A DNA stretch of 64,000 bases from a virus. Below the pieces are notes generated by a model. That model was given only the letters and a program-made list of their open reading frames with translations, made no database searches and was not told the origin of the DNA. Of this stretch, positions 1 through 64,000 are shown in pieces. Positions within the stretch are counted from its first letter, which is position 1. Each line of letters opens with the position of its first letter. Position numbers and translations under genes: made by a program. The stretch is taken from positions 62,001 to 126,000 of the IMG/VR virus record IMGVR_UViG_3300037010_003311; one strand, given 5' to 3'.

Positions 1-2
1 AC

Positions 3-629
3 GTTAGGGATAATGCTGAAGTATATGGTAATGCTCAAGTATACGGTTATGCTATGGTATATGGTAATGCTGAAGCATATCGTTTTGCCAAAGTATATGA
101 TTATACCGAAGTGTATGATAATGCAGAAGTATATGGTAATGCTGAAGTATATTGTGATGCTCGAGTTAGTGGTAATGCTAAGGTGCATGGTAATGCGATG
201 GTATATGGTAATACTCGAGTTAGTGGTAATGTTATGATACATGGTAATGCGATGGTATATGGTAATTCTGAGGTATATGATAGAGCTCAAGTATATGGGG
301 AGGCCCAAGTGTATGATAATGCCAAAGTGTATGGTGATACTTATATATATGATAAAGCCATTATATACGATGATGCTGAAGTGTATGATAATGCTAAAGT
401 ATATGATAATGCCCAAGTGTATGGTTTTGCTGAAGTATATGATAATGCTAAAGTATATGATAGGGCTCAGGTATCTGGTATTGCTGAAGTATATGGTAGG
501 GCTCAGGTATCTGGTATTGCTGAAGTATATGATAGGGCTCAGGTATATGGTATGGCTCAGGTATATGGTTGGGCCAAAGTATATAACGATACTCATGTAT
601 CTGGTTATGATGAAGTCTATAGTGTATGA
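3..629 (+). CDS. Left-handed beta-helix repeat protein, YdcK-like (copy 1, 5' truncated by window edge)
   Basis: The frame is open from the first bases, so the N-terminus lies outside the window. Nearly the whole product is a six-residue repeat of the type A-x-V-Y-G/D-N/D, the signature of a left-handed parallel beta-helix as in E. coli YdcK and hexapeptide acyltransferases. No catalytic His or acyl-CoA loop of those enzymes is visible, so a binding or structural role is as likely. It shares long blocks, including the RFAKVYDY segment and the THVSGYDEVYSV end, with the next copy, which indicates recent duplication or gene conversion. The function is unknown; a virion or host-surface role is only a guess. 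Confidence 0.7.
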   Translation, partial: VRDNAEVYGNAQVYGYAMVYGNAEAYRFAKVYDYTEVYDNAEVYGNAEVYCDARVSGNAKVHGNAMVYGNTRVSGNVMIHGNAMVYGNSEVYDRAQVYGEAQVYDNAKVYGDTYIYDKAIIYDDAEVYDNAKVYDNAQVYGFAEVYDNAKVYDRAQVSGIAEVYGRAQVSGIAEVYDRAQVYGMAQVYGWAKVYNDTHVSGYDEVYSV

Positions 630-714
630 TATCAAAGTAATACCATCATATAAACCAAAGTTGCCAATACCGGACCGAGGACATACTACTTCAGAACTTG
701 AAGCTAAGTTATGA
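625..714 (+). pseudogene. Decayed copy of the small CxxC gene found after copy 2
   Basis: The sequence after copy 1 matches the 5' part (YKPKLPI) and 3' part (TTSELEAK versus TTSKLEAK) of the intact gene at 1358-1630. About 100 nt carrying the CxxC segment are missing. The equivalent of the start codon at 625 runs into TAA after four codons. This looks like a deletion-plus-frameshift remnant of the same two-gene unit. Confidence 0.6.
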
Positions 715-729
715 AGATTGAAACGAAAG

Positions 730-770
730 AACTTACCGGATAACCAGGTAAGTTTCCCGGTCGCTAAAAT
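730..770 (+). terminator. Stem-loop with TTTCCCGGTCG tail
   Basis: AACTTACC (730-737) pairs with GGTAAGTT (747-754) around a 9-nt loop. It is followed by TTCCCGGTCGCTAAAA, a diverged form of the hairpin-TTTCCTGTCG-AAAA element seen at five other gene ends in this window. It separates the first and second beta-helix units. Confidence 0.45.
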
Positions 771-780
771 GTTACAGATT

Positions 781-827
781 GAAATTTGATACAATATACT
801 AGCGGTCGATCATTAAAAGGAATATAA
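781..827 (+). promoter_or_regulatory. Duplicated promoter/RBS module (TATACT -10-like box)
   Basis: Bases 781-830 and 1661-1710 align without gaps with only about 7 differences in 50. Both contain a TATACTA box (795-801) and end in AAAAGGAATATAAATG. Conservation across two intergenic gaps suggests a promoter plus ribosome binding site copied with the gene. No clear -35 box is visible, as is usual for Campylobacterota sigma-70 promoters. Confidence 0.45.
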
Positions 828-1361
828 ATGGTGGAAAAAAAATATAAACTTGGTGAGTCAGAAGAGTTTCCATCTGGAACTCTTTTTAGAGTTATAGCAT
901 TAAAAGATTTTAACGATGTAACTGCTGGTGAAATCGGTGGTTGGATCGAAAAAGAAGATAACCTAGCGCAAGATGGTGACGCTTGGGTCTATGGTGACGC
1001 TATGGTATATGGTGATGCTCGAGTTAGTGATGATGCTCAGGTATATGGTAATGCCCGAGTTAGTGGTGAGGCTCGAGTATATGATAAGGCTCACGTTAAG
1101 GATAATGCTGAAGTATATGGTAATGCTCAAGTATATGGTTATGCTATGGTATATGGTAATGCTGAAGCATATCGTTTTGCCAAAGTATATGATTATGCCG
1201 AAGTATATGATTATGCCGAAGTGTATGATAATGCTCAAGTGTATGATTATGCTGAAGTATATGATAATGCTGAAGTATATGGTATGGCTCAGGTATACGG
1301 TTGGGCCAAAGTATATAACGATACTCATGTATCTGGTTATGATGAAGTATATAGTGTATGA
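828..1361 (+). CDS. Left-handed beta-helix repeat protein, YdcK-like (copy 2)
   Basis: The product of 177 residues starts with a globular cap (KYKLGESEEF...LFRVIALKDF) and a GGWIEKEDNL segment, then about 19 hexapeptide repeats A-x-V-Y-G/D-x. This cap-plus-repeat layout is that of E. coli YdcK as I remember it. A strong AAAAGGA site precedes the ATG. It ends in an ATGA overlap with the small CxxC gene, so the two are probably translationally coupled. The biochemical role is not evident. The 18-bp DNA repeat makes the gene prone to slippage and recombination. Confidence 0.75.
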   Translation: MVEKKYKLGESEEFPSGTLFRVIALKDFNDVTAGEIGGWIEKEDNLAQDGDAWVYGDAMVYGDARVSDDAQVYGNARVSGEARVYDKAHVKDNAEVYGNAQVYGYAMVYGNAEAYRFAKVYDYAEVYDYAEVYDNAQVYDYAEVYDNAEVYGMAQVYGWAKVYNDTHVSGYDEVYSV

Positions 1362-1630
1362 TGACAAAGTATATGCTATCCTATAAACCAAAGTTACCAA
1401 TACAAGAACTCAGCGAAGAAACTTTTAAAAGGGAATACCTAAGCGAGGATATACTTTACGCTAAGTCATATAATATGTGCGGTGAATGTATTTTCTTTGA
1501 ACCGGGTCGTGGGTGTACTACTTCAAAACTTGAAGCTAAGTACGGGAATAGTCGTACACCAGCCTGCGAAGAATTTAAAATAAAAGGAATGAGCAATGAC
1601 AACGAAAGAGCTTACCGGGATATCCGGTAA
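1358..1630 (+). CDS. Small four-cysteine protein, probable zinc knuckle
   Basis: The 90-residue product contains CGECIFFEPGRGC and a later PACEEF, a C-x2-C...C...C pattern also seen in the protein at 34844-35185. This is typical of small phage zinc-binding proteins of unknown function. It overlaps the end of beta-helix copy 2 by ATGA. Its stop codon lies inside the following stem-loop. A decayed relative follows copy 1, so the pair (beta-helix plus CxxC gene) was duplicated as a unit. Confidence 0.6.
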   Translation: MMTKYMLSYKPKLPIQELSEETFKREYLSEDILYAKSYNMCGECIFFEPGRGCTTSKLEAKYGNSRTPACEEFKIKGMSNDNERAYRDIR

Positions 1631-1650
1631 GCTCTCCTGTCGCGAAAAAG
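1607..1650 (+). terminator. 12-bp stem-loop followed by CCTGTCGCGAAAAAG
   Basis: AGAGCTTACCGG (1607-1618) pairs perfectly with CCGGTAAGCTCT (1624-1635) around GATAT. The tail reads CTCCTGTCGCGAAAAAG, the shared tail of the element described in the findings. It lacks a classical long U-tract. Confidence 0.55.
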
Positions 1651-1660
1651 AAGACATAAT

Positions 1661-1707
1661 GAAATTGGATATACTATACTATCGTATGATCATTAAAAGG
1701 AATATAA
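1661..1707 (+). promoter_or_regulatory. Duplicated promoter/RBS module, second copy
   Basis: This is the second copy of the 50-bp module at 781-830, with overlapping TATACTATACT boxes (1670-1680) and the same AAAAGGAATATAAATG end leading into beta-helix copy 3. Confidence 0.45.
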
Positions 1708-2295
1708 ATGGTAGGAAAAAAATATAAACTTGGGGAGTCAGAAGAGTTCTTAGGAAGAACTATTTTTAGAATTATAGCACTAAGAACATTTAATGATGTA
1801 TCTATCGGAGACATTGGTGGATGGGTCGAAAGTGAAAATAACTTAGATCATAATGGTGGTGCCTGGATTTATGGTAATGCTATGGTATATGGTGATACTC
1901 GAGTTAGTTGTAATGCTATGGTATATGGTAATGCTATGGTATATGATAATGCTCAGGTATATGGTGATGCTCAAGTATACGGGGATGCCCAAGTATATGG
2001 TAATGCTCAAGTATATGGTGATTCTCATGTATATGATAAAGCTATTGTATATGATAATGCTGAAGTGTATGATAATGCTCAAGTATATGATTATGCGGAA
2101 GCATATGGTTTTGCGGAAGTATATGGTAATGCTCAAGTATATGGTTATGCTGAAGTATATGATAATGCTAAAGTATATGATAGGGCTGAAGTATACGGTT
2201 TTGTGGAAGTATATGATAGGGCTCAAGTATATGGTTATGCCGAAGTATATAGCGATACTCATGTATATGGTTATGAGGAAGTATATAGTGTATGA
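1708..2295 (+). CDS. Left-handed beta-helix repeat protein, YdcK-like (copy 3)
   Basis: The 195-residue product repeats the cap (MVGKKYKLGESEEF, then a GGWVESENNL segment) and carries about 22 hexapeptide repeats. It differs more from copies 1 and 2 than they do from each other, so it is probably the older duplicate. The stop at 2293-2295 is followed in frame by about 49 sense codons down to the next gene's start; see the small ORF and the finding. No catalytic residues are recognisable. Confidence 0.75.
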   Translation: MVGKKYKLGESEEFLGRTIFRIIALRTFNDVSIGDIGGWVESENNLDHNGGAWIYGNAMVYGDTRVSCNAMVYGNAMVYDNAQVYGDAQVYGDAQVYGNAQVYGDSHVYDKAIVYDNAEVYDNAQVYDYAEAYGFAEVYGNAQVYGYAEVYDNAKVYDRAEVYGFVEVYDRAQVYGYAEVYSDTHVYGYEEVYSV

Positions 2296-2346
2296 GTCAG
2301 AGATAGTATAACTAGTTTAGATTGGTCTGCTAGTTCTATCAATTCA

Positions 2347-2445
2347 ATGAATTGGCCAGAGGCCGTAAATTATGCTAAAAGTTTAGTTGCCCCAGTGTAT
2401 TATAAAGGGCAAGGAATAATAAAATTAAAAAAGGATATCAAATGA
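2347..2445 (+). CDS. Possible small ORF or readthrough tail of copy 3
   Basis: ATG at 2347 opens a 32-codon frame (MNWPEAVNYAKSLVAPVYY...) in the same frame as copy 3, ending in an ATGA overlap with the next gene. There is no convincing ribosome binding site. It could be a real small protein, the 3' remnant of a longer domain, or chance. Confidence 0.25.
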   Translation: MNWPEAVNYAKSLVAPVYYKGQGIIKLKKDIK

Positions 2446-2741
2446 GTTTATACCAAGAATTACTACAAAATCCTCCAGCTATAAAAATAAAAGATAATGC
2501 TAAAGAAGTCGTTTTTACAACAATATCGTGTATGTGTGATAATATACATTATCTTAATTTTAAAAAGAATGAAGCCGGGGAATTTAAAGTATCTGGTCGC
2601 AAATTTGCTTTAAGCAATTGGCAAATGAAAGATGACTACCTAACTGATTTAGGTTGGGCAGCAGATGATGAGGACTGGGATGAAGTTATCAGAATTATTA
2701 ATTCTGGTACAGAATTAGTACAATCTGCGAAATGTAGATAA
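2442..2741 (+). CDS. Hypothetical protein, 99 aa
   Basis: This soluble small protein begins MSLYQELLQNPP and has an acidic, Trp-containing C-terminal half (GWAADDEDWDEV). AAAAAGG stands before the ATG. It ends in a TAATG overlap with the next gene. I do not recognise a family. It belongs to a run of short early-type genes between the beta-helix genes and the rIIA-like gene. Confidence 0.6.
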   Translation: MSLYQELLQNPPAIKIKDNAKEVVFTTISCMCDNIHYLNFKKNEAGEFKVSGRKFALSNWQMKDDYLTDLGWAADDEDWDEVIRIINSGTELVQSAKCR

Positions 2742-2959
2742 TGAAAAATCATAAAATGAAGAATACAATTTATTTAATTAAATGCGAAGCTTCCAATCAA
2801 TATTATAATGGAAAAAGTTTGGATGGAGAAGTCATTACTGATAAGCATTTTGGTGGTATACTTGATGCGATGCAATTTATGTCTTATGATAGTGCTCTTG
2901 AAGTTATATCTAACACAAGTGTAAGTTTTTTAACGATTATACAAACTTATGAGGATTAG
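2741..2959 (+). CDS. Hypothetical protein, 72 aa
   Basis: A small mixed alpha/beta protein (NTIYLIKCEASNQYYNG...). It is coupled to the preceding gene by TAATG, and a second in-frame ATG at codon 6 is an alternative start. No family was recognised. Confidence 0.5.
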   Translation: MKNHKMKNTIYLIKCEASNQYYNGKSLDGEVITDKHFGGILDAMQFMSYDSALEVISNTSVSFLTIIQTYED

Positions 2960-2961
2960 AA

Positions 2962-3030
2962 ATGGAGAAACCATCAAAAATTATTGGCGATAATTTTATT
3001 AAATTACAGGAGAATCAAAATGAAAAATGA
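2962..3030 (+). CDS. Possible 22-aa leader-like ORF
   Basis: ATG at 2962 is preceded by GAGGATTAGAA and opens a 22-codon frame (MEKPSKIIGDNF...) that overlaps the next gene's start. It may be a small coupled peptide; coding status is uncertain. Confidence 0.25.
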   Translation: MEKPSKIIGDNFIKLQENQNEK

Positions 3031-3271
3031 TATTAGACCATTAACTAGAACTGAGATATTTAATCATTTAGTTGTCGAGTACCAATTAAGATTTAGTCTT
3101 CAAAGTATGAATCCGGATAGCCCGGATAAGGTAATGGCAATGGCTCAACGTAAAGCAATAACTAGAGCAGTAAGAGAAACTTGGTACTGGTTTAATAATC
3201 AGGAAAAGTTTTTAAAGGCTTTAAAGTTTATTGTTCCAGAAACTGATTTAAAAATCAAAACTAACGACTAA
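3020..3271 (+). CDS. Hypothetical protein, 83 aa
   Basis: I chose the ATG at 3020 (MKNDIRPLTR...) because CAGGAG lies about 7 nt upstream. The longer frame from 2984 has no such site. The product is basic and helical with a Trp-rich patch (ETWYWFNNQEKFLKALKF). No family recognised. Confidence 0.55.
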   Translation: MKNDIRPLTRTEIFNHLVVEYQLRFSLQSMNPDSPDKVMAMAQRKAITRAVRETWYWFNNQEKFLKALKFIVPETDLKIKTND

Positions 3272-3281
3272 AGAGTTAACG

Positions 3282-3512
3282 ATGAATGAGACTGATATAA
3301 TCCCAACCACTATTGCATTATCAGTTAAACTGATAGATGACAAGGAATTACAAATTAGTACTTTAATAGGCGATCGTACTATATCGATTCAAAAATATAT
3401 AGTTGATCAAATGGATAAAATAATTTTGGATGCTATATCTACTAATCAATTGATATTATTGCAGGCGCGGATATCTGAAGAATTATTATCTCGAGAATAT
3501 AAAAAGGAATAA
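3282..3512 (+). CDS. Hypothetical protein, 76 aa
   Basis: A small protein with a predicted strand-rich N-terminus (IALSVKLIDDKELQI) and helical C-terminus. GAGTTAACG before the ATG is a weak ribosome binding site. No recognisable motif. Confidence 0.5.
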   Translation: MNETDIIPTTIALSVKLIDDKELQISTLIGDRTISIQKYIVDQMDKIILDAISTNQLILLQARISEELLSREYKKE

Positions 3513-3513
3513 T

Positions 3514-3885
3514 ATGGAATATATCTATAAATATAATACCGAAGATAATAGGTTTAGTAAAGAACCAGTAGTTGTATCAGATAAGCGAGAACTAGATAAA
3601 GGAACTGAAATCCCTCTCACAGTTTTACCATTTGATAACTATGACTTTGATTCATATTCAATGACTAATACTGAACTAAAAAAAGCAATACTTGAAAATT
3701 TCAAGCGAAGTGATCCAGCCTTCCCAACCCAAATACCGTGGAATAATTATGAGACTTTAATTGGTCTTATTGTTGCCGCTGGTGATTTATGTCGATCTAA
3801 TGATTATATCTTGGATATTAGTAGTCAGACTATTGAGCATTTGGCTGAACTTTTAAGACGTCAGATAGTTAATTTGGTTAGTTAG
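3514..3885 (+). CDS. Hypothetical protein, 123 aa
   Basis: An acidic soluble protein (MEYIYKYNTEDNRF...). It starts just after the preceding stop with AAAAAGGAATA as ribosome binding site. The C-terminal half is helical (QTIEHLAELLRRQIVNLVS). No family recognised. It is the last gene before the rIIA-like gene. Confidence 0.55.
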   Translation: MEYIYKYNTEDNRFSKEPVVVSDKRELDKGTEIPLTVLPFDNYDFDSYSMTNTELKKAILENFKRSDPAFPTQIPWNNYETLIGLIVAAGDLCRSNDYILDISSQTIEHLAELLRRQIVNLVS

Positions 3886-3906
3886 ACCACAAGTTTAAAA
3901 TAGGTA

Positions 3907-3919
3907 CCCCATGTCGGGG
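3907..3919 (+). other. Short GC hairpin before the rIIA-like gene
   Basis: CCCC (3907-3910) and GGGG (3916-3919) enclose ATGTC. This is an unusual GC patch in an AT-rich gap, but with no T-run. It might be a weak terminator or leader hairpin. Confidence 0.3.
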
Positions 3920-3960
3920 CGAACAATATAAAACAAAAACATTAAAATAAAGGTTAAAGA

Positions 3961-6900
3961 ATGATAATCCCAGAAGTAAAATCAAGTACAATAACAAACT
4001 CAGTTGCACTTAAAAGTGTCGAATTTAGTATTACTAATAATGAGGAAGAGATTAAAAAATTGATGGGGATCTTAACATACGATCTCTACAAAAATAAACC
4101 AGGTGCTGTAATCAGAGAGCTTAGTACTAACTGTATTGATGCTCATAAGCTTGTGGCTAATGAATTAAAGTCCGGGCATATTGGATCAAAAACACCATTT
4201 GCTATCATACTCCCAAGTGATTATAATAATAACTTTTTAACTATCCGCGATTTTGGACCAGGGTTAACAGAAGAAGAAATGTTTACTATTTATCCAACAT
4301 ATGGGAGCAGTACGAAAGAGAATACTAATGATTATACTGGTTGTTTAGGACTAGGTAGTAAATCGCCGCTAGCAATCAGTCCAGACTTCTTAGTTACAAG
4401 TTATAATAACAATAAGGTTGCCGTATATAAAACTCAGATGAACGATGGTAAAACAAACTTAGATCTTCGTTGGACGGATTCGGTAATTAATGCGGAAATT
4501 GTAGATGATGTTACAATTGTAGATGATGTTACAATTGAACCAGAAGAGAATAAGCTTATTTTTAAAAATGATTATGCTCAATACTTCTGGTATAAAAATC
4601 ATATCCAGATGAATATAACACATAATAATTTTTTAATGATTGCTATCAATCTTAAAAATTTTTATAATATTGGGAACACTTTATCATATATCTTTATTTT
4701 AAGAACTGCTGATACTATTAACCATTATAAATTGGTCTTTAATATTAATAAATTAAATGAAGATGATTTAGATCAGAATAAAACATTTAATTATTATATA
4801 ACCGACCAGGATGATAATAAAATATTTTCTGGTGCCGAATCTAATATTTTAGATTACGATGATCTATCAGTTGTTGAGCAAAAAAATTATCATAATAATT
4901 TTAGTTTCTTTGGTATTAATCTTTTAGATATTTTACCAGAATTATCGGATAATAATTTAACTGGTTATATCTTCGAAGAAATATTTAAACCAGACGAAAC
5001 CAAGTTCCGAATTTTAAACGACGAAGAAATAAATGCGTTGGATATTACCGAACGTAGGGAATACAAACATAAATTAAAAGAATACGAGCTAAAGGAAGAT
5101 GCTCGTATAAAGAATGCTTTATTATATAGTTCTAGTTTTAATTCTGGTCTTAAAATTGAAGTACCAATTAGTGAACAATATAAGTCACAATTACTGAATG
5201 AAATTGAAAGACAATTATTATTCTTTGAGACTAAACCATATATAATTGAGTATACTAATTTTGGACCAATGGTTCATGAGTTGGTGGCCTACCAAGAGGT
5301 ATTACAACAATATTTTATTGAGTTTGTTCCAAACTTTTACCTTTCTGAAAAAAAAATATTAGATGGTAATATTTGGTGGATGGATAAAAAATATTCTGAT
5401 TTTATAAGTGCATATTCTAAAGTTACAAATCGTGGAGAAAATCTTTTATTAGTACAAGGTAATGTGACTTACCCGATTGATCTCCAAGCTATGATAGATA
5501 CACTTAAATCGGCTAGTCGGGATCCAAGATTTGAGATTGAAAGCGAATACTTACCGATAGTAGAAGCTTTAAGAACTGGTTACTACAATAGTATAGATGT
5601 AACATCTTTCCGCAACTTTTTCTGTGGAGTAATGTTTTTTGATATTGGTGAGATAAATTTTCATCCATCTCGCGAAAGCTTAAATTATGATATAACTACT
5701 AGTTTAAAAATATTTGATAAAATTGTACAAGTAATAAAACTAGTAGGAACCAAAATGATGGATACATTAAATGCGTGCATAGATGATATACATTTGGCTG
5801 GGGTAAAATATAACATTGGTAATCAAACTAATCTGATGTTTGAAAATGATAAGTATTTTGGGCCAACGAGATTAAATCTTATTGGTAATATTTTTCCAAA
5901 AATTTTACTAAATATTACTCCGGAAAAAACGGTTCTTGAAAAATTAAAAGAATTATATAAACCAGGCGAAAAATTAGTACAACTTACTACTACGAAGCGA
6001 GACCCCGGTAGTGAAAATCCAGAAATTGGTAAAGTGACTTCTAATAGGGCCAGTAACTATAAGGTTGCGACAGGTTATAATTTTGAGAACGCTTTATTAA
6101 CCGCTCCATTATCCACAGTATTAGTATTTGTCGATTCTTGGAAGAGTCGAAAAAATTTTATGGAACACTATATCGACATTATAAATTATTATATTGGTAA
6201 AGCTAAAACCGAAGACCAGGAAGCAGTAGCGGACTATCACGAAAAGAATCCAGATACTCTATATGAAGACGCACCCAGAAAGCATTGTAAAGTAATAGGT
6301 TCATCTAGCATTCAATTGGTAGAATGTAAAGTGCAAGGGCTACCAACCCTAACATCTATTGATAATCCTAATTATGGTTTATTCCAACCTATTTTTATTA
6401 ACCGCGAGCACCTAAAAGATGAAAACATTAGTCCAGAAGATTTTATGAAAGCACTTGGTATGGCATCATATAATGATATATATCCTCGCGCATTTAATTT
6501 AAAAGATGAAATAGCTAATCTTATTAAAATTGGTAAAGCTTCTTTACCAGAAAAAACTAGATCTTCAACTGCTGGGATACAAAAGGCTATTGGTACTATT
6601 AAAATAGACACGATTGGAAAATCTTCGTTATCCTTCTCAGAGTCTAATCTTTATTATAAGAAAAAACTAAGGGATGAGCAATTGGTTGAGATATTTGATA
6701 AAATTTTGGCCGCAAATAGTAATCCAGATTTAACTTCTATCAATAAAACAATAATAATTCTACCTTTAAATAAACGTGGAGAACGTACCAAAATTAATCA
6801 CCAATTCTTTAATTTGTATAATCATGAGAATCATAGTAGCGAAATTTATAACTTAATGTTAGTAAGTAAGTTTGATTCTTTCGCTACTAGACCAGATGGC

Positions 6901-8022
6901 GCTAATAATAATCATTATGTAATTAGCATTAATGAAAATATGTTTGAACAGGTGCGTGATGAATTAAATGTTCTAGCTAATAATACAAAGTATCTGGCTG
7001 GAGGTATTAAGATTTTAGATATTAATGCACCGGAAACGATTGATGTATTTTTTGATCATATCGTTAAAACATATAGCAAAAAGGTTATTGATATTACTCA
7101 AGTTGGTGAAATCATGATTGATCCACGTTATATTTATAATAGGTTAAATACTCATTTAAATAAAATATTTACTAATATCACGGAATATGAAAATTTTAAA
7201 CATAATCCATATCCTAGGCTGATAAAAGAATTTTACTTTTCTTGGTATGTATTGCATAATACTGTTTTAAATAACGAACAATCGCAGTTAAATAGACATA
7301 CGACTCTAATTCTGAAAATTTTCTTATATAAAGCTTCGGATATTGCTTTACCTCAAGAAATAATAAATAATATCACATTTGATATATATACTAAATCTAT
7401 ATATGGTTCTAATAAAAACAGAACATTAATTTTAGAACATATATTAAAAAAGTATAATGAAATCAAACCAAAATTTATTCAAATCTCGAATAATAATATA
7501 TTTGATTTAAATCGTTTGGAATATAATAGTTCCGGTATTAATAAAAATGAGTATAAGTACCCATTATTGAATAATATTCTACATGTTATTAGTAATAAAT
7601 CAATACTTGACCTTAAAAAGAATAATACAAATTTTGATAAATTGGTCAATCGGTTTGAAAAAATTAACCCGAATATTTATCGTAACGTAGAAAATGTTTT
7701 AACTAACTATCTAAAAGTATATGTTGAGGATTTCATGAATATCGAACACAATATAAATTTTTTAGATTTTGATAAAACCGGAACATTACTAAGTAATGGG
7801 GAAATGCAATATAAAATACTAGCTAGTACTTCGATTAACCGATTACAGAATCAAGAGACTAAAAATAAAAAATTGAAGAGTTTAATCTTTGGGAAGGAAT
7901 ATAAAAAGCAAAAACAACTAGCAATGAAAGTAATTGCCGACATGTATGAAGAAGTTGTTGAACAAACCGATCAAGAATGTAGTATCCAAAGCGGGGACAG
8001 TTGCAGCACATCTGCTGCATAA
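3961..8022 (+). CDS. rIIA-like GHKL ATPase, very large (1353 aa)
   Basis: The N-terminal 140 residues carry the GHKL ATP-binding (Bergerat) motifs. These are the N-box VIRELSTNCIDAH (50-62), the G1 box RDFGPGL (96-102) and the lid GCLGLGSKSP (127-136), laid out as in T4 rIIA. T4 rIIA is roughly half this length, so about 600 extra residues of unknown fold follow. rIIA acts with rIIB at the membrane in protecting infected cells from exclusion and early lysis; that role is known for T4 and only inferred here. The C-terminus is Cys/Ser-rich (CSIQSGDSCSTSAA). AAAGG precedes the ATG. No rIIB-like gene is adjacent. Confidence 0.7.
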   Translation: MIIPEVKSSTITNSVALKSVEFSITNNEEEIKKLMGILTYDLYKNKPGAVIRELSTNCIDAHKLVANELKSGHIGSKTPFAIILPSDYNNNFLTIRDFGPGLTEEEMFTIYPTYGSSTKENTNDYTGCLGLGSKSPLAISPDFLVTSYNNNKVAVYKTQMNDGKTNLDLRWTDSVINAEIVDDVTIVDDVTIEPEENKLIFKNDYAQYFWYKNHIQMNITHNNFLMIAINLKNFYNIGNTLSYIFILRTADTINHYKLVFNINKLNEDDLDQNKTFNYYITDQDDNKIFSGAESNILDYDDLSVVEQKNYHNNFSFFGINLLDILPELSDNNLTGYIFEEIFKPDETKFRILNDEEINALDITERREYKHKLKEYELKEDARIKNALLYSSSFNSGLKIEVPISEQYKSQLLNEIERQLLFFETKPYIIEYTNFGPMVHELVAYQEVLQQYFIEFVPNFYLSEKKILDGNIWWMDKKYSDFISAYSKVTNRGENLLLVQGNVTYPIDLQAMIDTLKSASRDPRFEIESEYLPIVEALRTGYYNSIDVTSFRNFFCGVMFFDIGEINFHPSRESLNYDITTSLKIFDKIVQVIKLVGTKMMDTLNACIDDIHLAGVKYNIGNQTNLMFENDKYFGPTRLNLIGNIFPKILLNITPEKTVLEKLKELYKPGEKLVQLTTTKRDPGSENPEIGKVTSNRASNYKVATGYNFENALLTAPLSTVLVFVDSWKSRKNFMEHYIDIINYYIGKAKTEDQEAVADYHEKNPDTLYEDAPRKHCKVIGSSSIQLVECKVQGLPTLTSIDNPNYGLFQPIFINREHLKDENISPEDFMKALGMASYNDIYPRAFNLKDEIANLIKIGKASLPEKTRSSTAGIQKAIGTIKIDTIGKSSLSFSESNLYYKKKLRDEQLVEIFDKILAANSNPDLTSINKTIIILPLNKRGERTKINHQFFNLYNHENHSSEIYNLMLVSKFDSFATRPDGANNNHYVISINENMFEQVRDELNVLANNTKYLAGGIKILDINAPETIDVFFDHIVKTYSKKVIDITQVGEIMIDPRYIYNRLNTHLNKIFTNITEYENFKHNPYPRLIKEFYFSWYVLHNTVLNNEQSQLNRHTTLILKIFLYKASDIALPQEIINNITFDIYTKSIYGSNKNRTLILEHILKKYNEIKPKFIQISNNNIFDLNRLEYNSSGINKNEYKYPLLNNILHVISNKSILDLKKNNTNFDKLVNRFEKINPNIYRNVENVLTNYLKVYVEDFMNIEHNINFLDFDKTGTLLSNGEMQYKILASTSINRLQNQETKNKKLKSLIFGKEYKKQKQLAMKVIADMYEEVVEQTDQECSIQSGDSCSTSAA

Positions 8023-8025
8023 GGT

Positions 8026-8127
8026 ATGAAAAAAATCAATGAAGTTGAAAATTTAAGAATACGAATATATGTAACTAAAGTGGCCGAAATAGTAGGTATA
8101 GTAATCTTACTATTTCTTATAATATAG
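8026..8127 (+). CDS. Small single-pass membrane peptide, 33 aa
   Basis: ATG at 8026, three bases after the rIIA-like stop, opens a short frame. It has a charged N-terminus (MKKINEVENLRIRIY) and a hydrophobic tail (EIVGIVILLFLII) that would span the membrane. AAGG overlaps the preceding stop. Its position beside an rIIA-like gene fits a membrane partner, but that is speculation. The 3' end overlaps the TATAGAAAT motif. Confidence 0.4.
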   Translation: MKKINEVENLRIRIYVTKVAEIVGIVILLFLII

Positions 8128-8132
8128 AAATC
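8123..8132 (+). promoter_or_regulatory. TATAGAAATA-type motif upstream of the thyX operon
   Basis: The bases read TATAGAAATC, one of nine intergenic copies. It lies about 80 nt before the ThyX-like gene. Short arms ACTA (8109-8112) and TAGT (8136-8139) flank it. Confidence 0.45.
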
Positions 8133-8135
8133 AAT

Positions 8136-8181
8136 TAGTATCTTAGGAAGCAGAAAATTATTTCAGTATTTTAAGATGCTA
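8136..8181 (+). other. Inverted repeat before the thyX operon
   Basis: TAGTATCTTA (8136-8145) and TAAGATGCTA (8172-8181) are complementary at 9 of 10 positions, with a G-U pair at the tenth. No T-run follows. It may be an RNA leader hairpin or an operator. Confidence 0.4.
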
Positions 8182-8212
8182 AAAATAAAGAAAAGAGTAA
8201 AGGAGAAAACGA

Positions 8213-8815
8213 ATGGCCATAGATTCCAGGAAACAAACTGAAGCGGTACCAACAACAATACTAAAACCGGTAAAGTTGATAACTAGTACTCCATTAGATA
8301 TTTGCTCAAGAGCGATTAGAACTTGTTGGCAAAGTCATGAAAAATCTGATTCTGAACAAGTAATGTATTGTGAAAAGTGTAATCACTACTATACTGATTT
8401 AGATACTAAAAAGTGCAACTGTGGTAATACGATTTTAATCAAGCAAACATATTGTGGTGAAAAAGATAAAGAACTCATCGATCGGATTGGTAATAAATTT
8501 AAGCATGCTAGTACTTTAGAACACTTGATTATGACATTTAGTATTGATTTTGATTTAATGGCATATATGCAGATGAATGAAAATAAATACATAGTATATA
8601 ACTTTCCAGTATTAACTTTAAATTTACGATCGTTTATAGATATGCTAGAACTTGGGTTAAAACATCCTAGTGTATATGAGGCTAGAAATAAAAGCTTGCT
8701 ACAAATGTATAACGTTTTTCCAAAAGACTATAAATATTTGGTCGAGGAACGGATTTCACATTTAATAGGGCTTCTAGCTTTTAATACTAAACCAGAAGGG
8801 GTTACAAATGCCTAA
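8213..8815 (+). CDS. ThyX-like protein 1: N-terminal ThyX features plus zinc ribbon, no RHR motif
   Basis: Residues 27-43 (PLDICSRAIRTCWQSHE) and 86-105 (a DKELIDRIGNKF stretch followed by HASTLEHL) match the start of Helicobacter-type ThyX, the FAD-dependent thymidylate synthase making dTMP. Between them sits an insert with C53-x2-C56 and C68-x-C70, probably a zinc ribbon. The ThyX signature RHR-x7-S is absent. The rest (LTLNLRSFIDMLELG) resembles the late NxRxL helix of ThyX. It overlaps the next gene by 8 nt, and that gene encodes the complementary half of the motifs. It is either an accessory subunit of a hetero-oligomer or a degenerating duplicate. AAAGGAG precedes the ATG. Confidence 0.6.
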   Translation: MAIDSRKQTEAVPTTILKPVKLITSTPLDICSRAIRTCWQSHEKSDSEQVMYCEKCNHYYTDLDTKKCNCGNTILIKQTYCGEKDKELIDRIGNKFKHASTLEHLIMTFSIDFDLMAYMQMNENKYIVYNFPVLTLNLRSFIDMLELGLKHPSVYEARNKSLLQMYNVFPKDYKYLVEERISHLIGLLAFNTKPEGVTNA

Positions 8816-9428
8816 TCAAATTGAAAGAGTTGAGTTAGAGTATTCTAATTTTGATAAAGTTGAACCAGTAGTTCAAGATTTCTTACCTCATATAGCAGGC
8901 GAACATATTTTTTATACATTTCGTATATTTAATATAAGTAGAGCGCTATTGCAGGAAGTGGTAAGGCACCAACATCTTATTTCATACTCAGTTAAAAGTT
9001 CTAGATATACACTTAAAGAAGTAAAAGCCCATCCCGGGTTCGAGAAACTGTTTACTACTTATCTAGAAGATGGTAAAAAAGAATTTGATATAGATTCTGC
9101 TAGAGAAGCAGCCAAAGAGTTCCTGTTATTTGATGGGGATGATTTAGTTGATAAGTACAGCATTTATGCTTTAGAGAATCTACGAAAAGCACTTGTAGCT
9201 GGTATTTCAAATGATCATGCTAAATATTGTTTACCAGAAAACTATAAAACTGAAGTTCGTATGACAATTAATGTTAATGCTTTAAATAATTTTATCACTC
9301 TTCGTAGTAATACCGCAGCATTATGGGAAGCACAATTACTAGCAAAAGATCTTTTGGCAGCAATACCAGAACACCATTTGCATCGGTTTACGGCTTGTCA
9401 CTCAAATCCAGAAATGTCTAAAAAATAA
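8808..9428 (+). CDS. thyX: ThyX-like protein 2: flavin-dependent thymidylate synthase with altered signature
   Basis: From residue 32 the sequence follows ThyX: EHIFYTFRIF, then a Ser-Arg-Ala helix, RHQHLISYSVKSSRYTL (53-69), and later KYCLPENYKTEVRMTINVNA followed by LRS...EAQ. Signature residues are shifted: RHR-x7-S reads R53-H54-Q55 with one extra residue before the conserved SVKSSRY. The usual N-terminus is replaced by a short unrelated segment, and the missing part is in the preceding gene. ThyX is a homotetramer with active sites at chain interfaces, so a mixed complex of both products is plausible. The start overlaps the previous gene by 8 nt. Confidence 0.7.
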   Translation: MPNQIERVELEYSNFDKVEPVVQDFLPHIAGEHIFYTFRIFNISRALLQEVVRHQHLISYSVKSSRYTLKEVKAHPGFEKLFTTYLEDGKKEFDIDSAREAAKEFLLFDGDDLVDKYSIYALENLRKALVAGISNDHAKYCLPENYKTEVRMTINVNALNNFITLRSNTAALWEAQLLAKDLLAAIPEHHLHRFTACHSNPEMSKK

Positions 9429-9443
9429 ATCAAAAGGAAAAGA

Positions 9444-10064
9444 ATGAAATGGATAATTGATAAAAGTTTTAGTTTTTGTTACGGTCATCGGGTTCATAAC
9501 CAAAGACTGGATACTAAGTTTACTGAGTCAGGAGATGCGTGTTTAGCATGTAGACACCTGCATGGCCATGAGGGTCTAGTAAAAGTATTTTTAACTGGAC
9601 CATCGAGTAATGTTAAAACTACAGGAATGGTTACAGATTTTAAACATCTAGGCTGGTTTAAAAATTTTATTGATGATACGCTTGATCATAAATTCATTAT
9701 GGATTTACGAGATCCATTATTCCCATCAGAATTTCCGCTAGTTTGTACACCAACTGGCAAATTAGTACTTGACCGGGTGCATATAATGGACCAAGGGTTT
9801 ATGATTCCAGATCTAACATATATTAAAAATATTATTAATAATGATGAAGTTCTAAAATCGCAAGCGGAAATTGATGCTATTTTTGAAAAATATGAGGGTG
9901 CAGTATTTGTCGATTTCGTACCAACTTCCGAAAATCTTGCAGCCTGGTTATTAAAAGTATGTCAGGAAAAAATGAAAGGTTTAACCGATGTTCAAGTAGT
10001 AGCGGTTGAGTATTGGGAAACTCCAAAATCACATTGTCGGGTACAAGCCACGGACTTAATCTAA
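9444..10064 (+). CDS. queD: 6-carboxytetrahydropterin synthase QueD
   Basis: The zinc-binding histidines of the 6-pyruvoyl-tetrahydropterin synthase fold are visible: GHRVH (H15, H18) and CRHLHGHEG (H40, H42), with cysteines C33 and C36 just before. GMVTDFKHL (61-69) and DTLDHKF (78-84) complete the family pattern. QueD makes 6-carboxy-tetrahydropterin, the second step towards preQ0. At 206 residues it is longer than typical 120-residue QueD. Together with the Gat-QueC gene at 28835 it points to a phage 7-deazaguanine pathway. FolE and QueE are not in the window. Confidence 0.8.
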   Translation: MKWIIDKSFSFCYGHRVHNQRLDTKFTESGDACLACRHLHGHEGLVKVFLTGPSSNVKTTGMVTDFKHLGWFKNFIDDTLDHKFIMDLRDPLFPSEFPLVCTPTGKLVLDRVHIMDQGFMIPDLTYIKNIINNDEVLKSQAEIDAIFEKYEGAVFVDFVPTSENLAAWLLKVCQEKMKGLTDVQVVAVEYWETPKSHCRVQATDLI

Positions 10065-10082
10065 TAAATCAAAGGAATAACA

Positions 10083-10331
10083 ATGTCACAAATTACAGAA
10101 ACTCAGATCAAAGAGTATGAAGCAAAGAAAGCAAATATCGAAGCACAAATTCAGGCACAGACTAGAGATAAAATTATCTACGAAGAGCAACTTAATCAGT
10201 TAAATGCCCAGTTACTCCAAAACTTTAATACTACTGATCCAGACGAGTTAGATAAAATTGCAGATAGTTACCAACTAGAAATTACTAAACTTGAAACCGA
10301 GTTACAGCAATTAGAATTAGCTAGTGAATAA
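10083..10331 (+). CDS. Small coiled-coil protein, 82 aa
   Basis: Nearly all residues are charged or Gln in heptad-like spacing (EYEAKKANIEAQIQAQTRDK...), predicting a two-helix coiled coil with a short break around TTDPDEL. AAAGGAATAACA precedes the ATG. It lies just ahead of the SbcD-like nuclease with an 8-nt gap, so it may be made with it. Function unknown. Confidence 0.55.
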   Translation: MSQITETQIKEYEAKKANIEAQIQAQTRDKIIYEEQLNQLNAQLLQNFNTTDPDELDKIADSYQLEITKLETELQQLELASE

Positions 10332-10339
10332 GGATTATT

Positions 10340-11332
10340 ATGCTAAAGTTTATTAGTATAAAAGATCCCCATTTAAGTTTAGGTTTTCAGAATCGGCTTC
10401 GATACGATTACCAAAGTGATATTATGAATAAATTAAATTTTATTCGTAATTATGTAGCAGAGAATCAGGTTGACGCCATTTTATTAACTGGTGATATAAC
10501 TGATTCCAATTATGAACGAAAATGGTCATTTAAACAGTATGTAAAAAATAAGAGAGCATTCCAAGCTTTAAAAGGTAATGGATCTGATGATCATGTACAG
10601 CTATTAAGCTGTATTGGGAACCACGATATGTTTTTTGGTCTCGAAGATGGAAATGATACAGTGTTTGATGAACTGGTACGGGAAAATGTAATTCATAACA
10701 TTACTAATTACCCGAAAGGGTTTACGACACCAAATTCTAATAAAGTGGTAAAAGTATATGGTGTAGATTATTCAAGTAATAAAGAAACTATATTTGAAAA
10801 ACTAAATGTTATAAATAATGATAGTTTTATTAATACTCAATATTTTAAAATTGTAGTTATGCATAACAACCTTACACCGTTACCGGAAAGATTAACTGAA
10901 TTCACTTATGATGAGTTACAGGCTAAGTTTCCAAATATCAATATTTTTATTGGTGGTCACTATCATATAGGTTTTCCCTCGGTTCAAGTAAAAGGTACCT
11001 GGTTTATAAACAATTGGAACCTCACCAGAGTAGTTCGAGATTATGACGTCACTTTAGATCAGCATACGCCAGAGTTTGAAGAAATCACATTCGATGATAA
11101 TTTAAACTTGGTATCAGTAAAGACCATAAAATTGCCGTTTAAGACGTTTGAAGAAACTTTCGTCCCAAACGCAATTAACATTATCAAAAAATCTAAACAG
11201 GAAATTTTTGAATTTTTCCAAATAGATTTTGAAGAGATTGTTACAAAACAAACTGACTTAGAAATTCTAGAGCAGTTTGATTACGAACCAGAAATTATAC
11301 AACTAGCCTTACAATATCTAAATGGTGATTAA
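10340..11332 (+). CDS. SbcD/Mre11-like (T4 gp47-type) metallophosphoesterase nuclease
   Basis: The calcineurin-type metal ligands appear in order: D9-x-H11, GDITD (51-55), GNHD (93-96), a MHNN histidine near 177 and GGHYHIG near 208-214. This is the Mre11/SbcD/gp47 nuclease core that processes DNA ends with an SbcC/Rad50-type ATPase. The likely partner is the unusual permuted ATPase at 31883-33934, 20 kb away rather than adjacent. The length of 330 residues matches T4 gp47. Confidence 0.75.
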   Translation: MLKFISIKDPHLSLGFQNRLRYDYQSDIMNKLNFIRNYVAENQVDAILLTGDITDSNYERKWSFKQYVKNKRAFQALKGNGSDDHVQLLSCIGNHDMFFGLEDGNDTVFDELVRENVIHNITNYPKGFTTPNSNKVVKVYGVDYSSNKETIFEKLNVINNDSFINTQYFKIVVMHNNLTPLPERLTEFTYDELQAKFPNINIFIGGHYHIGFPSVQVKGTWFINNWNLTRVVRDYDVTLDQHTPEFEEITFDDNLNLVSVKTIKLPFKTFEETFVPNAINIIKKSKQEIFEFFQIDFEEIVTKQTDLEILEQFDYEPEIIQLALQYLNGD

Positions 11333-11388
11333 GTTGATAACAAAAAGGGCCATCACTGGTACAAAAGAATATATGGAACGAGGTAAAC

Positions 11389-13017
11389 ATGAAACTTATT
11401 AAAAGCTTCGATGAGGTGCTTTCTAAGGATGATATAATTAAATACCTTAGTGAGCGGGAAGACAATAGCATAACTAGCTGGGATCAAATACCTAGCCCAT
11501 TTATGTTTAAAGACATGCCTAAAGCGATTGCACTTTTTCAAAATGCTTTAGCAACTAACCAAAAAATTAAAATAGTTCACGATAGTGACGCTGATGGTTT
11601 AGGGACCTACCTTGAAAGTTGGCATTTCTTTTCCGCTTTCTATTATCGAAATTTTGAATTTGTAATAGTTGATCGGTCAGAGGGATACGGCCTATTACCT
11701 AAACATATAGAAGAGAATTGTTTGATTATAACTTCTGATAATGGAATAACTGCAAATCCTGCTTGCCAGCATGCAAAAACTGTAACTAACTGTCAGGTAA
11801 TTATAACTGACCATCACCAGGTGGATATGTTTTATGGTGTACCAGAAGCTGACGCTATAATTAACCCATGGGTACCAGGCGAAACATTTCCATTTAAAGA
11901 AATTAATGGGGCGTTTGTTTACTGGTTCTTTTTAAAAGCTATTCAAGAAACCTTCAATTCACAATTTGATATGAAGTCTTTTCTACCGGAATTGACACTT
12001 ACTACTATTTCCGACGTTATGCCACTTATACATATTAATCGATTTATAGTTAAGCAGGGGTTAAAGTATATGCTTACGTCTAACCGACGATGGGTACAAA
12101 CATTTATTAATACTCATAAGCTAACAGAAGTCCTAGCCGATGATCTAGCATTTAAAATAATCCCGAGTATTAACGTAACTAACCGATTAACGAAAGCTGA
12201 TGAATCGGCCCTCTTCTTAATACAGGAAGAATACATAGCTTCTAATCAATGGTTCGGGTATCTAAATAACTTAAATACCCAACGTAAAAAGATGCAGGAA
12301 TCATTACTTAAAACTATTGAAACTAAATATGCTAAATGGTTAGAGTTTGGTTTTATTATCATACCAGGAACTAAGGAAGATGGCTTTCATAAAGGTATAC
12401 TTGGTCCAACTGCTGGTAGATTAGCAGAACGTTATAATAAACCGGCATTGGTATTGATTAATAATGGTGACTATTATAGTGGCTCTGGTCGATCAGTAGG
12501 TGACGTTGATATATTATCTATAGTCAAGTCCAGTCCAAGTGTAGTACAGAATAAAACTGGTGGCCATAAAGTGGCATGTGGTGTAGCAGTAAATACCCAT
12601 GAACTTGGAAACTTTTGGAATCATTGCCAAATGGAAATTGCTAAAATTCCAGCCGAACAATTCGAAGAAACCGAAGCAGTTCTTGGTAAAATAAATATTC
12701 GAGATATTGATTTAGATCTTTATCACAAAATGAAAGAGTTTGAACCATTTGGTCAAAAATATGAAAGGCCGGAATTCTTAGTTCGGGGTAAAGTGAAAAA
12801 TGTGAAGAAGCTTGGTAAAGATGGAACTCATATGCGTTTCATTTTAGAAGATGGTTTGGGAGCTCAAATAAACTGCCTATTCTTTTTCGCTACCGAACCT
12901 ATTAAAGCCAATACAAACTATAGTTTAGTATGTACAATACAACATGATCTATTTAATGGAGCCGATGATGTATGTCTCTATGTTTCTTCAGTTGCTAAAT
13001 TTGAGGATGCCCTTTAG
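11389..13017 (+). CDS. RecJ-like single-strand DNA exonuclease (DHH/DHHA1 family)
   Basis: Motifs of the DHH superfamily are clear: HDSDADGLGT (64-73), TSDNG (115-119), TDHHQVD (140-146) and, in the C-terminal DHHA1 domain, TGGHKVACG near residue 390. A C-terminal OB-like segment (ERPEFLVRGKVKNVKK) follows, as in bacterial RecJ. RecJ degrades single-stranded DNA 5'-3' in recombination and repair. The neighbouring SbcD-like and RNase H genes fit a replication/repair cluster. ACGAGG precedes the ATG. The 542-residue length is close to bacterial RecJ. Confidence 0.8.
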   Translation: MKLIKSFDEVLSKDDIIKYLSEREDNSITSWDQIPSPFMFKDMPKAIALFQNALATNQKIKIVHDSDADGLGTYLESWHFFSAFYYRNFEFVIVDRSEGYGLLPKHIEENCLIITSDNGITANPACQHAKTVTNCQVIITDHHQVDMFYGVPEADAIINPWVPGETFPFKEINGAFVYWFFLKAIQETFNSQFDMKSFLPELTLTTISDVMPLIHINRFIVKQGLKYMLTSNRRWVQTFINTHKLTEVLADDLAFKIIPSINVTNRLTKADESALFLIQEEYIASNQWFGYLNNLNTQRKKMQESLLKTIETKYAKWLEFGFIIIPGTKEDGFHKGILGPTAGRLAERYNKPALVLINNGDYYSGSGRSVGDVDILSIVKSSPSVVQNKTGGHKVACGVAVNTHELGNFWNHCQMEIAKIPAEQFEETEAVLGKINIRDIDLDLYHKMKEFEPFGQKYERPEFLVRGKVKNVKKLGKDGTHMRFILEDGLGAQINCLFFFATEPIKANTNYSLVCTIQHDLFNGADDVCLYVSSVAKFEDAL

Positions 13018-13047
13018 ATATTACTAAAATACCGATTTTAGTAATAT
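13018..13047 (+). terminator. Perfect 13-bp AT-rich hairpin after the RecJ-like gene
   Basis: ATATTACTAAAAT (13018-13030) pairs perfectly with ATTTTAGTAATAT (13035-13047) around ACCG, starting at the base after the RecJ-like stop codon. No U-tract follows. It may be a terminator for the phage polymerase or an RNA processing site. Confidence 0.5.
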
Positions 13048-13056
13048 AGCGATAAC

Positions 13057-13075
13057 TAGTAATATAGAAATACTA
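13057..13075 (+). promoter_or_regulatory. Palindromic TATAGAAATA motif upstream of RNase H
   Basis: TAGTA and TACTA enclose ATATAGAAA, giving the core TATAGAAATA at 13063-13072, 43 nt before the RNase H start. It is one of nine related intergenic copies. Confidence 0.5.
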
Positions 13076-13114
13076 ATTAGAAGCACGCAGTAATTTTAAT
13101 ACAAGTGAGGATAA

Positions 13115-13606
13115 ATGTTTAAAATTTATACGGATGGTAGTTGTATTCATAATGCTAATATTACAAAGATAGCTATTGGGCCAGGTGGTTGGGCATATGC
13201 CCTATATAATAATGATACCTTAGTATTTAAGCATTCTGGTTCAGTCAGGAATACTACTAATGGTAGAATGGAGGTTATGGCAGTACATGAGGCTATTAGA
13301 TTTATCGCTAGTAACCAACAATTGGCTAACCCAAATAGTATTGGTCATCCCGGAGGCTTTGAAATCCTAAGTGATAGTAAATATGCTATTGATGGATTAA
13401 ATATCTGGTTAGATGGTTGGGCAAAGAAAAATTTTTCTGGAATTAAACATCCGGATTTATGGAAAAATATATACCATCTTATTCATAACGATCTAAAATC
13501 GTTGAAAATTACTGGGGTCTGGGTAAAAGGCCATAATGGTGACGAAGGGAACGAAGTTGTAAATGCTTTGGCCCAAGAAGCAGCTTACTCAATTAAAGGA
13601 TTATAA
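13115..13606 (+). CDS. rnhA: Ribonuclease HI
   Basis: The RNase HI core is present: YTDGSC with D7, GRMEVMAV with E53, LSDSKYAIDG with D87, and VKGHNGDEGNE with H140. RNase H removes RNA from RNA-DNA hybrids, for example lagging-strand primers. The fourth carboxylate (D134 in E. coli, in NExxDxLA) is replaced by Asn: NEVVNALA, N150. This position tolerates change in E. coli, so activity is likely kept. The TATAGAAATA motif lies upstream and the following gene starts directly at the stop. Confidence 0.85.
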   Translation: MFKIYTDGSCIHNANITKIAIGPGGWAYALYNNDTLVFKHSGSVRNTTNGRMEVMAVHEAIRFIASNQQLANPNSIGHPGGFEILSDSKYAIDGLNIWLDGWAKKNFSGIKHPDLWKNIYHLIHNDLKSLKITGVWVKGHNGDEGNEVVNALAQEAAYSIKGL

Positions 13607-14005
13607 ATGGAAATAATAGATGATGATTTAATTAATCAGTTTGATATAAAACAAGAGACTAAACCAAGCAGTTTAGAGAATAAAATTATAACTCGGGAGG
13701 AAATGCCTCAAGTTATAAATAGTTGGTTCAAAATGCTTGAAAATATAATGGTTAATGATATACCATTGATACAAGACGCAAATATCCGGGATTATTCTTT
13801 TACAATAGATCCATCATTAAATATTGAAATATTGCAACGAGTTCTTGGAGTTAAAGAGCAAACGCTTTTTAGTTTCATAAATACACTGTATTTTTATTCA
13901 TTAGATAAAATACTAATTGAACAATTTGGGTCTTATAAATTTATAGGTATTCCAACCGTTATATTTACACCACTGTCCGCTAATAGATTTAGCATTGATT
14001 TTTAA
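13607..14005 (+). CDS. Hypothetical protein, 132 aa
   Basis: It starts at the base after the RNase H stop (TAA ATG), so it is coupled to RNase H. It is acidic at the N-terminus and mixed alpha/beta beyond (VLGVKEQTLFSFINTLYFY). It sits between RNase H and the possible sliding clamp, which suggests a replication-linked role, but no family is recognised. Confidence 0.5.
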   Translation: MEIIDDDLINQFDIKQETKPSSLENKIITREEMPQVINSWFKMLENIMVNDIPLIQDANIRDYSFTIDPSLNIEILQRVLGVKEQTLFSFINTLYFYSLDKILIEQFGSYKFIGIPTVIFTPLSANRFSIDF

Positions 14006-14025
14006 AAATAAAAAAAGGAATTTAA

Positions 14026-14961
14026 ATGGAAATTACAGGAATCGAAATAAACTTAGATAATATACAAGATGTTGAAATGCCAATGGTTGCTCCAGTATTA
14101 GAAATGCCAACTATGCCAATGGTAGCACCAGAGGTAGCAGAAATGCAGATGATTAAACAAGAGATTATCCAAGAAGTTGCTGCACCTACACAAGTAGTAC
14201 CAGTTGCACATAATGATACCAATATCACTATTATTGGTGAGATGAAATCTGCTTACTATGGTGGGTTTGTTAAAATCCTAGAATTCTTAAGTGACAATAT
14301 GGGTTCACAAGATGTTATCTACATTGAAGATGGTAAACTAAGTACTCTAAAAGGTTCTGGTTTTATTTATTGTGATCTAGAATCATTGTTTGGTAAAAAT
14401 AATTTTGAAATTATTGATCCAAAAAATGCAATCAAAAAACTTAAACTCTGCCGAGGTGGAGATTTAGTATCCATTATGGATGTTAAAGATGATAATAAAT
14501 ATCGTGTCGTTAGTTCATTTAAGGGTGAAGCAAACGATATCATTAATATCTTTAAACCACAAACCAAAGATAGTCAATCGGTAAAGGCTCCAACACTAGA
14601 TACTAAAAAATATAGCGTAGAGTTAGAACTTGATATCATTGCCAAATTGATTGAAGCTAAAAAAGCATATGATGCTACATACTATACTTTAGTACTTGAA
14701 AAAGATACATATCGTTTAATCAGTATTGAACTTACTGATAACTATCGCCATAACTTTTCAACTACAACTGCTGAAACAGTAAGTTATAAAGTGTTTGACC
14801 CATTTCCAATTACTAAAGCAGAAGGTATTATTTTTGAGATTTATTCAAATGATGCTGCACAAAAAGTTTATATCCAAACAATTGCTGATGTTAGTATCAC
14901 TAGCATTCGTTATACAGAAATTGCGTCCATTAAAACAGATTTCGATGCTTTCACCATCTAA
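14026..14961 (+). CDS. Possible sliding clamp-like protein with Met/Pro-rich N-terminal arm
   Basis: Residues 1-65 are low-complexity (repeats like EMPTMPMVAPEV). The rest has two beta-rich halves, with KILEFLSD, a DGKLSTLKGSG turn and a NAIKKLKLCRGGDLVSIMD stretch. These resemble the T4 gp45 layout (a loop-strand-helix carrying the clamp-subunit fold), but I cannot show homology by eye. A clamp is expected because a gp44-like clamp loader is encoded at 55477-56475. The AAAAAAAGGAA site before the ATG is strong. Alternative: an unrelated single-strand-binding or structural protein. Confidence 0.35.
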   Translation: MEITGIEINLDNIQDVEMPMVAPVLEMPTMPMVAPEVAEMQMIKQEIIQEVAAPTQVVPVAHNDTNITIIGEMKSAYYGGFVKILEFLSDNMGSQDVIYIEDGKLSTLKGSGFIYCDLESLFGKNNFEIIDPKNAIKKLKLCRGGDLVSIMDVKDDNKYRVVSSFKGEANDIINIFKPQTKDSQSVKAPTLDTKKYSVELELDIIAKLIEAKKAYDATYYTLVLEKDTYRLISIELTDNYRHNFSTTTAETVSYKVFDPFPITKAEGIIFEIYSNDAAQKVYIQTIADVSITSIRYTEIASIKTDFDAFTI

Positions 14962-15006
14962 CTTTTAAATATTAAGATGGGATTAAATCCTAAGAGTGTA
15001 TAATCC

Positions 15007-15035
15007 AGAAGTTTAAGACTACGGTCTTAGCTTCT
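15007..15035 (+). other. Stable stem-loop with UACG tetraloop
   Basis: AGAAG-T-TTAAGAC (15007-15019) pairs with GTCTTAG-CTTCT (15024-15035) around TACG closed by C-G, a UNCG-type tetraloop, with one bulged T. It lies between the clamp-like gene and the SWIM/RNAP genes and has no T-run. It may be a processing or stability hairpin. Confidence 0.45.
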
Positions 15036-15064
15036 TAACCATAAAAAATATTTAAAGGATTAAG

Positions 15065-15460
15065 ATGATACCAGTTTCAAAATTACTTGGCCCTATTAAG
15101 GATGAAAAAACTATGGAAATTAGGGAAACCTATGATCCAGAATGTGCTCACTATATAGTTGTGAATAAAAAATCAAATCATGGTTATAATGTAAAATTTA
15201 TTACCGATAAACCAAACAATAGTATTACCCCAACCTGTAATGTTAAGGTTTCGTGTAATTGTGATAATTTTCAATTTATGTATGCGTATGTATTATATAA
15301 AAATGATGGTTTATATAATCCCCATCGTTTAGTACTGACACCACCAGTTGAGAAAAATCCAAATATGATTATTGGAGCGTGTAAGCATGTAAAATTAGCC
15401 CTCTATAGAAAAATGACTAATAATGTACAAAAACTTGCAACTACGGATGGGGATATCTAA
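15065..15460 (+). CDS. SWIM-like zinc-finger protein, 131 aa
   Basis: The spacing VSCNCDNFQ...(about 35 residues)...GACKHVKLALY is the C-x-C...C-x-H pattern of SWIM zinc fingers, which bind nucleic acid or protein. The stop overlaps the RNA polymerase beta' N-fragment start as TAATG. It is therefore the first gene of the RNAP block and may be a polymerase-associated factor. AAAGGATTAAG precedes the ATG. Confidence 0.6.
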   Translation: MIPVSKLLGPIKDEKTMEIRETYDPECAHYIVVNKKSNHGYNVKFITDKPNNSITPTCNVKVSCNCDNFQFMYAYVLYKNDGLYNPHRLVLTPPVEKNPNMIIGACKHVKLALYRKMTNNVQKLATTDGDI

Positions 15461-16782
15461 TGGCAATAAAAATAGATTTTACTGAATTTACTTTGGATCT
15501 ACCAGAAGTCAAAGATGCTTCTATTTATAAAACTGGTACTACTAATCACCAGTTTTCGGAAACCGGATTATATTCCGAACAGATTTTTGGTCCATTAAAA
15601 AATTATAAGTGTAGTTGTGGAAACGTAGTATCTAAAATAAATGCTGGTATACGGTGTGAAATATGTAATGTACTTTGTGAATCAGATAAATTACGAAATA
15701 CCCAATTTGCTAGAATAGAATTACCAAAAGGTATTTTTATTATTCTACCTACACTTATAAAAAATTTACATGATATCTTTGGACAGAATCCAATTAAAAG
15801 TATTATGGATAAAGCGCAGTATCAACATAATTGTGACAGACCTTATTATTTTTTAAATAACTTTTCTAAATTAGTAAAGATTCCAGAAAAGGATAAAGAT
15901 AAAGATAACTATCTAAAAGATTATCCAGTTTATGATATATCTTCTTTACATAGATTATTTCAATATCTTAGAGATGAGACTGATGCTTTAGATTCTAGAA
16001 TTTCAAAAAAATATCTAGATTATGTTTTTGTAGATTATGTTTTAGTGCTACCAGTTAATAGTAGACCGATTGTAAAGATTACAAATGAAAAAAGTAATGT
16101 TCATCCAATTACAGAAAAGTATGCGGAAATATTAAAAAATAAGAGCAATAGTCTTGTTGATGACTTTCATGAAATCAATGAAGAGATGTTTGGTGCAACT
16201 GTTTATAAATATCAAAATAGTGTTAATCAGTTATACGATATAATTTTGCAGAAAAACTTTCAGCAGAAAGAAAGCGTGAGTCGTGATTACATGATGGGTA
16301 AAATTATTGAACATTCCGGCCGTTTTGTTATTGTGCCAAATCCAATTCTAAAACCATATCAAATAGGTTTACAATCTCACGCTATCAAAGAGATAAATGT
16401 CCCGGAAATTAAACGATTCATTTATCAAAAATATGCTCAAAACTCAAGTGATGAAAAGATTATGGATTATCTAATAAATATAGATTCTCATAATTCATTT
16501 AGTTCAGTATTTAATATATCTGATGATTTACTAAAAGAATTTTTGGCAGAACAAGCCAAGAATTTAATTTATGTTTGTGAACGCCCACCTGTGTTATGGA
16601 AGTATAACGTTACCGCCTTTTTTCTAGGTTTAGTAAATTGGTCTGAAAAAGATGTTACTAGAGTTATGGTACCATTTACTTCAGTTGTAAAGAAAATAAT
16701 ATCTAAATTCACTAAACCAGACGCGAAGAAAATGAATTATAGAAAATCAATTAAAAGTGTTTCTGTAAATTTTGGTAAGTAG
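15460..16782 (+). CDS. Phage RNA polymerase beta' subunit, N-terminal fragment
   Basis: This follows bacterial RpoC from its start: GLYSEQIFGPLKNYKCSCG (36-54), the zinc ribbon cysteines C51, C53, C66 and C69, then VLPVNSRPIV, GKIIEHSGRFVIVPNP and QIGL. The last is the RpoC pattern of the double-psi barrel entry. It ends soon after ERPPVLWKYN, just before where the catalytic NADFDGD loop belongs. That loop opens the next gene. The split resembles those in phiKZ-type jumbo phage RNAPs. The product would assemble with the three other fragments here to transcribe phage genes. Confidence 0.88.
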   Translation: MAIKIDFTEFTLDLPEVKDASIYKTGTTNHQFSETGLYSEQIFGPLKNYKCSCGNVVSKINAGIRCEICNVLCESDKLRNTQFARIELPKGIFIILPTLIKNLHDIFGQNPIKSIMDKAQYQHNCDRPYYFLNNFSKLVKIPEKDKDKDNYLKDYPVYDISSLHRLFQYLRDETDALDSRISKKYLDYVFVDYVLVLPVNSRPIVKITNEKSNVHPITEKYAEILKNKSNSLVDDFHEINEEMFGATVYKYQNSVNQLYDIILQKNFQQKESVSRDYMMGKIIEHSGRFVIVPNPILKPYQIGLQSHAIKEINVPEIKRFIYQKYAQNSSDEKIMDYLINIDSHNSFSSVFNISDDLLKEFLAEQAKNLIYVCERPPVLWKYNVTAFFLGLVNWSEKDVTRVMVPFTSVVKKIISKFTKPDAKKMNYRKSIKSVSVNFGK

Positions 16783-16850
16783 ATTACAATATTGTATCTA
16801 AGTAGTTAAACGGCTCCAAGAGCTAAACCAAAAACCTATAAAGGCATTAA

Positions 16851-18740
16851 ATGGAAATTTTAAACAATATGGTCATGCATTTAAATAGTTTAAATGCAAA
16901 ACGCTTTAACAGTGACTATGATGGTGATGGTCTTGGGTGTTACTCTTTACATAGTACCCAAGCTAAAAAAGAAGCAAGGCGATATATGACGCCTATATCA
17001 AATATCCAACATGAACACAATCTCGAAATGGTGGATACGCTAGAGCATGAAAGTATTCAAGCGGCATACATGCTTTCGCTTAAGGGATGGAAAAATTTCG
17101 ATTCAAATAAAATCGAATTAACTTTACAAAACATAAGCGAATTCCAAGCAGATATAAATACAGTAATTAAAACTCCAAATATAGCAGTAAGGCTTATAGA
17201 TGAAGATATAGTATTACCATATAATTCTGTTCTAATTAACGCATCATTCGATATAGAAGAGTTAATATATACTGATAGTAGATTATTGTATAAAAAGAAT
17301 TTACTAGAACTGATTAAGCTTTTATACGACTTTGTAGAGAATGCTAAATTTCATGATAAATTACATAACTTCAATAAAGTACTACTTGAATGTAGTACAG
17401 TTGTTAGTTATTGTAATACAAGTTTTGAACTGAATCACTTTGCGGTGAATCATAAAGCAATTGAGGATTTCAAAAAAACACTTATAAATGAACCATTTAC
17501 TGGTTTCCATCAAAACCAAATGCTATTTGATACACATGTTAAAAATCTTATTTGTCATGATGAAGATAATATTCTAACGAATGTATTCAATTCTGGAGCA
17601 AGGATCAAAAATGTACAGTTGTTAAAAGCTGCTAGTAATAATGGTATCCCAACTGATATTAATGGTAGAGCATTTAAGCATAATATTAAAAACTCATTAC
17701 TTGATGGATTAACCGAAGAAGAGTTCTTTATGACTGGGGATAGTGCAAGACTAGCCTTAGCTCAAAGGCAAGATTCTATTCCAAAGGGTGGTGAACTTCA
17801 ACGGAAGATATATTTTACAACTGGATTCTTGCAACTCAATAATATTGCAGATTGTGGATCAGAAAAATATTTTACAATAGTGGTTAGTGATAGACATCAT
17901 TTAGCTTCCTTATATGGAAGATGGTATATTACTGATGATAATCCAAAACTACGTTTCGTTCGTTTAGATGATACTAAATTAATTGGTACGGAAATTAAAG
18001 TTCGTTCCCCAATTTATTGTAAGTCTGGTGATTATGCTATTTGTGATAGATGCTTTGGTTCTAAAAAACCAGATTCAGATAACATTGGTGCAGCTATTGG
18101 ATCATATATTGCGGAAAGTATCATTCAGTCAATTCTTAGAACTCACCACTTTAGTGGAGCTTTCATTACTGAGATTAAAAAAGAATTCAATGAAATTATT
18201 GAATCGTTACAATTCGAATCACCTAACATTATAAAAGGTAGTCCAGAAAATATTGATCGGTATAAACAATATCTTTTAGATAATTACTATAAGGAAGAAG
18301 ATTTTACTATAACCAAAACTAGTAAAAACTGCTACGAAATTGATGTTATTAATTTACCATTAAATGATGACTCTGTTAAAAAACTACAGGTTATTACTTC
18401 ATATATTGATAAGAATCGAGATAGTGATAATTTGATTTCACCAGAAGAGATATATAAATTTCTTAAAAATGAAATCATTATGCCTAATGATATTTTGAGT
18501 ATATATGTTGAATTAATTATTGGTATTCTATTTTACGATGAAGATGGTATTATGATTAGATATTCTGATAAAGAGATTAACTTCCAGTTGGCTTTAAAGA
18601 ATGTTATTTCGCATATTGATCCAAGAATGTCTTTCTTCTATGGATTCAACGATGGTAAGATTAGTGATTGTTATGATGCCGAAACCGAGGGAACGGTCCT
18701 AAAACATATGTATCAGGATTTAACTGATATCTATTATTAA
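16851..18740 (+). CDS. Phage RNA polymerase beta' subunit, catalytic C-terminal fragment
   Basis: FNSDYDGDG (19-27) is the catalytic magnesium loop (NADFDGD), with D22, D24 and D26 intact. Further on are the second zinc site (IADCG, then VRSPIYCKSGDYAICDRCFG), and IGSYIAESIIQSILRTHHFS. The last is the bridge-helix/trigger-loop-adjacent motif that reads [22 protein letters not shown] in bacteria, here lacking the GEPGTQ core. The gap from the N-fragment is 68 nt with its own AAAGG site, so this is a true gene split. About 200 residues after this motif are family-atypical. Confidence 0.88.
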   Translation: MEILNNMVMHLNSLNAKRFNSDYDGDGLGCYSLHSTQAKKEARRYMTPISNIQHEHNLEMVDTLEHESIQAAYMLSLKGWKNFDSNKIELTLQNISEFQADINTVIKTPNIAVRLIDEDIVLPYNSVLINASFDIEELIYTDSRLLYKKNLLELIKLLYDFVENAKFHDKLHNFNKVLLECSTVVSYCNTSFELNHFAVNHKAIEDFKKTLINEPFTGFHQNQMLFDTHVKNLICHDEDNILTNVFNSGARIKNVQLLKAASNNGIPTDINGRAFKHNIKNSLLDGLTEEEFFMTGDSARLALAQRQDSIPKGGELQRKIYFTTGFLQLNNIADCGSEKYFTIVVSDRHHLASLYGRWYITDDNPKLRFVRLDDTKLIGTEIKVRSPIYCKSGDYAICDRCFGSKKPDSDNIGAAIGSYIAESIIQSILRTHHFSGAFITEIKKEFNEIIESLQFESPNIIKGSPENIDRYKQYLLDNYYKEEDFTITKTSKNCYEIDVINLPLNDDSVKKLQVITSYIDKNRDSDNLISPEEIYKFLKNEIIMPNDILSIYVELIIGILFYDEDGIMIRYSDKEINFQLALKNVISHIDPRMSFFYGFNDGKISDCYDAETEGTVLKHMYQDLTDIYY

Positions 18741-18749
18741 GGGTATCTA

Positions 18750-19013
18750 ATGAATAATAATCTAGATAAAATTGCATCTAAGAACCAAACTAAACGATTG
18801 GTGCTTATTAATGGTTTAGGAGATACCGAAGTAGATTATATTTTGGAAGATGATAACATCGATAATGCAATCTATTATCTTTTATGCGCGAGGAACCATT
18901 TAATTGAACATAGTGATTTTCCATTAACCGCTTTAACTAGATTAGAGATTGCAGCAGCTGCAATCAGCCAAGCAATAATGGAAGTGGAAGCTAAAACAAT
19001 TTTCAGGACATGA
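18750..19013 (+). CDS. Small helical protein between beta' and beta genes, 87 aa
   Basis: The C-terminal half is a helical hairpin (NAIYYLLCARNHL... followed by LTRLEIAAAAISQAIMEVEA). Its pattern recalls the helical domain of Acb2-type cyclic-nucleotide sponges, but the similarity is faint and unproven. TAAGGGT precedes the ATG. It could instead be an omega-like RNAP accessory or an unrelated early protein. Confidence 0.45.
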   Translation: MNNNLDKIASKNQTKRLVLINGLGDTEVDYILEDDNIDNAIYYLLCARNHLIEHSDFPLTALTRLEIAAAAISQAIMEVEAKTIFRT

Positions 19014-19025
19014 GGGAGATAAAGA

Positions 19026-20300
19026 ATGAATTTAATACCAACTAAAGTGAGAACCGTATCCAATTCGGAATGGTACGCTATCCCAGATTTTAGAAAGGAT
19101 GATCATTATAAAGTACTAGATATATTAAACGATATGTTTAAAAAGTTATCTAATTATTTTAACATCACTTATAAAATTGATTTTATAAATAAACTTGATG
19201 ATGATAAAACTTACTTGAGCGAGTATGCTACATATATGAACTTGATAGTAATAAATCTTGCAGTAAATGGTGTACCAGAGAAACCTATAAAAATCCGTTA
19301 TCCAGCTTTAGTGAATGATAACTTCTTTATTATGAATGGTAGTATCTATGTACCACTTATGTTTTTAGAAAGAAGTCCGATCGATAGAATAAATGAAATA
19401 GATGAAACAACTGGTAAAAATATTGGCCGTATATTATTAAATATTTTACCATCATTTAATATTACATTTGATTTCGTGAATGAACGTATTCTTTATCGTG
19501 GTAAAAAAGCTATTACGACTAATATGTTTTTTAGTCTTATTTATAATAGGCCCGAAGATCAGGAGTATGTTAAATACCTCATTGATAATGGTATTATGAC
19601 AGATTTCTTTGATTCTGTTTCGGAAGAGGATATGAAAACATTTATTAAATCCTTCGATCTTAAATCACTAAACATTTTAAAAAATGAAGAACCAATCAGC
19701 ATTGTAGATTTCTTCGATGAGTTATTATTACTTGATTACTTTAAAGGAATGTTTGAAAAAATCTATGGTGTTAGTACCATTCGGGAGATCTTAAAAATTA
19801 TAGTCAATTACTATTTGAATGATACATTTATTGATATGTCTGATCTTAGAAATAGGCGTATAGTTGTTAATGAATATCTTATTAATCCTATATTTGAATA
19901 CTATTTAAGATTCCTGAGAAATATTACGGAGAAACATGACCCAGATGCGAAAAAAGTTTTTAGTCCTACTATGAATCCACAAGTTGTTATAACTAGTGGT
20001 TTTAGAGGTATGATGCATGGTGGTTCACATTATAATATTTCATTACCATATCCAACACCATTACTTTATAAGGTGTCTCAAAGCATTTATATTGTTGGGG
20101 AAAAGGTACCAAGAAGTTGGACGAGTAATCATCCAAGTGCTTATGGTAAAATATGCCCAATTTCGGTATCTGCTCAAAACATGGGAGAAAACCTAGTATT
20201 TACTAGTGATGTTCGTTTAGATAAATATGGCCTAATAGAAGGTACTAAAGCTATTTTAGTTGAGCGACAAGAGGATGATGTAGATGCACCCAAAACTTAA
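19026..20300 (+). CDS. Phage RNA polymerase beta subunit, N-terminal fragment
   Basis: The fragment matches the first half of RpoB. It has FFIMNGSIYVPLMFLERSP near 104 (bacterial FIINGTERVIVSQLHRSPG), DLRNRRIVVNEYL near 278, and SNHPSAYGKICPIS near 372 followed by GLIEG. These last are the SHYGRICPIETPEGPNIGL and GFIETPY landmarks. It stops exactly before the DDANRALM region that opens the C-fragment 1.6 kb downstream. The GAGGGAG site is strong. It overlaps the next gene by 17 nt. Confidence 0.85.
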   Translation: MNLIPTKVRTVSNSEWYAIPDFRKDDHYKVLDILNDMFKKLSNYFNITYKIDFINKLDDDKTYLSEYATYMNLIVINLAVNGVPEKPIKIRYPALVNDNFFIMNGSIYVPLMFLERSPIDRINEIDETTGKNIGRILLNILPSFNITFDFVNERILYRGKKAITTNMFFSLIYNRPEDQEYVKYLIDNGIMTDFFDSVSEEDMKTFIKSFDLKSLNILKNEEPISIVDFFDELLLLDYFKGMFEKIYGVSTIREILKIIVNYYLNDTFIDMSDLRNRRIVVNEYLINPIFEYYLRFLRNITEKHDPDAKKVFSPTMNPQVVITSGFRGMMHGGSHYNISLPYPTPLLYKVSQSIYIVGEKVPRSWTSNHPSAYGKICPISVSAQNMGENLVFTSDVRLDKYGLIEGTKAILVERQEDDVDAPKT

Positions 20301-21165
20301 AAATATTTTAGAATTTAGTTATAAGTATAGTAATATTTATGACTGTTCTACGCCAAGTTTTGGCCCTTATGATTATCAGCTTTTAGAAAAAAAATTATCT
20401 GAAAATATGGATAACTATCGCGATGTGTATACTATGATGGCAAATACACTTTTTGGTGATGGCGAAAATATAAATATTTTAGAAGTTTTAAATTATGCTG
20501 TTATGCATAGTGCTCTCCAATATAATTTTTGGTATGGTTCTCCAGATTATAAACCATTTAATAGTGGTATAATAACCGAGTATATAATTGGAAAAGATTA
20601 CCAGAAACTAGAGGATATTATAAAAAATAGTGTTATTGGTTTTATACCAGATCGATTAGAAACCTTAAATAATTTAAGAACTTTATTGAGCAATGGTTAT
20701 TTAGAATCGCGGTTTTTCGCAAAAAATTTTAATCTCCACGATTTTATAGATTTTTTATTAGAACAAAAATGTTTTAATAATGATCCACTGTTTAAAAAAG
20801 GTATCTTAGTTATAATGGAGGTTAGACGTATACTTGACCATTGGCCAAATAAGGATGATAGTATTTATCGAAAGCTGGATAAAACTTTCGACACCGTAGA
20901 AATATCGACTTATCCAATCCCGGCCGATTACCGAATCCCGGAATACTTAGCAAGCGTCGGAGCTCAAACCGAGACTCTAAATAAATATGTAATCGAAAAT
21001 AGTATTGAAGAAATAGGCATTCGAACAACTTCAATACGTTTAATAAACGAATTACATCAAATAAGTAAACTTCCAACCTATGTCCTAGATTCATTAATCT
21101 TTATAGATCATAAAGTTAATAAATCAGAATCCAAACATCATCTTTGTATGACAACTAACTATTAA
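20284..21165 (+). CDS. Queuosine-salvage (Qng1/DUF2419)-like nucleosidase
   Basis: The order of landmarks matches DUF2419/Qng1, which releases the queuine base from queuosine nucleosides. There is ALQYNFWYG in the first third, IPDRLETLNNLRTLLSNGYL, then KKGILVIMEVRRILDHW, and PADYRIPEYLASVGA (about 212-226) followed by IEEIGIRTTSIRLINEL. The ADYR-P and E-I-R motifs are the most conserved of the family as I remember it. It lies between the two RNAP beta fragments. With QueD and Gat-QueC it may supply 7-deazaguanine bases. The function is inferred from motifs only. Confidence 0.6.
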   Translation: MHPKLKNILEFSYKYSNIYDCSTPSFGPYDYQLLEKKLSENMDNYRDVYTMMANTLFGDGENINILEVLNYAVMHSALQYNFWYGSPDYKPFNSGIITEYIIGKDYQKLEDIIKNSVIGFIPDRLETLNNLRTLLSNGYLESRFFAKNFNLHDFIDFLLEQKCFNNDPLFKKGILVIMEVRRILDHWPNKDDSIYRKLDKTFDTVEISTYPIPADYRIPEYLASVGAQTETLNKYVIENSIEEIGIRTTSIRLINELHQISKLPTYVLDSLIFIDHKVNKSESKHHLCMTTNY

Positions 21166-21179
21166 AAAGGAAAATAATT

Positions 21180-21851
21180 ATGGAAAACACACAAGCATCA
21201 CAACAATTCACAGGAACATTTCGTTATGGTTTAGTAGCAATTTCAAAAGCTGGAAAAGAATATTTTACAGGAGTTGTAGGCTTTACTAATGCCTCAGGTG
21301 GTCAAGATCAATACAAAGTTACAAGCTTTGATAAAAATACAGTTGCTTATGCTAAACAGTATGGAGCATATAATGAAAATAAAATGGCTCTTAGTGGTAA
21401 AAATGTTACACTAACAAGTAAATCTGGTTTCGCTTTAAGTTCTTATTCTAATAAATATGAACTACTTTTTGAAACCATGGATATTGAGGGTTGCCCATTC
21501 CAAGCTCCAGCTGAAGCACCACAAGGTTATTCTGCTCCAACAATGGGTATCCAAGCTCCAACTGTAGGTATGGGATTGCCACAGCCAGGCATGATGGCCG
21601 CTCCACAAATGGCTGCTCCACAAATGGCTGGGATGGCTGCTCCACAAATGCCAGGTATGATGGCTGCTCCACAAATGCCAGGTATGATGGCTACGCCAGG
21701 TATGATGACTGCACCAGTTGAAATGCAACAACCGGCTCCTATGCAACAACCTGCGGCAATGACTGCTCCAGTTGAAATGCAACAACCTGCGGCAATGACT
21801 GCTCCAGCTGTACCAGGTATGATGCCTGCACCACAAATTCCAGGGATGTAA
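21180..21851 (+). CDS. Beta-rich protein with long Met/Ala/Pro/Gln repeat tail
   Basis: Residues 1-105 form a compact beta-rich domain (FTGTFRYGLVAISKAGKEYF...). From about 110 onward the chain is low-complexity, repeating units such as AAPQMPGMM and TAPVEMQQPA. It has a strong AAAAGGA site and its own classical terminator, which suggests high expression. The layout of folded domain plus flexible tail recalls single-strand-binding proteins, but the tail is not acidic and homology is not visible. It interrupts the RNAP beta fragments. Confidence 0.55.
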   Translation: MENTQASQQFTGTFRYGLVAISKAGKEYFTGVVGFTNASGGQDQYKVTSFDKNTVAYAKQYGAYNENKMALSGKNVTLTSKSGFALSSYSNKYELLFETMDIEGCPFQAPAEAPQGYSAPTMGIQAPTVGMGLPQPGMMAAPQMAAPQMAGMAAPQMPGMMAAPQMPGMMATPGMMTAPVEMQQPAPMQQPAAMTAPVEMQQPAAMTAPAVPGMMPAPQIPGM

Positions 21852-21867
21852 ATAACTTATTTAGGGG

Positions 21868-21893
21868 GGGGTACAGTTATTGTACCTCTTTTT
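21868..21893 (+). terminator. Intrinsic terminator between RNAP beta fragments
   Basis: GGGTACA and TGTACCT enclose GTTAT, followed directly by CTCTTTTTATA. This is a conventional Rho-independent terminator 17 nt after the Met/Pro-rich gene, with a notable run of eight G before it. The downstream beta C-fragment would need readthrough or its own promoter. Confidence 0.75.
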
Positions 21894-21930
21894 ATACCTA
21901 AAAATATAAATTAAAGTTTAAAGGAAATAA

Positions 21931-23907
21931 ATGAGTATTGTTAGTCCCCAAATTGAGGTATTTGAACCATTTTCCTCTAACACTGATGCTAGTAGAACAA
22001 ACATGAGTTCAAAGCAGTTACTACAGGTTATTGTTGCTGAAGGTACCGAGATACCATACATTCTAAATAAAAACTATAAAGTTATGACGACCGTTAATTC
22101 ACCATTTGTAAAAATTGCTGAAGAAGATGGAGTAGTAATCTACAACAATAATAATCTTATTGGATATGTATATAAAGAAACAAAACGAATTACCTTTGAC
22201 CATTTACCAGATACTAAGAAAATGGTAAACAATAGCCTAACGCTGAAATATATAACCAAAGAGCCTAGATTTAAAAAGGGTGACGTCCTTTGGGATTATA
22301 CTAATCAAGATCCTGAAACGAATATGCCAAGAACTGGATATAGAGCAAACATTATGTATTCTAGCTTCTTTGGTTTTAATGCGGATGATGCAATGGTTAT
22401 ATCTGAAAGTTTTGCTGAGAGATGCCGCATAGATTATTCGGAAAAAATATTTATGCCTATAACACCGGAAATTAAATACATTATGAATGAAGGTAGGAAT
22501 AAGTATTTAACTGGACCAGATGAAATTACACCAAATAGTTTTTATATTCAATACAATAAAATCGATACATCTAAACATTTTTTAACCGAATTAATAAATG
22601 TAAATAATTCTGTTTCAAAATCAGCTAGTAAAATGGTTGAAGCGATTGCTGGTGGAAAAATTTTATCTTTAAAAATTCATAAGCTTTCAGATTTATCTTT
22701 CAATGAATTAAAAGCTAGATATGTTTATACTCCAACGTTAATTGATGAGATTGAGGTATTGTATAATGATCAAGCTGGAATTCATAAACATATTCTGGAT
22801 TCATTGCGGTTGTATATGCAAGAAGATGACGCTGAAGCTATTCATTCAAAACTGATTAAAAACTATTATTCAGTAACTGAGTTCAATGATATATTTATGA
22901 CGGATTTAGCGGATAATTATAAGATTGATAAAGACTCGATTGATATAGTTATCGAACTTGAAATTCATAAAGATCTACCAACTTGTACGGGTGATAAATT
23001 TACCAATCTATTTGCTGGTAAAGGAGTTGTCTCATTAATCATTCCTGACGAATTAATGCCGAGAGATGAAGCTAATGATCCAGCTGATATCATCTTTAAT
23101 CCACTTGGATTATTTGGTCGTAATAACTGGGGAACAGTTTTTGAAATGGCTTTAGCTAAGATAATAGAAGATGTTGAAGAAAACATTAATAATCGAACTC
23201 AAACCCTTAGACGATTAAAGTTTATTAATAAGCATTTTATTCGTCTATACGATGAAGACTACTATCATAACGTAGAACAACTTATCGAAAACTTTGATGA
23301 GCGGTTTGATGAGTTTAAACATCAAGTACAAACCAAAGGGTTTTTTCTATATGTTGAAAATTTTCCAAAAATAGCATATAATGATTTCATTAATGATTTT
23401 GTAAATCCATATGAGGCAACATTTAATGTCAATATAACTAAGAAAGAGAAAACTATCTTTTCAAAAGAGTTGATGCAATTTATGCGAGATAAAGGATTTA
23501 AAACAACTTTGTTTAACTCAGCTCAGGATATTGAACAAGATGTTTATTTTGGTCGTAATTATTATATGAAACTTTTCCATACTGCCTGGTCAAAATATAA
23601 TGCCGTTGGTTTTAGTTCAAGCTACTCACGTATAACTGGACAACCAGCACGGGGTCGTAAAAACAAAGGTGGTTTACATATCAGTTGGCAAACTTTTGCG
23701 GCATTACTTGGTTATAAAACTAAGAATGCAGTTCTAAAAGAATTCTACTCTATTAAAGCGGATGTTGCTATAGCTGATAAAAAGATTTTCATTAATAGTT
23801 TTATAAACAGTGGTGAATACATACTAAAAAACAAGTATTTCTCACAAACTAAGCAAACTTTGACTAATGCTTTGAAAATGATAGGGATGATTTTTAAGAG
23901 TGATTGA
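21931..23907 (+). CDS. Phage RNA polymerase beta subunit, C-terminal fragment
   Basis: It begins where the N-fragment stops: EPFSSNTDASRTNMSSKQ (RpoB PFLEHDDANRALMGSNMQ). Then come FGFNADDAMVISESF (GYNFEDAIVIS), TGDKFTNLFAGKGVVS near 353 with IPDELMP and NPLGLFGRNNWG, and near the end ITGQPARGRKNKGGLHIS. These are the GDKMAGRHGNKGVVS, LNPLGVPSRMNVGQ and GGQRFGEMEVW regions that contact nucleic acid and the active site. AAAGGAAATAA precedes the ATG. The homing endonuclease gene overlaps its 3' end by 8 nt. Confidence 0.88.
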   Translation: MSIVSPQIEVFEPFSSNTDASRTNMSSKQLLQVIVAEGTEIPYILNKNYKVMTTVNSPFVKIAEEDGVVIYNNNNLIGYVYKETKRITFDHLPDTKKMVNNSLTLKYITKEPRFKKGDVLWDYTNQDPETNMPRTGYRANIMYSSFFGFNADDAMVISESFAERCRIDYSEKIFMPITPEIKYIMNEGRNKYLTGPDEITPNSFYIQYNKIDTSKHFLTELINVNNSVSKSASKMVEAIAGGKILSLKIHKLSDLSFNELKARYVYTPTLIDEIEVLYNDQAGIHKHILDSLRLYMQEDDAEAIHSKLIKNYYSVTEFNDIFMTDLADNYKIDKDSIDIVIELEIHKDLPTCTGDKFTNLFAGKGVVSLIIPDELMPRDEANDPADIIFNPLGLFGRNNWGTVFEMALAKIIEDVEENINNRTQTLRRLKFINKHFIRLYDEDYYHNVEQLIENFDERFDEFKHQVQTKGFFLYVENFPKIAYNDFINDFVNPYEATFNVNITKKEKTIFSKELMQFMRDKGFKTTLFNSAQDIEQDVYFGRNYYMKLFHTAWSKYNAVGFSSSYSRITGQPARGRKNKGGLHISWQTFAALLGYKTKNAVLKEFYSIKADVAIADKKIFINSFINSGEYILKNKYFSQTKQTLTNALKMIGMIFKSD

Positions 23908-25039
23908 TTTAACTGGGTTGAAATTGTTATACCCCGAAGCTGAACCGCGGCAAATTAAAGCCGCGGTTAAATACCAAGAAAAATTTTCTTTAACTTTGGA
24001 AAATTTAAAATGCTTAAACCCAGATTGTAACAGAATGCGAAAATGGGGAGATACAGTTTCTGGTTTTTATTACACTTGCTCAAAAGAATGTTTTAATAAA
24101 ACTAAATCGATTAGAGAAAATAAAAAGTTAGAAGCCAGAATCAAAACTAGTTTATCAAAATATGGAATTAAGAATGCGGCCAGTTTACAAACTATTAAAG
24201 AACTTAAAATCAAAAATAGTAGATTAAATTATAATTGTGATAGTCCAAATACCCTAGAATCTAAAATTTTAAAAACTAAAAAAACTTGTATTGATAAATA
24301 TGGTACAAGTTGTACGGCTCAGAGAATAGAAATTAAAACGATCATTATGAAAAATAATGTTAAACATAATGTTGACTTTTCGGCTCAACGGCATATTACT
24401 AATTTAAAATATTGGGGGAATAAAAACTTTTGGATTGATAATTTTATAACAAACGATAATCATTTTGATTATATAAAATGTATGTTATATTTTAATTGTA
24501 AACAACCAACTGTTCATAATCAAATTAAAAAACTTGGTATAAAATATACCAAGACCGCAGCAACTAGTTTACAAGAACAAGCTATAATACCATATTTAGA
24601 AAGCTTAGGTGTATCGGCGGTAGCAAATGAACGGGCCATAATACCAAATCAGGAACTAGATATTTGGATACCTAGCTTAAAACTTGCAATAGAATGGAAT
24701 GGTAGCTATTGGCATAGTTATCATGAAACCATAGGGACAGGACCTAAGCAGCTAGATTATGACTTTTGTAAGTACCGGCACCAACGAAAGGCTTTAGCCT
24801 GCTTGGAGGTGGGTATTCGGTTGCTTCAGTTATATGAAGATATGAACTTAAGCAATTGGAAAGAGCAAATAGATAAATTTATAGTTTATGATCCAGACAC
24901 TGGGATAGATATATATGACTTGGATTCTGGTTGCTATCCACTTAACCCAGATTTCGAAACACTAGAACCCGAAAGCCGAATGGTGCTCAAAAACCGCACT
25001 TTATGGAACGCAGGTAAAATTAAAATTAAAAGGAAATAA
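23900..25039 (+). CDS. Free-standing homing endonuclease, Vsr/PD-(D/E)XK-like with zinc finger
   Basis: The N-terminus has a four-Cys finger (CLNPDCNRM...CSKEC). KYG-type DNA-binding repeats follow (SLSKYGIKNAAS, DKYGTSCTA). The nuclease core is LDIWIPSLKLAIEWNGSYWH near 255-275, then KALACLEVGIRLLQLYED. These motifs match phage homing endonucleases of the Hef-like group, which cut unoccupied alleles to spread themselves. The start codon is GTG and overlaps the RNAP beta C-fragment by 8 nt, so the element sits exactly behind a conserved gene. It lacks the extra C-terminal domain of its relative at 58525. Confidence 0.7.
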   Translation: MIDLTGLKLLYPEAEPRQIKAAVKYQEKFSLTLENLKCLNPDCNRMRKWGDTVSGFYYTCSKECFNKTKSIRENKKLEARIKTSLSKYGIKNAASLQTIKELKIKNSRLNYNCDSPNTLESKILKTKKTCIDKYGTSCTAQRIEIKTIIMKNNVKHNVDFSAQRHITNLKYWGNKNFWIDNFITNDNHFDYIKCMLYFNCKQPTVHNQIKKLGIKYTKTAATSLQEQAIIPYLESLGVSAVANERAIIPNQELDIWIPSLKLAIEWNGSYWHSYHETIGTGPKQLDYDFCKYRHQRKALACLEVGIRLLQLYEDMNLSNWKEQIDKFIVYDPDTGIDIYDLDSGCYPLNPDFETLEPESRMVLKNRTLWNAGKIKIKRK

Positions 25040-25041
25040 AA

Positions 25042-26319
25042 ATGCAAGATATATTTGATACAAAAAATGAAATATATGCTATGAAACGTAAAGCTCTGGG
25101 TGGAGCAATTAACCAGCTTTTCAATACTGCTAAAACAGATAGTAAAATTGTAGGGCCTTTAGTAAAGTTAGTCGCACCACTTGGTTTAAATCTTTCGGTA
25201 TACGAGGATGAAGATCCAACTAAAACACTTTGGGAAAACATTGCTAAAAACCCATCGCTCAAGAATCTAAATAAGGTTATGAAAGATCTTCCATTAATCA
25301 ATGTTGTTAAAATTGGTAATATTATTTCTGAACTTTTAGTTGGTAAAAGAGATGCTACTAAAGCATTAGCCAATCGTACAGTTGCAGTAAACTACTTTAT
25401 TGCTGCAGTTACTGAGTTAAATGAATACTTCGCAGCTATTGGGGTTGATTATATTTTACCATTGCCGAATTTAACTAAGCGATATAAACGCCCAGTTGGT
25501 GTGGATGAAGCAATACGTGTAAAACCAAAAAGGAAAAAGAAAAGCTTACTTGGTGAAGCAGTACCAAATGATACAGTTACTTTAGAAACTACAATTGATC
25601 CGATTGTTGAAGCTAACCCAGAAGTTGTTATCCCAAAAATTAGTAGTCGCAACAGGGTTACAAATAATAAAAAACGTGAGCCGATAACTATAAAACAAAA
25701 AGTTCAAGTTGAAAAAATAAATATAGACCCAGTAATGGTTATCACAGATGAACCTTTACCAGAGATAGTGAAAGAAGAGACTATTTCGAAATCTATAGAT
25801 AATGGTAAGATAATAGAGGAACCACAAAGCAATAGAATTATTTTATTGAATTCATTTTTAGTTGGTAAAAAAGAGACTGGTGAACCAGCTAGAACAATGA
25901 GTTCATTAGCTAAAAAATGTGAATCAGATGAAGAGTTCTTTAATAAAATTACGACAACCAGTTACCGTAAACATATTACTAAAAAGTTCTTTGATTTACA
26001 TAAAGATTTATTTTTATCTTATAACCCAAATTCCGAGGAAATAATCTTTAGGAAATCTAAGAAAGATAAAACTGAATCAAAGGAAATGATTCATCCAAAT
26101 CAGGGTAGTTTTGAATTTGAACCAGATGATGAAACCAAAAAAATGATCGATCAATTGAAACCATTAAATGCTGAATATATGGCACCATTAGTAAATAAGG
26201 TAAGAGGAACCTATGATTTATTATATATAATAGATGACTACCCATTCATCATAGAAGAACCAGTAACCTTTAAAGAAAAAGTAAAAACTGTTTTTTCTAA
26301 AATTTTTAGATTAAAGTAG
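25042..26319 (+). CDS. Hypothetical protein, 425 aa
   Basis: A helical N-terminal domain (about 1-150) is followed by a basic, disordered linker (RVKPKRKKKSLL) and long acidic stretches. A C-terminal domain (about 280-425) contains GKKETGEPARTMSSLAKK and ends in a basic tail (KTVFSKIFRLK). No enzyme motif is visible. AAAAGGAAATAAAA precedes the ATG. It is probably cotranscribed with the small genes leading to the DNA polymerase fragment. Confidence 0.55.
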   Translation: MQDIFDTKNEIYAMKRKALGGAINQLFNTAKTDSKIVGPLVKLVAPLGLNLSVYEDEDPTKTLWENIAKNPSLKNLNKVMKDLPLINVVKIGNIISELLVGKRDATKALANRTVAVNYFIAAVTELNEYFAAIGVDYILPLPNLTKRYKRPVGVDEAIRVKPKRKKKSLLGEAVPNDTVTLETTIDPIVEANPEVVIPKISSRNRVTNNKKREPITIKQKVQVEKINIDPVMVITDEPLPEIVKEETISKSIDNGKIIEEPQSNRIILLNSFLVGKKETGEPARTMSSLAKKCESDEEFFNKITTTSYRKHITKKFFDLHKDLFLSYNPNSEEIIFRKSKKDKTESKEMIHPNQGSFEFEPDDETKKMIDQLKPLNAEYMAPLVNKVRGTYDLLYIIDDYPFIIEEPVTFKEKVKTVFSKIFRLK

Positions 26320-26327
26320 GAAAGTTT

Positions 26328-26672
26328 ATGAAATTAGATGAACAATATTCAATTACCAATGACGAAAATAATTTTAAGTTAATCGAGCATAAAATTAAGG
26401 GCGAAAAAGCTAAAAATATTGGGGAAGGTAGAGAAGTAGTTCAAGGGTATTATGGTACACTTGAAGCAGCTTTGACTGGGTATTTAAAACATTCTACGCG
26501 TTCTGATTTACCAGAAGATATCCAAGCATTAAGTGATAAGTTAGATTTAATTAATACTAATATAAAACGTTTTTGTAAAAGCATTGCAGTTTATAAAGGT
26601 AGAGATATTGATCTAGATAGTATTGAGCCAGAAGATATAACGGAAGTGGCACCCGTTATAGAAGATGATTGA
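26328..26672 (+). CDS. Small phage protein, DUF5405-like, 114 aa
   Basis: The pattern YSITNDENNFKLIEHK...GYYGTLEAALTGYLK is typical of a common phage protein type (beta strands, then a YY-x-T-x-E-A-A helix) annotated DUF5405-like, function unknown. AGGAAAG precedes the ATG. The C-terminus is acidic and overlaps the membrane protein gene by 8 nt. Confidence 0.5.
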   Translation: MKLDEQYSITNDENNFKLIEHKIKGEKAKNIGEGREVVQGYYGTLEAALTGYLKHSTRSDLPEDIQALSDKLDLINTNIKRFCKSIAVYKGRDIDLDSIEPEDITEVAPVIEDD

Positions 26673-26922
26673 TCTCCCAATAATAGGTGGTATTCTACTA
26701 ATTATTGGTGCGGTGCTTATTAGTGAAAAAGGTGATATGTATTTAGGAAGCATTATGTATATTTTAGCAGATATCTGCTGGATATTTATTGCTTATCAAA
26801 ACGAAGGTTTTAAACTTGGCACCGTTCTAGTAATAGTTGGTTCGATTTTTGGAATCAGAACTTTTTATAAGTTACACTATAATAAGTTTCATAGAAATCT
26901 TAATCGGGACATAAAGGAGTAA
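26665..26922 (+). CDS. Small integral membrane protein, 85 aa
   Basis: Three hydrophobic segments are visible: IIGGILLIIGAVLI (5-18), GSIMYILADICWIFIAY (27-44) and GTVLVIVGSIFGI (52-64), followed by a basic tail (KLHYNKFHRNLNR). It overlaps its neighbour upstream and ends just before the DNA polymerase fragment. No family recognised. Confidence 0.6.
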   Translation: MIDLPIIGGILLIIGAVLISEKGDMYLGSIMYILADICWIFIAYQNEGFKLGTVLVIVGSIFGIRTFYKLHYNKFHRNLNRDIKE

Positions 26923-26923
26923 A

Positions 26924-28168
26924 ATGGTACTTTCGCAGGATAATATAAAAACATTTTCATGCCATCTTAAAACAATGGGGGCTTATGTTCAGCAGCCTAA
27001 CCCAGCAATTGTTGGGTTAAGTGATTTCCAGGTTATTGGTAGTCAGGATGCAAGATCGCTATATCCAACGATTATGATTTTATGCAACATTGGTTACGAA
27101 ACATTATATGCAAGATTGTATGATACAAATATTGTTGGTAAGATGATTGGTTATATAAAACATTCATTTAACGACAAAAAGAACGTTGACCCAGCAGTGG
27201 CAGGTTTCAAGAATGCTTTACAGATATTAGTGAAAAACTATACAAACCGTAACGATATCCTAAAGAAAAAAGAATTCCAAGAGTTTACAGTTGATTATTA
27301 TTGTAAACTTTTTAAAACGATAATTTCATATCCTGGAAAAATAGAAGATATTTTTTCTCCCAAAGATGATGAAACATACTTTCTATTAAAGAGCTGCCTA
27401 TTTCCAATACTGGAAGCTATTACTTGGCTTCATGAAAATAATCGTGGTTATAATGCAACTTGTATTGATTGGGTATTTTATAATTCTGGATTTGCGAATA
27501 AATACAAGGGGCAAACATTTTATGTCTTTGAACATATAAATTCGGTTAAAACTAAGTTAGTTGAATATAGTATAGATACCATCAGTAGTTTATTAAATAC
27601 ATATCTGGTTAACCCATACGGTACTCTGTTTTATAGACACAATGATAAAAAATCATTCGAGGTTGATCTAATTATCAAAGGTATGGGTGACCGCGGTTTT
27701 ATTAAAGATCAAGGGTTGATTCTAAAAGCGATTAAATCTAAATGGAATTCTGTACCAGAATCATTAAAACGTGGTTTAAGTATTGCTGGCCATATAGATG
27801 AAACGGTTGCTAATGACCTAGTTAGTTTGGTTGGTGACTCGGATGAAAAAATGAGAGTTAAGCAACTTAATAACTTATTGTCTATTATTATGGGTACAGA
27901 TGGTATTAATGATTTAGATATTCTAGCCAAAAAAATTGAAGTAATTATCTCACAGAAAAACAATGCTAGTAATGGGGTTAAAACAACTTTGAATACCGGA
28001 TATGGTATATATGCTATGACTATTTGGGAATATGGAAATGCACTTATTGCAAACAGTATTACCAACGCTGGTAAGATTTATGGTATTAAGTTATTCCAGC
28101 AGATAGCGAGTAACATATTAACTGAAGAGCAGAACAACATTTCAAAAACGGTTGGCAATGTTGCGTAG
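26924..28168 (+). CDS. Family B DNA polymerase, T4-type palm/fingers fragment (motifs A and B only)
   Basis: DARSLYPTIM (42-51) is motif A (DxxSLYPS) with catalytic D42. NPYGTLFYRHNDKKSF and the helices around GDR match the T4/RB69 stretch after it (SPNGMMYYKDRDG). KTTLNTGYGIYAM near 352-364 is motif B (KxxxNSxYG). The upstream exonuclease domain and the downstream DTDS motif C are absent, so this is one piece of a split polymerase; other parts must be encoded outside the window. GGAGTAAA precedes the ATG, so it is translated as its own gene. Confidence 0.72.
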   Translation: MVLSQDNIKTFSCHLKTMGAYVQQPNPAIVGLSDFQVIGSQDARSLYPTIMILCNIGYETLYARLYDTNIVGKMIGYIKHSFNDKKNVDPAVAGFKNALQILVKNYTNRNDILKKKEFQEFTVDYYCKLFKTIISYPGKIEDIFSPKDDETYFLLKSCLFPILEAITWLHENNRGYNATCIDWVFYNSGFANKYKGQTFYVFEHINSVKTKLVEYSIDTISSLLNTYLVNPYGTLFYRHNDKKSFEVDLIIKGMGDRGFIKDQGLILKAIKSKWNSVPESLKRGLSIAGHIDETVANDLVSLVGDSDEKMRVKQLNNLLSIIMGTDGINDLDILAKKIEVIISQKNNASNGVKTTLNTGYGIYAMTIWEYGNALIANSITNAGKIYGIKLFQQIASNILTEEQNNISKTVGNVA

Positions 28169-28181
28169 GGATTTCAATGGG

Positions 28182-28233
28182 TTATTTCTATAGTAAAATT
28201 CTAAATAAATATTTAGAGTTAACATAGAAATAA
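28182..28233 (+). repeat. Nested inverted repeat carrying two TATAGAAATA motifs
   Basis: TTATTTCTAT (28182-28191) pairs perfectly with ATAGAAATAA (28224-28233). Inside, TCTAAAT (28200-28206) pairs with ATTTAGA (28211-28217). The outer arms are the recurrent motif in opposite orientations. It could form a double hairpin or a dimeric protein site. It lies between the PolB fragment and the Gat-QueC operon. Confidence 0.55.
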
Positions 28234-28287
28234 TTATATTGAAATTAAATTAAAAGGCGGTGTATCGTGTATGATACAATAATAGTA

Positions 28288-28324
28288 ATTAATGATGGTA
28301 AGTGGTAACACTACCGTCATTAAT
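28288..28324 (+). promoter_or_regulatory. Long leader hairpin with GUAA (GNRA) tetraloop
   Basis: ATTAATGATGGT pairs with ACCGTCATTAAT (one G-U). After a bulged A, AGTG pairs with CACT, closing a GTAA loop, which is a GNRA tetraloop. There is no T-run. It lies 34 nt before the gene at 28358, so it is likely a structured 5' leader of the Gat-QueC operon. Confidence 0.5.
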
Positions 28325-28357
28325 CTTATATTTAATTTAAAAAATAAAGGATAAAGA

Positions 28358-28834
28358 ATGGAAAAATTAGTAGTTGAAGCGGAAGTAAAACTTCCAGCAA
28401 AAGTTAGAAAACCTCGAGTACCGAAAGTAAAGAAAGTACCGAGCGTGGAAAAAGTAGAAAAAGTAGAAATTGGTACAAGAATTGAAAAACCTTCAACTGA
28501 AATTAAATCTATGTCGGTTGAATTAACCTCACCTAAAATAGATGAATTGATTTTCAGATTGGAAAGAGCTGGTACAAAGTTTGATAGATATCAGCATAAA
28601 TCAATTCGGTTGACTAAAGACTATGCAAGCGAAGAATTCGAAGCAAGACTTATTATTATAAAAGATTTAATAGCAATGAAATCTTTGGCTTTAATTTCAA
28701 AGGATGTAATTGGTATTGCATTAGATCATGAAATTGATGAGATTGCCATTTATGAGATCCTAATTGAAGAATTTGTACCAAAGTGGTATGATCCAGTCTT
28801 AGGGGTGTTTAAAAATTTTTTTGGGAGAAAGTAA
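28358..28834 (+). CDS. Hypothetical protein with basic N-terminus, 158 aa
   Basis: Residues 1-50 are Lys/Pro/Val-rich and basic (KVRKPRVPKVKKVPS). The rest is helical (DELIFRLERAGTKFDRYQ). The basic arm suggests DNA or RNA binding. It is preceded by the GNRA-loop hairpin and the motif pair, and is followed at its stop (TAA ATG) by Gat-QueC, so the two are coupled. No family recognised. Confidence 0.5.
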   Translation: MEKLVVEAEVKLPAKVRKPRVPKVKKVPSVEKVEKVEIGTRIEKPSTEIKSMSVELTSPKIDELIFRLERAGTKFDRYQHKSIRLTKDYASEEFEARLIIIKDLIAMKSLALISKDVIGIALDHEIDEIAIYEILIEEFVPKWYDPVLGVFKNFFGRK

Positions 28835-30271
28835 ATGTGTAGTTTTATGGTAATAAATGGTCCAATTGAAAAGGTAGTAAAATTTACTCCAGATCATATT
28901 AGCTTCGATGATGTTATCCAAGCATTACGTGTTAAAGGCAACCTGAATGATGATATTGATTTATTTATGTATAATCATAATCTGGGGGAATTACTACAAC
29001 TTACTGCTGCAGAATTACGAGCCACCAATGAACCAAAATTTGAATATATGGGTTCGGCTTATGAAAAGTTTACTAGAACACCAGAAGATTACGAACCGGA
29101 TGATATAGTTACTTTAGTAGCATTTAGTCGGTTGGCACCAGAGATGGAAGTTGATGCGAAACAAAACACCTTGTCACAACCATATTTAAATACCAAGTAT
29201 AAAACAATTACTATGGTACATGGGACTATCCCGAAAGCCGAAGAGTTCGTACCAGAGGTACAGGTGGATACCGATATTTTTATGCACCGTAGTTTTCAGG
29301 ATTGTATCAATTATACTGAACAGGTTGGTGGTAAGATTTCAGCGGTGCAAATACCTATGACTAAACTTAGTACTATATTATGGTATGATAATGGCTTAGG
29401 TAGATTCGAATATAAATCAATGGATGGAAAAGTTTGGATTGGTACAAACATTAATTTATTTAATCATTTTTATTATTGGGCTAAATCTTTTATGCTACAA
29501 CCTGCCCCTTATATACAACTAGTTTTTCCAAAAACTTTAATTCTTGCCAAGTCGCGTATAATTTCACTTTTTAGTGGTGGGTTAGATATAACTTGTAGTA
29601 CACTAAATGTAATAGAAACTAAACTTAAACAACGCTCACAATTAAAAAGTGTGGACTTATGGTACTTTGATTGGGGCACAAGAGCTTCAGCCGAAGAACA
29701 AGCAGCTGGGCAACGCTTTAAAGATAAATTGGAGAAAGATTTCGCTACCAACGGTAGCACAGCTACCGTTAATTATGAAGTTATCCCAACAGAAGGTATG
29801 TTTAGGAATATATTACAAGCATGTGATACAACAGTTCGGTTAACCGATAAAGATGCAACCGGGGCTGGACATCATGAAGCGGAAGCTGCAATTTCATATG
29901 TACCATACCGCAACCAGTTCCTATTAACTCTTGCGGCAGCTAAAGCCGAACAACTTTATCCAGGGGAAAATGTAACTATAGTTATAGGTGCAAATCTTAG
30001 TGAAGGAATGGTTTATTTAGATAATAGTGAATCATTTGTAGATGCTATTAATAAAACTATTAAGGTTGGTGGACAAAGAACTTATAATTTCGAAGTAGTT
30101 GCCCCATTCGTAAATAGAACTAAAACCGATATGGTAGCTGAATGCTTAAAACGTGGGTATGACCTTAGTACAGCGTTTAGTTGTTATTTTCCGGTTGATG
30201 GTAAAGAATGTGGTGTATGTGGTAGCTGTTTACTTAAACAAAGGGCGTTAGAAAGAGGAGGAAATAAATAA
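28835..30271 (+). CDS. Gat-QueC: glutamine amidotransferase fused to QueC-like PP-loop enzyme
   Basis: The chain starts MC, giving Cys2 as the nucleophile of a class II (Ntn) glutamine amidotransferase, with MVHGTIP near 127. From about 240 it follows QueC: FSGGLDITCS (PP-loop, SGGxDS with I for S), AISYVPYRNQFLLTLA, and the zinc site CGVCGSC near 460. QueC makes preQ0; Gat-QueC fusions in archaea and some phages convert preQ0 to the archaeosine base G+ (known for E. coli phage 9g DNA). A 7-deazaguanine in phage DNA is inferred. The following gene starts in a TAATG overlap. Confidence 0.8.
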   Translation: MCSFMVINGPIEKVVKFTPDHISFDDVIQALRVKGNLNDDIDLFMYNHNLGELLQLTAAELRATNEPKFEYMGSAYEKFTRTPEDYEPDDIVTLVAFSRLAPEMEVDAKQNTLSQPYLNTKYKTITMVHGTIPKAEEFVPEVQVDTDIFMHRSFQDCINYTEQVGGKISAVQIPMTKLSTILWYDNGLGRFEYKSMDGKVWIGTNINLFNHFYYWAKSFMLQPAPYIQLVFPKTLILAKSRIISLFSGGLDITCSTLNVIETKLKQRSQLKSVDLWYFDWGTRASAEEQAAGQRFKDKLEKDFATNGSTATVNYEVIPTEGMFRNILQACDTTVRLTDKDATGAGHHEAEAAISYVPYRNQFLLTLAAAKAEQLYPGENVTIVIGANLSEGMVYLDNSESFVDAINKTIKVGGQRTYNFEVVAPFVNRTKTDMVAECLKRGYDLSTAFSCYFPVDGKECGVCGSCLLKQRALERGGNK

Positions 30272-31026
30272 TGAGTGCATCCGGAGGAGCGGATTTGGAT
30301 AAAATAAAAGATAAGATTGAGAAACTTCTTAATCTTAGTCTTAGTGATAATGAACATGAAGCTAGTTTAGCTATGGAAAGAGCTCTTAAGCTTATGAATG
30401 AACATAATCTTTCACGAGATGAAATTTATAAACAGGCTATGGAATCAAAAACCGTTTATTTAGATAAATATATTGCACATGAATGGATACTTAAACTAGC
30501 TGGAGCAATTGCTAAAATATCTGGTTGTTATATGGTGTATGGTCAAGGAAGTAAGAAATATAATACTTTTGCTAAACTAGTTCTTGTTGGTCGGGAAACC
30601 GATATATTAAATACTGAATACTTAATTCTATTTCTAATTAGGAATATAGAATTAAAAACCATGAAGTACAAACTACACCTTAGAAAAGAGTTAGGTAGTA
30701 CTACCCAAGAGAAAAACCATAAAGAGCTGAAGTCTTATAGACTTGGATTAATCCATGCAATAGTTACTAGAATTAAAAAACAGCAATCTAAATTCTTTGG
30801 TGAACAAGAATTAGAAGGGTGTTTGATCGTACCAGTTGATATTCGAGCCCAAGAAGCGGAACAACATTTTAAGGATATTTGTAAAATTGAAATCCAAGCA
30901 AAAGCATTTGAGACTACTATAGATAAAGTTTTTTATGAAGCTGGTAGAAAAGCAGCAAATGAAATTCAATTAAACTCAGGCATAAAAGATTATGGTATAA
31001 CGCCAGAGCAAAAACTTTTAAATTAA
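30271..31026 (+). CDS. DUF2786 domain protein, 251 aa
   Basis: Residues 9-50 (KIKDKIEKLLNLSLSDNEHE, then AMERALKLMNEHNLS) are the DUF2786 pattern: an N-terminal helical domain common in phage and plasmid proteins of unknown function. A larger C-terminal domain follows, rich in helices, with the usual Tyr/Arg segment (KSYRLGLIHAIVTRIKKQ). TAATG overlap with Gat-QueC and GGAGG before the start show coupled translation. Confidence 0.65.
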   Translation: MSASGGADLDKIKDKIEKLLNLSLSDNEHEASLAMERALKLMNEHNLSRDEIYKQAMESKTVYLDKYIAHEWILKLAGAIAKISGCYMVYGQGSKKYNTFAKLVLVGRETDILNTEYLILFLIRNIELKTMKYKLHLRKELGSTTQEKNHKELKSYRLGLIHAIVTRIKKQQSKFFGEQELEGCLIVPVDIRAQEAEQHFKDICKIEIQAKAFETTIDKVFYEAGRKAANEIQLNSGIKDYGITPEQKLLN

Positions 31027-31035
31027 GGATTAAGA

Positions 31036-31893
31036 ATGTATAAAAAAAGAATTATGGAAGAAATTTCAATTATGGACGAGGAGTTCGAACCATTTGATAT
31101 TGCTAATTATAATGAACAACAATTAATCGATGAAGATAAAAGATCTTTTATAATTAAGATACCAGAAAAAGTAATTAATCTTATTCTTAAAAATAAAGAG
31201 ATTGATGCCATCGAATATAATGGTGTAATATGGGTTCGGGATATAGTTGAAACTTTATATCAAGTTACATTCAATCATTATCTGGTTAGAGGTTTAATTA
31301 CTAGTAACCCAGAATTTAAACCTTATATTTTTGAGGTTAAAATTTTATCGACCGAAAATAAAAAAAATACTTTAGTAAAACTATTTACTGATGCTGCGAA
31401 CAATAATCAAAATGTTATTTATCAGATCTCTAATACTTTTGGAACCGAGTTTTCTTTAGTTCAATTATCTGGAGATAATTATGTGCAACATATGTCAGCT
31501 AATCTACCTGAGAGTGAACAATTGAAAAAACATAGTTTTTTAGAGATCACTACTACTAAGGTAAATGGTTTTAATCTGGCAAATGATTTAGTACAAAATA
31601 TAAATGACATAGCCGAATATTTAGTAAATACTGGGTATAACGAATTTAATGATATTATATATCTTGGTGATGATATAGCGGATTTTGATTTGGTATTTGA
31701 ATTACGAACTAAGTTCGTTACTGGTAAGTACAATTCTTTAAATCAGTTTCGGTCAAATAGTATGGTACAGTTGACTGGATATTTAACTCAAGAACAAGTA
31801 GAAGAACTAAAAGGATCAAATCTTTGGTCAAGGCCGGTATATTCAACCTATGTATTGAAATCAGATTATTATAAGGGTAAGCATGCAAAATGA
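31036..31893 (+). CDS. Hypothetical protein, 285 aa
   Basis: A mixed alpha/beta protein with an acidic N-terminus, central IIYLGDDIADFDLVFELRTKF and a C-terminal YSTYVLKSDYYKG. AAGGATTAAGA precedes the ATG. It overlaps the permuted SbcC-like gene by 11 nt, so a partner role is possible. No family recognised. Confidence 0.5.
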   Translation: MYKKRIMEEISIMDEEFEPFDIANYNEQQLIDEDKRSFIIKIPEKVINLILKNKEIDAIEYNGVIWVRDIVETLYQVTFNHYLVRGLITSNPEFKPYIFEVKILSTENKKNTLVKLFTDAANNNQNVIYQISNTFGTEFSLVQLSGDNYVQHMSANLPESEQLKKHSFLEITTTKVNGFNLANDLVQNINDIAEYLVNTGYNEFNDIIYLGDDIADFDLVFELRTKFVTGKYNSLNQFRSNSMVQLTGYLTQEQVEELKGSNLWSRPVYSTYVLKSDYYKGKHAK

Positions 31894-33934
31894 TCAAATA
31901 CGAGATAGCCGAGAACTAAATATACCATCATTACAATCGGAATTAAGTACTTACCAAATTAAATACCAAGTAAGTACGAATCAGATTAATACATATAATA
32001 CAAGAATTGATCAAGATAGTAAAAAGTTAGTGGAACTAGAACTCTTTCTTAAAAAATTGGAAAGTACCCATGAATTACTTACTAAATTGAAGCAATTCAA
32101 AATGGATAGTAAAAAAGAATTTATTCTTAGGACTATTAATACAGCTCTAAAAGATATTTTTCAAAAAGATATTCGTATTGATATAGAAGCTAATTCAAAT
32201 CTCGAAAACGGCAAGATGAATATGAAGTATGATATTATCCTATTTCAAAACGATATCGAAATAGCTAGAAATGAAAAGCTTATTGAAAGTAATGGTGGTG
32301 GAGTACTTAGTGTAATCTCCATTCTATTTAAAATGTTAGTTGGCTTTATTTATAGTGAAAATAAGTTTTATATGTTCGATGAAAGTTTAAGTCAAGTATC
32401 TGAAGAGTATCGGCCAAGACTTAGTAAATTTATTCACGAATTCTGTTCTAAACAAGGTTTCACTATAGTTATGGTATCTCATACTAAAGACTTGGATGAG
32501 TACGCGGATACAATTTATTCTTTATCTGGCACATTCGATAAGAATCTAGTGCCAGTATTAAAGATAGATGAAGTTCTTGGTCACCAACCAGAGAATGATT
32601 ATATCTATGCGAAAATAAAAAATTTTCAAAGTATCGTTGATTTAGAATTCCGGTTTAAAGGCTTTACAATTATACGTGGAGAAAATAATATTGGAAAGAG
32701 TGCCTCACTAAGAGCAATCAATTCCGTAATATTTAATGACTTCGATAAAAGTCATCAGCGTATAACCAAAGATCGATCAATTGAAACGAGCATTGAATTT
32801 GGTTACTATCATAAAGATGAAGAGACCGGAGCAATAGATGATACTAAAAAAATTAGAGTCTCTTATAAAAGCCAAAAAATAAACTATGAATTCGATGGTA
32901 TGACATTTGCTGGAAAAAATCTAGCTTTTGATAAGGTTAAAGAAAAAATTGAAAGTATAGGATTCAAGTATATTAATCTGAAAGAGACTTATAAAAACTT
33001 TAAAGGTAATCTCAAGGACCAAACGGAGCGAATAAGTCTAACGACGCAACATGATGGTCTGTTTTTGATTGGTGCTAAGAATTCTGATTCTAGTAAAGTT
33101 TTTGATTTCTTATTTGATTCATATCATATTGCAAACGCTATATCTAAAATAAAAATAGATATCAATAATAATCTGAATGAATTTAACGATATTTCAGTTC
33201 GGATACTAAATGATAAGCGTATGCTAAATAAAGAGCTTATACACCAGCAAATACACTTATACAAGTACTATATTATTATGATCAAAATAAATAGATTACT
33301 TTATCATAAAGTATGGAATAAACAAAACATTCTCACAAATTTGATTTCTACAAAAACAGCTATTGAAATGGTTCTCTATATTGAACAGATGAAAGCTTCA
33401 ATCGGTATAGTTAATGCTAAATTATTAACATTTGGAATTGAAAAACTAGAAGCAAAATTAGCTACAGTAACTTCGATCATTAAATACTCAACGAGTTTAT
33501 TAGTTGTAAATAAATTGATTAGTACTAGAAATGATATTAATCGGATAATCACAAATCTAAATATTGAAAAATTAGACGCTCGATTACAAGTGGTTACTAA
33601 AATCATTAATCTTAAATATTGGAAAAATTTTATTTTAAGCACATTGCAACAAAATGCAGTTTATACGGATATACAAAATAAAATTGCAAACAATATGACA
33701 AAGGTTAATAATTATGATTTGATTATAGCTAAGATGCGTAATATAGTTAGTTATCAAGTGTTTCGTGATAACATTTTAAGATTTATGCAAGAATCGATAA
33801 GATTATCTATCGCAATTGATACTAGTACAAGCCGGTTACAATATTTAGCCGAGGCATTTAATAATCTTAAAACCGAATTCAACCTGACCCCATGCCAAAA
33901 TTGTGGCGGTATAGGTTATTCACATGTGCATTAA
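31883..33934 (+). CDS. Circularly permuted SbcC/Rad50-like ATPase with C-terminal CxxC
   Basis: In order: a coil (about 10-95), then the ATPase half normally at the C-terminus: signature SNGGGVLSV (about 137), Walker B FYMFDES (about 160-167), H-loop MVSHTKDL (about 195). Next comes the half normally at the N-terminus: KIKNFQSIVDLEF and Walker A RGENNIGKSAS (266-273 core), then long helices and CQNCGGIG (C671, C674) at the very end. Rad50/SbcC has the opposite order with CxxC (zinc hook) in the middle. Thus the chain appears opened at the hook and joined at the old termini. It likely works with the SbcD-like nuclease. Confidence 0.7.
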   Translation: MQNDQIRDSRELNIPSLQSELSTYQIKYQVSTNQINTYNTRIDQDSKKLVELELFLKKLESTHELLTKLKQFKMDSKKEFILRTINTALKDIFQKDIRIDIEANSNLENGKMNMKYDIILFQNDIEIARNEKLIESNGGGVLSVISILFKMLVGFIYSENKFYMFDESLSQVSEEYRPRLSKFIHEFCSKQGFTIVMVSHTKDLDEYADTIYSLSGTFDKNLVPVLKIDEVLGHQPENDYIYAKIKNFQSIVDLEFRFKGFTIIRGENNIGKSASLRAINSVIFNDFDKSHQRITKDRSIETSIEFGYYHKDEETGAIDDTKKIRVSYKSQKINYEFDGMTFAGKNLAFDKVKEKIESIGFKYINLKETYKNFKGNLKDQTERISLTTQHDGLFLIGAKNSDSSKVFDFLFDSYHIANAISKIKIDINNNLNEFNDISVRILNDKRMLNKELIHQQIHLYKYYIIMIKINRLLYHKVWNKQNILTNLISTKTAIEMVLYIEQMKASIGIVNAKLLTFGIEKLEAKLATVTSIIKYSTSLLVVNKLISTRNDINRIITNLNIEKLDARLQVVTKIINLKYWKNFILSTLQQNAVYTDIQNKIANNMTKVNNYDLIIAKMRNIVSYQVFRDNILRFMQESIRLSIAIDTSTSRLQYLAEAFNNLKTEFNLTPCQNCGGIGYSHVH

Positions 33935-33945
33935 GGGAGCAAACC

Positions 33946-34218
33946 ATGGCAACAGATGATAAAAAGCAGCAATCGGAAAATGAAAATTCCGGTTCGTATG
34001 CATCATACTATGATATCAATCCAGCTTGGGGATCATTACAAGATGTTATAGAAGATAGAAAATTAAACTACGCTCAAGGTAACATTTTAAAAGCGGCTTT
34101 TACATTTAATATTGGTCGTCATGATGGAACAGATGAAATTCGCGATTTAGAAAAAATAATCTATTTCGCACAAAGAGAATTAAATCGCATAAAAGGAGAG
34201 GGAAAATGCAAGGTATGA
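33946..34218 (+). CDS. DUF3310 protein, 90 aa
   Basis: I chose ATG 33946 (MATDDKKQQ) after GGGAG; an earlier ATG at 33892 lies inside the preceding gene without such a site. YYDINPAWGSLQDVIEDRKL, GNILKAAFTFN, then DLEKIIYFAQREL match DUF3310 (Y...G-N-x-x-K...DL-x-K-x-x-Y-L), a common small phage protein of unknown biochemical function, sometimes called nucleotide-kinase-like. It overlaps the next gene by 13 nt. Confidence 0.65.
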   Translation: MATDDKKQQSENENSGSYASYYDINPAWGSLQDVIEDRKLNYAQGNILKAAFTFNIGRHDGTDEIRDLEKIIYFAQRELNRIKGEGKCKV

Positions 34219-34778
34219 AACAAACCCTTTCACCGAACGAAGGGGTTGTTCAAGATTACAATGATAAAGAAATAGTACAAAATAAAGATGGGTTAGTCCC
34301 ATCTTTTCCTGCCGAAGTTTTACAAGATCTTCAGCAATATAGTACTTATTCAATTAAAAACATTTTGGTTGCATCTATTATTTTTCTATTTATATTTAAT
34401 ATGAAACAACCAAAGATACAGCGAGTACTTAAAAAAATTACTAGAAGAGCAAAATATTTTCTTACTCAATATAGAAGCTTAAATTATAATACATTTAACT
34501 TCTTAGTAACTGAAGCGAGCGCTTTAAGCCAAAAGGCTTTAATACAAACAGCAACTAAAACTAGGGAGCCATTCTATATCATTAATCCATCCATCTTTTT
34601 AGAATTGTTAACTAAAAGATTACCAGATGTAATGAACGAACTGGCGATTCTTGAACGTGACTTAAAAGATTTAAAATCTTTTTATGGTACTGAAAAATAT
34701 AGTTTTCAAACCTTGACATTCACTAATCGTTATCTAGATCAATTAGAGCATTTCTTGGTAAATCTTAATAAAAATTAA
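34206..34778 (+). CDS. Single-pass membrane protein, 190 aa
   Basis: One hydrophobic segment (IKNILVASIIFLFIF, about 50-64) is followed by a basic stretch (KKITRRAKYFL), placing the long helical C-terminal part in the cytoplasm by the positive-inside rule. AGGAGAGGGAAA precedes the ATG. No family recognised. A strong AT hairpin follows the gene. Confidence 0.55.
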   Translation: MQGMKQTLSPNEGVVQDYNDKEIVQNKDGLVPSFPAEVLQDLQQYSTYSIKNILVASIIFLFIFNMKQPKIQRVLKKITRRAKYFLTQYRSLNYNTFNFLVTEASALSQKALIQTATKTREPFYIINPSIFLELLTKRLPDVMNELAILERDLKDLKSFYGTEKYSFQTLTFTNRYLDQLEHFLVNLNKN

Positions 34779-34783
34779 GTAAA

Positions 34784-34821
34784 TTTTAATTATATTTAGA
34801 TACTTATAAATATAATTAAAA
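34784..34821 (+). terminator. Perfect 15-bp all-AT hairpin
   Basis: TTTTAATTATATTTA (34784-34798) pairs without mismatch with TAAATATAATTAAAA (34807-34821) around GATACTTA. It fills most of the 65-nt gap. Its lack of G-C makes it a poor classical terminator; an operator or RNA processing site is possible. Confidence 0.45.
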
Positions 34822-34843
34822 ATAAAACTTTAGGTGGTAGCAA

Positions 34844-35185
34844 ATGGAGTTAAATTTAGTAAAACTGGTAACAGATTGGCTTAGTGAAAACGCGGCTTCT
34901 TTAGGTAAAGAGTTTGAGGTAGTGCCTCTATTAAATAAGATTGATGATAACGTTTATATGAGATACGAACAAGAACGGTATGATCAACCTATATACATAT
35001 TTGATCCTGAGTATAGTTATAGTGAACATGATTTTTGTAAATGTTGCGGTTATTTTGAACATAATGAATACGATAACAATCGTATTGGGTATTGCGCTAA
35101 GTATGGAGAGGATTTATCACCATTCACTAAAACGTGTAATAATCGAATTATTTTAAAATTATTAGATGATTCTAAGAATTATTAA
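34844..35185 (+). CDS. Small zinc-binding protein, 113 aa
   Basis: CKCCGYF (C-x-C-C), GYCAKYG and KTCNN give a C4-type cluster like that in the gene at 1358-1630. AGGTGG precedes the ATG. It ends in a TAATG overlap with the deacetylase-like gene. Function unknown. Confidence 0.55.
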   Translation: MELNLVKLVTDWLSENAASLGKEFEVVPLLNKIDDNVYMRYEQERYDQPIYIFDPEYSYSEHDFCKCCGYFEHNEYDNNRIGYCAKYGEDLSPFTKTCNNRIILKLLDDSKNY

Positions 35186-35763
35186 TGAGCCAAAAAATCA
35201 ATAAAAATATTTTGGCACTCCACGAGATAAACACTAATATCTTACAAAAATTAAAGACTGATAAAATTAATGGTATTAGCTATCAGGTCATTACTTTCGA
35301 CGATGGTTTATATTCACAATACTATTATTACAATCAGTTGCGCGAAATTTTTCCCTACACTACATTTATATATTTCATTAGTACTGATATTATAAACCAG
35401 GATGCAGATAATACCATTGTAGATATCAATTGTCATATGGCTCATACTCGGTACTTTGATAAAGGTGATTGTTCGGCATATATGACAATCACCCAAATTA
35501 AAAATTTAGCAGGTAGTAGGAATTGTATTATTGGAGGACATGGACATAAACATTATTTTCCCTCAATTGGAAAACATGGGCTTAAAAAGGATTATCAGAA
35601 TTGGAAAGATGATTTCCATTCTATGGAAAGATGGTTTAAAGATAATAATTTAGAATTAGATTATTATTGTTGTCCATATAATATTAAAAAAGATCTCTAT
35701 CTATTAGGGATTGGATTCAAAGGAGTAGTTTTTGCAGGAAATAGAACAAAAATTGATTTATAA
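35185..35763 (+). CDS. NodB-type polysaccharide deacetylase-like protein
   Basis: VITFDDGLY (motif 1, two catalytic Asp), IIGGHGHKHYF (motif 2, metal-binding H-x3-H type) and YYCCPYN (motif 3 position) mark the carbohydrate esterase 4 fold. Such enzymes remove N-acetyl groups from sugars. No signal peptide is visible, so the substrate is probably cytoplasmic or met during lysis or assembly; this is undetermined. At 192 residues it is a minimal domain. Confidence 0.65.
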   Translation: MSQKINKNILALHEINTNILQKLKTDKINGISYQVITFDDGLYSQYYYYNQLREIFPYTTFIYFISTDIINQDADNTIVDINCHMAHTRYFDKGDCSAYMTITQIKNLAGSRNCIIGGHGHKHYFPSIGKHGLKKDYQNWKDDFHSMERWFKDNNLELDYYCCPYNIKKDLYLLGIGFKGVVFAGNRTKIDL

Positions 35764-35995
35764 GGATGATGATTTAGTAACTCAATACGCTTGGATGATG
35801 GAACAGTTGCAAGGTATTAGAACAAGTATAAGAGAAACGATTATTGATATTAGTGGAGCTGACAATATTAAACTTTGTATGACTCTTTTTGATGATAACG
35901 AATCCTTGGGTAATGTTATAGAGCTTCTGGAGCAATTAATCGATGACCAGGTAGTAGTCACCGATGATAAAATTGAGGAATCAAAATGCAACTAG
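35732..35995 (+). CDS. Hypothetical protein, 87 aa, TTG start
   Basis: The frame starts with TTG at 35732, 7 nt after a perfect AAAGGAG. No ATG gives a comparable product. It overlaps the deacetylase-like gene by 32 nt and the next gene by 10. The product is acidic and helical (LGNVIELLEQLIDDQ). No family recognised. Confidence 0.5.
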   Translation: MQEIEQKLIYKDDDLVTQYAWMMEQLQGIRTSIRETIIDISGADNIKLCMTLFDDNESLGNVIELLEQLIDDQVVVTDDKIEESKCN

Positions 35996-36309
35996 ATATT
36001 CAGTTTTTTAATATTGAGGTAAATAAAAATAGTCTAACGTTTGAGTTATTAAAGCCGATACAGGAATTAAAGGAATATGAAGTCGATAATATCAATTTAG
36101 CAATAATGGAAGCATTATCACTATTAAATCCATTACTGGATATTCGGTTAGTACATAAAACTGAATTACCGATTGCGGTATGGTTATATTTAATTACTAT
36201 ACCAGACTATATGTCCAGATCTAAATTAATTATAACTACGCCAGAAAACTTAGACGATATTAAGCAAGTAGTTACTAATCGACCCAATCTTTTAATTATG
36301 AATCCGTAA
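35986..36309 (+). CDS. Hypothetical protein, 107 aa, last rightward gene
   Basis: A mixed alpha/beta protein (MQLDIQFFNIEV...ELPIAVWLYLITIPDYM). It overlaps the preceding gene by 10 nt. The stop codon falls within the first of a series of hairpins that end the rightward transcription unit. No family recognised. Confidence 0.5.
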   Translation: MQLDIQFFNIEVNKNSLTFELLKPIQELKEYEVDNINLAIMEALSLLNPLLDIRLVHKTELPIAVWLYLITIPDYMSRSKLIITTPENLDDIKQVVTNRPNLLIMNP

Positions 36310-36323
36310 GATTTTTCTTACGG
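36304..36323 (+). terminator. Hairpin over the stop codon of the last rightward gene
   Basis: CCGTAAGA (36304-36311) pairs with TCTTACGG (36316-36323) around TTTT. The TAA stop is in the left arm. It is followed by AGGATTTTATA, a weak T-run. Confidence 0.5.
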
Positions 36324-36333
36324 AGGATTTTAT

Positions 36334-36356
36334 ATAGTTATTTCTATATTAACTAT
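36334..36356 (-). promoter_or_regulatory. Palindromic TATAGAAATA motif in the convergent region
   Basis: ATAGTTA and TAACTAT enclose a loop containing the core (reads TATAGAAATA on the minus strand at 36339-36348). On that strand it points into the 3' end of the rightward genes, so if it is a promoter the product would be antisense. Confidence 0.4.
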
Positions 36357-36358
36357 TT

Positions 36359-36416
36359 AAACTTTTAGTAGTTATCAGTGGTATAGATTACTAACTGGTA
36401 ACTACTAAAAGTTTTT
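36359..36416 (+). terminator. 21-bp stem terminator closing the rightward gene block
   Basis: AAACTTTTAGTAGTTA (36359-36374) plus TCAGT pair with ACTGG plus TAACTACTAAAAGTTT (36399-36414) around a 14-nt loop, with one G-U. The stem runs into TTTTTATTT. It is the strongest Rho-independent terminator in the window, between converging operons. Confidence 0.8.
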
Positions 36417-36430
36417 ATTTGGAATTTTTT

Positions 36431-36480
36431 TTGTTTTTTTGGGCAGGAAAATAAATACGAGGCTTAGCCTCGTATTTATT
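36431..36480 (-). terminator. 14-bp stem-loop terminator of the leftward block, TTTTCCTG tail
   Basis: On the minus strand AATAAATACGAGGC pairs perfectly with GCCTCGTATTTATT around TAA, then reads TTTTCCTGCCCAAAAAAAC. It begins 7 nt after the tail-fibre stop and matches the hairpin-TTTCCTG-A-run element found elsewhere. Confidence 0.75.
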
Positions 36481-36486
36481 ATATGC

Positions 36487-38733
36487 TTATGCTATGAATT
36501 TATGAATTCCAATTTCTCTAAAATAAAATGGTTCATCATCGGTTGTTCTATCTATAGTAAAAGTTAAAAATCCATTACTATTTGCAATTAAACTTGCTGG
36601 TAATCTAGCTGCCATATAATTACTATACCTTTGCGAATTATAATGTTTAGCGAATGGATTTATGTAAGTAGTTCTTAATCTTTCAATCGGTTGTCCATTA
36701 CATTTTAAACTTGTATGTGAACCATTTTGCCAGTTATCTTTATGTCCTATAATATAGATCAAACGATCTTCTGTTTCGTTTAAATAATCAATTACTGGAA
36801 TACGAAAATTACTAGCTGTTGATCCAACAAAATAAGCTAGGTTATCACTATTCCAATTATCACTATTCCAGCCAATAGAATGTTCACTATTATTAATTGC
36901 CCAATATATACCACGTGCGGATATACTAGTATGTTTGAATGGATTCTTACTAAATGCAATTCCTGATATCCAATTATCACCAGGAACAAAAGTACCAGCT
37001 GAATCTTTATAAGTGCCACCATAAAGCGTTAGAGCTAAACAAGTTACATTATTTAAAATTATAGTTTTCTGATTATTTGGATTATTTTTATCTATCGGAA
37101 TTGGCACCCACTTATGATAAAATTGAGATGAATCAGTCATACCACCATCTGGGGTAAAAGTTATTAGATTTCGATAGCCACCAGCGTAACGAGCATAGTA
37201 CTCAGCAGAGTCAGCCGATCCAGTTCCAGCAGAAGTAGAGTGAAAAGTACCATAAAGGTTCACTCTATCATTAGTAACACGTAGCCAAACTATATCATAT
37301 TCTATTGGCATATTTACCTTGAAATCATGAATTGCTGAAGAACCATACTTAATTAGCTTTCTTTTATTCCATAATGTTGTAGCATATGATGTTTCATCAT
37401 ATTCGCTAGTCATATCACCTTTGGTAATAACCTGCTGGGTTTTAGCCGTGAATATATCGTGATAAATAATGCAATCATTTGCATTATAGGTATTATGTTT
37501 ATTATTCAATAAAAAGTCTATAGTATCCTGATATTTCTGCCATTTATCTTCATCTGCTTTTTGAATTGCACTAAATACATATGAAAGATTCGCAATCTGT
37601 AAACTAGTTGAGTTCAAAGTCACTGGTGCAGTTGGCGCAGTTGGTAAACCAGTTAAAGTTGGACTAACTAAAGTAGCGTACTTAGATGGATCAAAATTAT
37701 GAGTACCATAAAGTTCGTAGAAGTTATTTAAAAAATTTACATGAATCTTACTCGTTATACCATTACTAGTTTGAATAGTATCAAATCTAAACCCATGATC
37801 ATACGTAGTATTATTTATATCCGACTTAATACCAAAATCTGAACTTTTTAAAGTTGTATATGGTAACGCGTTGGGCACCGAATTAAAATTAAAATGATAA
37901 TTGGAATTAGTATTAGAATTAATAGAAGCTGGAATAAAAGTATCATCTACTTTATTATTCCATACAGTTATATCATTATCAGATACAAATCTATTCTTTG
38001 GAGTACTAGTTAAAGCATCAGTGCTTATAGTTGACCATGCTCGTTTGATCCTAGCATCGGAAGTTAAAGTAAAAGCATAATAAACATCGGTTGGATCAAA
38101 TGGTATTTGGTTGGCATTAGTAGTAACGACCTCTTGATCTTTTAATGTTAATTTTACTGTAATATCTTCTGTACCATCTAAAGCAAATGAATCCATAATA
38201 ATATTATTAGAACTGTCACCAACTATATTAATTGGAGCTAATAATTTATTAGCGCTATTAGCATTAGCATTAACTTGAACCAGACTCGAATTATTATGGT
38301 TCGGTGTAAATAGTTCAATCTTATTCAAATTACCATCTACCATAAGATTTAATTTATAACTATCGCTTCTAAGGTTAGTTGTAGCCAGTGTATTTATATA
38401 AGATTCAGTAATATTATCAATAATAAGATTTTTAGTTAAAACCTGGTCATTATTGATATTGGCAATGAATTCAGCATTGCCGTCTAACATTAAAATCTTA
38501 TTTGGTGTTTTAGTAATTACGAATTGGGATTGTATATTTTCAACTAACGCTTTTAAATAGTTAACTCTAGATACTAACTGATAGCTCTGAATATTAGCAC
38601 TATTACATTTTGTTATATCAACCTGATCATTAACTATATCATTAACAAACGCCCCGATATATGAATCTTGGTACATATGACAAACAATGTTATCGATCCA
38701 AGTCGTAAGATTACTCTCGTTAATATAAGCCAT
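36487..38733 (-). CDS. Tail fibre protein, 748 aa
   Basis: The central SPTLTGLPTAPTAPVTLNS is the phage fibre repeat (TLTGxPTAPTA) found in many tail fibres. The N-terminal 400 residues are Asn-rich and beta-like. The C-terminal 300 residues contain segments (FTPDGGMTDSSQFYHKW, NEIGIHKFIA) typical of receptor-binding tips. It would project from the baseplate and bind the host. It is the last gene of the leftward block, as tail fibres often are. Confidence 0.7.
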   Translation of the reverse strand: MAYINESNLTTWIDNIVCHMYQDSYIGAFVNDIVNDQVDITKCNSANIQSYQLVSRVNYLKALVENIQSQFVITKTPNKILMLDGNAEFIANINNDQVLTKNLIIDNITESYINTLATTNLRSDSYKLNLMVDGNLNKIELFTPNHNNSSLVQVNANANSANKLLAPINIVGDSSNNIIMDSFALDGTEDITVKLTLKDQEVVTTNANQIPFDPTDVYYAFTLTSDARIKRAWSTISTDALTSTPKNRFVSDNDITVWNNKVDDTFIPASINSNTNSNYHFNFNSVPNALPYTTLKSSDFGIKSDINNTTYDHGFRFDTIQTSNGITSKIHVNFLNNFYELYGTHNFDPSKYATLVSPTLTGLPTAPTAPVTLNSTSLQIANLSYVFSAIQKADEDKWQKYQDTIDFLLNNKHNTYNANDCIIYHDIFTAKTQQVITKGDMTSEYDETSYATTLWNKRKLIKYGSSAIHDFKVNMPIEYDIVWLRVTNDRVNLYGTFHSTSAGTGSADSAEYYARYAGGYRNLITFTPDGGMTDSSQFYHKWVPIPIDKNNPNNQKTIILNNVTCLALTLYGGTYKDSAGTFVPGDNWISGIAFSKNPFKHTSISARGIYWAINNSEHSIGWNSDNWNSDNLAYFVGSTASNFRIPVIDYLNETEDRLIYIIGHKDNWQNGSHTSLKCNGQPIERLRTTYINPFAKHYNSQRYSNYMAARLPASLIANSNGFLTFTIDRTTDDEPFYFREIGIHKFIA

Positions 38734-38743
38734 CTTTTACCCT

Positions 38744-39121
38744 TTAAAATTTAAGATATTGTTTTTTCCAAAAGGCCCAAAATTCTTTGTTTAATTCTAC
38801 TTCTGTATAATCGGTATCGAATATAACTTTTAACCAGATAGTACTTTTTTTACTCTCTTTAGTTAAATCTTCGGAGATTACTAAAATTCGATCTTGATTT
38901 ATAATAAGATTTGGGCCAAGTTTTATATACTTGTTTAATTTTTCATTTTTTAATGTTTCTAATAGTTTATCCGGTGTTATTTCAATTTTTAATTTTTTAA
39001 CTTTAATAATATTTCTAAATGTTATAAAAACTTCATTTTCTTTAATTTCGAAGAATGAAATATTATTTAAAAAAATATATTTACTTGAACCATCAACTTC
39101 GGTAACTTTTAATTGTTTCAT
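38744..39121 (-). CDS. Hypothetical protein, 125 aa
   Basis: A basic, beta-rich protein (LKVTEVDGSSKYIFLNNISFFEIKEN) placed just upstream of the tail fibre with a 10-nt gap. It may be a fibre-assembly or structural protein; no family recognised. Confidence 0.5.
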   Translation of the reverse strand: MKQLKVTEVDGSSKYIFLNNISFFEIKENEVFITFRNIIKVKKLKIEITPDKLLETLKNEKLNKYIKLGPNLIINQDRILVISEDLTKESKKSTIWLKVIFDTDYTEVELNKEFWAFWKKQYLKF

Positions 39122-39151
39122 TGAACATTCCTTTTTAATATTTTAGTTTAT

Positions 39152-39679
39152 TTAACCAAAGGTTGCATTAACAAGAGGACCACTATTTTTAGCTATAGTT
39201 CCAATTGTATGTATGAAAGCTTTTTCGGCTTCAATAAGTTCTGGAGCAGTGTCAAAATGCTCCAATATTATAATCCAGGTCTTTTGGTACTCAGCCCATG
39301 AACTTGGTAGATTCGGGTTATTATTTTCCATTATATGTTTATCTAATTCTTGGAATTTTTTAGTTTTAATTTGATTACCTAATTCACTATATGGTTCTTC
39401 TGAATCTTTACCTTTTAAAAATTCGGCTATGTGTTGGTTATGTCTATAACCATGATTGCTGGATGCTTTACCTATATAGAGTGGTTCATAACCAAATGTA
39501 AAACGTTTACCAAGTACGGTATAAGTAGTTTGAACTGGTTTAAATGGATCCAAATAACAATAGATATAAAATCTATGAACTTTTAAATCATGATAATTAT
39601 CTTTTGGTATAACTTTTTGAAAAGATAAATATTTTAATTGATTCACCCCTATTGGTACTGGTTTAGGTTTTTGTTGCAT
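39152..39679 (-). CDS. GIY-YIG-like nuclease, 175 aa
   Basis: FYIYCYLDP (about 37-45) and YEPLYIGKASS (about 65-75) followed by HNQHI correspond to the GIY...YIG motifs of the GIY-YIG nuclease fold. The YLDPxxP...YEPLYIGK variant is frequent in phages. Such proteins are often free-standing homing endonucleases. It interrupts the tail gene cluster, which fits a mobile gene. The catalytic Glu cannot be assigned by eye. Confidence 0.6.
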   Translation of the reverse strand: MQQKPKPVPIGVNQLKYLSFQKVIPKDNYHDLKVHRFYIYCYLDPFKPVQTTYTVLGKRFTFGYEPLYIGKASSNHGYRHNQHIAEFLKGKDSEEPYSELGNQIKTKKFQELDKHIMENNNPNLPSSWAEYQKTWIIILEHFDTAPELIEAEKAFIHTIGTIAKNSGPLVNATFG

Positions 39680-39701
39680 TATTTACCTTTCTTTTTTCGC
39701 A

Positions 39702-40223
39702 TTATTTTAGCATTTTTTCTAATTGAGCGCCCTCAAAGTTTTTCCCTAGATTTAGAAGTACTGTATGATCAGCAGCATTAATAGCCCAACAACGAATATA
39801 ATGCAACTGGTTAATAACTATATCTGTTATACATTTATATATATTTTGCATGTATATATCATTTTTCGAATTACCAGCTATACATATAGCTATGTAGTCT
39901 TCATAACCAGGTAGTGGAGTCTTGTAAGTGATTGGCCGACTCTGTATAGCAATATAATCCGTACCAACTAGTTCGATCCAATAATGCCACGGTGTAAAAT
40001 ACCCTTGCCAGTTTTTACGCTTTAATTCCATCTTAATATCATTAAATGTAAATTTAGCACTATCTAGGTTTATCAATTCCATTGGATAAAAAGGATTATT
40101 ATAACTATCAAATATAACTATTCCTTTTGGAGCAGTGGTAAGATTATTAGTTTTTTTAAAATCTTTTTCTACAGATAAATCATATTTAAAATGTTTAAAT
40201 GGGTCAAGTTGTAATTTTGTCAT
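39702..40223 (-). CDS. Hypothetical tail-region protein, 173 aa
   Basis: I chose the ATG at 40223 (MTKLQLDPFKHF) because AAGGAAT lies 9-10 nt upstream; the frame also opens at 40244. It overlaps the preceding gene by 20 nt. The middle has a hydrophobic strand pattern (YWIELVGTDYIAIQSRPI). No family recognised; a baseplate or tail role is guessed from position. Confidence 0.5.
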   Translation of the reverse strand: MTKLQLDPFKHFKYDLSVEKDFKKTNNLTTAPKGIVIFDSYNNPFYPMELINLDSAKFTFNDIKMELKRKNWQGYFTPWHYWIELVGTDYIAIQSRPITYKTPLPGYEDYIAICIAGNSKNDIYMQNIYKCITDIVINQLHYIRCWAINAADHTVLLNLGKNFEGAQLEKMLK

Positions 40224-41403
40224 ATTGTGGTATTCCTTGTTCAAATACTAGATCTATAATATTTTCAAAAATATTATAATAATCAAAATGGTTTAAACTT
40301 TTTTTGGTTGCTATCATAAGACCAGTACCAGCTTGGTTTGCTGGATACATTTTCTTTGTATCTATTGCATTGTTATAAGCGAGTTGTACTAGTTCCGTAT
40401 CGGCTCCAGCAACTAAAGCATTCCCTGTTAATAAGGTTCGTTGTAAAGCATTCGTTTCCGTAGATGAATTATATACTATAGCCACAGTACTAATAATTTT
40501 AATTATTTTATCAAAATTATCAACTGCACTGGCGCAAGCATCTATAAGTTTAACCCGTGCCATAATATTATCATGAATTAATGCATTAAATGTTGCGCAT
40601 CCAGTTTTAAGACTTTCGTAACTAAATACGCTATCGGGATTAATTAAAAAATTATTTTTATCTTCTGCTGTAGCCGAGGCATTAAAAATACCAAGTTCTT
40701 TAATAAAGTTTTTTAGATAGTTATTATAATCTTCAAATAAACCATTTGGTTCGGTAAATAATGAAGTACTATCTTTTAATCCGGGGAAAATAATAATTGG
40801 CTCAACGAAAGTACTATTACCATCTATATCCGTACCCATATAACCTTGAGTAAATCTTGGCTTCAAAAATGTGCCATCATTAATGGTTAAATAAAGATTA
40901 CCAACCGATACCATCATATTATTAGCATTACATATGTACGTATTAATTAGGTTGGTTTTAGCCGTATAATCCATTCCAAATTTTAATATTTTATCTTGGA
41001 AGGCTATAGCTTTGGTTACTAGAGTATTGAAGTTATCTAGTATTTGACCAATATTTAAAATACTAGTTATTTCTGGAATCCAATTATTACCAGTCACGAC
41101 ATCCTGCATTTCTACAGTTTTAACTATAGTATCATTTACCAACGTATAATCGATCTTAGGTACTTCAATACAGGTTTGTGTTTTATTCGACCAGTTAAAA
41201 CCACATACCTGTTCCATAACTGGTAAGGATTCAATCACTTGTCTATCTTTAATCAGTTGTAATTGATAAAGAAAATGATTAGGATCTGGTTGCCCACTAC
41301 TATCAGTTACAGATAAAAAATTACTATCTGCCCCAATGAAATCAAAATCTAAAAATGCTTTAGCTTCATTGAATTGAGTATTTATATCATAATCTGTTGC
41401 CAT
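40204..41403 (-). CDS. Hypothetical virion-associated protein, 399 aa
   Basis: Located between the PAAR tip and tail-fibre genes. The N-terminal part is Asp/Asn-rich. A central stretch (YNNYLKNFIKELGIFNASATAEDKNNF) and C-terminal helices follow. AAAAAGG precedes the ATG. No domain recognised. Its position suggests a baseplate component. Confidence 0.5.
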   Translation of the reverse strand: MATDYDINTQFNEAKAFLDFDFIGADSNFLSVTDSSGQPDPNHFLYQLQLIKDRQVIESLPVMEQVCGFNWSNKTQTCIEVPKIDYTLVNDTIVKTVEMQDVVTGNNWIPEITSILNIGQILDNFNTLVTKAIAFQDKILKFGMDYTAKTNLINTYICNANNMMVSVGNLYLTINDGTFLKPRFTQGYMGTDIDGNSTFVEPIIIFPGLKDSTSLFTEPNGLFEDYNNYLKNFIKELGIFNASATAEDKNNFLINPDSVFSYESLKTGCATFNALIHDNIMARVKLIDACASAVDNFDKIIKIISTVAIVYNSSTETNALQRTLLTGNALVAGADTELVQLAYNNAIDTKKMYPANQAGTGLMIATKKSLNHFDYYNIFENIIDLVFEQGIPQYDKITT

Positions 41404-41417
41404 TAAAAACCTTTTTA

Positions 41418-41708
41418 TTAATTAGTATATGATAATGGAGCAGTACCAAGAAGTATACCATTGCCACAACCAACTACTACAGAACCAGTTAATGCAACTG
41501 GTAATCCAGTGGAGAACTCCATAACTGAACCAGTAGTTATAACAGAAGAACCACAAGGAAATATTAGTACTGAACCAACAGTTGCAACCGGTAACCCGTT
41601 CTCCATATATAATGGAGACCCACTAATTACTAACCCAACCGCTGGATATGGATTTGGTGAACATACGCAAGTTCCAAATGCGGTCGAATTGACTAGCCCT
41701 AGATTCAT
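41418..41708 (-). CDS. PAAR-repeat spike-tip protein
   Basis: The 96-residue Gly/Ser/Val-rich chain has repeated segments (PAVGLVISGSPLYMENGLPV, GSVLIFPCG, GLPVALTGSVVVGCGNGIL) with no charged clusters, typical of PAAR proteins. These cap contractile-tail spikes with a metal-bound point that pierces the host envelope. Gene neighbours upstream in transcription are the giant baseplate protein and the spike-like protein, as expected. Confidence 0.7.
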   Translation of the reverse strand: MNLGLVNSTAFGTCVCSPNPYPAVGLVISGSPLYMENGLPVATVGSVLIFPCGSSVITTGSVMEFSTGLPVALTGSVVVGCGNGILLGTAPLSYTN

Positions 41709-41718
41709 AATTATTCCT

Positions 41719-44700
41719 TTAAAGTCCTTTAAAGCAAAGCTTTTGCATTAAGTACTGTTCATTCAAATTAGTTACCGGTAAAATTTTACTATCCATAATA
41801 AAATTACCAAGTAAAACTGGGAAAAAGTAAGAGAACTGTTTAGTCTCAAAATCGAACTCGGAAAGCATTGAAACGAAACTAAATATGAACTCATTTTCTA
41901 AAGTGTTTGACCAAAGCATATTGACGCTAGTTTGATTTTCATCTGTTGCAAACAACGTCAATTTATTTAAAAATTTATCATATTCAATTATTATATTGTA
42001 CCAAGTATCTATATTTAATATCATACTATGTTTTATAACTTGTTTCTTATTTGCTAATTCAAAAACAAGTTTTGAATCCTCTTGATTATAATACAAGTTG
42101 TTAAAATTTATGGTATCCGAAATAAGAGCTAATCGTGATGGCGTCTGTACGACATTACTAGCTATTGGTTTTATCCAAAACGACATTGTAAAGGTTGCTC
42201 GTTTTAAACTATCTTGGCAGAAAAAGTTAGTTATAAAACACTCTTTAATAGCACTTTTATAACTATTATTTATAACGGTTAAATTATTAGTCATTGAAGT
42301 AGCTGCAATATTTTTATTAAAAATATAATATGGGATACTTGTAGTTTGATGATCACGAACGTAATTATTTTCTATCCAACTTTTAACTTCTTGTGTAAGA
42401 GTTAGATTCTTGAAATCCTGTATCGGTAATTCACTATCTGAATAAAAATTATTAGAAATGTTTAATTCAAAATCTATGAATATCTCGGTCTTTGGTCTAA
42501 AATTCATCATCGAGAATTTAAAATAAACGTCTGGATTTATAACACTATTTGTAATACCTAGATCAAAAATTGTGCCACAAAACGTTTGATTCTTTAATAC
42601 TGGATTAGTAACTCTACCAAATCTAGATGGGAACAATATTGTACCATTGCTTAATTTTATGAGTTCAGCTTTAACTTTATTTTCATTAATTAAGGTAAAT
42701 GTATATTTTAACCCATCAAAAGTAATACTCATAAAGTAAAGAGTATTTGCTTTAATTGGCATCGGTATATTATTGGCATCCTGGATATTTAAAACGTTAG
42801 TTAAAAAAGTAAAGTTTGATATATTTATCATCGGCTGATAAATAGTATTACCACTCGCATCTTTAGATGAAGTTTCAACTATTTGAACAACTATTGTTTT
42901 TTCACTATTCAATTCTAAAAGTGGTAAACCATAAGTAGTGGTTTTTGTAGTAGTATTTACTAAACTATTGTATAAACTGGTATCAGTATTTTGAGTCCTT
43001 GCTATCTCCCAATCGGCTTTATCTTGTAACTGAGTAGTAAAACCTTTTAATAATGGAGTAATAATATCATTTATTACCGCAGCATTATTATCTAAAGTTT
43101 GTTTAGTATCAATTGGAAACGAACATGTATTATTTTGCCAGTTTTGAACAGCGTTAGCTTCTCTCGCAGCAATCTGCTCGGCAGTTGGGGCATATTGGGA
43201 TAATAAATCTTTTATACTATCAGCATGTTTCTTCAAAGCCTTTTCACATAGTTCCAAAATAGTATCACTATCAAGATAATTAAGTTTAGTATCAGGTAAT
43301 TGTGGAATATGGTAAATATCTTCGAAATCTCTATACCCAATCTCTATGTATGGGTAACGATTGAATAAAACATTTGGATCATACGTTGGTTTATTTATAT
43401 AGTTATCCATCGTATTCGAACCAGCTGGTAATAAATCAATTAATAAAATAACACTAACTTCATCATATTTATAATCATTGACTACATATATATCAGGATT
43501 AAGATCAAATATTTTTTGAACTTTAACTTTGATTGGGATATTATACTTTGGTGTTTCTGTTCCAAGATCTATTAATCTTATATCTAAACCATTTAAATCC
43601 GATACAAAAGTAACATACTTACTATTTATAGTACTATTTACTAATTCGGCACTAACTAGTTTTAAGCTAGAGTAACCACAATTTGCAACTCGGGTATCAG
43701 ATATAACTTCAGTTGGTGTACATTCTTTAGCTTTTTTATTATATTGAGCAGTTATATTAGTATTAGCCGCAGCAACTGAAGCCATGATTCCAGATATATC
43801 TAGATTATCGTATGGTAAGCTAATAGAGTCCAAAGGTATTTTTAGCTGCTCAACCATAATACTTTTGATTGCATTATCATGTGCTGGTATGGATTCAGAA
43901 AGTATTTGATTTTCTAAATTATTTAATCGAGTTTCATCAACTTGGAAAGAAAAATATATACTCCAGGTATTTGGTATAGTACCAGTAATTATATCAAAGG
44001 TTGGTAAATTATTAGTATCTATAATAGTAGAACAATCGAATTTTAATGTTGGAATATTTCGGAATTCATATTGTTCACCCGGTATAACATTATTAATTAC
44101 AAAATGATTTGCATTAGTACTATTTGTATCAATTGGAGTTACTTCACCAGAATTGTTAGGGTATGGATTAATTGGTGGATTAACTTGTGTATCTGGTACT
44201 TTTCCATTGGATGCAGCAAAGTTATTGGCTGTTATATTATAGTCGGTTATAGACTTTATAATCTCAGTATTGGTTTTAGGACCGATTGGTATAGTACTTG
44301 TCGTACCGCTTGATTTGGTTTCATCTAAATTACTACAAAATACTGGATCATTTGCATAATTCAAATAACCCTGTAATGAATCAATTAGTGAATTGGTTCG
44401 GTTTTTAATCTCGTTAAGGTTTTCAGATATAGCGAGTATATCCGCAGCACATTGTAACTTAGCTTTAATGAACCGGATTATATAGATCATATCTTTAGTT
44501 AATAAAGCATTAACTAACATCATAACTATTCTATCGAATATAACTTTAATAGCATCAATAATTAGATTCACTACATATTGTATTAGTGTACAGATAATGC
44601 TACAATCACAAGGTGGATTATCTTTACTCAATAGTGTTACCGACCGAGTATTAAATTTTAATAACTTTTGCCATGCTTCTATATCTGATTTATGTGATTC

Positions 44701-46611
44701 GCCAGTATCGAATAAGTTTTTAAATTGTGCTGGAAAAGGAATTCCAATTTCCTCGAATTTATCGGTATTATCTATCCAATATTGTGGATCTTGTAAAGTT
44801 AAAAGGTCGTCGATAATATAGATATTATTTTTAAGAAGAGTTAATTGTTCCCAACCAGCAGATCTTAGCCTAGTTAGGTACTCTATTTTTTTAGATTTTA
44901 GTTGTTGTACTAAAGCTGATACAAATAATGCTAACTCAGTATCAACACTAATTGCTAACTGAGTACTATATTTTGATTTCTGTAGAATACTATCTCCTAG
45001 TAATATAGCTTTGGTTAAAGTATCAGCATTATCTATTTCATTGAAGTATTCCCCAGCTGTAGTACCATTTTGGAATTTGTAATCATTCGCTAGCCCAACT
45101 ATTGGGGTAGTTCTGAATCCAGCATCCCAAGTTAAAGTTGGATGCCCTGGAAATTTTGTATCTAGATTTGTACGATTAATTAAAATGTATTTATTATTTT
45201 TATAATTTGAAGACTCACTGAATGGTAATCGGCCAAATAATTTATCACTAGCATCATTACTATTACTAATTGTTACGAATTCTGGAATTGGTATAAATAA
45301 ATTAAATACCGAAAATAAACAGCCACAGGAATTATCTAACTTATCCCCGATCAAGACATCAGTCATTAATAGACAATCTCGGTATTGGTTGATATTCTTT
45401 TGATTCTCAATCTTAGTCTCATTTAATTTTGCGGCTTCTACTAAAGCTAAACTTTTTTTAGCAGACTCTAACTCATCGTTTGAATTATCAAAATCAATTT
45501 GTAGTTTTTTACTGGTATCTTGATTTACAACTATAGCGTGATTTGTGCGGTCGATTTGAGTTCTTAAATCTTCCATATTAGACCGAGTATTTTCTATAAC
45601 CTTTTTTTGGTCGGTAGTGGGTGATGCAATATTATTTAAATCCTCATATATTAGTGAAGTTTTAATATATTGATTAGTATAATTGGCTAAATTATTTACT
45701 AATTTATCATATAATCTACTATTAATTAATAATCTGTCAAATTTCAAAAAAATATCTTCTTCTATAGCACTTATATTATTTTTTAATTTTTCTATACTAT
45801 CATCATTACTTGTGGTACTATTAGCTAATATTGTTCGATTCGACTCAATTATTGCAGCTCGTAGCCGAATATCATTATTTATATTGCTAACCACATCCGA
45901 AACAACTAGCTCATCCCTATTTTTACCAACACAATGTTTAAGTTTATGATCAACTTCTTTTAACGGATCAATTAATATATTTAGATAATCACCATTAAGT
46001 ATAGTGTTACTAATGTAATCGACTTCGGATATAAAGTTATAAACTGGTTTCATGAAATCTACTCCACCAGCTTTTAACCAAGGATTACCAGGTACCGGTC
46101 GAATTATACAAATTAGATTCTTGGTTACTTCATTAGCTTGGATCAAACCAGAAGCCACATCAATCATAATTGGTAATAAACCACTTGTTTTTCTGGAATT
46201 ATCAAATTGCTTTGGATGATTAACTTTATCTCCGCTATCACCAATAACCCACAGGAAGAGTGGTAGTATGCTTGAGTTATACATTTCTGCTAACTCACAA
46301 CACTTTAGATCTTCTATAATTTTAATAAAAGAATCATTGATACTAGAGATATATCCGGCACCAGTATTAATTTTATTAAAAAGATTATAATTTAATGGAG
46401 ACTTCTGGAAAAAATCATTAAAGAAATCAAAGTTTATAACATATGACCCAAAAGTAATGTTACAACTATTAATTGGGGTGCTAATAGTTGCTGAACCGGA
46501 CAGTGAAGTTTTTAAAGAAGCTATATACTCCTGACCACCTGGATATATATTAGATTGAGTATTTAATTGCGTGGAAAATGAACCATTATTGGTAATTCCA
46601 TTTAATCCCAT
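41719..46611 (-). CDS. Giant baseplate/tail structural protein with LamG-like domain, 1630 aa
   Basis: The N-terminal 250 residues are globular. Residues about 270-400 form a coiled coil (SIEKLKNNISAIEEDIFLKF). A hydrophobic helical stretch (IICTLIQYVVNLIIDAIKVI) occurs near 680. The last 150 residues (FTMSFWIKP, then KLVFELANKK, NIDTWYNIIIEYD, LTLFATDENQ) match the LamG/concanavalin-A jelly roll, often sugar-binding. It lies between spike and PAAR genes, so a baseplate or host-contact role is likely. It is too large to be a simple hub protein and no T4 counterpart is evident. Confidence 0.6.
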   Translation of the reverse strand: MGLNGITNNGSFSTQLNTQSNIYPGGQEYIASLKTSLSGSATISTPINSCNITFGSYVINFDFFNDFFQKSPLNYNLFNKINTGAGYISSINDSFIKIIEDLKCCELAEMYNSSILPLFLWVIGDSGDKVNHPKQFDNSRKTSGLLPIMIDVASGLIQANEVTKNLICIIRPVPGNPWLKAGGVDFMKPVYNFISEVDYISNTILNGDYLNILIDPLKEVDHKLKHCVGKNRDELVVSDVVSNINNDIRLRAAIIESNRTILANSTTSNDDSIEKLKNNISAIEEDIFLKFDRLLINSRLYDKLVNNLANYTNQYIKTSLIYEDLNNIASPTTDQKKVIENTRSNMEDLRTQIDRTNHAIVVNQDTSKKLQIDFDNSNDELESAKKSLALVEAAKLNETKIENQKNINQYRDCLLMTDVLIGDKLDNSCGCLFSVFNLFIPIPEFVTISNSNDASDKLFGRLPFSESSNYKNNKYILINRTNLDTKFPGHPTLTWDAGFRTTPIVGLANDYKFQNGTTAGEYFNEIDNADTLTKAILLGDSILQKSKYSTQLAISVDTELALFVSALVQQLKSKKIEYLTRLRSAGWEQLTLLKNNIYIIDDLLTLQDPQYWIDNTDKFEEIGIPFPAQFKNLFDTGESHKSDIEAWQKLLKFNTRSVTLLSKDNPPCDCSIICTLIQYVVNLIIDAIKVIFDRIVMMLVNALLTKDMIYIIRFIKAKLQCAADILAISENLNEIKNRTNSLIDSLQGYLNYANDPVFCSNLDETKSSGTTSTIPIGPKTNTEIIKSITDYNITANNFAASNGKVPDTQVNPPINPYPNNSGEVTPIDTNSTNANHFVINNVIPGEQYEFRNIPTLKFDCSTIIDTNNLPTFDIITGTIPNTWSIYFSFQVDETRLNNLENQILSESIPAHDNAIKSIMVEQLKIPLDSISLPYDNLDISGIMASVAAANTNITAQYNKKAKECTPTEVISDTRVANCGYSSLKLVSAELVNSTINSKYVTFVSDLNGLDIRLIDLGTETPKYNIPIKVKVQKIFDLNPDIYVVNDYKYDEVSVILLIDLLPAGSNTMDNYINKPTYDPNVLFNRYPYIEIGYRDFEDIYHIPQLPDTKLNYLDSDTILELCEKALKKHADSIKDLLSQYAPTAEQIAAREANAVQNWQNNTCSFPIDTKQTLDNNAAVINDIITPLLKGFTTQLQDKADWEIARTQNTDTSLYNSLVNTTTKTTTYGLPLLELNSEKTIVVQIVETSSKDASGNTIYQPMINISNFTFLTNVLNIQDANNIPMPIKANTLYFMSITFDGLKYTFTLINENKVKAELIKLSNGTILFPSRFGRVTNPVLKNQTFCGTIFDLGITNSVINPDVYFKFSMMNFRPKTEIFIDFELNISNNFYSDSELPIQDFKNLTLTQEVKSWIENNYVRDHQTTSIPYYIFNKNIAATSMTNNLTVINNSYKSAIKECFITNFFCQDSLKRATFTMSFWIKPIASNVVQTPSRLALISDTINFNNLYYNQEDSKLVFELANKKQVIKHSMILNIDTWYNIIIEYDKFLNKLTLFATDENQTSVNMLWSNTLENEFIFSFVSMLSEFDFETKQFSYFFPVLLGNFIMDSKILPVTNLNEQYLMQKLCFKGL

Positions 46612-46636
46612 AATATTCCTTTAAATTTTATTTAAC

Positions 46637-47986
46637 TTATATAGTTATTGGTGTTGGTAGTGGAGGTAGAGTTACATTATTTCCGGCAACATTATATCCA
46701 TTAATATAACTTACTGACATATTTGCGCCATCTAATGTAATTGGTACTAGAGTTGGTAAAGAAATTAAATTATTAGCTGGATTAGCTGAACCAGTTAACG
46801 AACCATTTAAAATATTAGCAATTGAACCAGATACTGGATCGTTGGTACCCATTGCCGTAACCATGCTTGCTGCGGCAAGCTCCGTAGAAAGTGATAAACC
46901 TTTTTGAGTAAGGTTCATACTAGTTGCACTAGAACGTGCAAATTGCATATTAGATAGTATAACACCATCTTGTAATGTAGTAGCACTATTATTAACCGTT
47001 AATGGAGCATCGTTAGTTATAACACCAGATGTATTAGTATAATTCAGACTACTCATATAAAGATTAGCTAAAGCAGTAGTTTCCACCATAAGACTACTAA
47101 GACTTAATTTTAATAAAGCGTCTATTTTAATATGCCCACCTTTAATGTAAGTTTCTAGCATACTATCAATAGAAACAACATTACCGGTAAGATTCAGCAT
47201 TTGTGCACCAGATATTTTGGTATTAGTACTATATACATCTACCGTTTCTATTCCAGTAAGATAAGTATTGTTGCCAATAAGATTTAAATTTTTAGTGCTA
47301 TTTAAAGTGATATCACCGTTTGAACCATATTTAATACCATTTTCAGTTATTTGGATATAGGAAGCACTTTTAGTTCCAGCACTTAATATTATACCACTAG
47401 CATCCATACGAATGAAGTTATCTAGGTATTTAAAAATCATACCAGAATCTGATATCTCAGCTATACATTCATCAGTAATACCATCAGTTCCACCATTTTT
47501 TAATTCCCCTACATGAAGAACTATTTTATCAGAATCAAGTAATACATTGGTCTTACCACCAGCATTCATCATATGAATAATTTCGCGATTATCATCTATA
47601 TAAATATACGAATTGTTTACTGACTTACAAAGCAAATAAAAATCATTTTTTAATTTATCATTTAATGGTAATAAACCCTGGGCATTTAAAATTTTAGATA
47701 CATAACCATCTGATATATCGGTAGTACGAAATATTACTTCAACTATCATTCCAATAGCTAATGGGAAATATGAACCAGCAGACCGCTTTGCACTAGCTTG
47801 TGAGGCATGCTGTCTTGGATCTATCCATCTGGAAAAATTATTACCAGCTATTTCATTAGTTGCCCAAAAAATATTTTTTTGACCAGGCGAAGAAAGACTT
47901 CTTATATAAATTGGAAATTTATTATGCTTTTCTAAATCTATTCCATCAAGTACTATACCAATATATGGTTTGCCTTTTTCAATCAT
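46637..47986 (-). CDS. gp5/gpV-like baseplate spike protein, 449 aa
   Basis: The first 110 residues (GIVLDGIDLEKHNKFPIYI, then AGSYFPLAIGMIVEVIF) resemble the OB-fold of contractile-tail spikes. From about 130 a long run of short beta segments (NGDITLNSTKNLNLIG and similar) predicts an intertwined beta-helix. A low-complexity LPTLVPITL...LPPLPTPITI end follows. A PAAR tip is encoded one gene later. It starts downstream of the terminator-like hairpin at 48035-48074. Confidence 0.55.
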   Translation of the reverse strand: MIEKGKPYIGIVLDGIDLEKHNKFPIYIRSLSSPGQKNIFWATNEIAGNNFSRWIDPRQHASQASAKRSAGSYFPLAIGMIVEVIFRTTDISDGYVSKILNAQGLLPLNDKLKNDFYLLCKSVNNSYIYIDDNREIIHMMNAGGKTNVLLDSDKIVLHVGELKNGGTDGITDECIAEISDSGMIFKYLDNFIRMDASGIILSAGTKSASYIQITENGIKYGSNGDITLNSTKNLNLIGNNTYLTGIETVDVYSTNTKISGAQMLNLTGNVVSIDSMLETYIKGGHIKIDALLKLSLSSLMVETTALANLYMSSLNYTNTSGVITNDAPLTVNNSATTLQDGVILSNMQFARSSATSMNLTQKGLSLSTELAAASMVTAMGTNDPVSGSIANILNGSLTGSANPANNLISLPTLVPITLDGANMSVSYINGYNVAGNNVTLPPLPTPITI

Positions 47987-48034
47987 TATTGTTTCCTCTT
48001 CCTGTAAATTAATACCGGTTACTTATAACCTATT

Positions 48035-48074
48035 TGTTTTTCGACGACAGGAAAACGGTCGAAAACCGACCGTT
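48035..48074 (-). terminator. Stem-loop with TTTCCTGTCGTCGAAAAA tail
   Basis: On the minus strand AACGGTCG pairs with CGACCGTT around GTTTT, immediately at the stop of the preceding gene. Then TTCCTGTCGTCGAAAAAC follows. Same element as at 1607, 36431, 58477 and 59931. Confidence 0.55.
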
Positions 48075-49503
48075 AACATATTAGCTTTTGCATATTTTTT
48101 ATACTAGCTTGGATCTGAGAATAATAAGTATCTAACCCAATTAATTCTCTATTGAATTCATCATTTATAAAATTATTAGGATTCAATTTATTAATGATTT
48201 CATCAGTTAAGATTTTGCATATCTCATCTACTGATTCTGGATCATCAATTAATTCCTTCAGCCTAACAGAAAGTTGTTGATTAACTATATCTTGTGTAAA
48301 TAGTTTTAAGGATTGATTACCTTTTTTAGTATAAAGATTATTTATTCTAAAAAGATTTACTAAAGGTTCTTCGCTATTATTAGTAGCTTTTAAAAACTTA
48401 CCATAATAGTGCATATAGTCGAGTATTGGGATCTTATTGTCATAAGTATGTAGGAAGTCATAATAATTTATATCGAAGAAATTATTACTGTATTCATCCA
48501 TTAAAAACTCATATCCATCTTTTAAGAATCTTTTATTCTCCATACAATAAGTTAGCATCATTGCATCCATAACCATTTGATTAGTATTAGATGAATAACT
48601 ATTTAAATCCTGAGCAAAGTTTTCCTCAAAGAGGGAATCTAGTTGTTTAAAATAACCAGCTTTAACCTTTGAAAGCTTCGCTCCATAAAAACTAAATAAG
48701 TTAGTATGAATTAATCCAGTATATGTTGCAAAAATTGCTCGGAGATAGATTGGATTCATATTTTTAATAGCAGTAAATGCTAAATATTTTAAAACTTTTT
48801 CAATGATTGTTTCTGTGGTAATCATAAGAATATTATAATAGAAAGATCCAATTTTGGTTCTGGCATTATATTTAATTAGGTTTTGTTCTATCATTGATTG
48901 GAGCGTTAAAACGAAAAATGAAAGCTGTTCATATTTTCCGAGCACTTGGATTAATTCATATCTAAATAGTTCAATTGGCATTTTATAACCACGAACATTT
49001 TTAATACTATGCTTTTCGAGAAATGCTTTTGCGCGAATTTCAAGATTTTTTATTAGATAGTGAAATGCAATAAGATCAATCTTATTAATAGATTTCCCCT
49101 CAAACATTGTGAACTGAATATCCGAATTTATATTATTAAGAATTTCGATATTGATATTATAAGAGGCTTCATCTTCGAAATCAGATATAGGTCTAGCTAA
49201 TTCAGCTTCTATACCACCAAGAATGCGTTCCCTGGAGACTTCAAGTATCTCTCTATATAATTCATCATTGAATAATACTTCGTGATGCTTTTCATGTCTT
49301 TTAAGATTTTTGAGCATATGCTCTTCGTTTAGAACATCATCTAAACGTTTATTTATAAAAAATTCAATTTCGACATCTATATTGTATTTATTGAGAAACT
49401 TTTTTACTTCGGCTTCTACTACTTTAGTGTCAACATTGATTTTATGTTCTCGTTTATCACCAATTACTTTACCTTCCGGTAACTCTTTTTTTCTTTTTGC
49501 CAT
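48073..49503 (-). CDS. Hypothetical protein, 476 aa
   Basis: A largely helical protein with a basic start (MAKRKKELPEG), many Tyr/Phe residues and no enzyme motif. It lies between the phosphoribosyltransferase and spike genes and could belong to either the virion or nucleotide group. Its end is marked by the recurrent terminator-like hairpin. Confidence 0.5.
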   Translation of the reverse strand: MAKRKKELPEGKVIGDKREHKINVDTKVVEAEVKKFLNKYNIDVEIEFFINKRLDDVLNEEHMLKNLKRHEKHHEVLFNDELYREILEVSRERILGGIEAELARPISDFEDEASYNINIEILNNINSDIQFTMFEGKSINKIDLIAFHYLIKNLEIRAKAFLEKHSIKNVRGYKMPIELFRYELIQVLGKYEQLSFFVLTLQSMIEQNLIKYNARTKIGSFYYNILMITTETIIEKVLKYLAFTAIKNMNPIYLRAIFATYTGLIHTNLFSFYGAKLSKVKAGYFKQLDSLFEENFAQDLNSYSSNTNQMVMDAMMLTYCMENKRFLKDGYEFLMDEYSNNFFDINYYDFLHTYDNKIPILDYMHYYGKFLKATNNSEEPLVNLFRINNLYTKKGNQSLKLFTQDIVNQQLSVRLKELIDDPESVDEICKILTDEIINKLNPNNFINDEFNRELIGLDTYYSQIQASIKNMQKLIC

Positions 49504-49530
49504 ATTTACCCAATTAACATATCAAGGTGA

Positions 49531-50241
49531 TTAAGCCTTGATATTTGAAATATTATCTATTGATTTCATTTTTACTTTACTATTGATTGGTACCACCACT
49601 TCTGGTTTAGCTAAACTCTCGACCGTAAAGTAATTTGGATTATTATCTTCCGATCTTTTTTCAAGATATTTTACTTCTAGTTTTCCAGAAGGATTCTCCA
49701 CACAGGTAGTGGTTTTCATATACTCTTGATACTCTTCATCCCAAGGGAATATAAGCCAATTATCATCAGATATGGTTTCAGATGAATAAAAAGTACCATT
49801 TAAAAAATCTGGTTCCCATGCCATTCCAGTCGGCTTATAAAAAACGGTATATGTATCAATTATTATCGTTTCTTTTAATACAGTTTTTAGATATTCGACT
49901 ACAGCTGTCAGAGTTGCACCAGTATCATAAATATCATCAACTACTAGAATTCGTCTAACATTATTTAATCTACTAATGTTTGATTTATCGAGATTTTGTA
50001 CAGTTACCTTATCCTTTACGCTATTCGTTTTCGGATTAAATAATTCAGCGTTTATTGGTATAAGCTTATTTATTTTCATTTTATATGAAATTAAAGTAGC
50101 TGGAATATTACCACCTCTTTGTATCGGTATGATATAATCATATTCAAATGCTGCATCAGAGCATTGTGTAATAAAATTATCAACATGCTCTATTATATCA
50201 CCAAATGAAATTATCGTTTTATCGTCTACGGCCCAACTCAT
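49531..50241 (-). CDS. Phosphoribosyltransferase (type I PRTase)
   Basis: ILVVDDIYDTGATL (about 98-111) is the PRPP-binding loop of type I phosphoribosyltransferases. IIPIQRGGNIPATLIS (about 37-52) is the upstream PPi loop region. By context with ribonucleotide reductase it probably salvages a purine base (Gpt/Hpt-like) for the nucleotide pool; substrate cannot be read from the sequence. The C-terminal 70 residues after WLIFPWDEEYQ extend the usual domain. Confidence 0.75.
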   Translation of the reverse strand: MSWAVDDKTIISFGDIIEHVDNFITQCSDAAFEYDYIIPIQRGGNIPATLISYKMKINKLIPINAELFNPKTNSVKDKVTVQNLDKSNISRLNNVRRILVVDDIYDTGATLTAVVEYLKTVLKETIIIDTYTVFYKPTGMAWEPDFLNGTFYSSETISDDNWLIFPWDEEYQEYMKTTTCVENPSGKLEVKYLEKRSEDNNPNYFTVESLAKPEVVVPINSKVKMKSIDNISNIKA

Positions 50242-50252
50242 AAATATCCTTT

Positions 50253-51332
50253 TTAAATATCGTTAAAACCCTTAAGAGCACTAACGTTTTTATAATTAAT
50301 TGAAGTAACTTCAAAATTATTTGAACGGTTACTTGATTCAGATTCAACTCCAGCAATCATCTCTAGGTGCTGGTATGGATTCTTTTCTATTTTTGGAAAT
50401 AAAGCTTTTTCTTTAATATCTTTCAATCTACGATTTCCGAGATAATATGAATAATCTTCAATACTTTGATCAGTTATACCAAGTATTCTATTATCCATGA
50501 TCGCTTTAGAAAAATCGATTTCCCATTGTACAGCTTCTTTAAACATCTGTATAGCTGTTGGTTGAAACAGTCCCCAGATATCTGGGTTCTCTTTTTTGAT
50601 CTCTAAAATAATATTTTTAAAGATATTACAATGTTGAATTTCATCTCTTTGAATATAACGAATCTGTGTATCGGTTGCTACCATTAAACCACGAGAATTA
50701 AGATTGTGGAAGAATTGGAATCCATTATAAAAGTAAATTCCTTCGAGTAGATAGTTTGCAACTATTGCACGCAATAGATTCATAATCGTTGGATTATCAA
50801 TCAATTCCTGATATATACCAGCGATATGAATAATGCGCGTCATTAAGACTTCATGTTTTTTCCAGTAATAAACAATATCTTCCGCTTCTTTTCTAGTAAA
50901 TATACTACTAAGAAGCCAACCATATGATTTACTATGAATTGCTTCATCAAAGGTTTGTCTAGCTAATACATATACAATATCTGGAGCAGTTATAAAGTTT
51001 GAAATATTACCAAGATTGTTTGTTTGAAGACTATCTAAGAATACTAGAAAAGAGACAATAATTTTATAAGATTCCTGCTCTTCTGTTGAAAGCTTATGAA
51101 AATTAAGTTTATCATCACCCATTGGTACTTTATGTGGTAACCAACCATTTTTATAAATTACATCAAATATATCATGTGCCCATTGGTACTTAATATAATT
51201 TAGATTTAATAGATTGGTGGTGATACCACCAATCACCCGAATGTCATCATCTGATACATTTGGATTAAATAATAGTTTTGATTTTATTGGAGCTTGTAGT
51301 TTGTTGGATGTCCATAGGTCGTTTTTTAGCAT
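50253..51332 (-). CDS. nrdB: Class Ia ribonucleotide reductase small subunit NrdB
   Basis: Di-iron ligands are in order: Asp in FLVFLDSLQT, E and H in FDEAIHSKSYGW, E in LLEGIYFY, and E and H in RDEIQHCNIF. The Tyr of HSKSY is at the place of the radical tyrosine Y122 of E. coli (HSRSY). It starts 11 nt after nrdA ends, forming an operon. The enzyme reduces NDPs to dNDPs for phage DNA synthesis. Confidence 0.88.
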   Translation of the reverse strand: MLKNDLWTSNKLQAPIKSKLLFNPNVSDDDIRVIGGITTNLLNLNYIKYQWAHDIFDVIYKNGWLPHKVPMGDDKLNFHKLSTEEQESYKIIVSFLVFLDSLQTNNLGNISNFITAPDIVYVLARQTFDEAIHSKSYGWLLSSIFTRKEAEDIVYYWKKHEVLMTRIIHIAGIYQELIDNPTIMNLLRAIVANYLLEGIYFYNGFQFFHNLNSRGLMVATDTQIRYIQRDEIQHCNIFKNIILEIKKENPDIWGLFQPTAIQMFKEAVQWEIDFSKAIMDNRILGITDQSIEDYSYYLGNRRLKDIKEKALFPKIEKNPYQHLEMIAGVESESSNRSNNFEVTSINYKNVSALKGFNDI

Positions 51333-51343
51333 TTATTCCCTTT

Positions 51344-53617
51344 TTAATTTTTACAATCCGTACAGCCCTTATCTCCATCTACAGAGACGCTGTAATAAAT
51401 ACCTTTTAGTTCGTTTTTTATAAAACCATCTAAAAAGGCATCAGACATAGTTTTTCCATTAGCAATTTCAGTATTAATTGGTATTTCCATTGAAATACCA
51501 GTATCTACCCATCTTTGTAATCTTTTAGTGACCTCAATAATAGTAACTGGATCGTAATTGAATTTCGATTTATAATACCAGTTTCTAATTTTTAGATATT
51601 TAGGTATTACTGGTACTGATAGGTTTGATAATGTTTGTATATTAAACTTACTGTGTGGTGGTAAAAAACTTGCTACAGCATTCTGTACTAATCCACTACT
51701 TGTGTTTGGTGCAATAGCGATAAGTAAAAAGTTTCTAATACCATATTGCTTAATTCTTTTAATTACATCAGACCAACAAAAATTATTCAATGACATTTTA
51801 TCTAATTCTTCGCCAGTTTTACCAAATAAAGTATCATAATTTGCTTTTTCATAATAAGGGTATGAACCTTTTTCGATAGCCAAATCAATACTAGCATTAT
51901 AACAGTGATATGAAATACGTTCTTGTAAAGCTTCTAATGCGAGTAAACCATCTTCCTTCTCATATGAATATTTATTATACGCCATCCAATCCGCAACACC
52001 AACAGTACCTATTCCAATATTTCTTAAAAGTTTTGAACTATTAAGAGCTTCTAAAACTGGCATAACTCCAGTATCAATACTGTTATCTAAAGCTCGGACT
52101 GCTCCATAACATGCTCGCTTTAAAAGATTTTCTGCCTCTGGCCCAACACAGTTCGCAACATTAATTGAAATAAGATTACATGAGTGGTATAAACCATCAG
52201 TTTCCGTAGTTATGATACCATCTTTAGTTCCCTTAGATTCCCAATTTTCTGGAACCGTGTTTAAAGAAAAAGATTCGATACATAAATTTGCACAATTTGA
52301 GACTGCGAAATCTTTTAAGTAGTTACTGATATTTAAACCATCTTTACTTGTAATATAAAAGTCCCCAGTTTCAAACCAAACACGGAAAGCTTCTTTCCAA
52401 AGTTCTTTAGCATTAATCTTTTTATAATGTTTTAATTTACCGGTTTCTATTAATTCTTTTACTTTAAGATGTGCATTATATAACTCCTCTCCAATTAATG
52501 GAATAATATTAATACCAGTAAGTTCTTCTAATTCATAGTGATTAAATAAATAAACATCCATATTATGTTTAGCCGCTTCGAAGAAATAACGATCCCCAAC
52601 TAGTTGTGGAAAAAGATCAAAACATTTGTCTCTGAGATCCATTTGACCGGTTTCTGTTTTCATCTCGATGAAGTCTTCTATATCAAGATGCCACCAATCT
52701 AATGCCGGAGTAACTGCCCCTGGTCTTATACCACGTTGGTTAACAGCTATAGCTATATCATTAATAATTTTAACCCAACGATTAATTTTATTTGATTTAA
52801 CAACATTTTGAGTATAGGTATTACCTGGACGCAAGTAACCAAAATAGAGACCAATACCTCCACCAGCTTTTGAAATGGATGCGACATCTGTCCAAGATTT
52901 AGCAATTTGAGCTAAGCTATCACCAATTGGTAAAATAAAACAACTTGCTGTATTACCATTTAATAGTCTGAGATTAGCTTTAAATGGAGTGCCAAGACTT
53001 ATCAACTCTTCATTAATAAGAATAAAGAATTCTGCGGCTTGGTCCATACGGTTAACTTCTGGTTCTACTGTAGCTAAAATCATCGAACTAGCCATATCAC
53101 TAAATTGTGGATACTCAAGATATCCTTTTTTATTCCTAATCAAATACTTATCTTTTAATGATGATACTTGAGCAAGAGTAAATTTAAAATCTTTTTTAGG
53201 ATCAATATTTTCCGATAACTTATTAATTTGGACTGCGGTATAAAAACTTATAAAATCTGACCTATATAATTTTTTAGAAACTGCAAAATTTAAAAATTCT
53301 GGAAACTGGGTCCCTTCAAATTTAGTATTTTTATAAATTTCATTATGTAATAGCTTAGTAGCCAATCTACCAGCAACAATTGACCAATCCGGTTCTTCTA
53401 TACTTATTAATGAATTGGCTACACCAATTAAGTTCTGTTGTATATCACTTGTCGTCATTAAATTGCGGTAAGTTAATGAAATTTTACTTTCTAATAATAA
53501 TGGATTAACTTCTAAACCTTCGCAAGCAAAATTACTCATATTTTTAATTTTAGTTATATCAAATAACTCTTTCGTACCATTTTTCTTAATGACGTATATT
53601 GGTTTATTTTCCTGCAT
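51344..53617 (-). CDS. nrdA: Class Ia ribonucleotide reductase large subunit NrdA
   Basis: An ATP-cone begins the chain (YVIKKNGTKELFDITKI). Active-site cysteines are visible: GNTASCFILP (C225 position), SNCANLCIES (C439 position) and ISINVANC nearby, while GCTDCKN is the C-terminal redox pair. PNTSSGLVQNAVASFLPP is the late loop. At 757 residues it matches bacterial/T4 NrdA. A 307-nt structured leader precedes it. AAAGG lies somewhat far (12 nt) from the ATG. Confidence 0.9.
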   Translation of the reverse strand: MQENKPIYVIKKNGTKELFDITKIKNMSNFACEGLEVNPLLLESKISLTYRNLMTTSDIQQNLIGVANSLISIEEPDWSIVAGRLATKLLHNEIYKNTKFEGTQFPEFLNFAVSKKLYRSDFISFYTAVQINKLSENIDPKKDFKFTLAQVSSLKDKYLIRNKKGYLEYPQFSDMASSMILATVEPEVNRMDQAAEFFILINEELISLGTPFKANLRLLNGNTASCFILPIGDSLAQIAKSWTDVASISKAGGGIGLYFGYLRPGNTYTQNVVKSNKINRWVKIINDIAIAVNQRGIRPGAVTPALDWWHLDIEDFIEMKTETGQMDLRDKCFDLFPQLVGDRYFFEAAKHNMDVYLFNHYELEELTGINIIPLIGEELYNAHLKVKELIETGKLKHYKKINAKELWKEAFRVWFETGDFYITSKDGLNISNYLKDFAVSNCANLCIESFSLNTVPENWESKGTKDGIITTETDGLYHSCNLISINVANCVGPEAENLLKRACYGAVRALDNSIDTGVMPVLEALNSSKLLRNIGIGTVGVADWMAYNKYSYEKEDGLLALEALQERISYHCYNASIDLAIEKGSYPYYEKANYDTLFGKTGEELDKMSLNNFCWSDVIKRIKQYGIRNFLLIAIAPNTSSGLVQNAVASFLPPHSKFNIQTLSNLSVPVIPKYLKIRNWYYKSKFNYDPVTIIEVTKRLQRWVDTGISMEIPINTEIANGKTMSDAFLDGFIKNELKGIYYSVSVDGDKGCTDCKN

Positions 53618-53924
53618 ATATCTTTTTTACCTTTCGATTTAAATACATAAATATGTATTCATAAAAAATAAGTTATCGTATTTTCTTTTATGAAGACATG
53701 AATTGCCACTTAGTTTGCATTAGCTACTAAGTGGCAAGATTATTTAGGTCTCTTCATCCTCATAAAAGAGGCGGATTCTTCAACCATAGCCTTAAGTAGC
53801 TATTTCATGAAGTATTGGAGCCGGGTATCCCGCGGTCTCTTGCCGTATCGAGTTTATGTAACACCTGCTTACAAATACTAATTAATTGGTGGAGTACAAT
53901 TATAAATGTACCCCTCATAATCTT
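53618..53924 (-). ncRNA. Structured, GC-richer noncoding leader of nrdA
   Basis: There is no credible ORF in 307 nt. The most stable element is a perfect 12-bp stem (TTGCCACTTAGT at 53703-53714 with ACTAAGTGGCAA at 53726-53737). Smaller hairpins include CCTC/GAGG, ATAGC/GCTAT, CGGG/CCCG and GTAA/TTAC. An 8-bp stem at 53891-53914, on the minus strand GGGGTACA with TGTACTCC, is followed by ACCA. Its base composition and density of stems stand out. It could be a cis-regulatory leader or a separate RNA; I could not match a known riboswitch. Confidence 0.45.
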
Positions 53925-54371
53925 TTAGTTAGATACTGGTGTAGTATCTACTGGTGCAGTTGTAGCATCTTCGGCAGCACTAGCTGCTTCATTAGCCGCA
54001 ACTACCTCTTCTGAGACTGGTACATCCGAATCATATAGTACATCTTCAGCAGGCTGTTGTGCACTCTCAAACTCATTTTCTTTAATAAGATTAAGCTCTA
54101 ATAGGAATTCTAAAATTTCTTTAGATATTGCAGCACGAATCAATTCATCATCAAAATCAGCAGGTGAAAGATATGTTGTTTGGATAGTTGGAACTACTTC
54201 TTCACCCTCAACCGGTTCTTTTGGCACTTGAGAGATGATTTCAATATATAGATTACTTTGTTCAAGAGATTGTACTAGTTTATAATGGTATTGTAAACCA
54301 TTAGCTAGAAGGTTAGTTGGGTGAATCAATTTTGGAAATGCTATAATATTTGTACTAACAACTGCGCTCAT
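53925..54371 (-). CDS. Hypothetical protein with acidic Ala/Pro tail, 148 aa
   Basis: Residues 1-100 are mixed alpha/beta (LQYHYKLVQSLEQSNLYIEI); the last 45 are acidic and Ala/Thr-rich (EEVVAANEAASAAEDATTA). It starts in a TAATG overlap with the histone-like gene, so the acidic tail could counter the basic partner. No family recognised. Confidence 0.5.
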   Translation of the reverse strand: MSAVVSTNIIAFPKLIHPTNLLANGLQYHYKLVQSLEQSNLYIEIISQVPKEPVEGEEVVPTIQTTYLSPADFDDELIRAAISKEILEFLLELNLIKENEFESAQQPAEDVLYDSDVPVSEEVVAANEAASAAEDATTAPVDTTPVSN

Positions 54372-54577
54372 TATGCTTCCTTTTTAGTGCGTTTTGGATA
54401 TTCTGTCTCGCGAGCTTTTAGCGCCGCTTTCCAAGGTGCTGCAAGTTTACGGAATTTTGAAAGAGCAACTCTTGCTCTTTTACCAGCCGCTTTATTATTG
54501 GAATTTATTAATTCCAGTTCTTTTGTAAACTCATTAAGAGTATTTTTTATTTCTTCTGTAATAGCGCTATATGCCAT
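54371..54577 (-). CDS. Histone Hc1-like basic protein, 68 aa
   Basis: NNKAAGKRARVALSKFRKL resembles the core of chlamydial histone Hc1 and related phage proteins (helix, then K-A-A-x-R-x-R). The protein is basic (WKAALKARETEYPKRTKKEA). It would bind DNA, perhaps condensing phage or host chromosomes. It is the first gene after a TATAGAAATA motif, with AAAAGGAAA before the ATG. Confidence 0.5.
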   Translation of the reverse strand: MAYSAITEEIKNTLNEFTKELELINSNNKAAGKRARVALSKFRKLAAPWKAALKARETEYPKRTKKEA

Positions 54578-54600
54578 CGGTATTTCCTTTTAATTTTTTT

Positions 54601-54636
54601 ACTATTTTTATATTTCTATAATACTAATTTAATAGT
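54601..54636 (-). promoter_or_regulatory. TATAGAAATA motif upstream of the histone-like gene
   Basis: ACTATT (54601-54606) and AATAGT (54631-54636) flank the core (54611-54620, minus-strand TATAGAAATA), 34 nt before the start codon. Confidence 0.5.
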
Positions 54637-54646
54637 TTTTAAACGA

Positions 54647-55480
54647 TTAACTCATAAAAAGTTCGTTATAGATACTCGTTAATTCCTTAGTTAGATCATC
54701 GCGAAATTGGATAGTATCATTGAATGGTAATTTATTTGCTATATTCCAACAAACTACATTATCTTCCTCTTCCCCCCATATTTTATGGTAAGTTTTATCT
54801 TTATATCCATTATCTTGGCGAAACTGATTTAAAATATTCTTTGCTCGATATAATTTAAGTAGATCGATTAATTTATAACCAAGAGAAAGCCATAGTTCCA
54901 TAAATTTTTGAAAAATGATTATACTATTAGAACCGATTAGAGTAAACTTGATAATATCTTCGCACCCAGCAAGAAATGCTTCTTGATCAAAAGGATGATT
55001 CGTATAATTTTGTTCTTGCGAATAGCATATCATAAAGGTTGCAGTCTTTATTGAACCATTGATCTCGTTATGGCTACCAGCTTTCGTTGATAGATCATTT
55101 TTATATTGTTCCATCATTGTAAGACTTAATAAGAAGTGGAATACATCTACTAATTCTACGGAAGCATTTAATAAATCGGGTTTACCATTTTTCTTCCACC
55201 ATTTCCAAGGGAATGATTCAATACCTTCGACCAGCTCGGCACGAATTGCTCTACCCCAGTTGTAATTACTTTTAATCCAATTAGCATCCACCGCTGCATT
55301 AAAACTAGATTGTAACTGGAAACACTCTTCCCAAAGTTTCATATTATTATGTAAAGCCGAATAATCATCATCCTTAATCTGTTCATATGACCCAATGGTA
55401 TTCCCGGAATTAATTTCCGCAATTTTATTAAGGCTATCAGCAATATTTGCTGTAACCTTATCTACTAAATTTTTATTCAT
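54647..55480 (-). CDS. dut: All-alpha dimeric dUTPase/dUDPase
   Basis: The residue pattern NWGRAIRAELVEGIESFPWKWW followed by a VELVDVFHFLLSL helix is the E-x-x-E and E-x-x-D magnesium-binding signature of dimeric dUTPases of the MazG-like fold. It is very similar in form to the Campylobacter/Helicobacter enzymes as I remember them. It hydrolyses dUTP to dUMP, which protects DNA from uracil and feeds ThyX. Its ATG overlaps the clamp-loader stop by 4 nt. At 277 residues it has an additional N-terminal segment. Confidence 0.8.
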   Translation of the reverse strand: MNKNLVDKVTANIADSLNKIAEINSGNTIGSYEQIKDDDYSALHNNMKLWEECFQLQSSFNAAVDANWIKSNYNWGRAIRAELVEGIESFPWKWWKKNGKPDLLNASVELVDVFHFLLSLTMMEQYKNDLSTKAGSHNEINGSIKTATFMICYSQEQNYTNHPFDQEAFLAGCEDIIKFTLIGSNSIIIFQKFMELWLSLGYKLIDLLKLYRAKNILNQFRQDNGYKDKTYHKIWGEEEDNVVCWNIANKLPFNDTIQFRDDLTKELTSIYNELFMS

Positions 55481-56475
55481 GATTTTACCTTAATCCAATA
55501 TTCAAAACATTCCCCAATACCGGCAATGAGATGTAAGTGTTTAAATTTTTTGTATTCCAAGTTTTGATAATAATTAATCAATATGTTTTTAATTGGTAAA
55601 TATAGATCATCGTTAATCAATTTTGTAAAGATATAGTCGTAATTGATAGTAGCATCATCCTGCATAATTTTTACAAGCCAATCATAGTATTGGGCTATAG
55701 CAGTTTTGGTTGGTTCTAATAAAAGTCTAGTACTTTCTAAATCTAAGTTAGTTGGGTAAGTTAAAAGATATTTAATTATACCAATCATAGAATCTTCCAC
55801 ACCAGAACTAGATAAGCCCACACCAACACTCTGCGGACGAAATGTATTAGACATACTTGCCAGTTGCAGATTATTAAGAATATCCCGAACACCTTTTGTT
55901 TTAAAAGCTAAAGCAAATTGTCGCAATTCCTCTAATTCATATTGAACGGCCTCTTGTTTTAAAATATATTCCAATCTTGGAATAAGACCTTCAATATTAA
56001 TTTCGGTAAAATTTAATTTGATATTAAATCTTTGTAGTAGAGCTGGATCAAGCTTTTGAATATTATTCGTCGTAGCTATGAATGCGACATTTGGTTGATA
56101 TTTTTCAAGAAATCCATCTTTAAGTACTGATAAGGCTTTCGCACTTAGATTATCGATCTCTTCACAAACGATAATTCTTTGCTTACTAGCTGTAGGAGCT
56201 CTTACAATCCAAGACGCTAGTTTATCAACATCATCAACTGAACGACCAAGAACAAAAACATCTTCGGCATGCTTAATAAAACTATTAATCAATACTTTAT
56301 TAATAGTAGTTTTTCCAACACCCCCTGGCCCATAAGATATAATATTACCTTGGATATAACCCTGCTCTACAAATTTCTTAATTGTGAATGCTTTTTCTTC
56401 ATCTGGAAATACAATCTCTTCTATAAATTTAGGCCTATACCGCTCGAACCAAGCTGCTTGCATAACATTGTGCAT
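55477..56475 (-). CDS. Sliding clamp loader ATPase (T4 gp44-like)
   Basis: WFERYRPKFIEEIV (9-22) is the clamp-loader N-terminal motif. GPGGVGKTT (49-57) is Walker A, IIVCEEID near 105 the Walker B region, and FIATTNN near 132 sensor 1. The family is AAA+, related to T4 gp44 and RFC. It would load a clamp for the family B polymerase. Walker B reads CEEID where DEID/DEAD is usual. A perfect TATAGAAATA palindrome precedes it. Confidence 0.8.
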   Translation of the reverse strand: MHNVMQAAWFERYRPKFIEEIVFPDEEKAFTIKKFVEQGYIQGNIISYGPGGVGKTTINKVLINSFIKHAEDVFVLGRSVDDVDKLASWIVRAPTASKQRIIVCEEIDNLSAKALSVLKDGFLEKYQPNVAFIATTNNIQKLDPALLQRFNIKLNFTEINIEGLIPRLEYILKQEAVQYELEELRQFALAFKTKGVRDILNNLQLASMSNTFRPQSVGVGLSSSGVEDSMIGIIKYLLTYPTNLDLESTRLLLEPTKTAIAQYYDWLVKIMQDDATINYDYIFTKLINDDLYLPIKNILINYYQNLEYKKFKHLHLIAGIGECFEYWIKVKS

Positions 56476-56501
56476 TCTTTATCCTTTTTAATATTTTTAC
56501 C

Positions 56502-56529
56502 TCTCTATAATATTTCTATATTATAGAGA
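56502..56529 (-). promoter_or_regulatory. Perfect 11-bp palindrome with TATAGAAATA core, upstream of clamp loader
   Basis: TCTCTATAATA (56502-56512) pairs perfectly with TATTATAGAGA (56519-56529) around TTTCTA. The minus-strand core TATAGAAATA is at 56511-56520, 36 nt before the start. Clearest member of the family. Confidence 0.55.
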
Positions 56530-56550
56530 ATCGTTTTTCTAGTGTAAATT

Positions 56551-57597
56551 TTATATTCCTGGAAGAGTTGGATATTTACTGAAGTCTACACTTTCATTGG
56601 TATGGTACTCATTTTTAAGTAGCTTTTGTAAAGTATCTAAATCAATAGTTGCTCCACAAGCGTTACGATGGCCACCTCCACCAAATTTTTTAGCATAAAC
56701 CGAAGCATCACATAATGTATCTAAACTACGGAATGAAAGTACTACCTTTAAATCATCTGTTATAAAATACATCAACGCTGGTTTATTTGTAAGTTTACAG
56801 AGTTCATTCCCTACTTCTGAAATATTTTCGGTTAGATTCAAGCATACAAATTCTTCTGAATCAATAGTTATAGTTCTATATTTTTTAACTTTAGATGCAA
56901 CTGCTTGGTCTTTTACTCTTAATAGAGTTGCACCAATTTTAATGGCCTCATCCAGATCAAAGTTATCTACTAGATCTAAGAATGATTCTAAATTATTTGG
57001 AACAACTGAATATCTTAAATATTCAGAAACTTCTTTTGAATGAGCCAATGACCAGTTCCAAAGATCCCTATCCTGGATATAATCAGAAATAATATCCATA
57101 TTGCGCAGTCGTTTAACTTCATGTAATTTATTGGAAGTTGCAAAATAATCATAAGTAATTTTGGCACCCGAACGGTTCATATCAAATACTAATTCTAAAT
57201 TTTCAATCCCTGAATTTTCTAACTCTTTTAAATTGGCTTCCGCTGTTTTATGATGATCAAGAATGGTTACTGAGTTAAACTTAGTTGTGAGATCTTTTAT
57301 AATTTCGGGGGAAGCACTAAAATCTAAAAAGAGTAAATCAAAACTTTTGCTCATGTCATTTGCTAATACTTCATAGATATCTTCACCATACTGTATAGGT
57401 AAACATTTATATGATATTTCCATATCAATGAAATAGCTTTCTGCTATAAATGCCGCAGCTAATCCATCCATACAATTTTTATGATATAAGACTGTAACTT
57501 GTGGTGGGCATGGTAATGACTGCTCCAAACTATGAACATACCTCACAATATCACTGATTCTATTTACTGATAATTGTCTACCTTCATATGTACTCAT
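56551..57597 (-). CDS. DHH/DHHA1 phosphoesterase (nanoRNase/oligonucleotidase type)
   Basis: LYHKNCMDGLAAAF (37-50), LFLDFSAS, ILDHHKTA (about 129-136), DRDLWNW and, in the DHHA1 part, GGGHRNACG are the motifs of small DHH phosphoesterases that degrade short oligonucleotides or pAp. It is distinct from the RecJ-like protein at 11389, which is larger. It overlaps the upstream gene in ATGA. It may recycle nucleotides from degraded host nucleic acid. Confidence 0.75.
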   Translation of the reverse strand: MSTYEGRQLSVNRISDIVRYVHSLEQSLPCPPQVTVLYHKNCMDGLAAAFIAESYFIDMEISYKCLPIQYGEDIYEVLANDMSKSFDLLFLDFSASPEIIKDLTTKFNSVTILDHHKTAEANLKELENSGIENLELVFDMNRSGAKITYDYFATSNKLHEVKRLRNMDIISDYIQDRDLWNWSLAHSKEVSEYLRYSVVPNNLESFLDLVDNFDLDEAIKIGATLLRVKDQAVASKVKKYRTITIDSEEFVCLNLTENISEVGNELCKLTNKPALMYFITDDLKVVLSFRSLDTLCDASVYAKKFGGGGHRNACGATIDLDTLQKLLKNEYHTNESVDFSKYPTLPGI

Positions 57598-58391
57598 TCA
57601 ACATCCTTTGATTTTTTAACACACTCAATTACTGCATCAACTTGACAAGTTATATATTCATGCGAGTCTTCGGTGTATGGTATGGTCATATTAATTAAAT
57701 AATCGAAACCAAAATATTCTAAAGCAAATTCTGATATATGATAACCATCTTCTTTCTCTTTATTAATAGCTGAGTTCAAAATTTTTACACAATAAACACT
57801 ATGAATACTTTCATCAACTAAACCACTGTACTCTTCCGGAAAGCGAAAATCGTTTACCAATATAAGTTTTTTAGTGCTTCTATTAACCGCGGTAATTACA
57901 AGTTGAGTCCATACTTCTTTAGTAAATACCAGTTTCCATATTTCACCAATTTGTCTAGTCAACTGTTTAATAGACATATGTAATTGTTCTGGAATCTCAT
58001 GCTCCAGTCTATAACCAGTTCCAAGGATATGGTTTAGAATAGCAAGTAGCCCCATTTTATTATATTCGAACCCTTTTTGACTAAGTCTTATAGCGGTATC
58101 GTTTATACAATCATTGATACGGTGCAGAATACCGGCACTATTAAAAGTATAAAGATCATTTAATTCTGTATCGGGGATATCCGTGATATCCATATTCATA
58201 AGTTGGGAAGCATAATTTTTTAGAAAAAATGCAAACTGTAGAGTTTCTAAATCATTTTTATCTTGTTCGAAGATTTTAGTTAAAAATAATCTTTCCTTTT
58301 TCTCACCACTTAATAAAATAATTTTTTTATATCGATCTTTAACTAGTGGTACTGGTGATACTGGTAGGGGGTCATTTAAATCATTATGCAT
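57594..58391 (-). CDS. dNMP kinase-like protein with degenerate P-loop
   Basis: The C-terminal two thirds follow phage deoxynucleoside monophosphate kinases (T4 gp1 type): EVWTQLVI, ILVNDFRFPEEYSGL (about 185-199), and DGYHISEFALEYF followed by FDYLINM. The P-loop position reads IILLSGEKKERLF (28-40), without GxxxxGK[S/T]. So either ATP binding is atypical or the protein is not an active kinase. It overlaps the DHH gene by ATGA; a TATAGAAATA motif lies 33 nt upstream. Confidence 0.55.
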   Translation of the reverse strand: MHNDLNDPLPVSPVPLVKDRYKKIILLSGEKKERLFLTKIFEQDKNDLETLQFAFFLKNYASQLMNMDITDIPDTELNDLYTFNSAGILHRINDCINDTAIRLSQKGFEYNKMGLLAILNHILGTGYRLEHEIPEQLHMSIKQLTRQIGEIWKLVFTKEVWTQLVITAVNRSTKKLILVNDFRFPEEYSGLVDESIHSVYCVKILNSAINKEKEDGYHISEFALEYFGFDYLINMTIPYTEDSHEYITCQVDAVIECVKKSKDVE

Positions 58392-58423
58392 CGTTTATCC
58401 TTTGTAAATTTAATTACCCTATA

Positions 58424-58433
58424 TATTTCTATA
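58424..58433 (-). promoter_or_regulatory. TATAGAAATA motif upstream of the dNMP kinase-like gene
   Basis: Minus-strand core TATAGAAATA in an AT stretch, 33 nt before the start codon. Flanking complementarity is weaker here (CCTA/TAGG). Confidence 0.45.
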
Positions 58434-58476
58434 TTATATTAAATAGTAGGTTAACTATAATCACCATTTTAGAATG

Positions 58477-58525
58477 AATTCCTTTTTCTGCGACAGGAAA
58501 CCGATGGGTGGGATTATCTCCCACC
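58477..58525 (-). repeat. 49-bp direct repeat, distal flank of homing endonuclease; contains terminator-like hairpin
   Basis: It is identical to 59931-59979 except for one base (58507 G versus 59961 A). It includes the stem GGTGGGA/TCCCACC (58507-58525) and the TTTCCTGTCGCAGAAAAAGG tail on the minus strand. It follows the homing endonuclease stop directly. Confidence 0.7.
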
Positions 58526-59928
58526 TATTCCAATTGAAATATATAATTCCCGGAATCCCAAATTATATTATATTGGCTCGGATTGCTATTATTTTGAAAT
58601 CCAGGTATTAATTTATAAGGATTTTTATTTTTCCAATAAAAAGAGTTGGGATAGCTTGTACCAATTTCTTGGAAACCAAGTCGTCGGTATAAGTTGCCAT
58701 TCGACCAGCGTCTATTTACATAGGTTTTAATGCTTCCCGTGTGATCAGCCCGAAATGCTTTAAGCAATCTGCTTGCTGCACCATGAACATTATAACCAAG
58801 CTTATTGCAAAAACGCATTAGCTCCCAATCTGCGCTTTTGTCAATTCCTTCTTTGCTGGAAGCAAAATTCATAATGCTAATGAGATCATCATTATAATAT
58901 AGACCATAAGCAATTGAACTTGAGCAGTAACCTTGTAAGTGATTAGCTTCTAGAAACGGTTTTATATCATATTTAGGTACCGGCTTAATAGTATGATCCT
59001 CGGCTTCTAGTTGTATGCTTCTACCAAGAGTGTTCTGGATTATCGATTTCCAAATATTTTGCTTGGTTTTATTTACCCATTCGTTTTCGAAGATATGAAA
59101 AAGTTGGATACCTTTAGTCTGGCATAATTTAGTTTTATGTAAATGTCTATTTTTGCAATAATTAAAATCATTCTGTTGTTTACAGGTATGTTTATTTTGT
59201 CCACAATAACTATGCCAATATATACCATTATATTCGATTGCTAAATTATAGTCAGGTATATAGATATCTAATTCTAATGGTTTTATAATAGATCTGGAAC
59301 CAAGTATTATCTTAGAATCAATTAAACTAGAAATATAATTATTTATCTCATCTTCTGCCAAACTTTGGTTATAATATTGTGAGACCCCAATATCTAATTT
59401 TTTTAATTGTTTATGTGCGGTACTCTGATTACATTTAAAATATTCGGTGCATTTAATTAAATGAAATCGGTCATTAATAATAAAATTCGATATCCAAAAA
59501 TTTTTATTGTTCCAATTTTTTTGAATGGTTATATCATTATTAAATTTTCTCAACTGTTTTTCATTTTTAATTTTTTTACTATTTGATGGATTAGAAGCTC
59601 CATATTTTATTAGACAAGTATCTTTAACTTTATCTTTAGTATTAGCTAGTTGTGAAATATATTCTACTCCATAATTTTTAGAACAGGTTTCTTTTCTTTT
59701 TTTAATCGATTCGATTTTTAAATCTTCTTTTATAATTTCTTTGCATTCAATAGAGCAATATTTTGTAAATCCATACCCAATCTTCCAAGATATAAAATGA
59801 TTACAGTTTGGGTTAGAGCATTTAGCTTGTTCAAAGCTTTTGCCACTTTTTAAAAATCTGGATATAAAAGTCCTATCCACTTTTTTATTAATATCTAGTT
59901 CTGGATAAAAATTTAAAAAATCTTGCAT
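58525..59928 (-). CDS. Free-standing Hef-like homing endonuclease, 467 aa
   Basis: The N-terminal four-Cys finger (CSNPNCNHF...CSIEC) and KYG repeats (SKNYGVEYISQ, IKYGASNPSN) match the relative at 23900. The nuclease core is LELDIYIPDYNLAIEYNGI near 217-235, then GIQLFHIFENEW. A C-terminal GNAT-like domain follows (FLEANHLQGYCSSSIAYGLY; ELMRFCNKLGYNVHGAASRL; YVNRRWSNGNLYRRLGF), a frequent companion in Hef-type phage endonucleases. The gene is bracketed by a 49-bp direct repeat, so its point of insertion is visible. Confidence 0.75.
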   Translation of the reverse strand: MQDFLNFYPELDINKKVDRTFISRFLKSGKSFEQAKCSNPNCNHFISWKIGYGFTKYCSIECKEIIKEDLKIESIKKRKETCSKNYGVEYISQLANTKDKVKDTCLIKYGASNPSNSKKIKNEKQLRKFNNDITIQKNWNNKNFWISNFIINDRFHLIKCTEYFKCNQSTAHKQLKKLDIGVSQYYNQSLAEDEINNYISSLIDSKIILGSRSIIKPLELDIYIPDYNLAIEYNGIYWHSYCGQNKHTCKQQNDFNYCKNRHLHKTKLCQTKGIQLFHIFENEWVNKTKQNIWKSIIQNTLGRSIQLEAEDHTIKPVPKYDIKPFLEANHLQGYCSSSIAYGLYYNDDLISIMNFASSKEGIDKSADWELMRFCNKLGYNVHGAASRLLKAFRADHTGSIKTYVNRRWSNGNLYRRLGFQEIGTSYPNSFYWKNKNPYKLIPGFQNNSNPSQYNIIWDSGNYIFQLE

Positions 59929-59930
59929 CT

Positions 59931-59979
59931 AATTCCTTTTTCTGCGACAGGAAACCGATGAGTGGGATTATCTCCCACC
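59931..59979 (-). repeat. 49-bp direct repeat, proximal flank of homing endonuclease; contains terminator-like hairpin
   Basis: On the minus strand CGATGGGTGGGA pairs with TCCCACTCATCG (one G-U) around GATAA. The stop of the upstream gene lies in the loop. The tail GTTTCCTGTCGCAGAAAAAGG also provides the ribosome binding site of the homing endonuclease. Confidence 0.7.
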
Positions 59980-60198
59980 CATCGCTGAACCTAACGCTTT
60001 TGATTTTTCTTCTTTTATTGTGACTACTAATTTTTCGAACTCACGTTGTGCGAATATTGGTAGCGACATATATTCAGTAAACCCCATGTTAAAGTTTGCA
60101 TAAGCTTGCAACTCCTGGAAGTTTTTTATTGCTGACATCCAATGATTTTCGGATAAATTATAAGGCGTAAAAAGATGAGGCTTTACGAAAAAACTCAA
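59968..60198 (-). CDS. Hypothetical protein, 76 aa, start uncertain
   Basis: The long frame starts with TTG at 60198, overlapping the preceding gene by 41 nt; an ATG at 60138 (MSAIKNFQELQAY) gives a 56-residue product. Neither has a clear ribosome binding site, so coupling to the upstream gene is likely. Position after a gp26-like gene suggests a small baseplate assembly protein such as gp51, unproven. Confidence 0.45.
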   Translation of the reverse strand: MSFFVKPHLFTPYNLSENHWMSAIKNFQELQAYANFNMGFTEYMSLPIFAQREFEKLVVTIKEEKSKALGSAMGGR

Positions 60199-61129
60199 TT
60201 TCTGGGTTCACCGGCCACTTAAATTCCTTTCCACAGTTCACATTTTTACACATTTTGGATGCATAAAACTTTGGCTGATATTGAGCAAGACCCTCATAGC
60301 CGGAGATTGTTTCAATTAACTTTTCTAAAAGCACGATATTTTTAAGACCCATGATAAATGGATATATCTCTTCTTTAAGTTTTGTAAGTTTTATCACTAC
60401 ACCATCTTTATTTGAGATTGTTACAGATTTAATAAACATTATGAAAACAGAAAGTGTTTCAAATAGGTCATTATAATCTTCAAGATTTTGTCTTAATTCT
60501 TTATCATCTTTAATTGATAATACATCAAGTGAATCTTTTTCTGTTTGAAAACCCATCTCTATTTCAAAGCCTGGAGCAATAACTAAAGTTTCTTTAAAAT
60601 CGGTAAAGAGCATTTTCTTATCCCATTTCTTCGGTAGAGAATCTTTATGTAAGAGTTCATCCGGTCTAATGTTATGGATCTGTTTTTTATTGCAGTATGG
60701 GCACTCGAATTCTCGTTCACCTAAATCAGGATATGTTGCAAAAAGCAAGCCATAAGTTAGCATAGTTTTATCCGCTGAACCTAAATGCGCCATGAAATCA
60801 TTAATATCTTTAAATTTAATCTTGCCTTGAAAATCAGTATGGGCAAAAAGTATTTCATCAAATGCTTTAATAAATGTTTCACCACTCGCTTTTAAACTTT
60901 TGATATTGAGTTCTTCTAAACCTTTAATTGGTTTTACTAAAACCTTTGTTTTTAATAATGGTAAATCCACTTCGGTTTGGCGCCATTCACATAATGCATC
61001 TAATGCATTTAATGCGGTCATATATGCAGGAGCTGATACCGCTGGGGCGGTTTCCGAACCAGCTCCAGGGATACTACCAAGACCAGGTATCCCAAGATTA
61101 GCTAAGTCATTTTGTAGTTCTTCAATCAT
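60158..61129 (-). CDS. T4 gp26-like baseplate hub protein with zinc ribbon
   Basis: LPLLKTKVLVKPIKGLEELNI and the later GLLFATYP...CPYCNKKQ, then FPxNPEIEFF-like WPVNPEIEFFRKA, resemble the T4 baseplate hub subunit family as remembered. Two C-x2-C/C-x4-C pairs (ECPYCNK near 147 and CKNVNCGKEF near 297) could bind zinc. The assignment is supported by its place next to the portal gene but not certain. A TATAGAAATA palindrome lies upstream. Confidence 0.5.
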   Translation of the reverse strand: MIEELQNDLANLGIPGLGSIPGAGSETAPAVSAPAYMTALNALDALCEWRQTEVDLPLLKTKVLVKPIKGLEELNIKSLKASGETFIKAFDEILFAHTDFQGKIKFKDINDFMAHLGSADKTMLTYGLLFATYPDLGEREFECPYCNKKQIHNIRPDELLHKDSLPKKWDKKMLFTDFKETLVIAPGFEIEMGFQTEKDSLDVLSIKDDKELRQNLEDYNDLFETLSVFIMFIKSVTISNKDGVVIKLTKLKEEIYPFIMGLKNIVLLEKLIETISGYEGLAQYQPKFYASKMCKNVNCGKEFKWPVNPEIEFFRKASSFYAL

Positions 61130-61171
61130 GATTTTCCTTTAAAATTTTAAATCTGTTTTTACAATTAGATA

Positions 61172-61199
61172 CTAAAATGTATTTCTATATTTATTTTAG
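61172..61199 (-). promoter_or_regulatory. Palindromic TATAGAAATA motif upstream of the gp26-like gene
   Basis: CTAAAAT (61172-61178) and ATTTTAG (61193-61199) flank the core (61180-61189, minus strand TATAGAAATA), 51 nt before the start codon. Confidence 0.5.
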
Positions 61200-61242
61200 A
61201 TCGGCCTTTGGCTATTAGTTATTATAACGACAGTAGATGTCA

Positions 61243-63582
61243 TTATTGAGATGGTGCCATATTTCCATCTGGTTGAATTAAATTATCTTTTGCTTGCTCG
61301 ATAACATATTTCTTACCACCATCTTCTAATGAATCCCAATCTAATGTTGGAATGAATAATTCATACAATTGTTTAGGATTAATCATCATACCGCTAGATT
61401 TTAATAAGCCAATAATGTTGGTAATACTTGTTATAAGGGCTTCATTGCTTTGGACCTGTAATACAAGTGGTGGCGTCAGTTTCGTTTCTAAGTAACTACT
61501 TATATTAAAAGTATTTTTTGACTTACCATTCGCCTTTAAAAGCTCTGTAAATATAATAGATTGTAGTCTATTAATTCCTTCCTCGATATTCGATTGCCAA
61601 TTTAGAATATTATTTGCGAAACCAGTATTCATATTCACTAACTGTTCCCTCATATCAGCCTGGTCAGCTAAGCCTAGGAAAATTGATGGTACTCCAGTTG
61701 CTGCAACTAAATCTGCTTTAAGGTCGTTAGCATCATTTAACGGTAACGATCTGTCACCCATTGGTAAAATTTCCATATCAATAAAACTTTGACCATCGAT
61801 CTTAATTGTAGCGATGTCGCGGAAGTCGGTAAGCACATTACTTATATTTTTGATGTTGCTTAAGTTATCGAACGAAATACTTTTATTTTTAAGATCTTTC
61901 TTAACCGATTCAACTATCTCAGCATGATTCTTTTTAGAACCTGCTTCGATATTCCATTTACGTACAACTGAGGCTCTGCTTAAGCGTGATATAATCGAAC
62001 TTATGAGGGCTAATGTATATAATTTAACTGGTTGTACAATAGGGTCAAATATACTTGTTCCATACGGTGCATATTTATTAATTGGTGCTGAAAAGTTTAC
62101 TAAGTGGTTACTAGATAAGAATCTAAATTTTAATTTAGATTTCTCTTTAATTTTATTATAAAGAATAGATTTAATACTATATAGAGAATCATCTGGTAAT
62201 TTTAACTCATCAAAGTTAAAATTTTTATTCATTGTCTTAGAACGGCTTACTCGGATAATTTCTAAAATATTATCAGTAATAAACTTTGTCATTTTATCAA
62301 TGGCTTCTTTGGTATTCTCTCTTCCATCTTTAGTTGCGTTAGTTTTACCATCAGATAGGAAACGTTTATAGACATCGATTTCATTAGATTCTTTAGAAGT
62401 ACCATTATCTTCAATAATGATATAGCCATAAAGAATTGATTCGTCTTCAACTATAATAACTTTAGATGGATCAATACCGCGGAGCTGAATATCTTTTAGT
62501 TTATCTATATCTAAATCTTCTAGATCTTCAAAATTGTAATCTTCATCCTCTGGGTTGGCATTGTTATCTGTACGGTATTGGTCATTCAAGAATGAAAATA
62601 TATTATTCTCTTCTAGTAATACTTTTGGTTGGTTAGTTTTTAAAAAGGATTTTAATTTTAAACTGAAATCTGTTTCCGTAACGGCGCCACCATTCATACC
62701 AACGAAAGCGTTTTCGAGCAGCATAGGTTCATCCCCACCATCAACATTAAAACCAATAGCTTCAAATTCAAAAAGATCTTTATAATATGCATGCTCTTTT
62801 TTCAACTTTTCTGGAAAACTAGATTCCTGCAATAATTTGCTAGTATTAATAAAATTTTCTAGATTAGAAAAATTTACAATTTCCATAAAATAATTACCAT
62901 ACTTTAATGTTTTGGGGATAATAAAATTCTTTAACTTGTTTTCTAATTCATAATAAGAAAACATGGTTTTTAAAAGATTTTCATAATGTTTTTTAATCTG
63001 AGTTTGTTCATCGCGAAAAACCATATTTGGATTATCACCAATAAATAAAAATCTTTTGGTCTGAATATTCTTCACGAAGATATTTTGGATATAAACATCC
63101 TGCATACGGAACGCTATATAATTCAAATCTGGAATTTCATCGTAAATCTGATAACGATCTTTTCTGTCACCACTTATAATGAAATCATTAAAATTACCAA
63201 GTAAGTTACTACTACTAGTGTTTAAAAATTCTCTAGTCTGATCTTCTTCTTTTGTAATATTTGCATTAGTAGTTAAACCATTGCTAGTGCGAATTTGTTG
63301 TATAGATTTACTAAAATCTTCTATTTCAAATCTCTGTACTTTATTAGCTACCGAGGAAAATGAACCATTATTCGATATGACATCTTCATAAACCGATTTT
63401 AACGACTTATCAATATTATCAATAAGTTTCATAGAGTTAAGGCTATTTAGTATAGTTTGATGGGTTGGTATTGGATTACCATTAGCATCAACACCACCAC
63501 CACCAACACCAACATCGCCCAAACTATCATCACTTCCCAAATCTCCAAAACCCATATCATCAGCTTCCCATAATCGCATCAA
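61243..63582 (-). CDS. Portal protein (T4 gp20-like), 779 aa
   Basis: YQIYDEIPDLNYIAFRMQDV (about 143-163) is the start of the portal wing domain. KLKNFIIPKTLKYGNYFMEI and, in the C-terminal third, MEILPMGDRSLPLNDANDL followed by ATGVPSIFLGL match large myovirus portals. The portal ring sits at one capsid vertex and passes DNA. The N-terminal 30 residues are Gly/Asp-rich and acidic. It overlaps the upstream gene by 23 nt. Confidence 0.75.
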   Translation of the reverse strand: MMRLWEADDMGFGDLGSDDSLGDVGVGGGGVDANGNPIPTHQTILNSLNSMKLIDNIDKSLKSVYEDVISNNGSFSSVANKVQRFEIEDFSKSIQQIRTSNGLTTNANITKEEDQTREFLNTSSSNLLGNFNDFIISGDRKDRYQIYDEIPDLNYIAFRMQDVYIQNIFVKNIQTKRFLFIGDNPNMVFRDEQTQIKKHYENLLKTMFSYYELENKLKNFIIPKTLKYGNYFMEIVNFSNLENFINTSKLLQESSFPEKLKKEHAYYKDLFEFEAIGFNVDGGDEPMLLENAFVGMNGGAVTETDFSLKLKSFLKTNQPKVLLEENNIFSFLNDQYRTDNNANPEDEDYNFEDLEDLDIDKLKDIQLRGIDPSKVIIVEDESILYGYIIIEDNGTSKESNEIDVYKRFLSDGKTNATKDGRENTKEAIDKMTKFITDNILEIIRVSRSKTMNKNFNFDELKLPDDSLYSIKSILYNKIKEKSKLKFRFLSSNHLVNFSAPINKYAPYGTSIFDPIVQPVKLYTLALISSIISRLSRASVVRKWNIEAGSKKNHAEIVESVKKDLKNKSISFDNLSNIKNISNVLTDFRDIATIKIDGQSFIDMEILPMGDRSLPLNDANDLKADLVAATGVPSIFLGLADQADMREQLVNMNTGFANNILNWQSNIEEGINRLQSIIFTELLKANGKSKNTFNISSYLETKLTPPLVLQVQSNEALITSITNIIGLLKSSGMMINPKQLYELFIPTLDWDSLEDGGKKYVIEQAKDNLIQPDGNMAPSQ

Positions 63583-63988
63583 TCATCCTTCTATTTATTT
63601 TTGCACTAGCTGTACCATTTGTATTATCTTTAAAATGCTCCATACTTTTATTGAATAGAGTTAAAAAGGTTTGGTGTATATATAATTGTAAGCCAGCTTT
63701 CGTATATACTTGTGCTAGGTTATCGATCAGTCTTTCATTAAGACTTGTACTAACATCAACAAAAAACCGTTGTTTAATCTCACTTAATACATTCTGGCTG
63801 ATATCTCGATCCATAATAATATTGGCTAAAAAATCATTCAATAAATAAAATTCAAACTTAGTCTTTAAATATCTATCAAAAAACTGCAAACTATTTTGAA
63901 GACTGGTATCGAATATCATACCCTCATGATATGGTAGCGGTTGAGGTTTGGCTCGATTAGAACCCCAAATTTTTTTAAAAAATTCCAT
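63560..63988 (-). CDS. Hypothetical protein upstream of portal, 142 aa
   Basis: A helical protein with a basic N-terminus (MEFFKKIWGSNRAKPQPL) and a long helix (DFLANIIMDRDISQNVLSEI). The overlap with the portal gene suggests joint expression and a head/neck role; no family recognised. Its ATG is near the window edge. Confidence 0.5.
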   Translation of the reverse strand: MEFFKKIWGSNRAKPQPLPYHEGMIFDTSLQNSLQFFDRYLKTKFEFYLLNDFLANIIMDRDISQNVLSEIKQRFFVDVSTSLNERLIDNLAQVYTKAGLQLYIHQTFLTLFNKSMEHFKDNTNGTASAKINRRMIDAIMGS

Positions 63989-64000
63989 TAAAATTACCTT

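Follow-up and report, generated by a model that had tools for sequence, protein, structure and literature searches.

Does the gene at 31883..33934, on the plus strand of a viral genome fragment, encode an SbcC/Rad50-type ATPase whose chain has been opened at the zinc hook and joined at its old ends? In the usual drawing of a Rad50, SbcC or SMC protein, a single chain runs out along an arm, turns at the hook or hinge and comes back. The fragment, hereafter the window, is the whole 64,000-nucleotide stretch analysed (positions 62,001 to 126,000 of IMG/VR record IMGVR_UViG_3300037010_003311), and all features of the gene given below lie on its plus strand.

A single gene with reversed ATPase lobes

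The gene is one open frame that begins with ATG, encodes 683 amino acids and contains no internal stops. Its overlap with the gene upstream is 11 bases long, and AAGGG at 31873..31877, 5' of the ATG, is its likely ribosome-binding site by direct reading. The encoded protein carries a complete set of head motifs, which run from the ABC signature SNGGGVL (residues 136-142; 32288..32308), Walker B FYMFDES (residues 162-168; 32366..32386) and the H-loop VSHT (residues 198-201; 32474..32485) to Walker A GENNIGKS (residues 266-273; 32678..32701), and are followed by a helical arm and a closing CQNC. This order is opposite to that of SbcC/Rad50, where the Walker A lobe leads and the signature/Walker B lobe closes the chain. 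Across five permuted proteins, the glycines at 138-139, D166, E167, G266, G271, K272 and S273 are invariant, as is Gln389 (33047..33049), probably the Q-loop glutamine, a function that we infer. In the second phage protein described below, ISQT replaces VSHT, with Gln aligned to His200. The split family does not conserve the signature serine and mostly has DRGGGV or ARGGGV; in view of both, details of the ATPase may differ.

The original prediction, made before any search, had read these motifs in this order from one uninterrupted frame and proposed that it arises when Rad50/SbcC is opened at the hook and its old ends are joined. Both points held, as every motif was located by residue and the protein proved to be permuted, conserved and of the Rad50/SbcC type. 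Residues 20-211 match PHROG 15167 (E 1.5e-15) and residues 244-364 match PHROG 4747 (E 7.6e-6). Profile annotation overlooks the protein, which stays under the Pfam cut-off: PF13476 (AAA_23) matches the N-lobe (E 2.6e-5) with 21.4 bits against a curated family cut-off of 27. In the 226,657-base IMG/VR record from which the window is taken, this gene is the sole match to AAA_23 and the sole match to PHROG 15167.

The protein shares with T4 gp46, E. coli SbcC and archaeal Rad50 the Walker A, signature, Walker B and H-loop motifs, the helical arms, the CxxC and an SbcD-type partner, and differs from them in its reversed lobe order and in having the CxxC at the chain end.

Permuted homologues in a second phage and on megaplasmids

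A search for homologues with the same domain order, which the original prediction had named among its checks, succeeded in a second phage and on plasmids. The phage protein (662 amino acids, encoded in one uninterrupted frame at 5004-6992 of the 181-kb IMG/VR contig L005) has the permuted order, is 46% identical to the window protein over nearly its whole length and carries CGTCGG near its C-terminal end. Against plasmids, tblastn gave single-piece megaplasmid matches that cross the C-to-N junction. Searching with the protein from plasmid pMPPla107 returned 21 plasmid records from nine genera, in ten of which a single place accounts for most of the query; genera with matching megaplasmids include Pseudomonas, Vibrio, Variovorax and Rhizobium. 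We examined the proteins of 8 of the 21 records, and all eight have a C-lobe, then Walker A, then a CxxC towards the C-terminus (at 711 of 772 in the Acidiphilium protein). Members of this set, such as WP_162305755.1 on pMPPla107 and WP_085762326.1 of Vibrio vulnificus, share the permuted order and the terminal CxxC with the window protein, from which the plasmid ATPases differ in being megaplasmid-borne, only about 18% identical to it and a separate group in trees. They are annotated merely as 'AAA family ATPase' or 'hypothetical protein', and three of them exceed the AAA_23 cut-off. No further permuted proteins came from scans of genome contigs or from a viral scan with the plasmid sequences; both depend on nearly exact peptide words and carry little weight as negatives.

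The gene immediately after the permuted one encodes a metallophosphoesterase in Variovorax, where it is annotated as such, and in Rhizobium (Pfam E 5.6e-5). The neighbour in pMPPla107 (6547-7470 of our locus L106, the gene after the permuted SbcC) has no Pfam match, is similar to the Variovorax metallophosphoesterase along a stretch of some 57 residues close to its start and has DPL instead of DPH in its first metal motif; judged from these residues, it may be inactive.

Hook-split SbcC genes in phages

Relatives found by tblastn encode SbcC as two genes in Bacillus phage vB_BboS-125, Tunturiibacter phage Tunturi_5 and Microcystis phage Mvi-JY20, and also in the huge phage LR745208 and Microbacterium phage Magritte. 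Scanning viral contigs with the split N-halves gave 59 loci. In the HMM survey, a CxxC ends 58 of the 59 split N-halves, the C-halves measure about 211 amino acids and have no CxxC near their start (0/42), and the gene order is N then C in all 40 stretches that hold both halves. The CxxC aligns with Cys671/674 of the window protein in 36 of 37 non-redundant N-halves. The N-half corresponds to PHROG 16465, labelled 'exonuclease', and the C-half to PHROG 15167, labelled 'ATPase'; an SbcD-like gene is often nearby. With phages such as vB_BboS-125 and Tunturi_5 the window protein has in common the two halves, the break point and the CxxC that closes the N-half; the phages carry two genes, N then C, whereas the window carries a single fused gene, C then N. 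We place the break at the hook because the whole phage family has SbcC divided there into two genes. In BFVD, Foldseek matched both a 219-aa 'chromosome partition protein' and a 359-aa 'SMC protein' of Siphoviridae sp. ctYh54, which look like the split pair of one phage.

Several split loci show features of their own. The N-half of Magritte is gp155, about 93 kb from the C-half gene in the record; gp4, an ATPase encoded two genes past the C-half gene, was rejected for that role. The terminal CxxC is absent from some split N-halves, those of Magritte and relatives (L021:2339-3391, L063:9983-11068 and L089:1135-2196). One N-half of 706 amino acids (L033:4609-6729) loses its homology after residue 65 for a stretch of about 310 residues, which may be an intein or a different insertion close to Walker A. 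On Cetobacterium plasmid p3 (L108:4656-7690), a gene for an IscB RNA-guided endonuclease stands between the split C-half and the metallophosphoesterase.

Arms and zinc-hook motif

In canonical controls the CxxC lies mid-chain, at 287 of 560 in T4 gp46, at 505 of 1048 in E. coli SbcC and likewise in six other phage SbcC proteins. The window protein lacks a mid-chain hook between matched arms and has its CxxC, CQNC, at residues 671-674 of 683 (33893..33904), a motif with counterparts in the L005 protein and the eight plasmid proteins. Its arms are unequal. On the C-half side, AlphaFold2 predicts a single N-terminal helix of about 80 residues that leads into the head (residues 14-93; 31922..32161) and holds no cysteine; on the N-half side, about 250 residues form several predicted helices of low confidence (residues 413-666; 33119..33880), a region 28% identical to L005. 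Self-comparison by blastp found no internal repeats in the arm.

The original prediction had envisaged a hook formed from two chain ends. It was right about the topology; the cysteines, which number three in the whole protein (188, 671 and 674), supply a CxxC at the C-terminal end only. Each chain would contribute a single C-terminal CxxC, and sharing of zinc by two molecules would still be expected: two such motifs could bind one zinc as in Rad50, a dimerisation that we infer. Because the hook is located where the chain ends, no covalent loop closes the arm tip.

We cannot set aside the possibility, though we hold it to be the less probable one, that the ATPase is permuted and the C-terminal CxxC is no dimerising hook but a self-contained zinc knuckle or a contact to SbcD or DNA. 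The extra His in CQNCGGIGYSHVH would suit a knuckle, as would the at least one Cys or His that follows the CxxC in 43 of 58 split N-halves, the inequality of the arms and the N-halves that lack the motif (Magritte, L063, L089), while the similar CPxC core of canonical hooks and the placement of the motif, which matches that expected of a canonical hook once the chain is opened at this point, speak for a zinc hook.

Origin of the permutation

Profiles place both lobes of the window protein closer to the split genes than to canonical SbcC. The split C-half HMM scores 93 bits against it (E 8e-27) and the split N-half HMM 52 bits (E 3e-14), against no match for the canonical C-lobe HMM and 15 bits for the canonical N-lobe HMM; comparing permuted with split halves, hhalign gave E 3.5e-13 (N) and 4.3e-19 (C). 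Halves were trimmed until all motifs aligned, as mixed alignments of full-length halves misplaced motifs. Maximum-likelihood trees set the split and permuted proteins apart from seven canonical proteins, with support of 99/97 for the C-half and 100/98 for the N-half. In the best trees, which contain long branches, the permuted proteins of phages and those of plasmids fall into two groups rather than one clade, and a single origin of the permuted forms is not rejected (p-AU 0.30 and 0.41). In a smaller N-half tree the permuted phage pair falls outside the split group (86/92), leaving the exact branching uncertain.

We favour, without proof and from sequence comparison alone, an origin by reverse re-fusion of genes already split at the zinc hook: a canonical gene would have undergone fission at the hook into N then C, one half would have been relocated, and the halves would have been fused again as C-N. 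An alternative that does not involve the split family is that a canonical SbcC gene was duplicated in tandem and then lost its outer halves, which is how textbooks explain circular permutation; this route could draw on the long branches and on the position of the phage pair in the smaller N-half tree. We regard it as unlikely, as both halves score far better with split-gene than with canonical HMMs, the enlarged trees put the permuted proteins with the split ones, and the break lies at the position where the split genes are divided.

Predicted structure of the head and integrity of the junction

The C-lobe of the head spans residues 95-218 (32165..32536), as delimited by AlphaFold2 and by Rad50 C-lobe profile matches, and the N-lobe residues ~240-395 (32600..33067), as supported by AlphaFold2, PF13476 and hhalign to split N-halves; the junction or linker between them comprises residues 219-240 (32537..32602). 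With a 54-row alignment, in which only two sequences cover the N-lobe past its first ~60 residues, AlphaFold2 gave a mean pLDDT of 66.8 and a pTM of 0.54. Residues 15-350 lie mostly at pLDDT 70-96, the junction at about 76 (residues 221-230) and 88 (231-240), and residues 400-683 mostly below 60, leaving the arm unresolved; with only the two permuted phage sequences, pLDDT was 38.8. Foldseek against the PDB returned SMC and Rad50 heads as its first matches (5h66_B, 1xex_B, 1f2t_B, 5dac_B, with 1f2u_A/C lower), and a five-row profile of the C-half matched Rad50 C-lobes (1ii8_B at E 6.9e-6, 3qkr_B, 1f2t_B; about 7e-6 to 2e-5). The PDB match 7rdr_A, a circular tendon repeat protein, was discarded as a designed repeat. 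Rad50 heads crystallised as two chains (1f2t/1f2u, 1ii8) thus appear among the matches of both the profile and the model; in these truncated constructs, N- and C-lobes are separate polypeptides that make one head, and in the window protein the lobes are fused in reverse order with the arm attached.

From the pLDDT through the junction and the completeness of the motifs we infer that a single ABC head is built from the two lobes of one chain, without PAE or coordinates to support it. Two separate incomplete heads would have refuted the original prediction; AlphaFold2 modelled the junction without a break and with fair confidence, and the single composite head remains unproven. A domain swap, in which the C-lobe completes the N-lobe of another chain and each permuted chain links two heads, is compatible with the short linker of about 20 residues, with the lack of a PAE behind the model and with the split relatives, in which heads built from separate chains must work since two proteins are encoded. 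It seems improbable to us given the continuity of the model across the junction (pLDDT 76-88) and the normal pairing of Rad50 N- and C-lobes in one chain, which makes pairing in cis the simplest reading.

The fusion itself is conserved at its seam. Junction residues 219-240 are 55% identical to L005, on par with the flanks, and the codons differ at 5 of the 12 identical residues, a sign that selection acts on the protein in its joined form. An assembly or sequencing artefact that fuses two genes near residue 235, the other event that would have overturned the original prediction, can be dismissed almost entirely even though many relatives encode the halves as separate genes, because the same fusion occurs in the independent contig L005, the same order recurs in eight plasmid proteins and the linker is conserved with synonymous changes. 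An internal start at the junction was also rejected; the only candidates nearby are ATG197, TTG204 and GTG223, with no convincing ribosome site.

Partner nuclease and proposed mechanism

The presumed partner is an SbcD/Mre11-like metallophosphoesterase encoded at 10340..11332 on the plus strand (PF00149, E 1.8e-9). It is the sole PF00149 match in the genome record of the window, and a 46%-identical homologue lies near the permuted gene in L005. Taken together, we consider it very probable that the gene at 31883-33934 encodes a circularly permuted SbcC/Rad50, inferred to form one head per chain and to act with this SbcD-like nuclease. The protein is most likely a working SbcC, closed at the head and open at the hook, whose activity is inferred. 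Its chain runs from the C-lobe through a short linker to the N-lobe, the helical arm and the terminal CxxC; the linker would bridge the old N- and C-termini, and the chain would turn at the head. Two heads would dimerise on ATP, if the inferred ATPase activity is real, and the head dimer, together with the nuclease that it is inferred to stimulate, would process DNA ends for recombination-dependent replication or repair. In T4, gp46/gp47 act on DNA ends in recombination-dependent replication or repair.

Other genes of the window

Three separate frames (15460-16782, 16851-18740 and 21931-23907) match RNA polymerase beta-type subunits; the multi-subunit RNA polymerase of this large phage is therefore encoded piecewise. 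A partial family B DNA polymerase at 26924-28168, covering PHROG 262 profile positions 382-550 of 856, suggests another split gene. Two homing endonucleases (23900-25039 and 58525-59928), both of PHROG 3339, might be related to gene splitting. We also noted a 478-aa protein (28835-30271) with a QueC-like domain confined to its second half, an adjoining DUF2786/DUF7168 protein (30271-31026) and an unusually long RIIA-like protein of 1353 amino acids (3961-8022). In L005, an 887-aa protein that is RIIA-like by eye stands directly before the permuted SbcC.

Implications

We found no description of permuted or hook-split SbcC/Rad50 in the open-licence papers searched, where 'circularly permuted' referred to genomes or methylases and not to SbcC; both forms are probably undescribed so far, which is not proved. 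Fusions of Mre11 with Rad50, in which the nuclease is joined to the ATPase, also occur in viruses and plasmids (PMC3175470). They resemble the present case as an unusual gene architecture within the same system, and differ from it in what is fused; 'permuted' in that paper concerns genome termini.

On balance, we lean towards the view that SbcC/Rad50 has a so far undescribed branch, common to phages and megaplasmids, whose members are broken at the hook, either through division into two genes or through fusion in reverse order, and have no covalent closure of the arm tip. If this holds, the arm tip would be joined by zinc only, or by nothing, and tethering and DNA-end processing would proceed without a continuous chain through the hook. 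The permuted chain would provide a head made of one polypeptide whose arm ends are free, and a hook-cut family with a permuted branch that turns at the head would make the need for a covalent hook loop in tethering and end processing directly testable.
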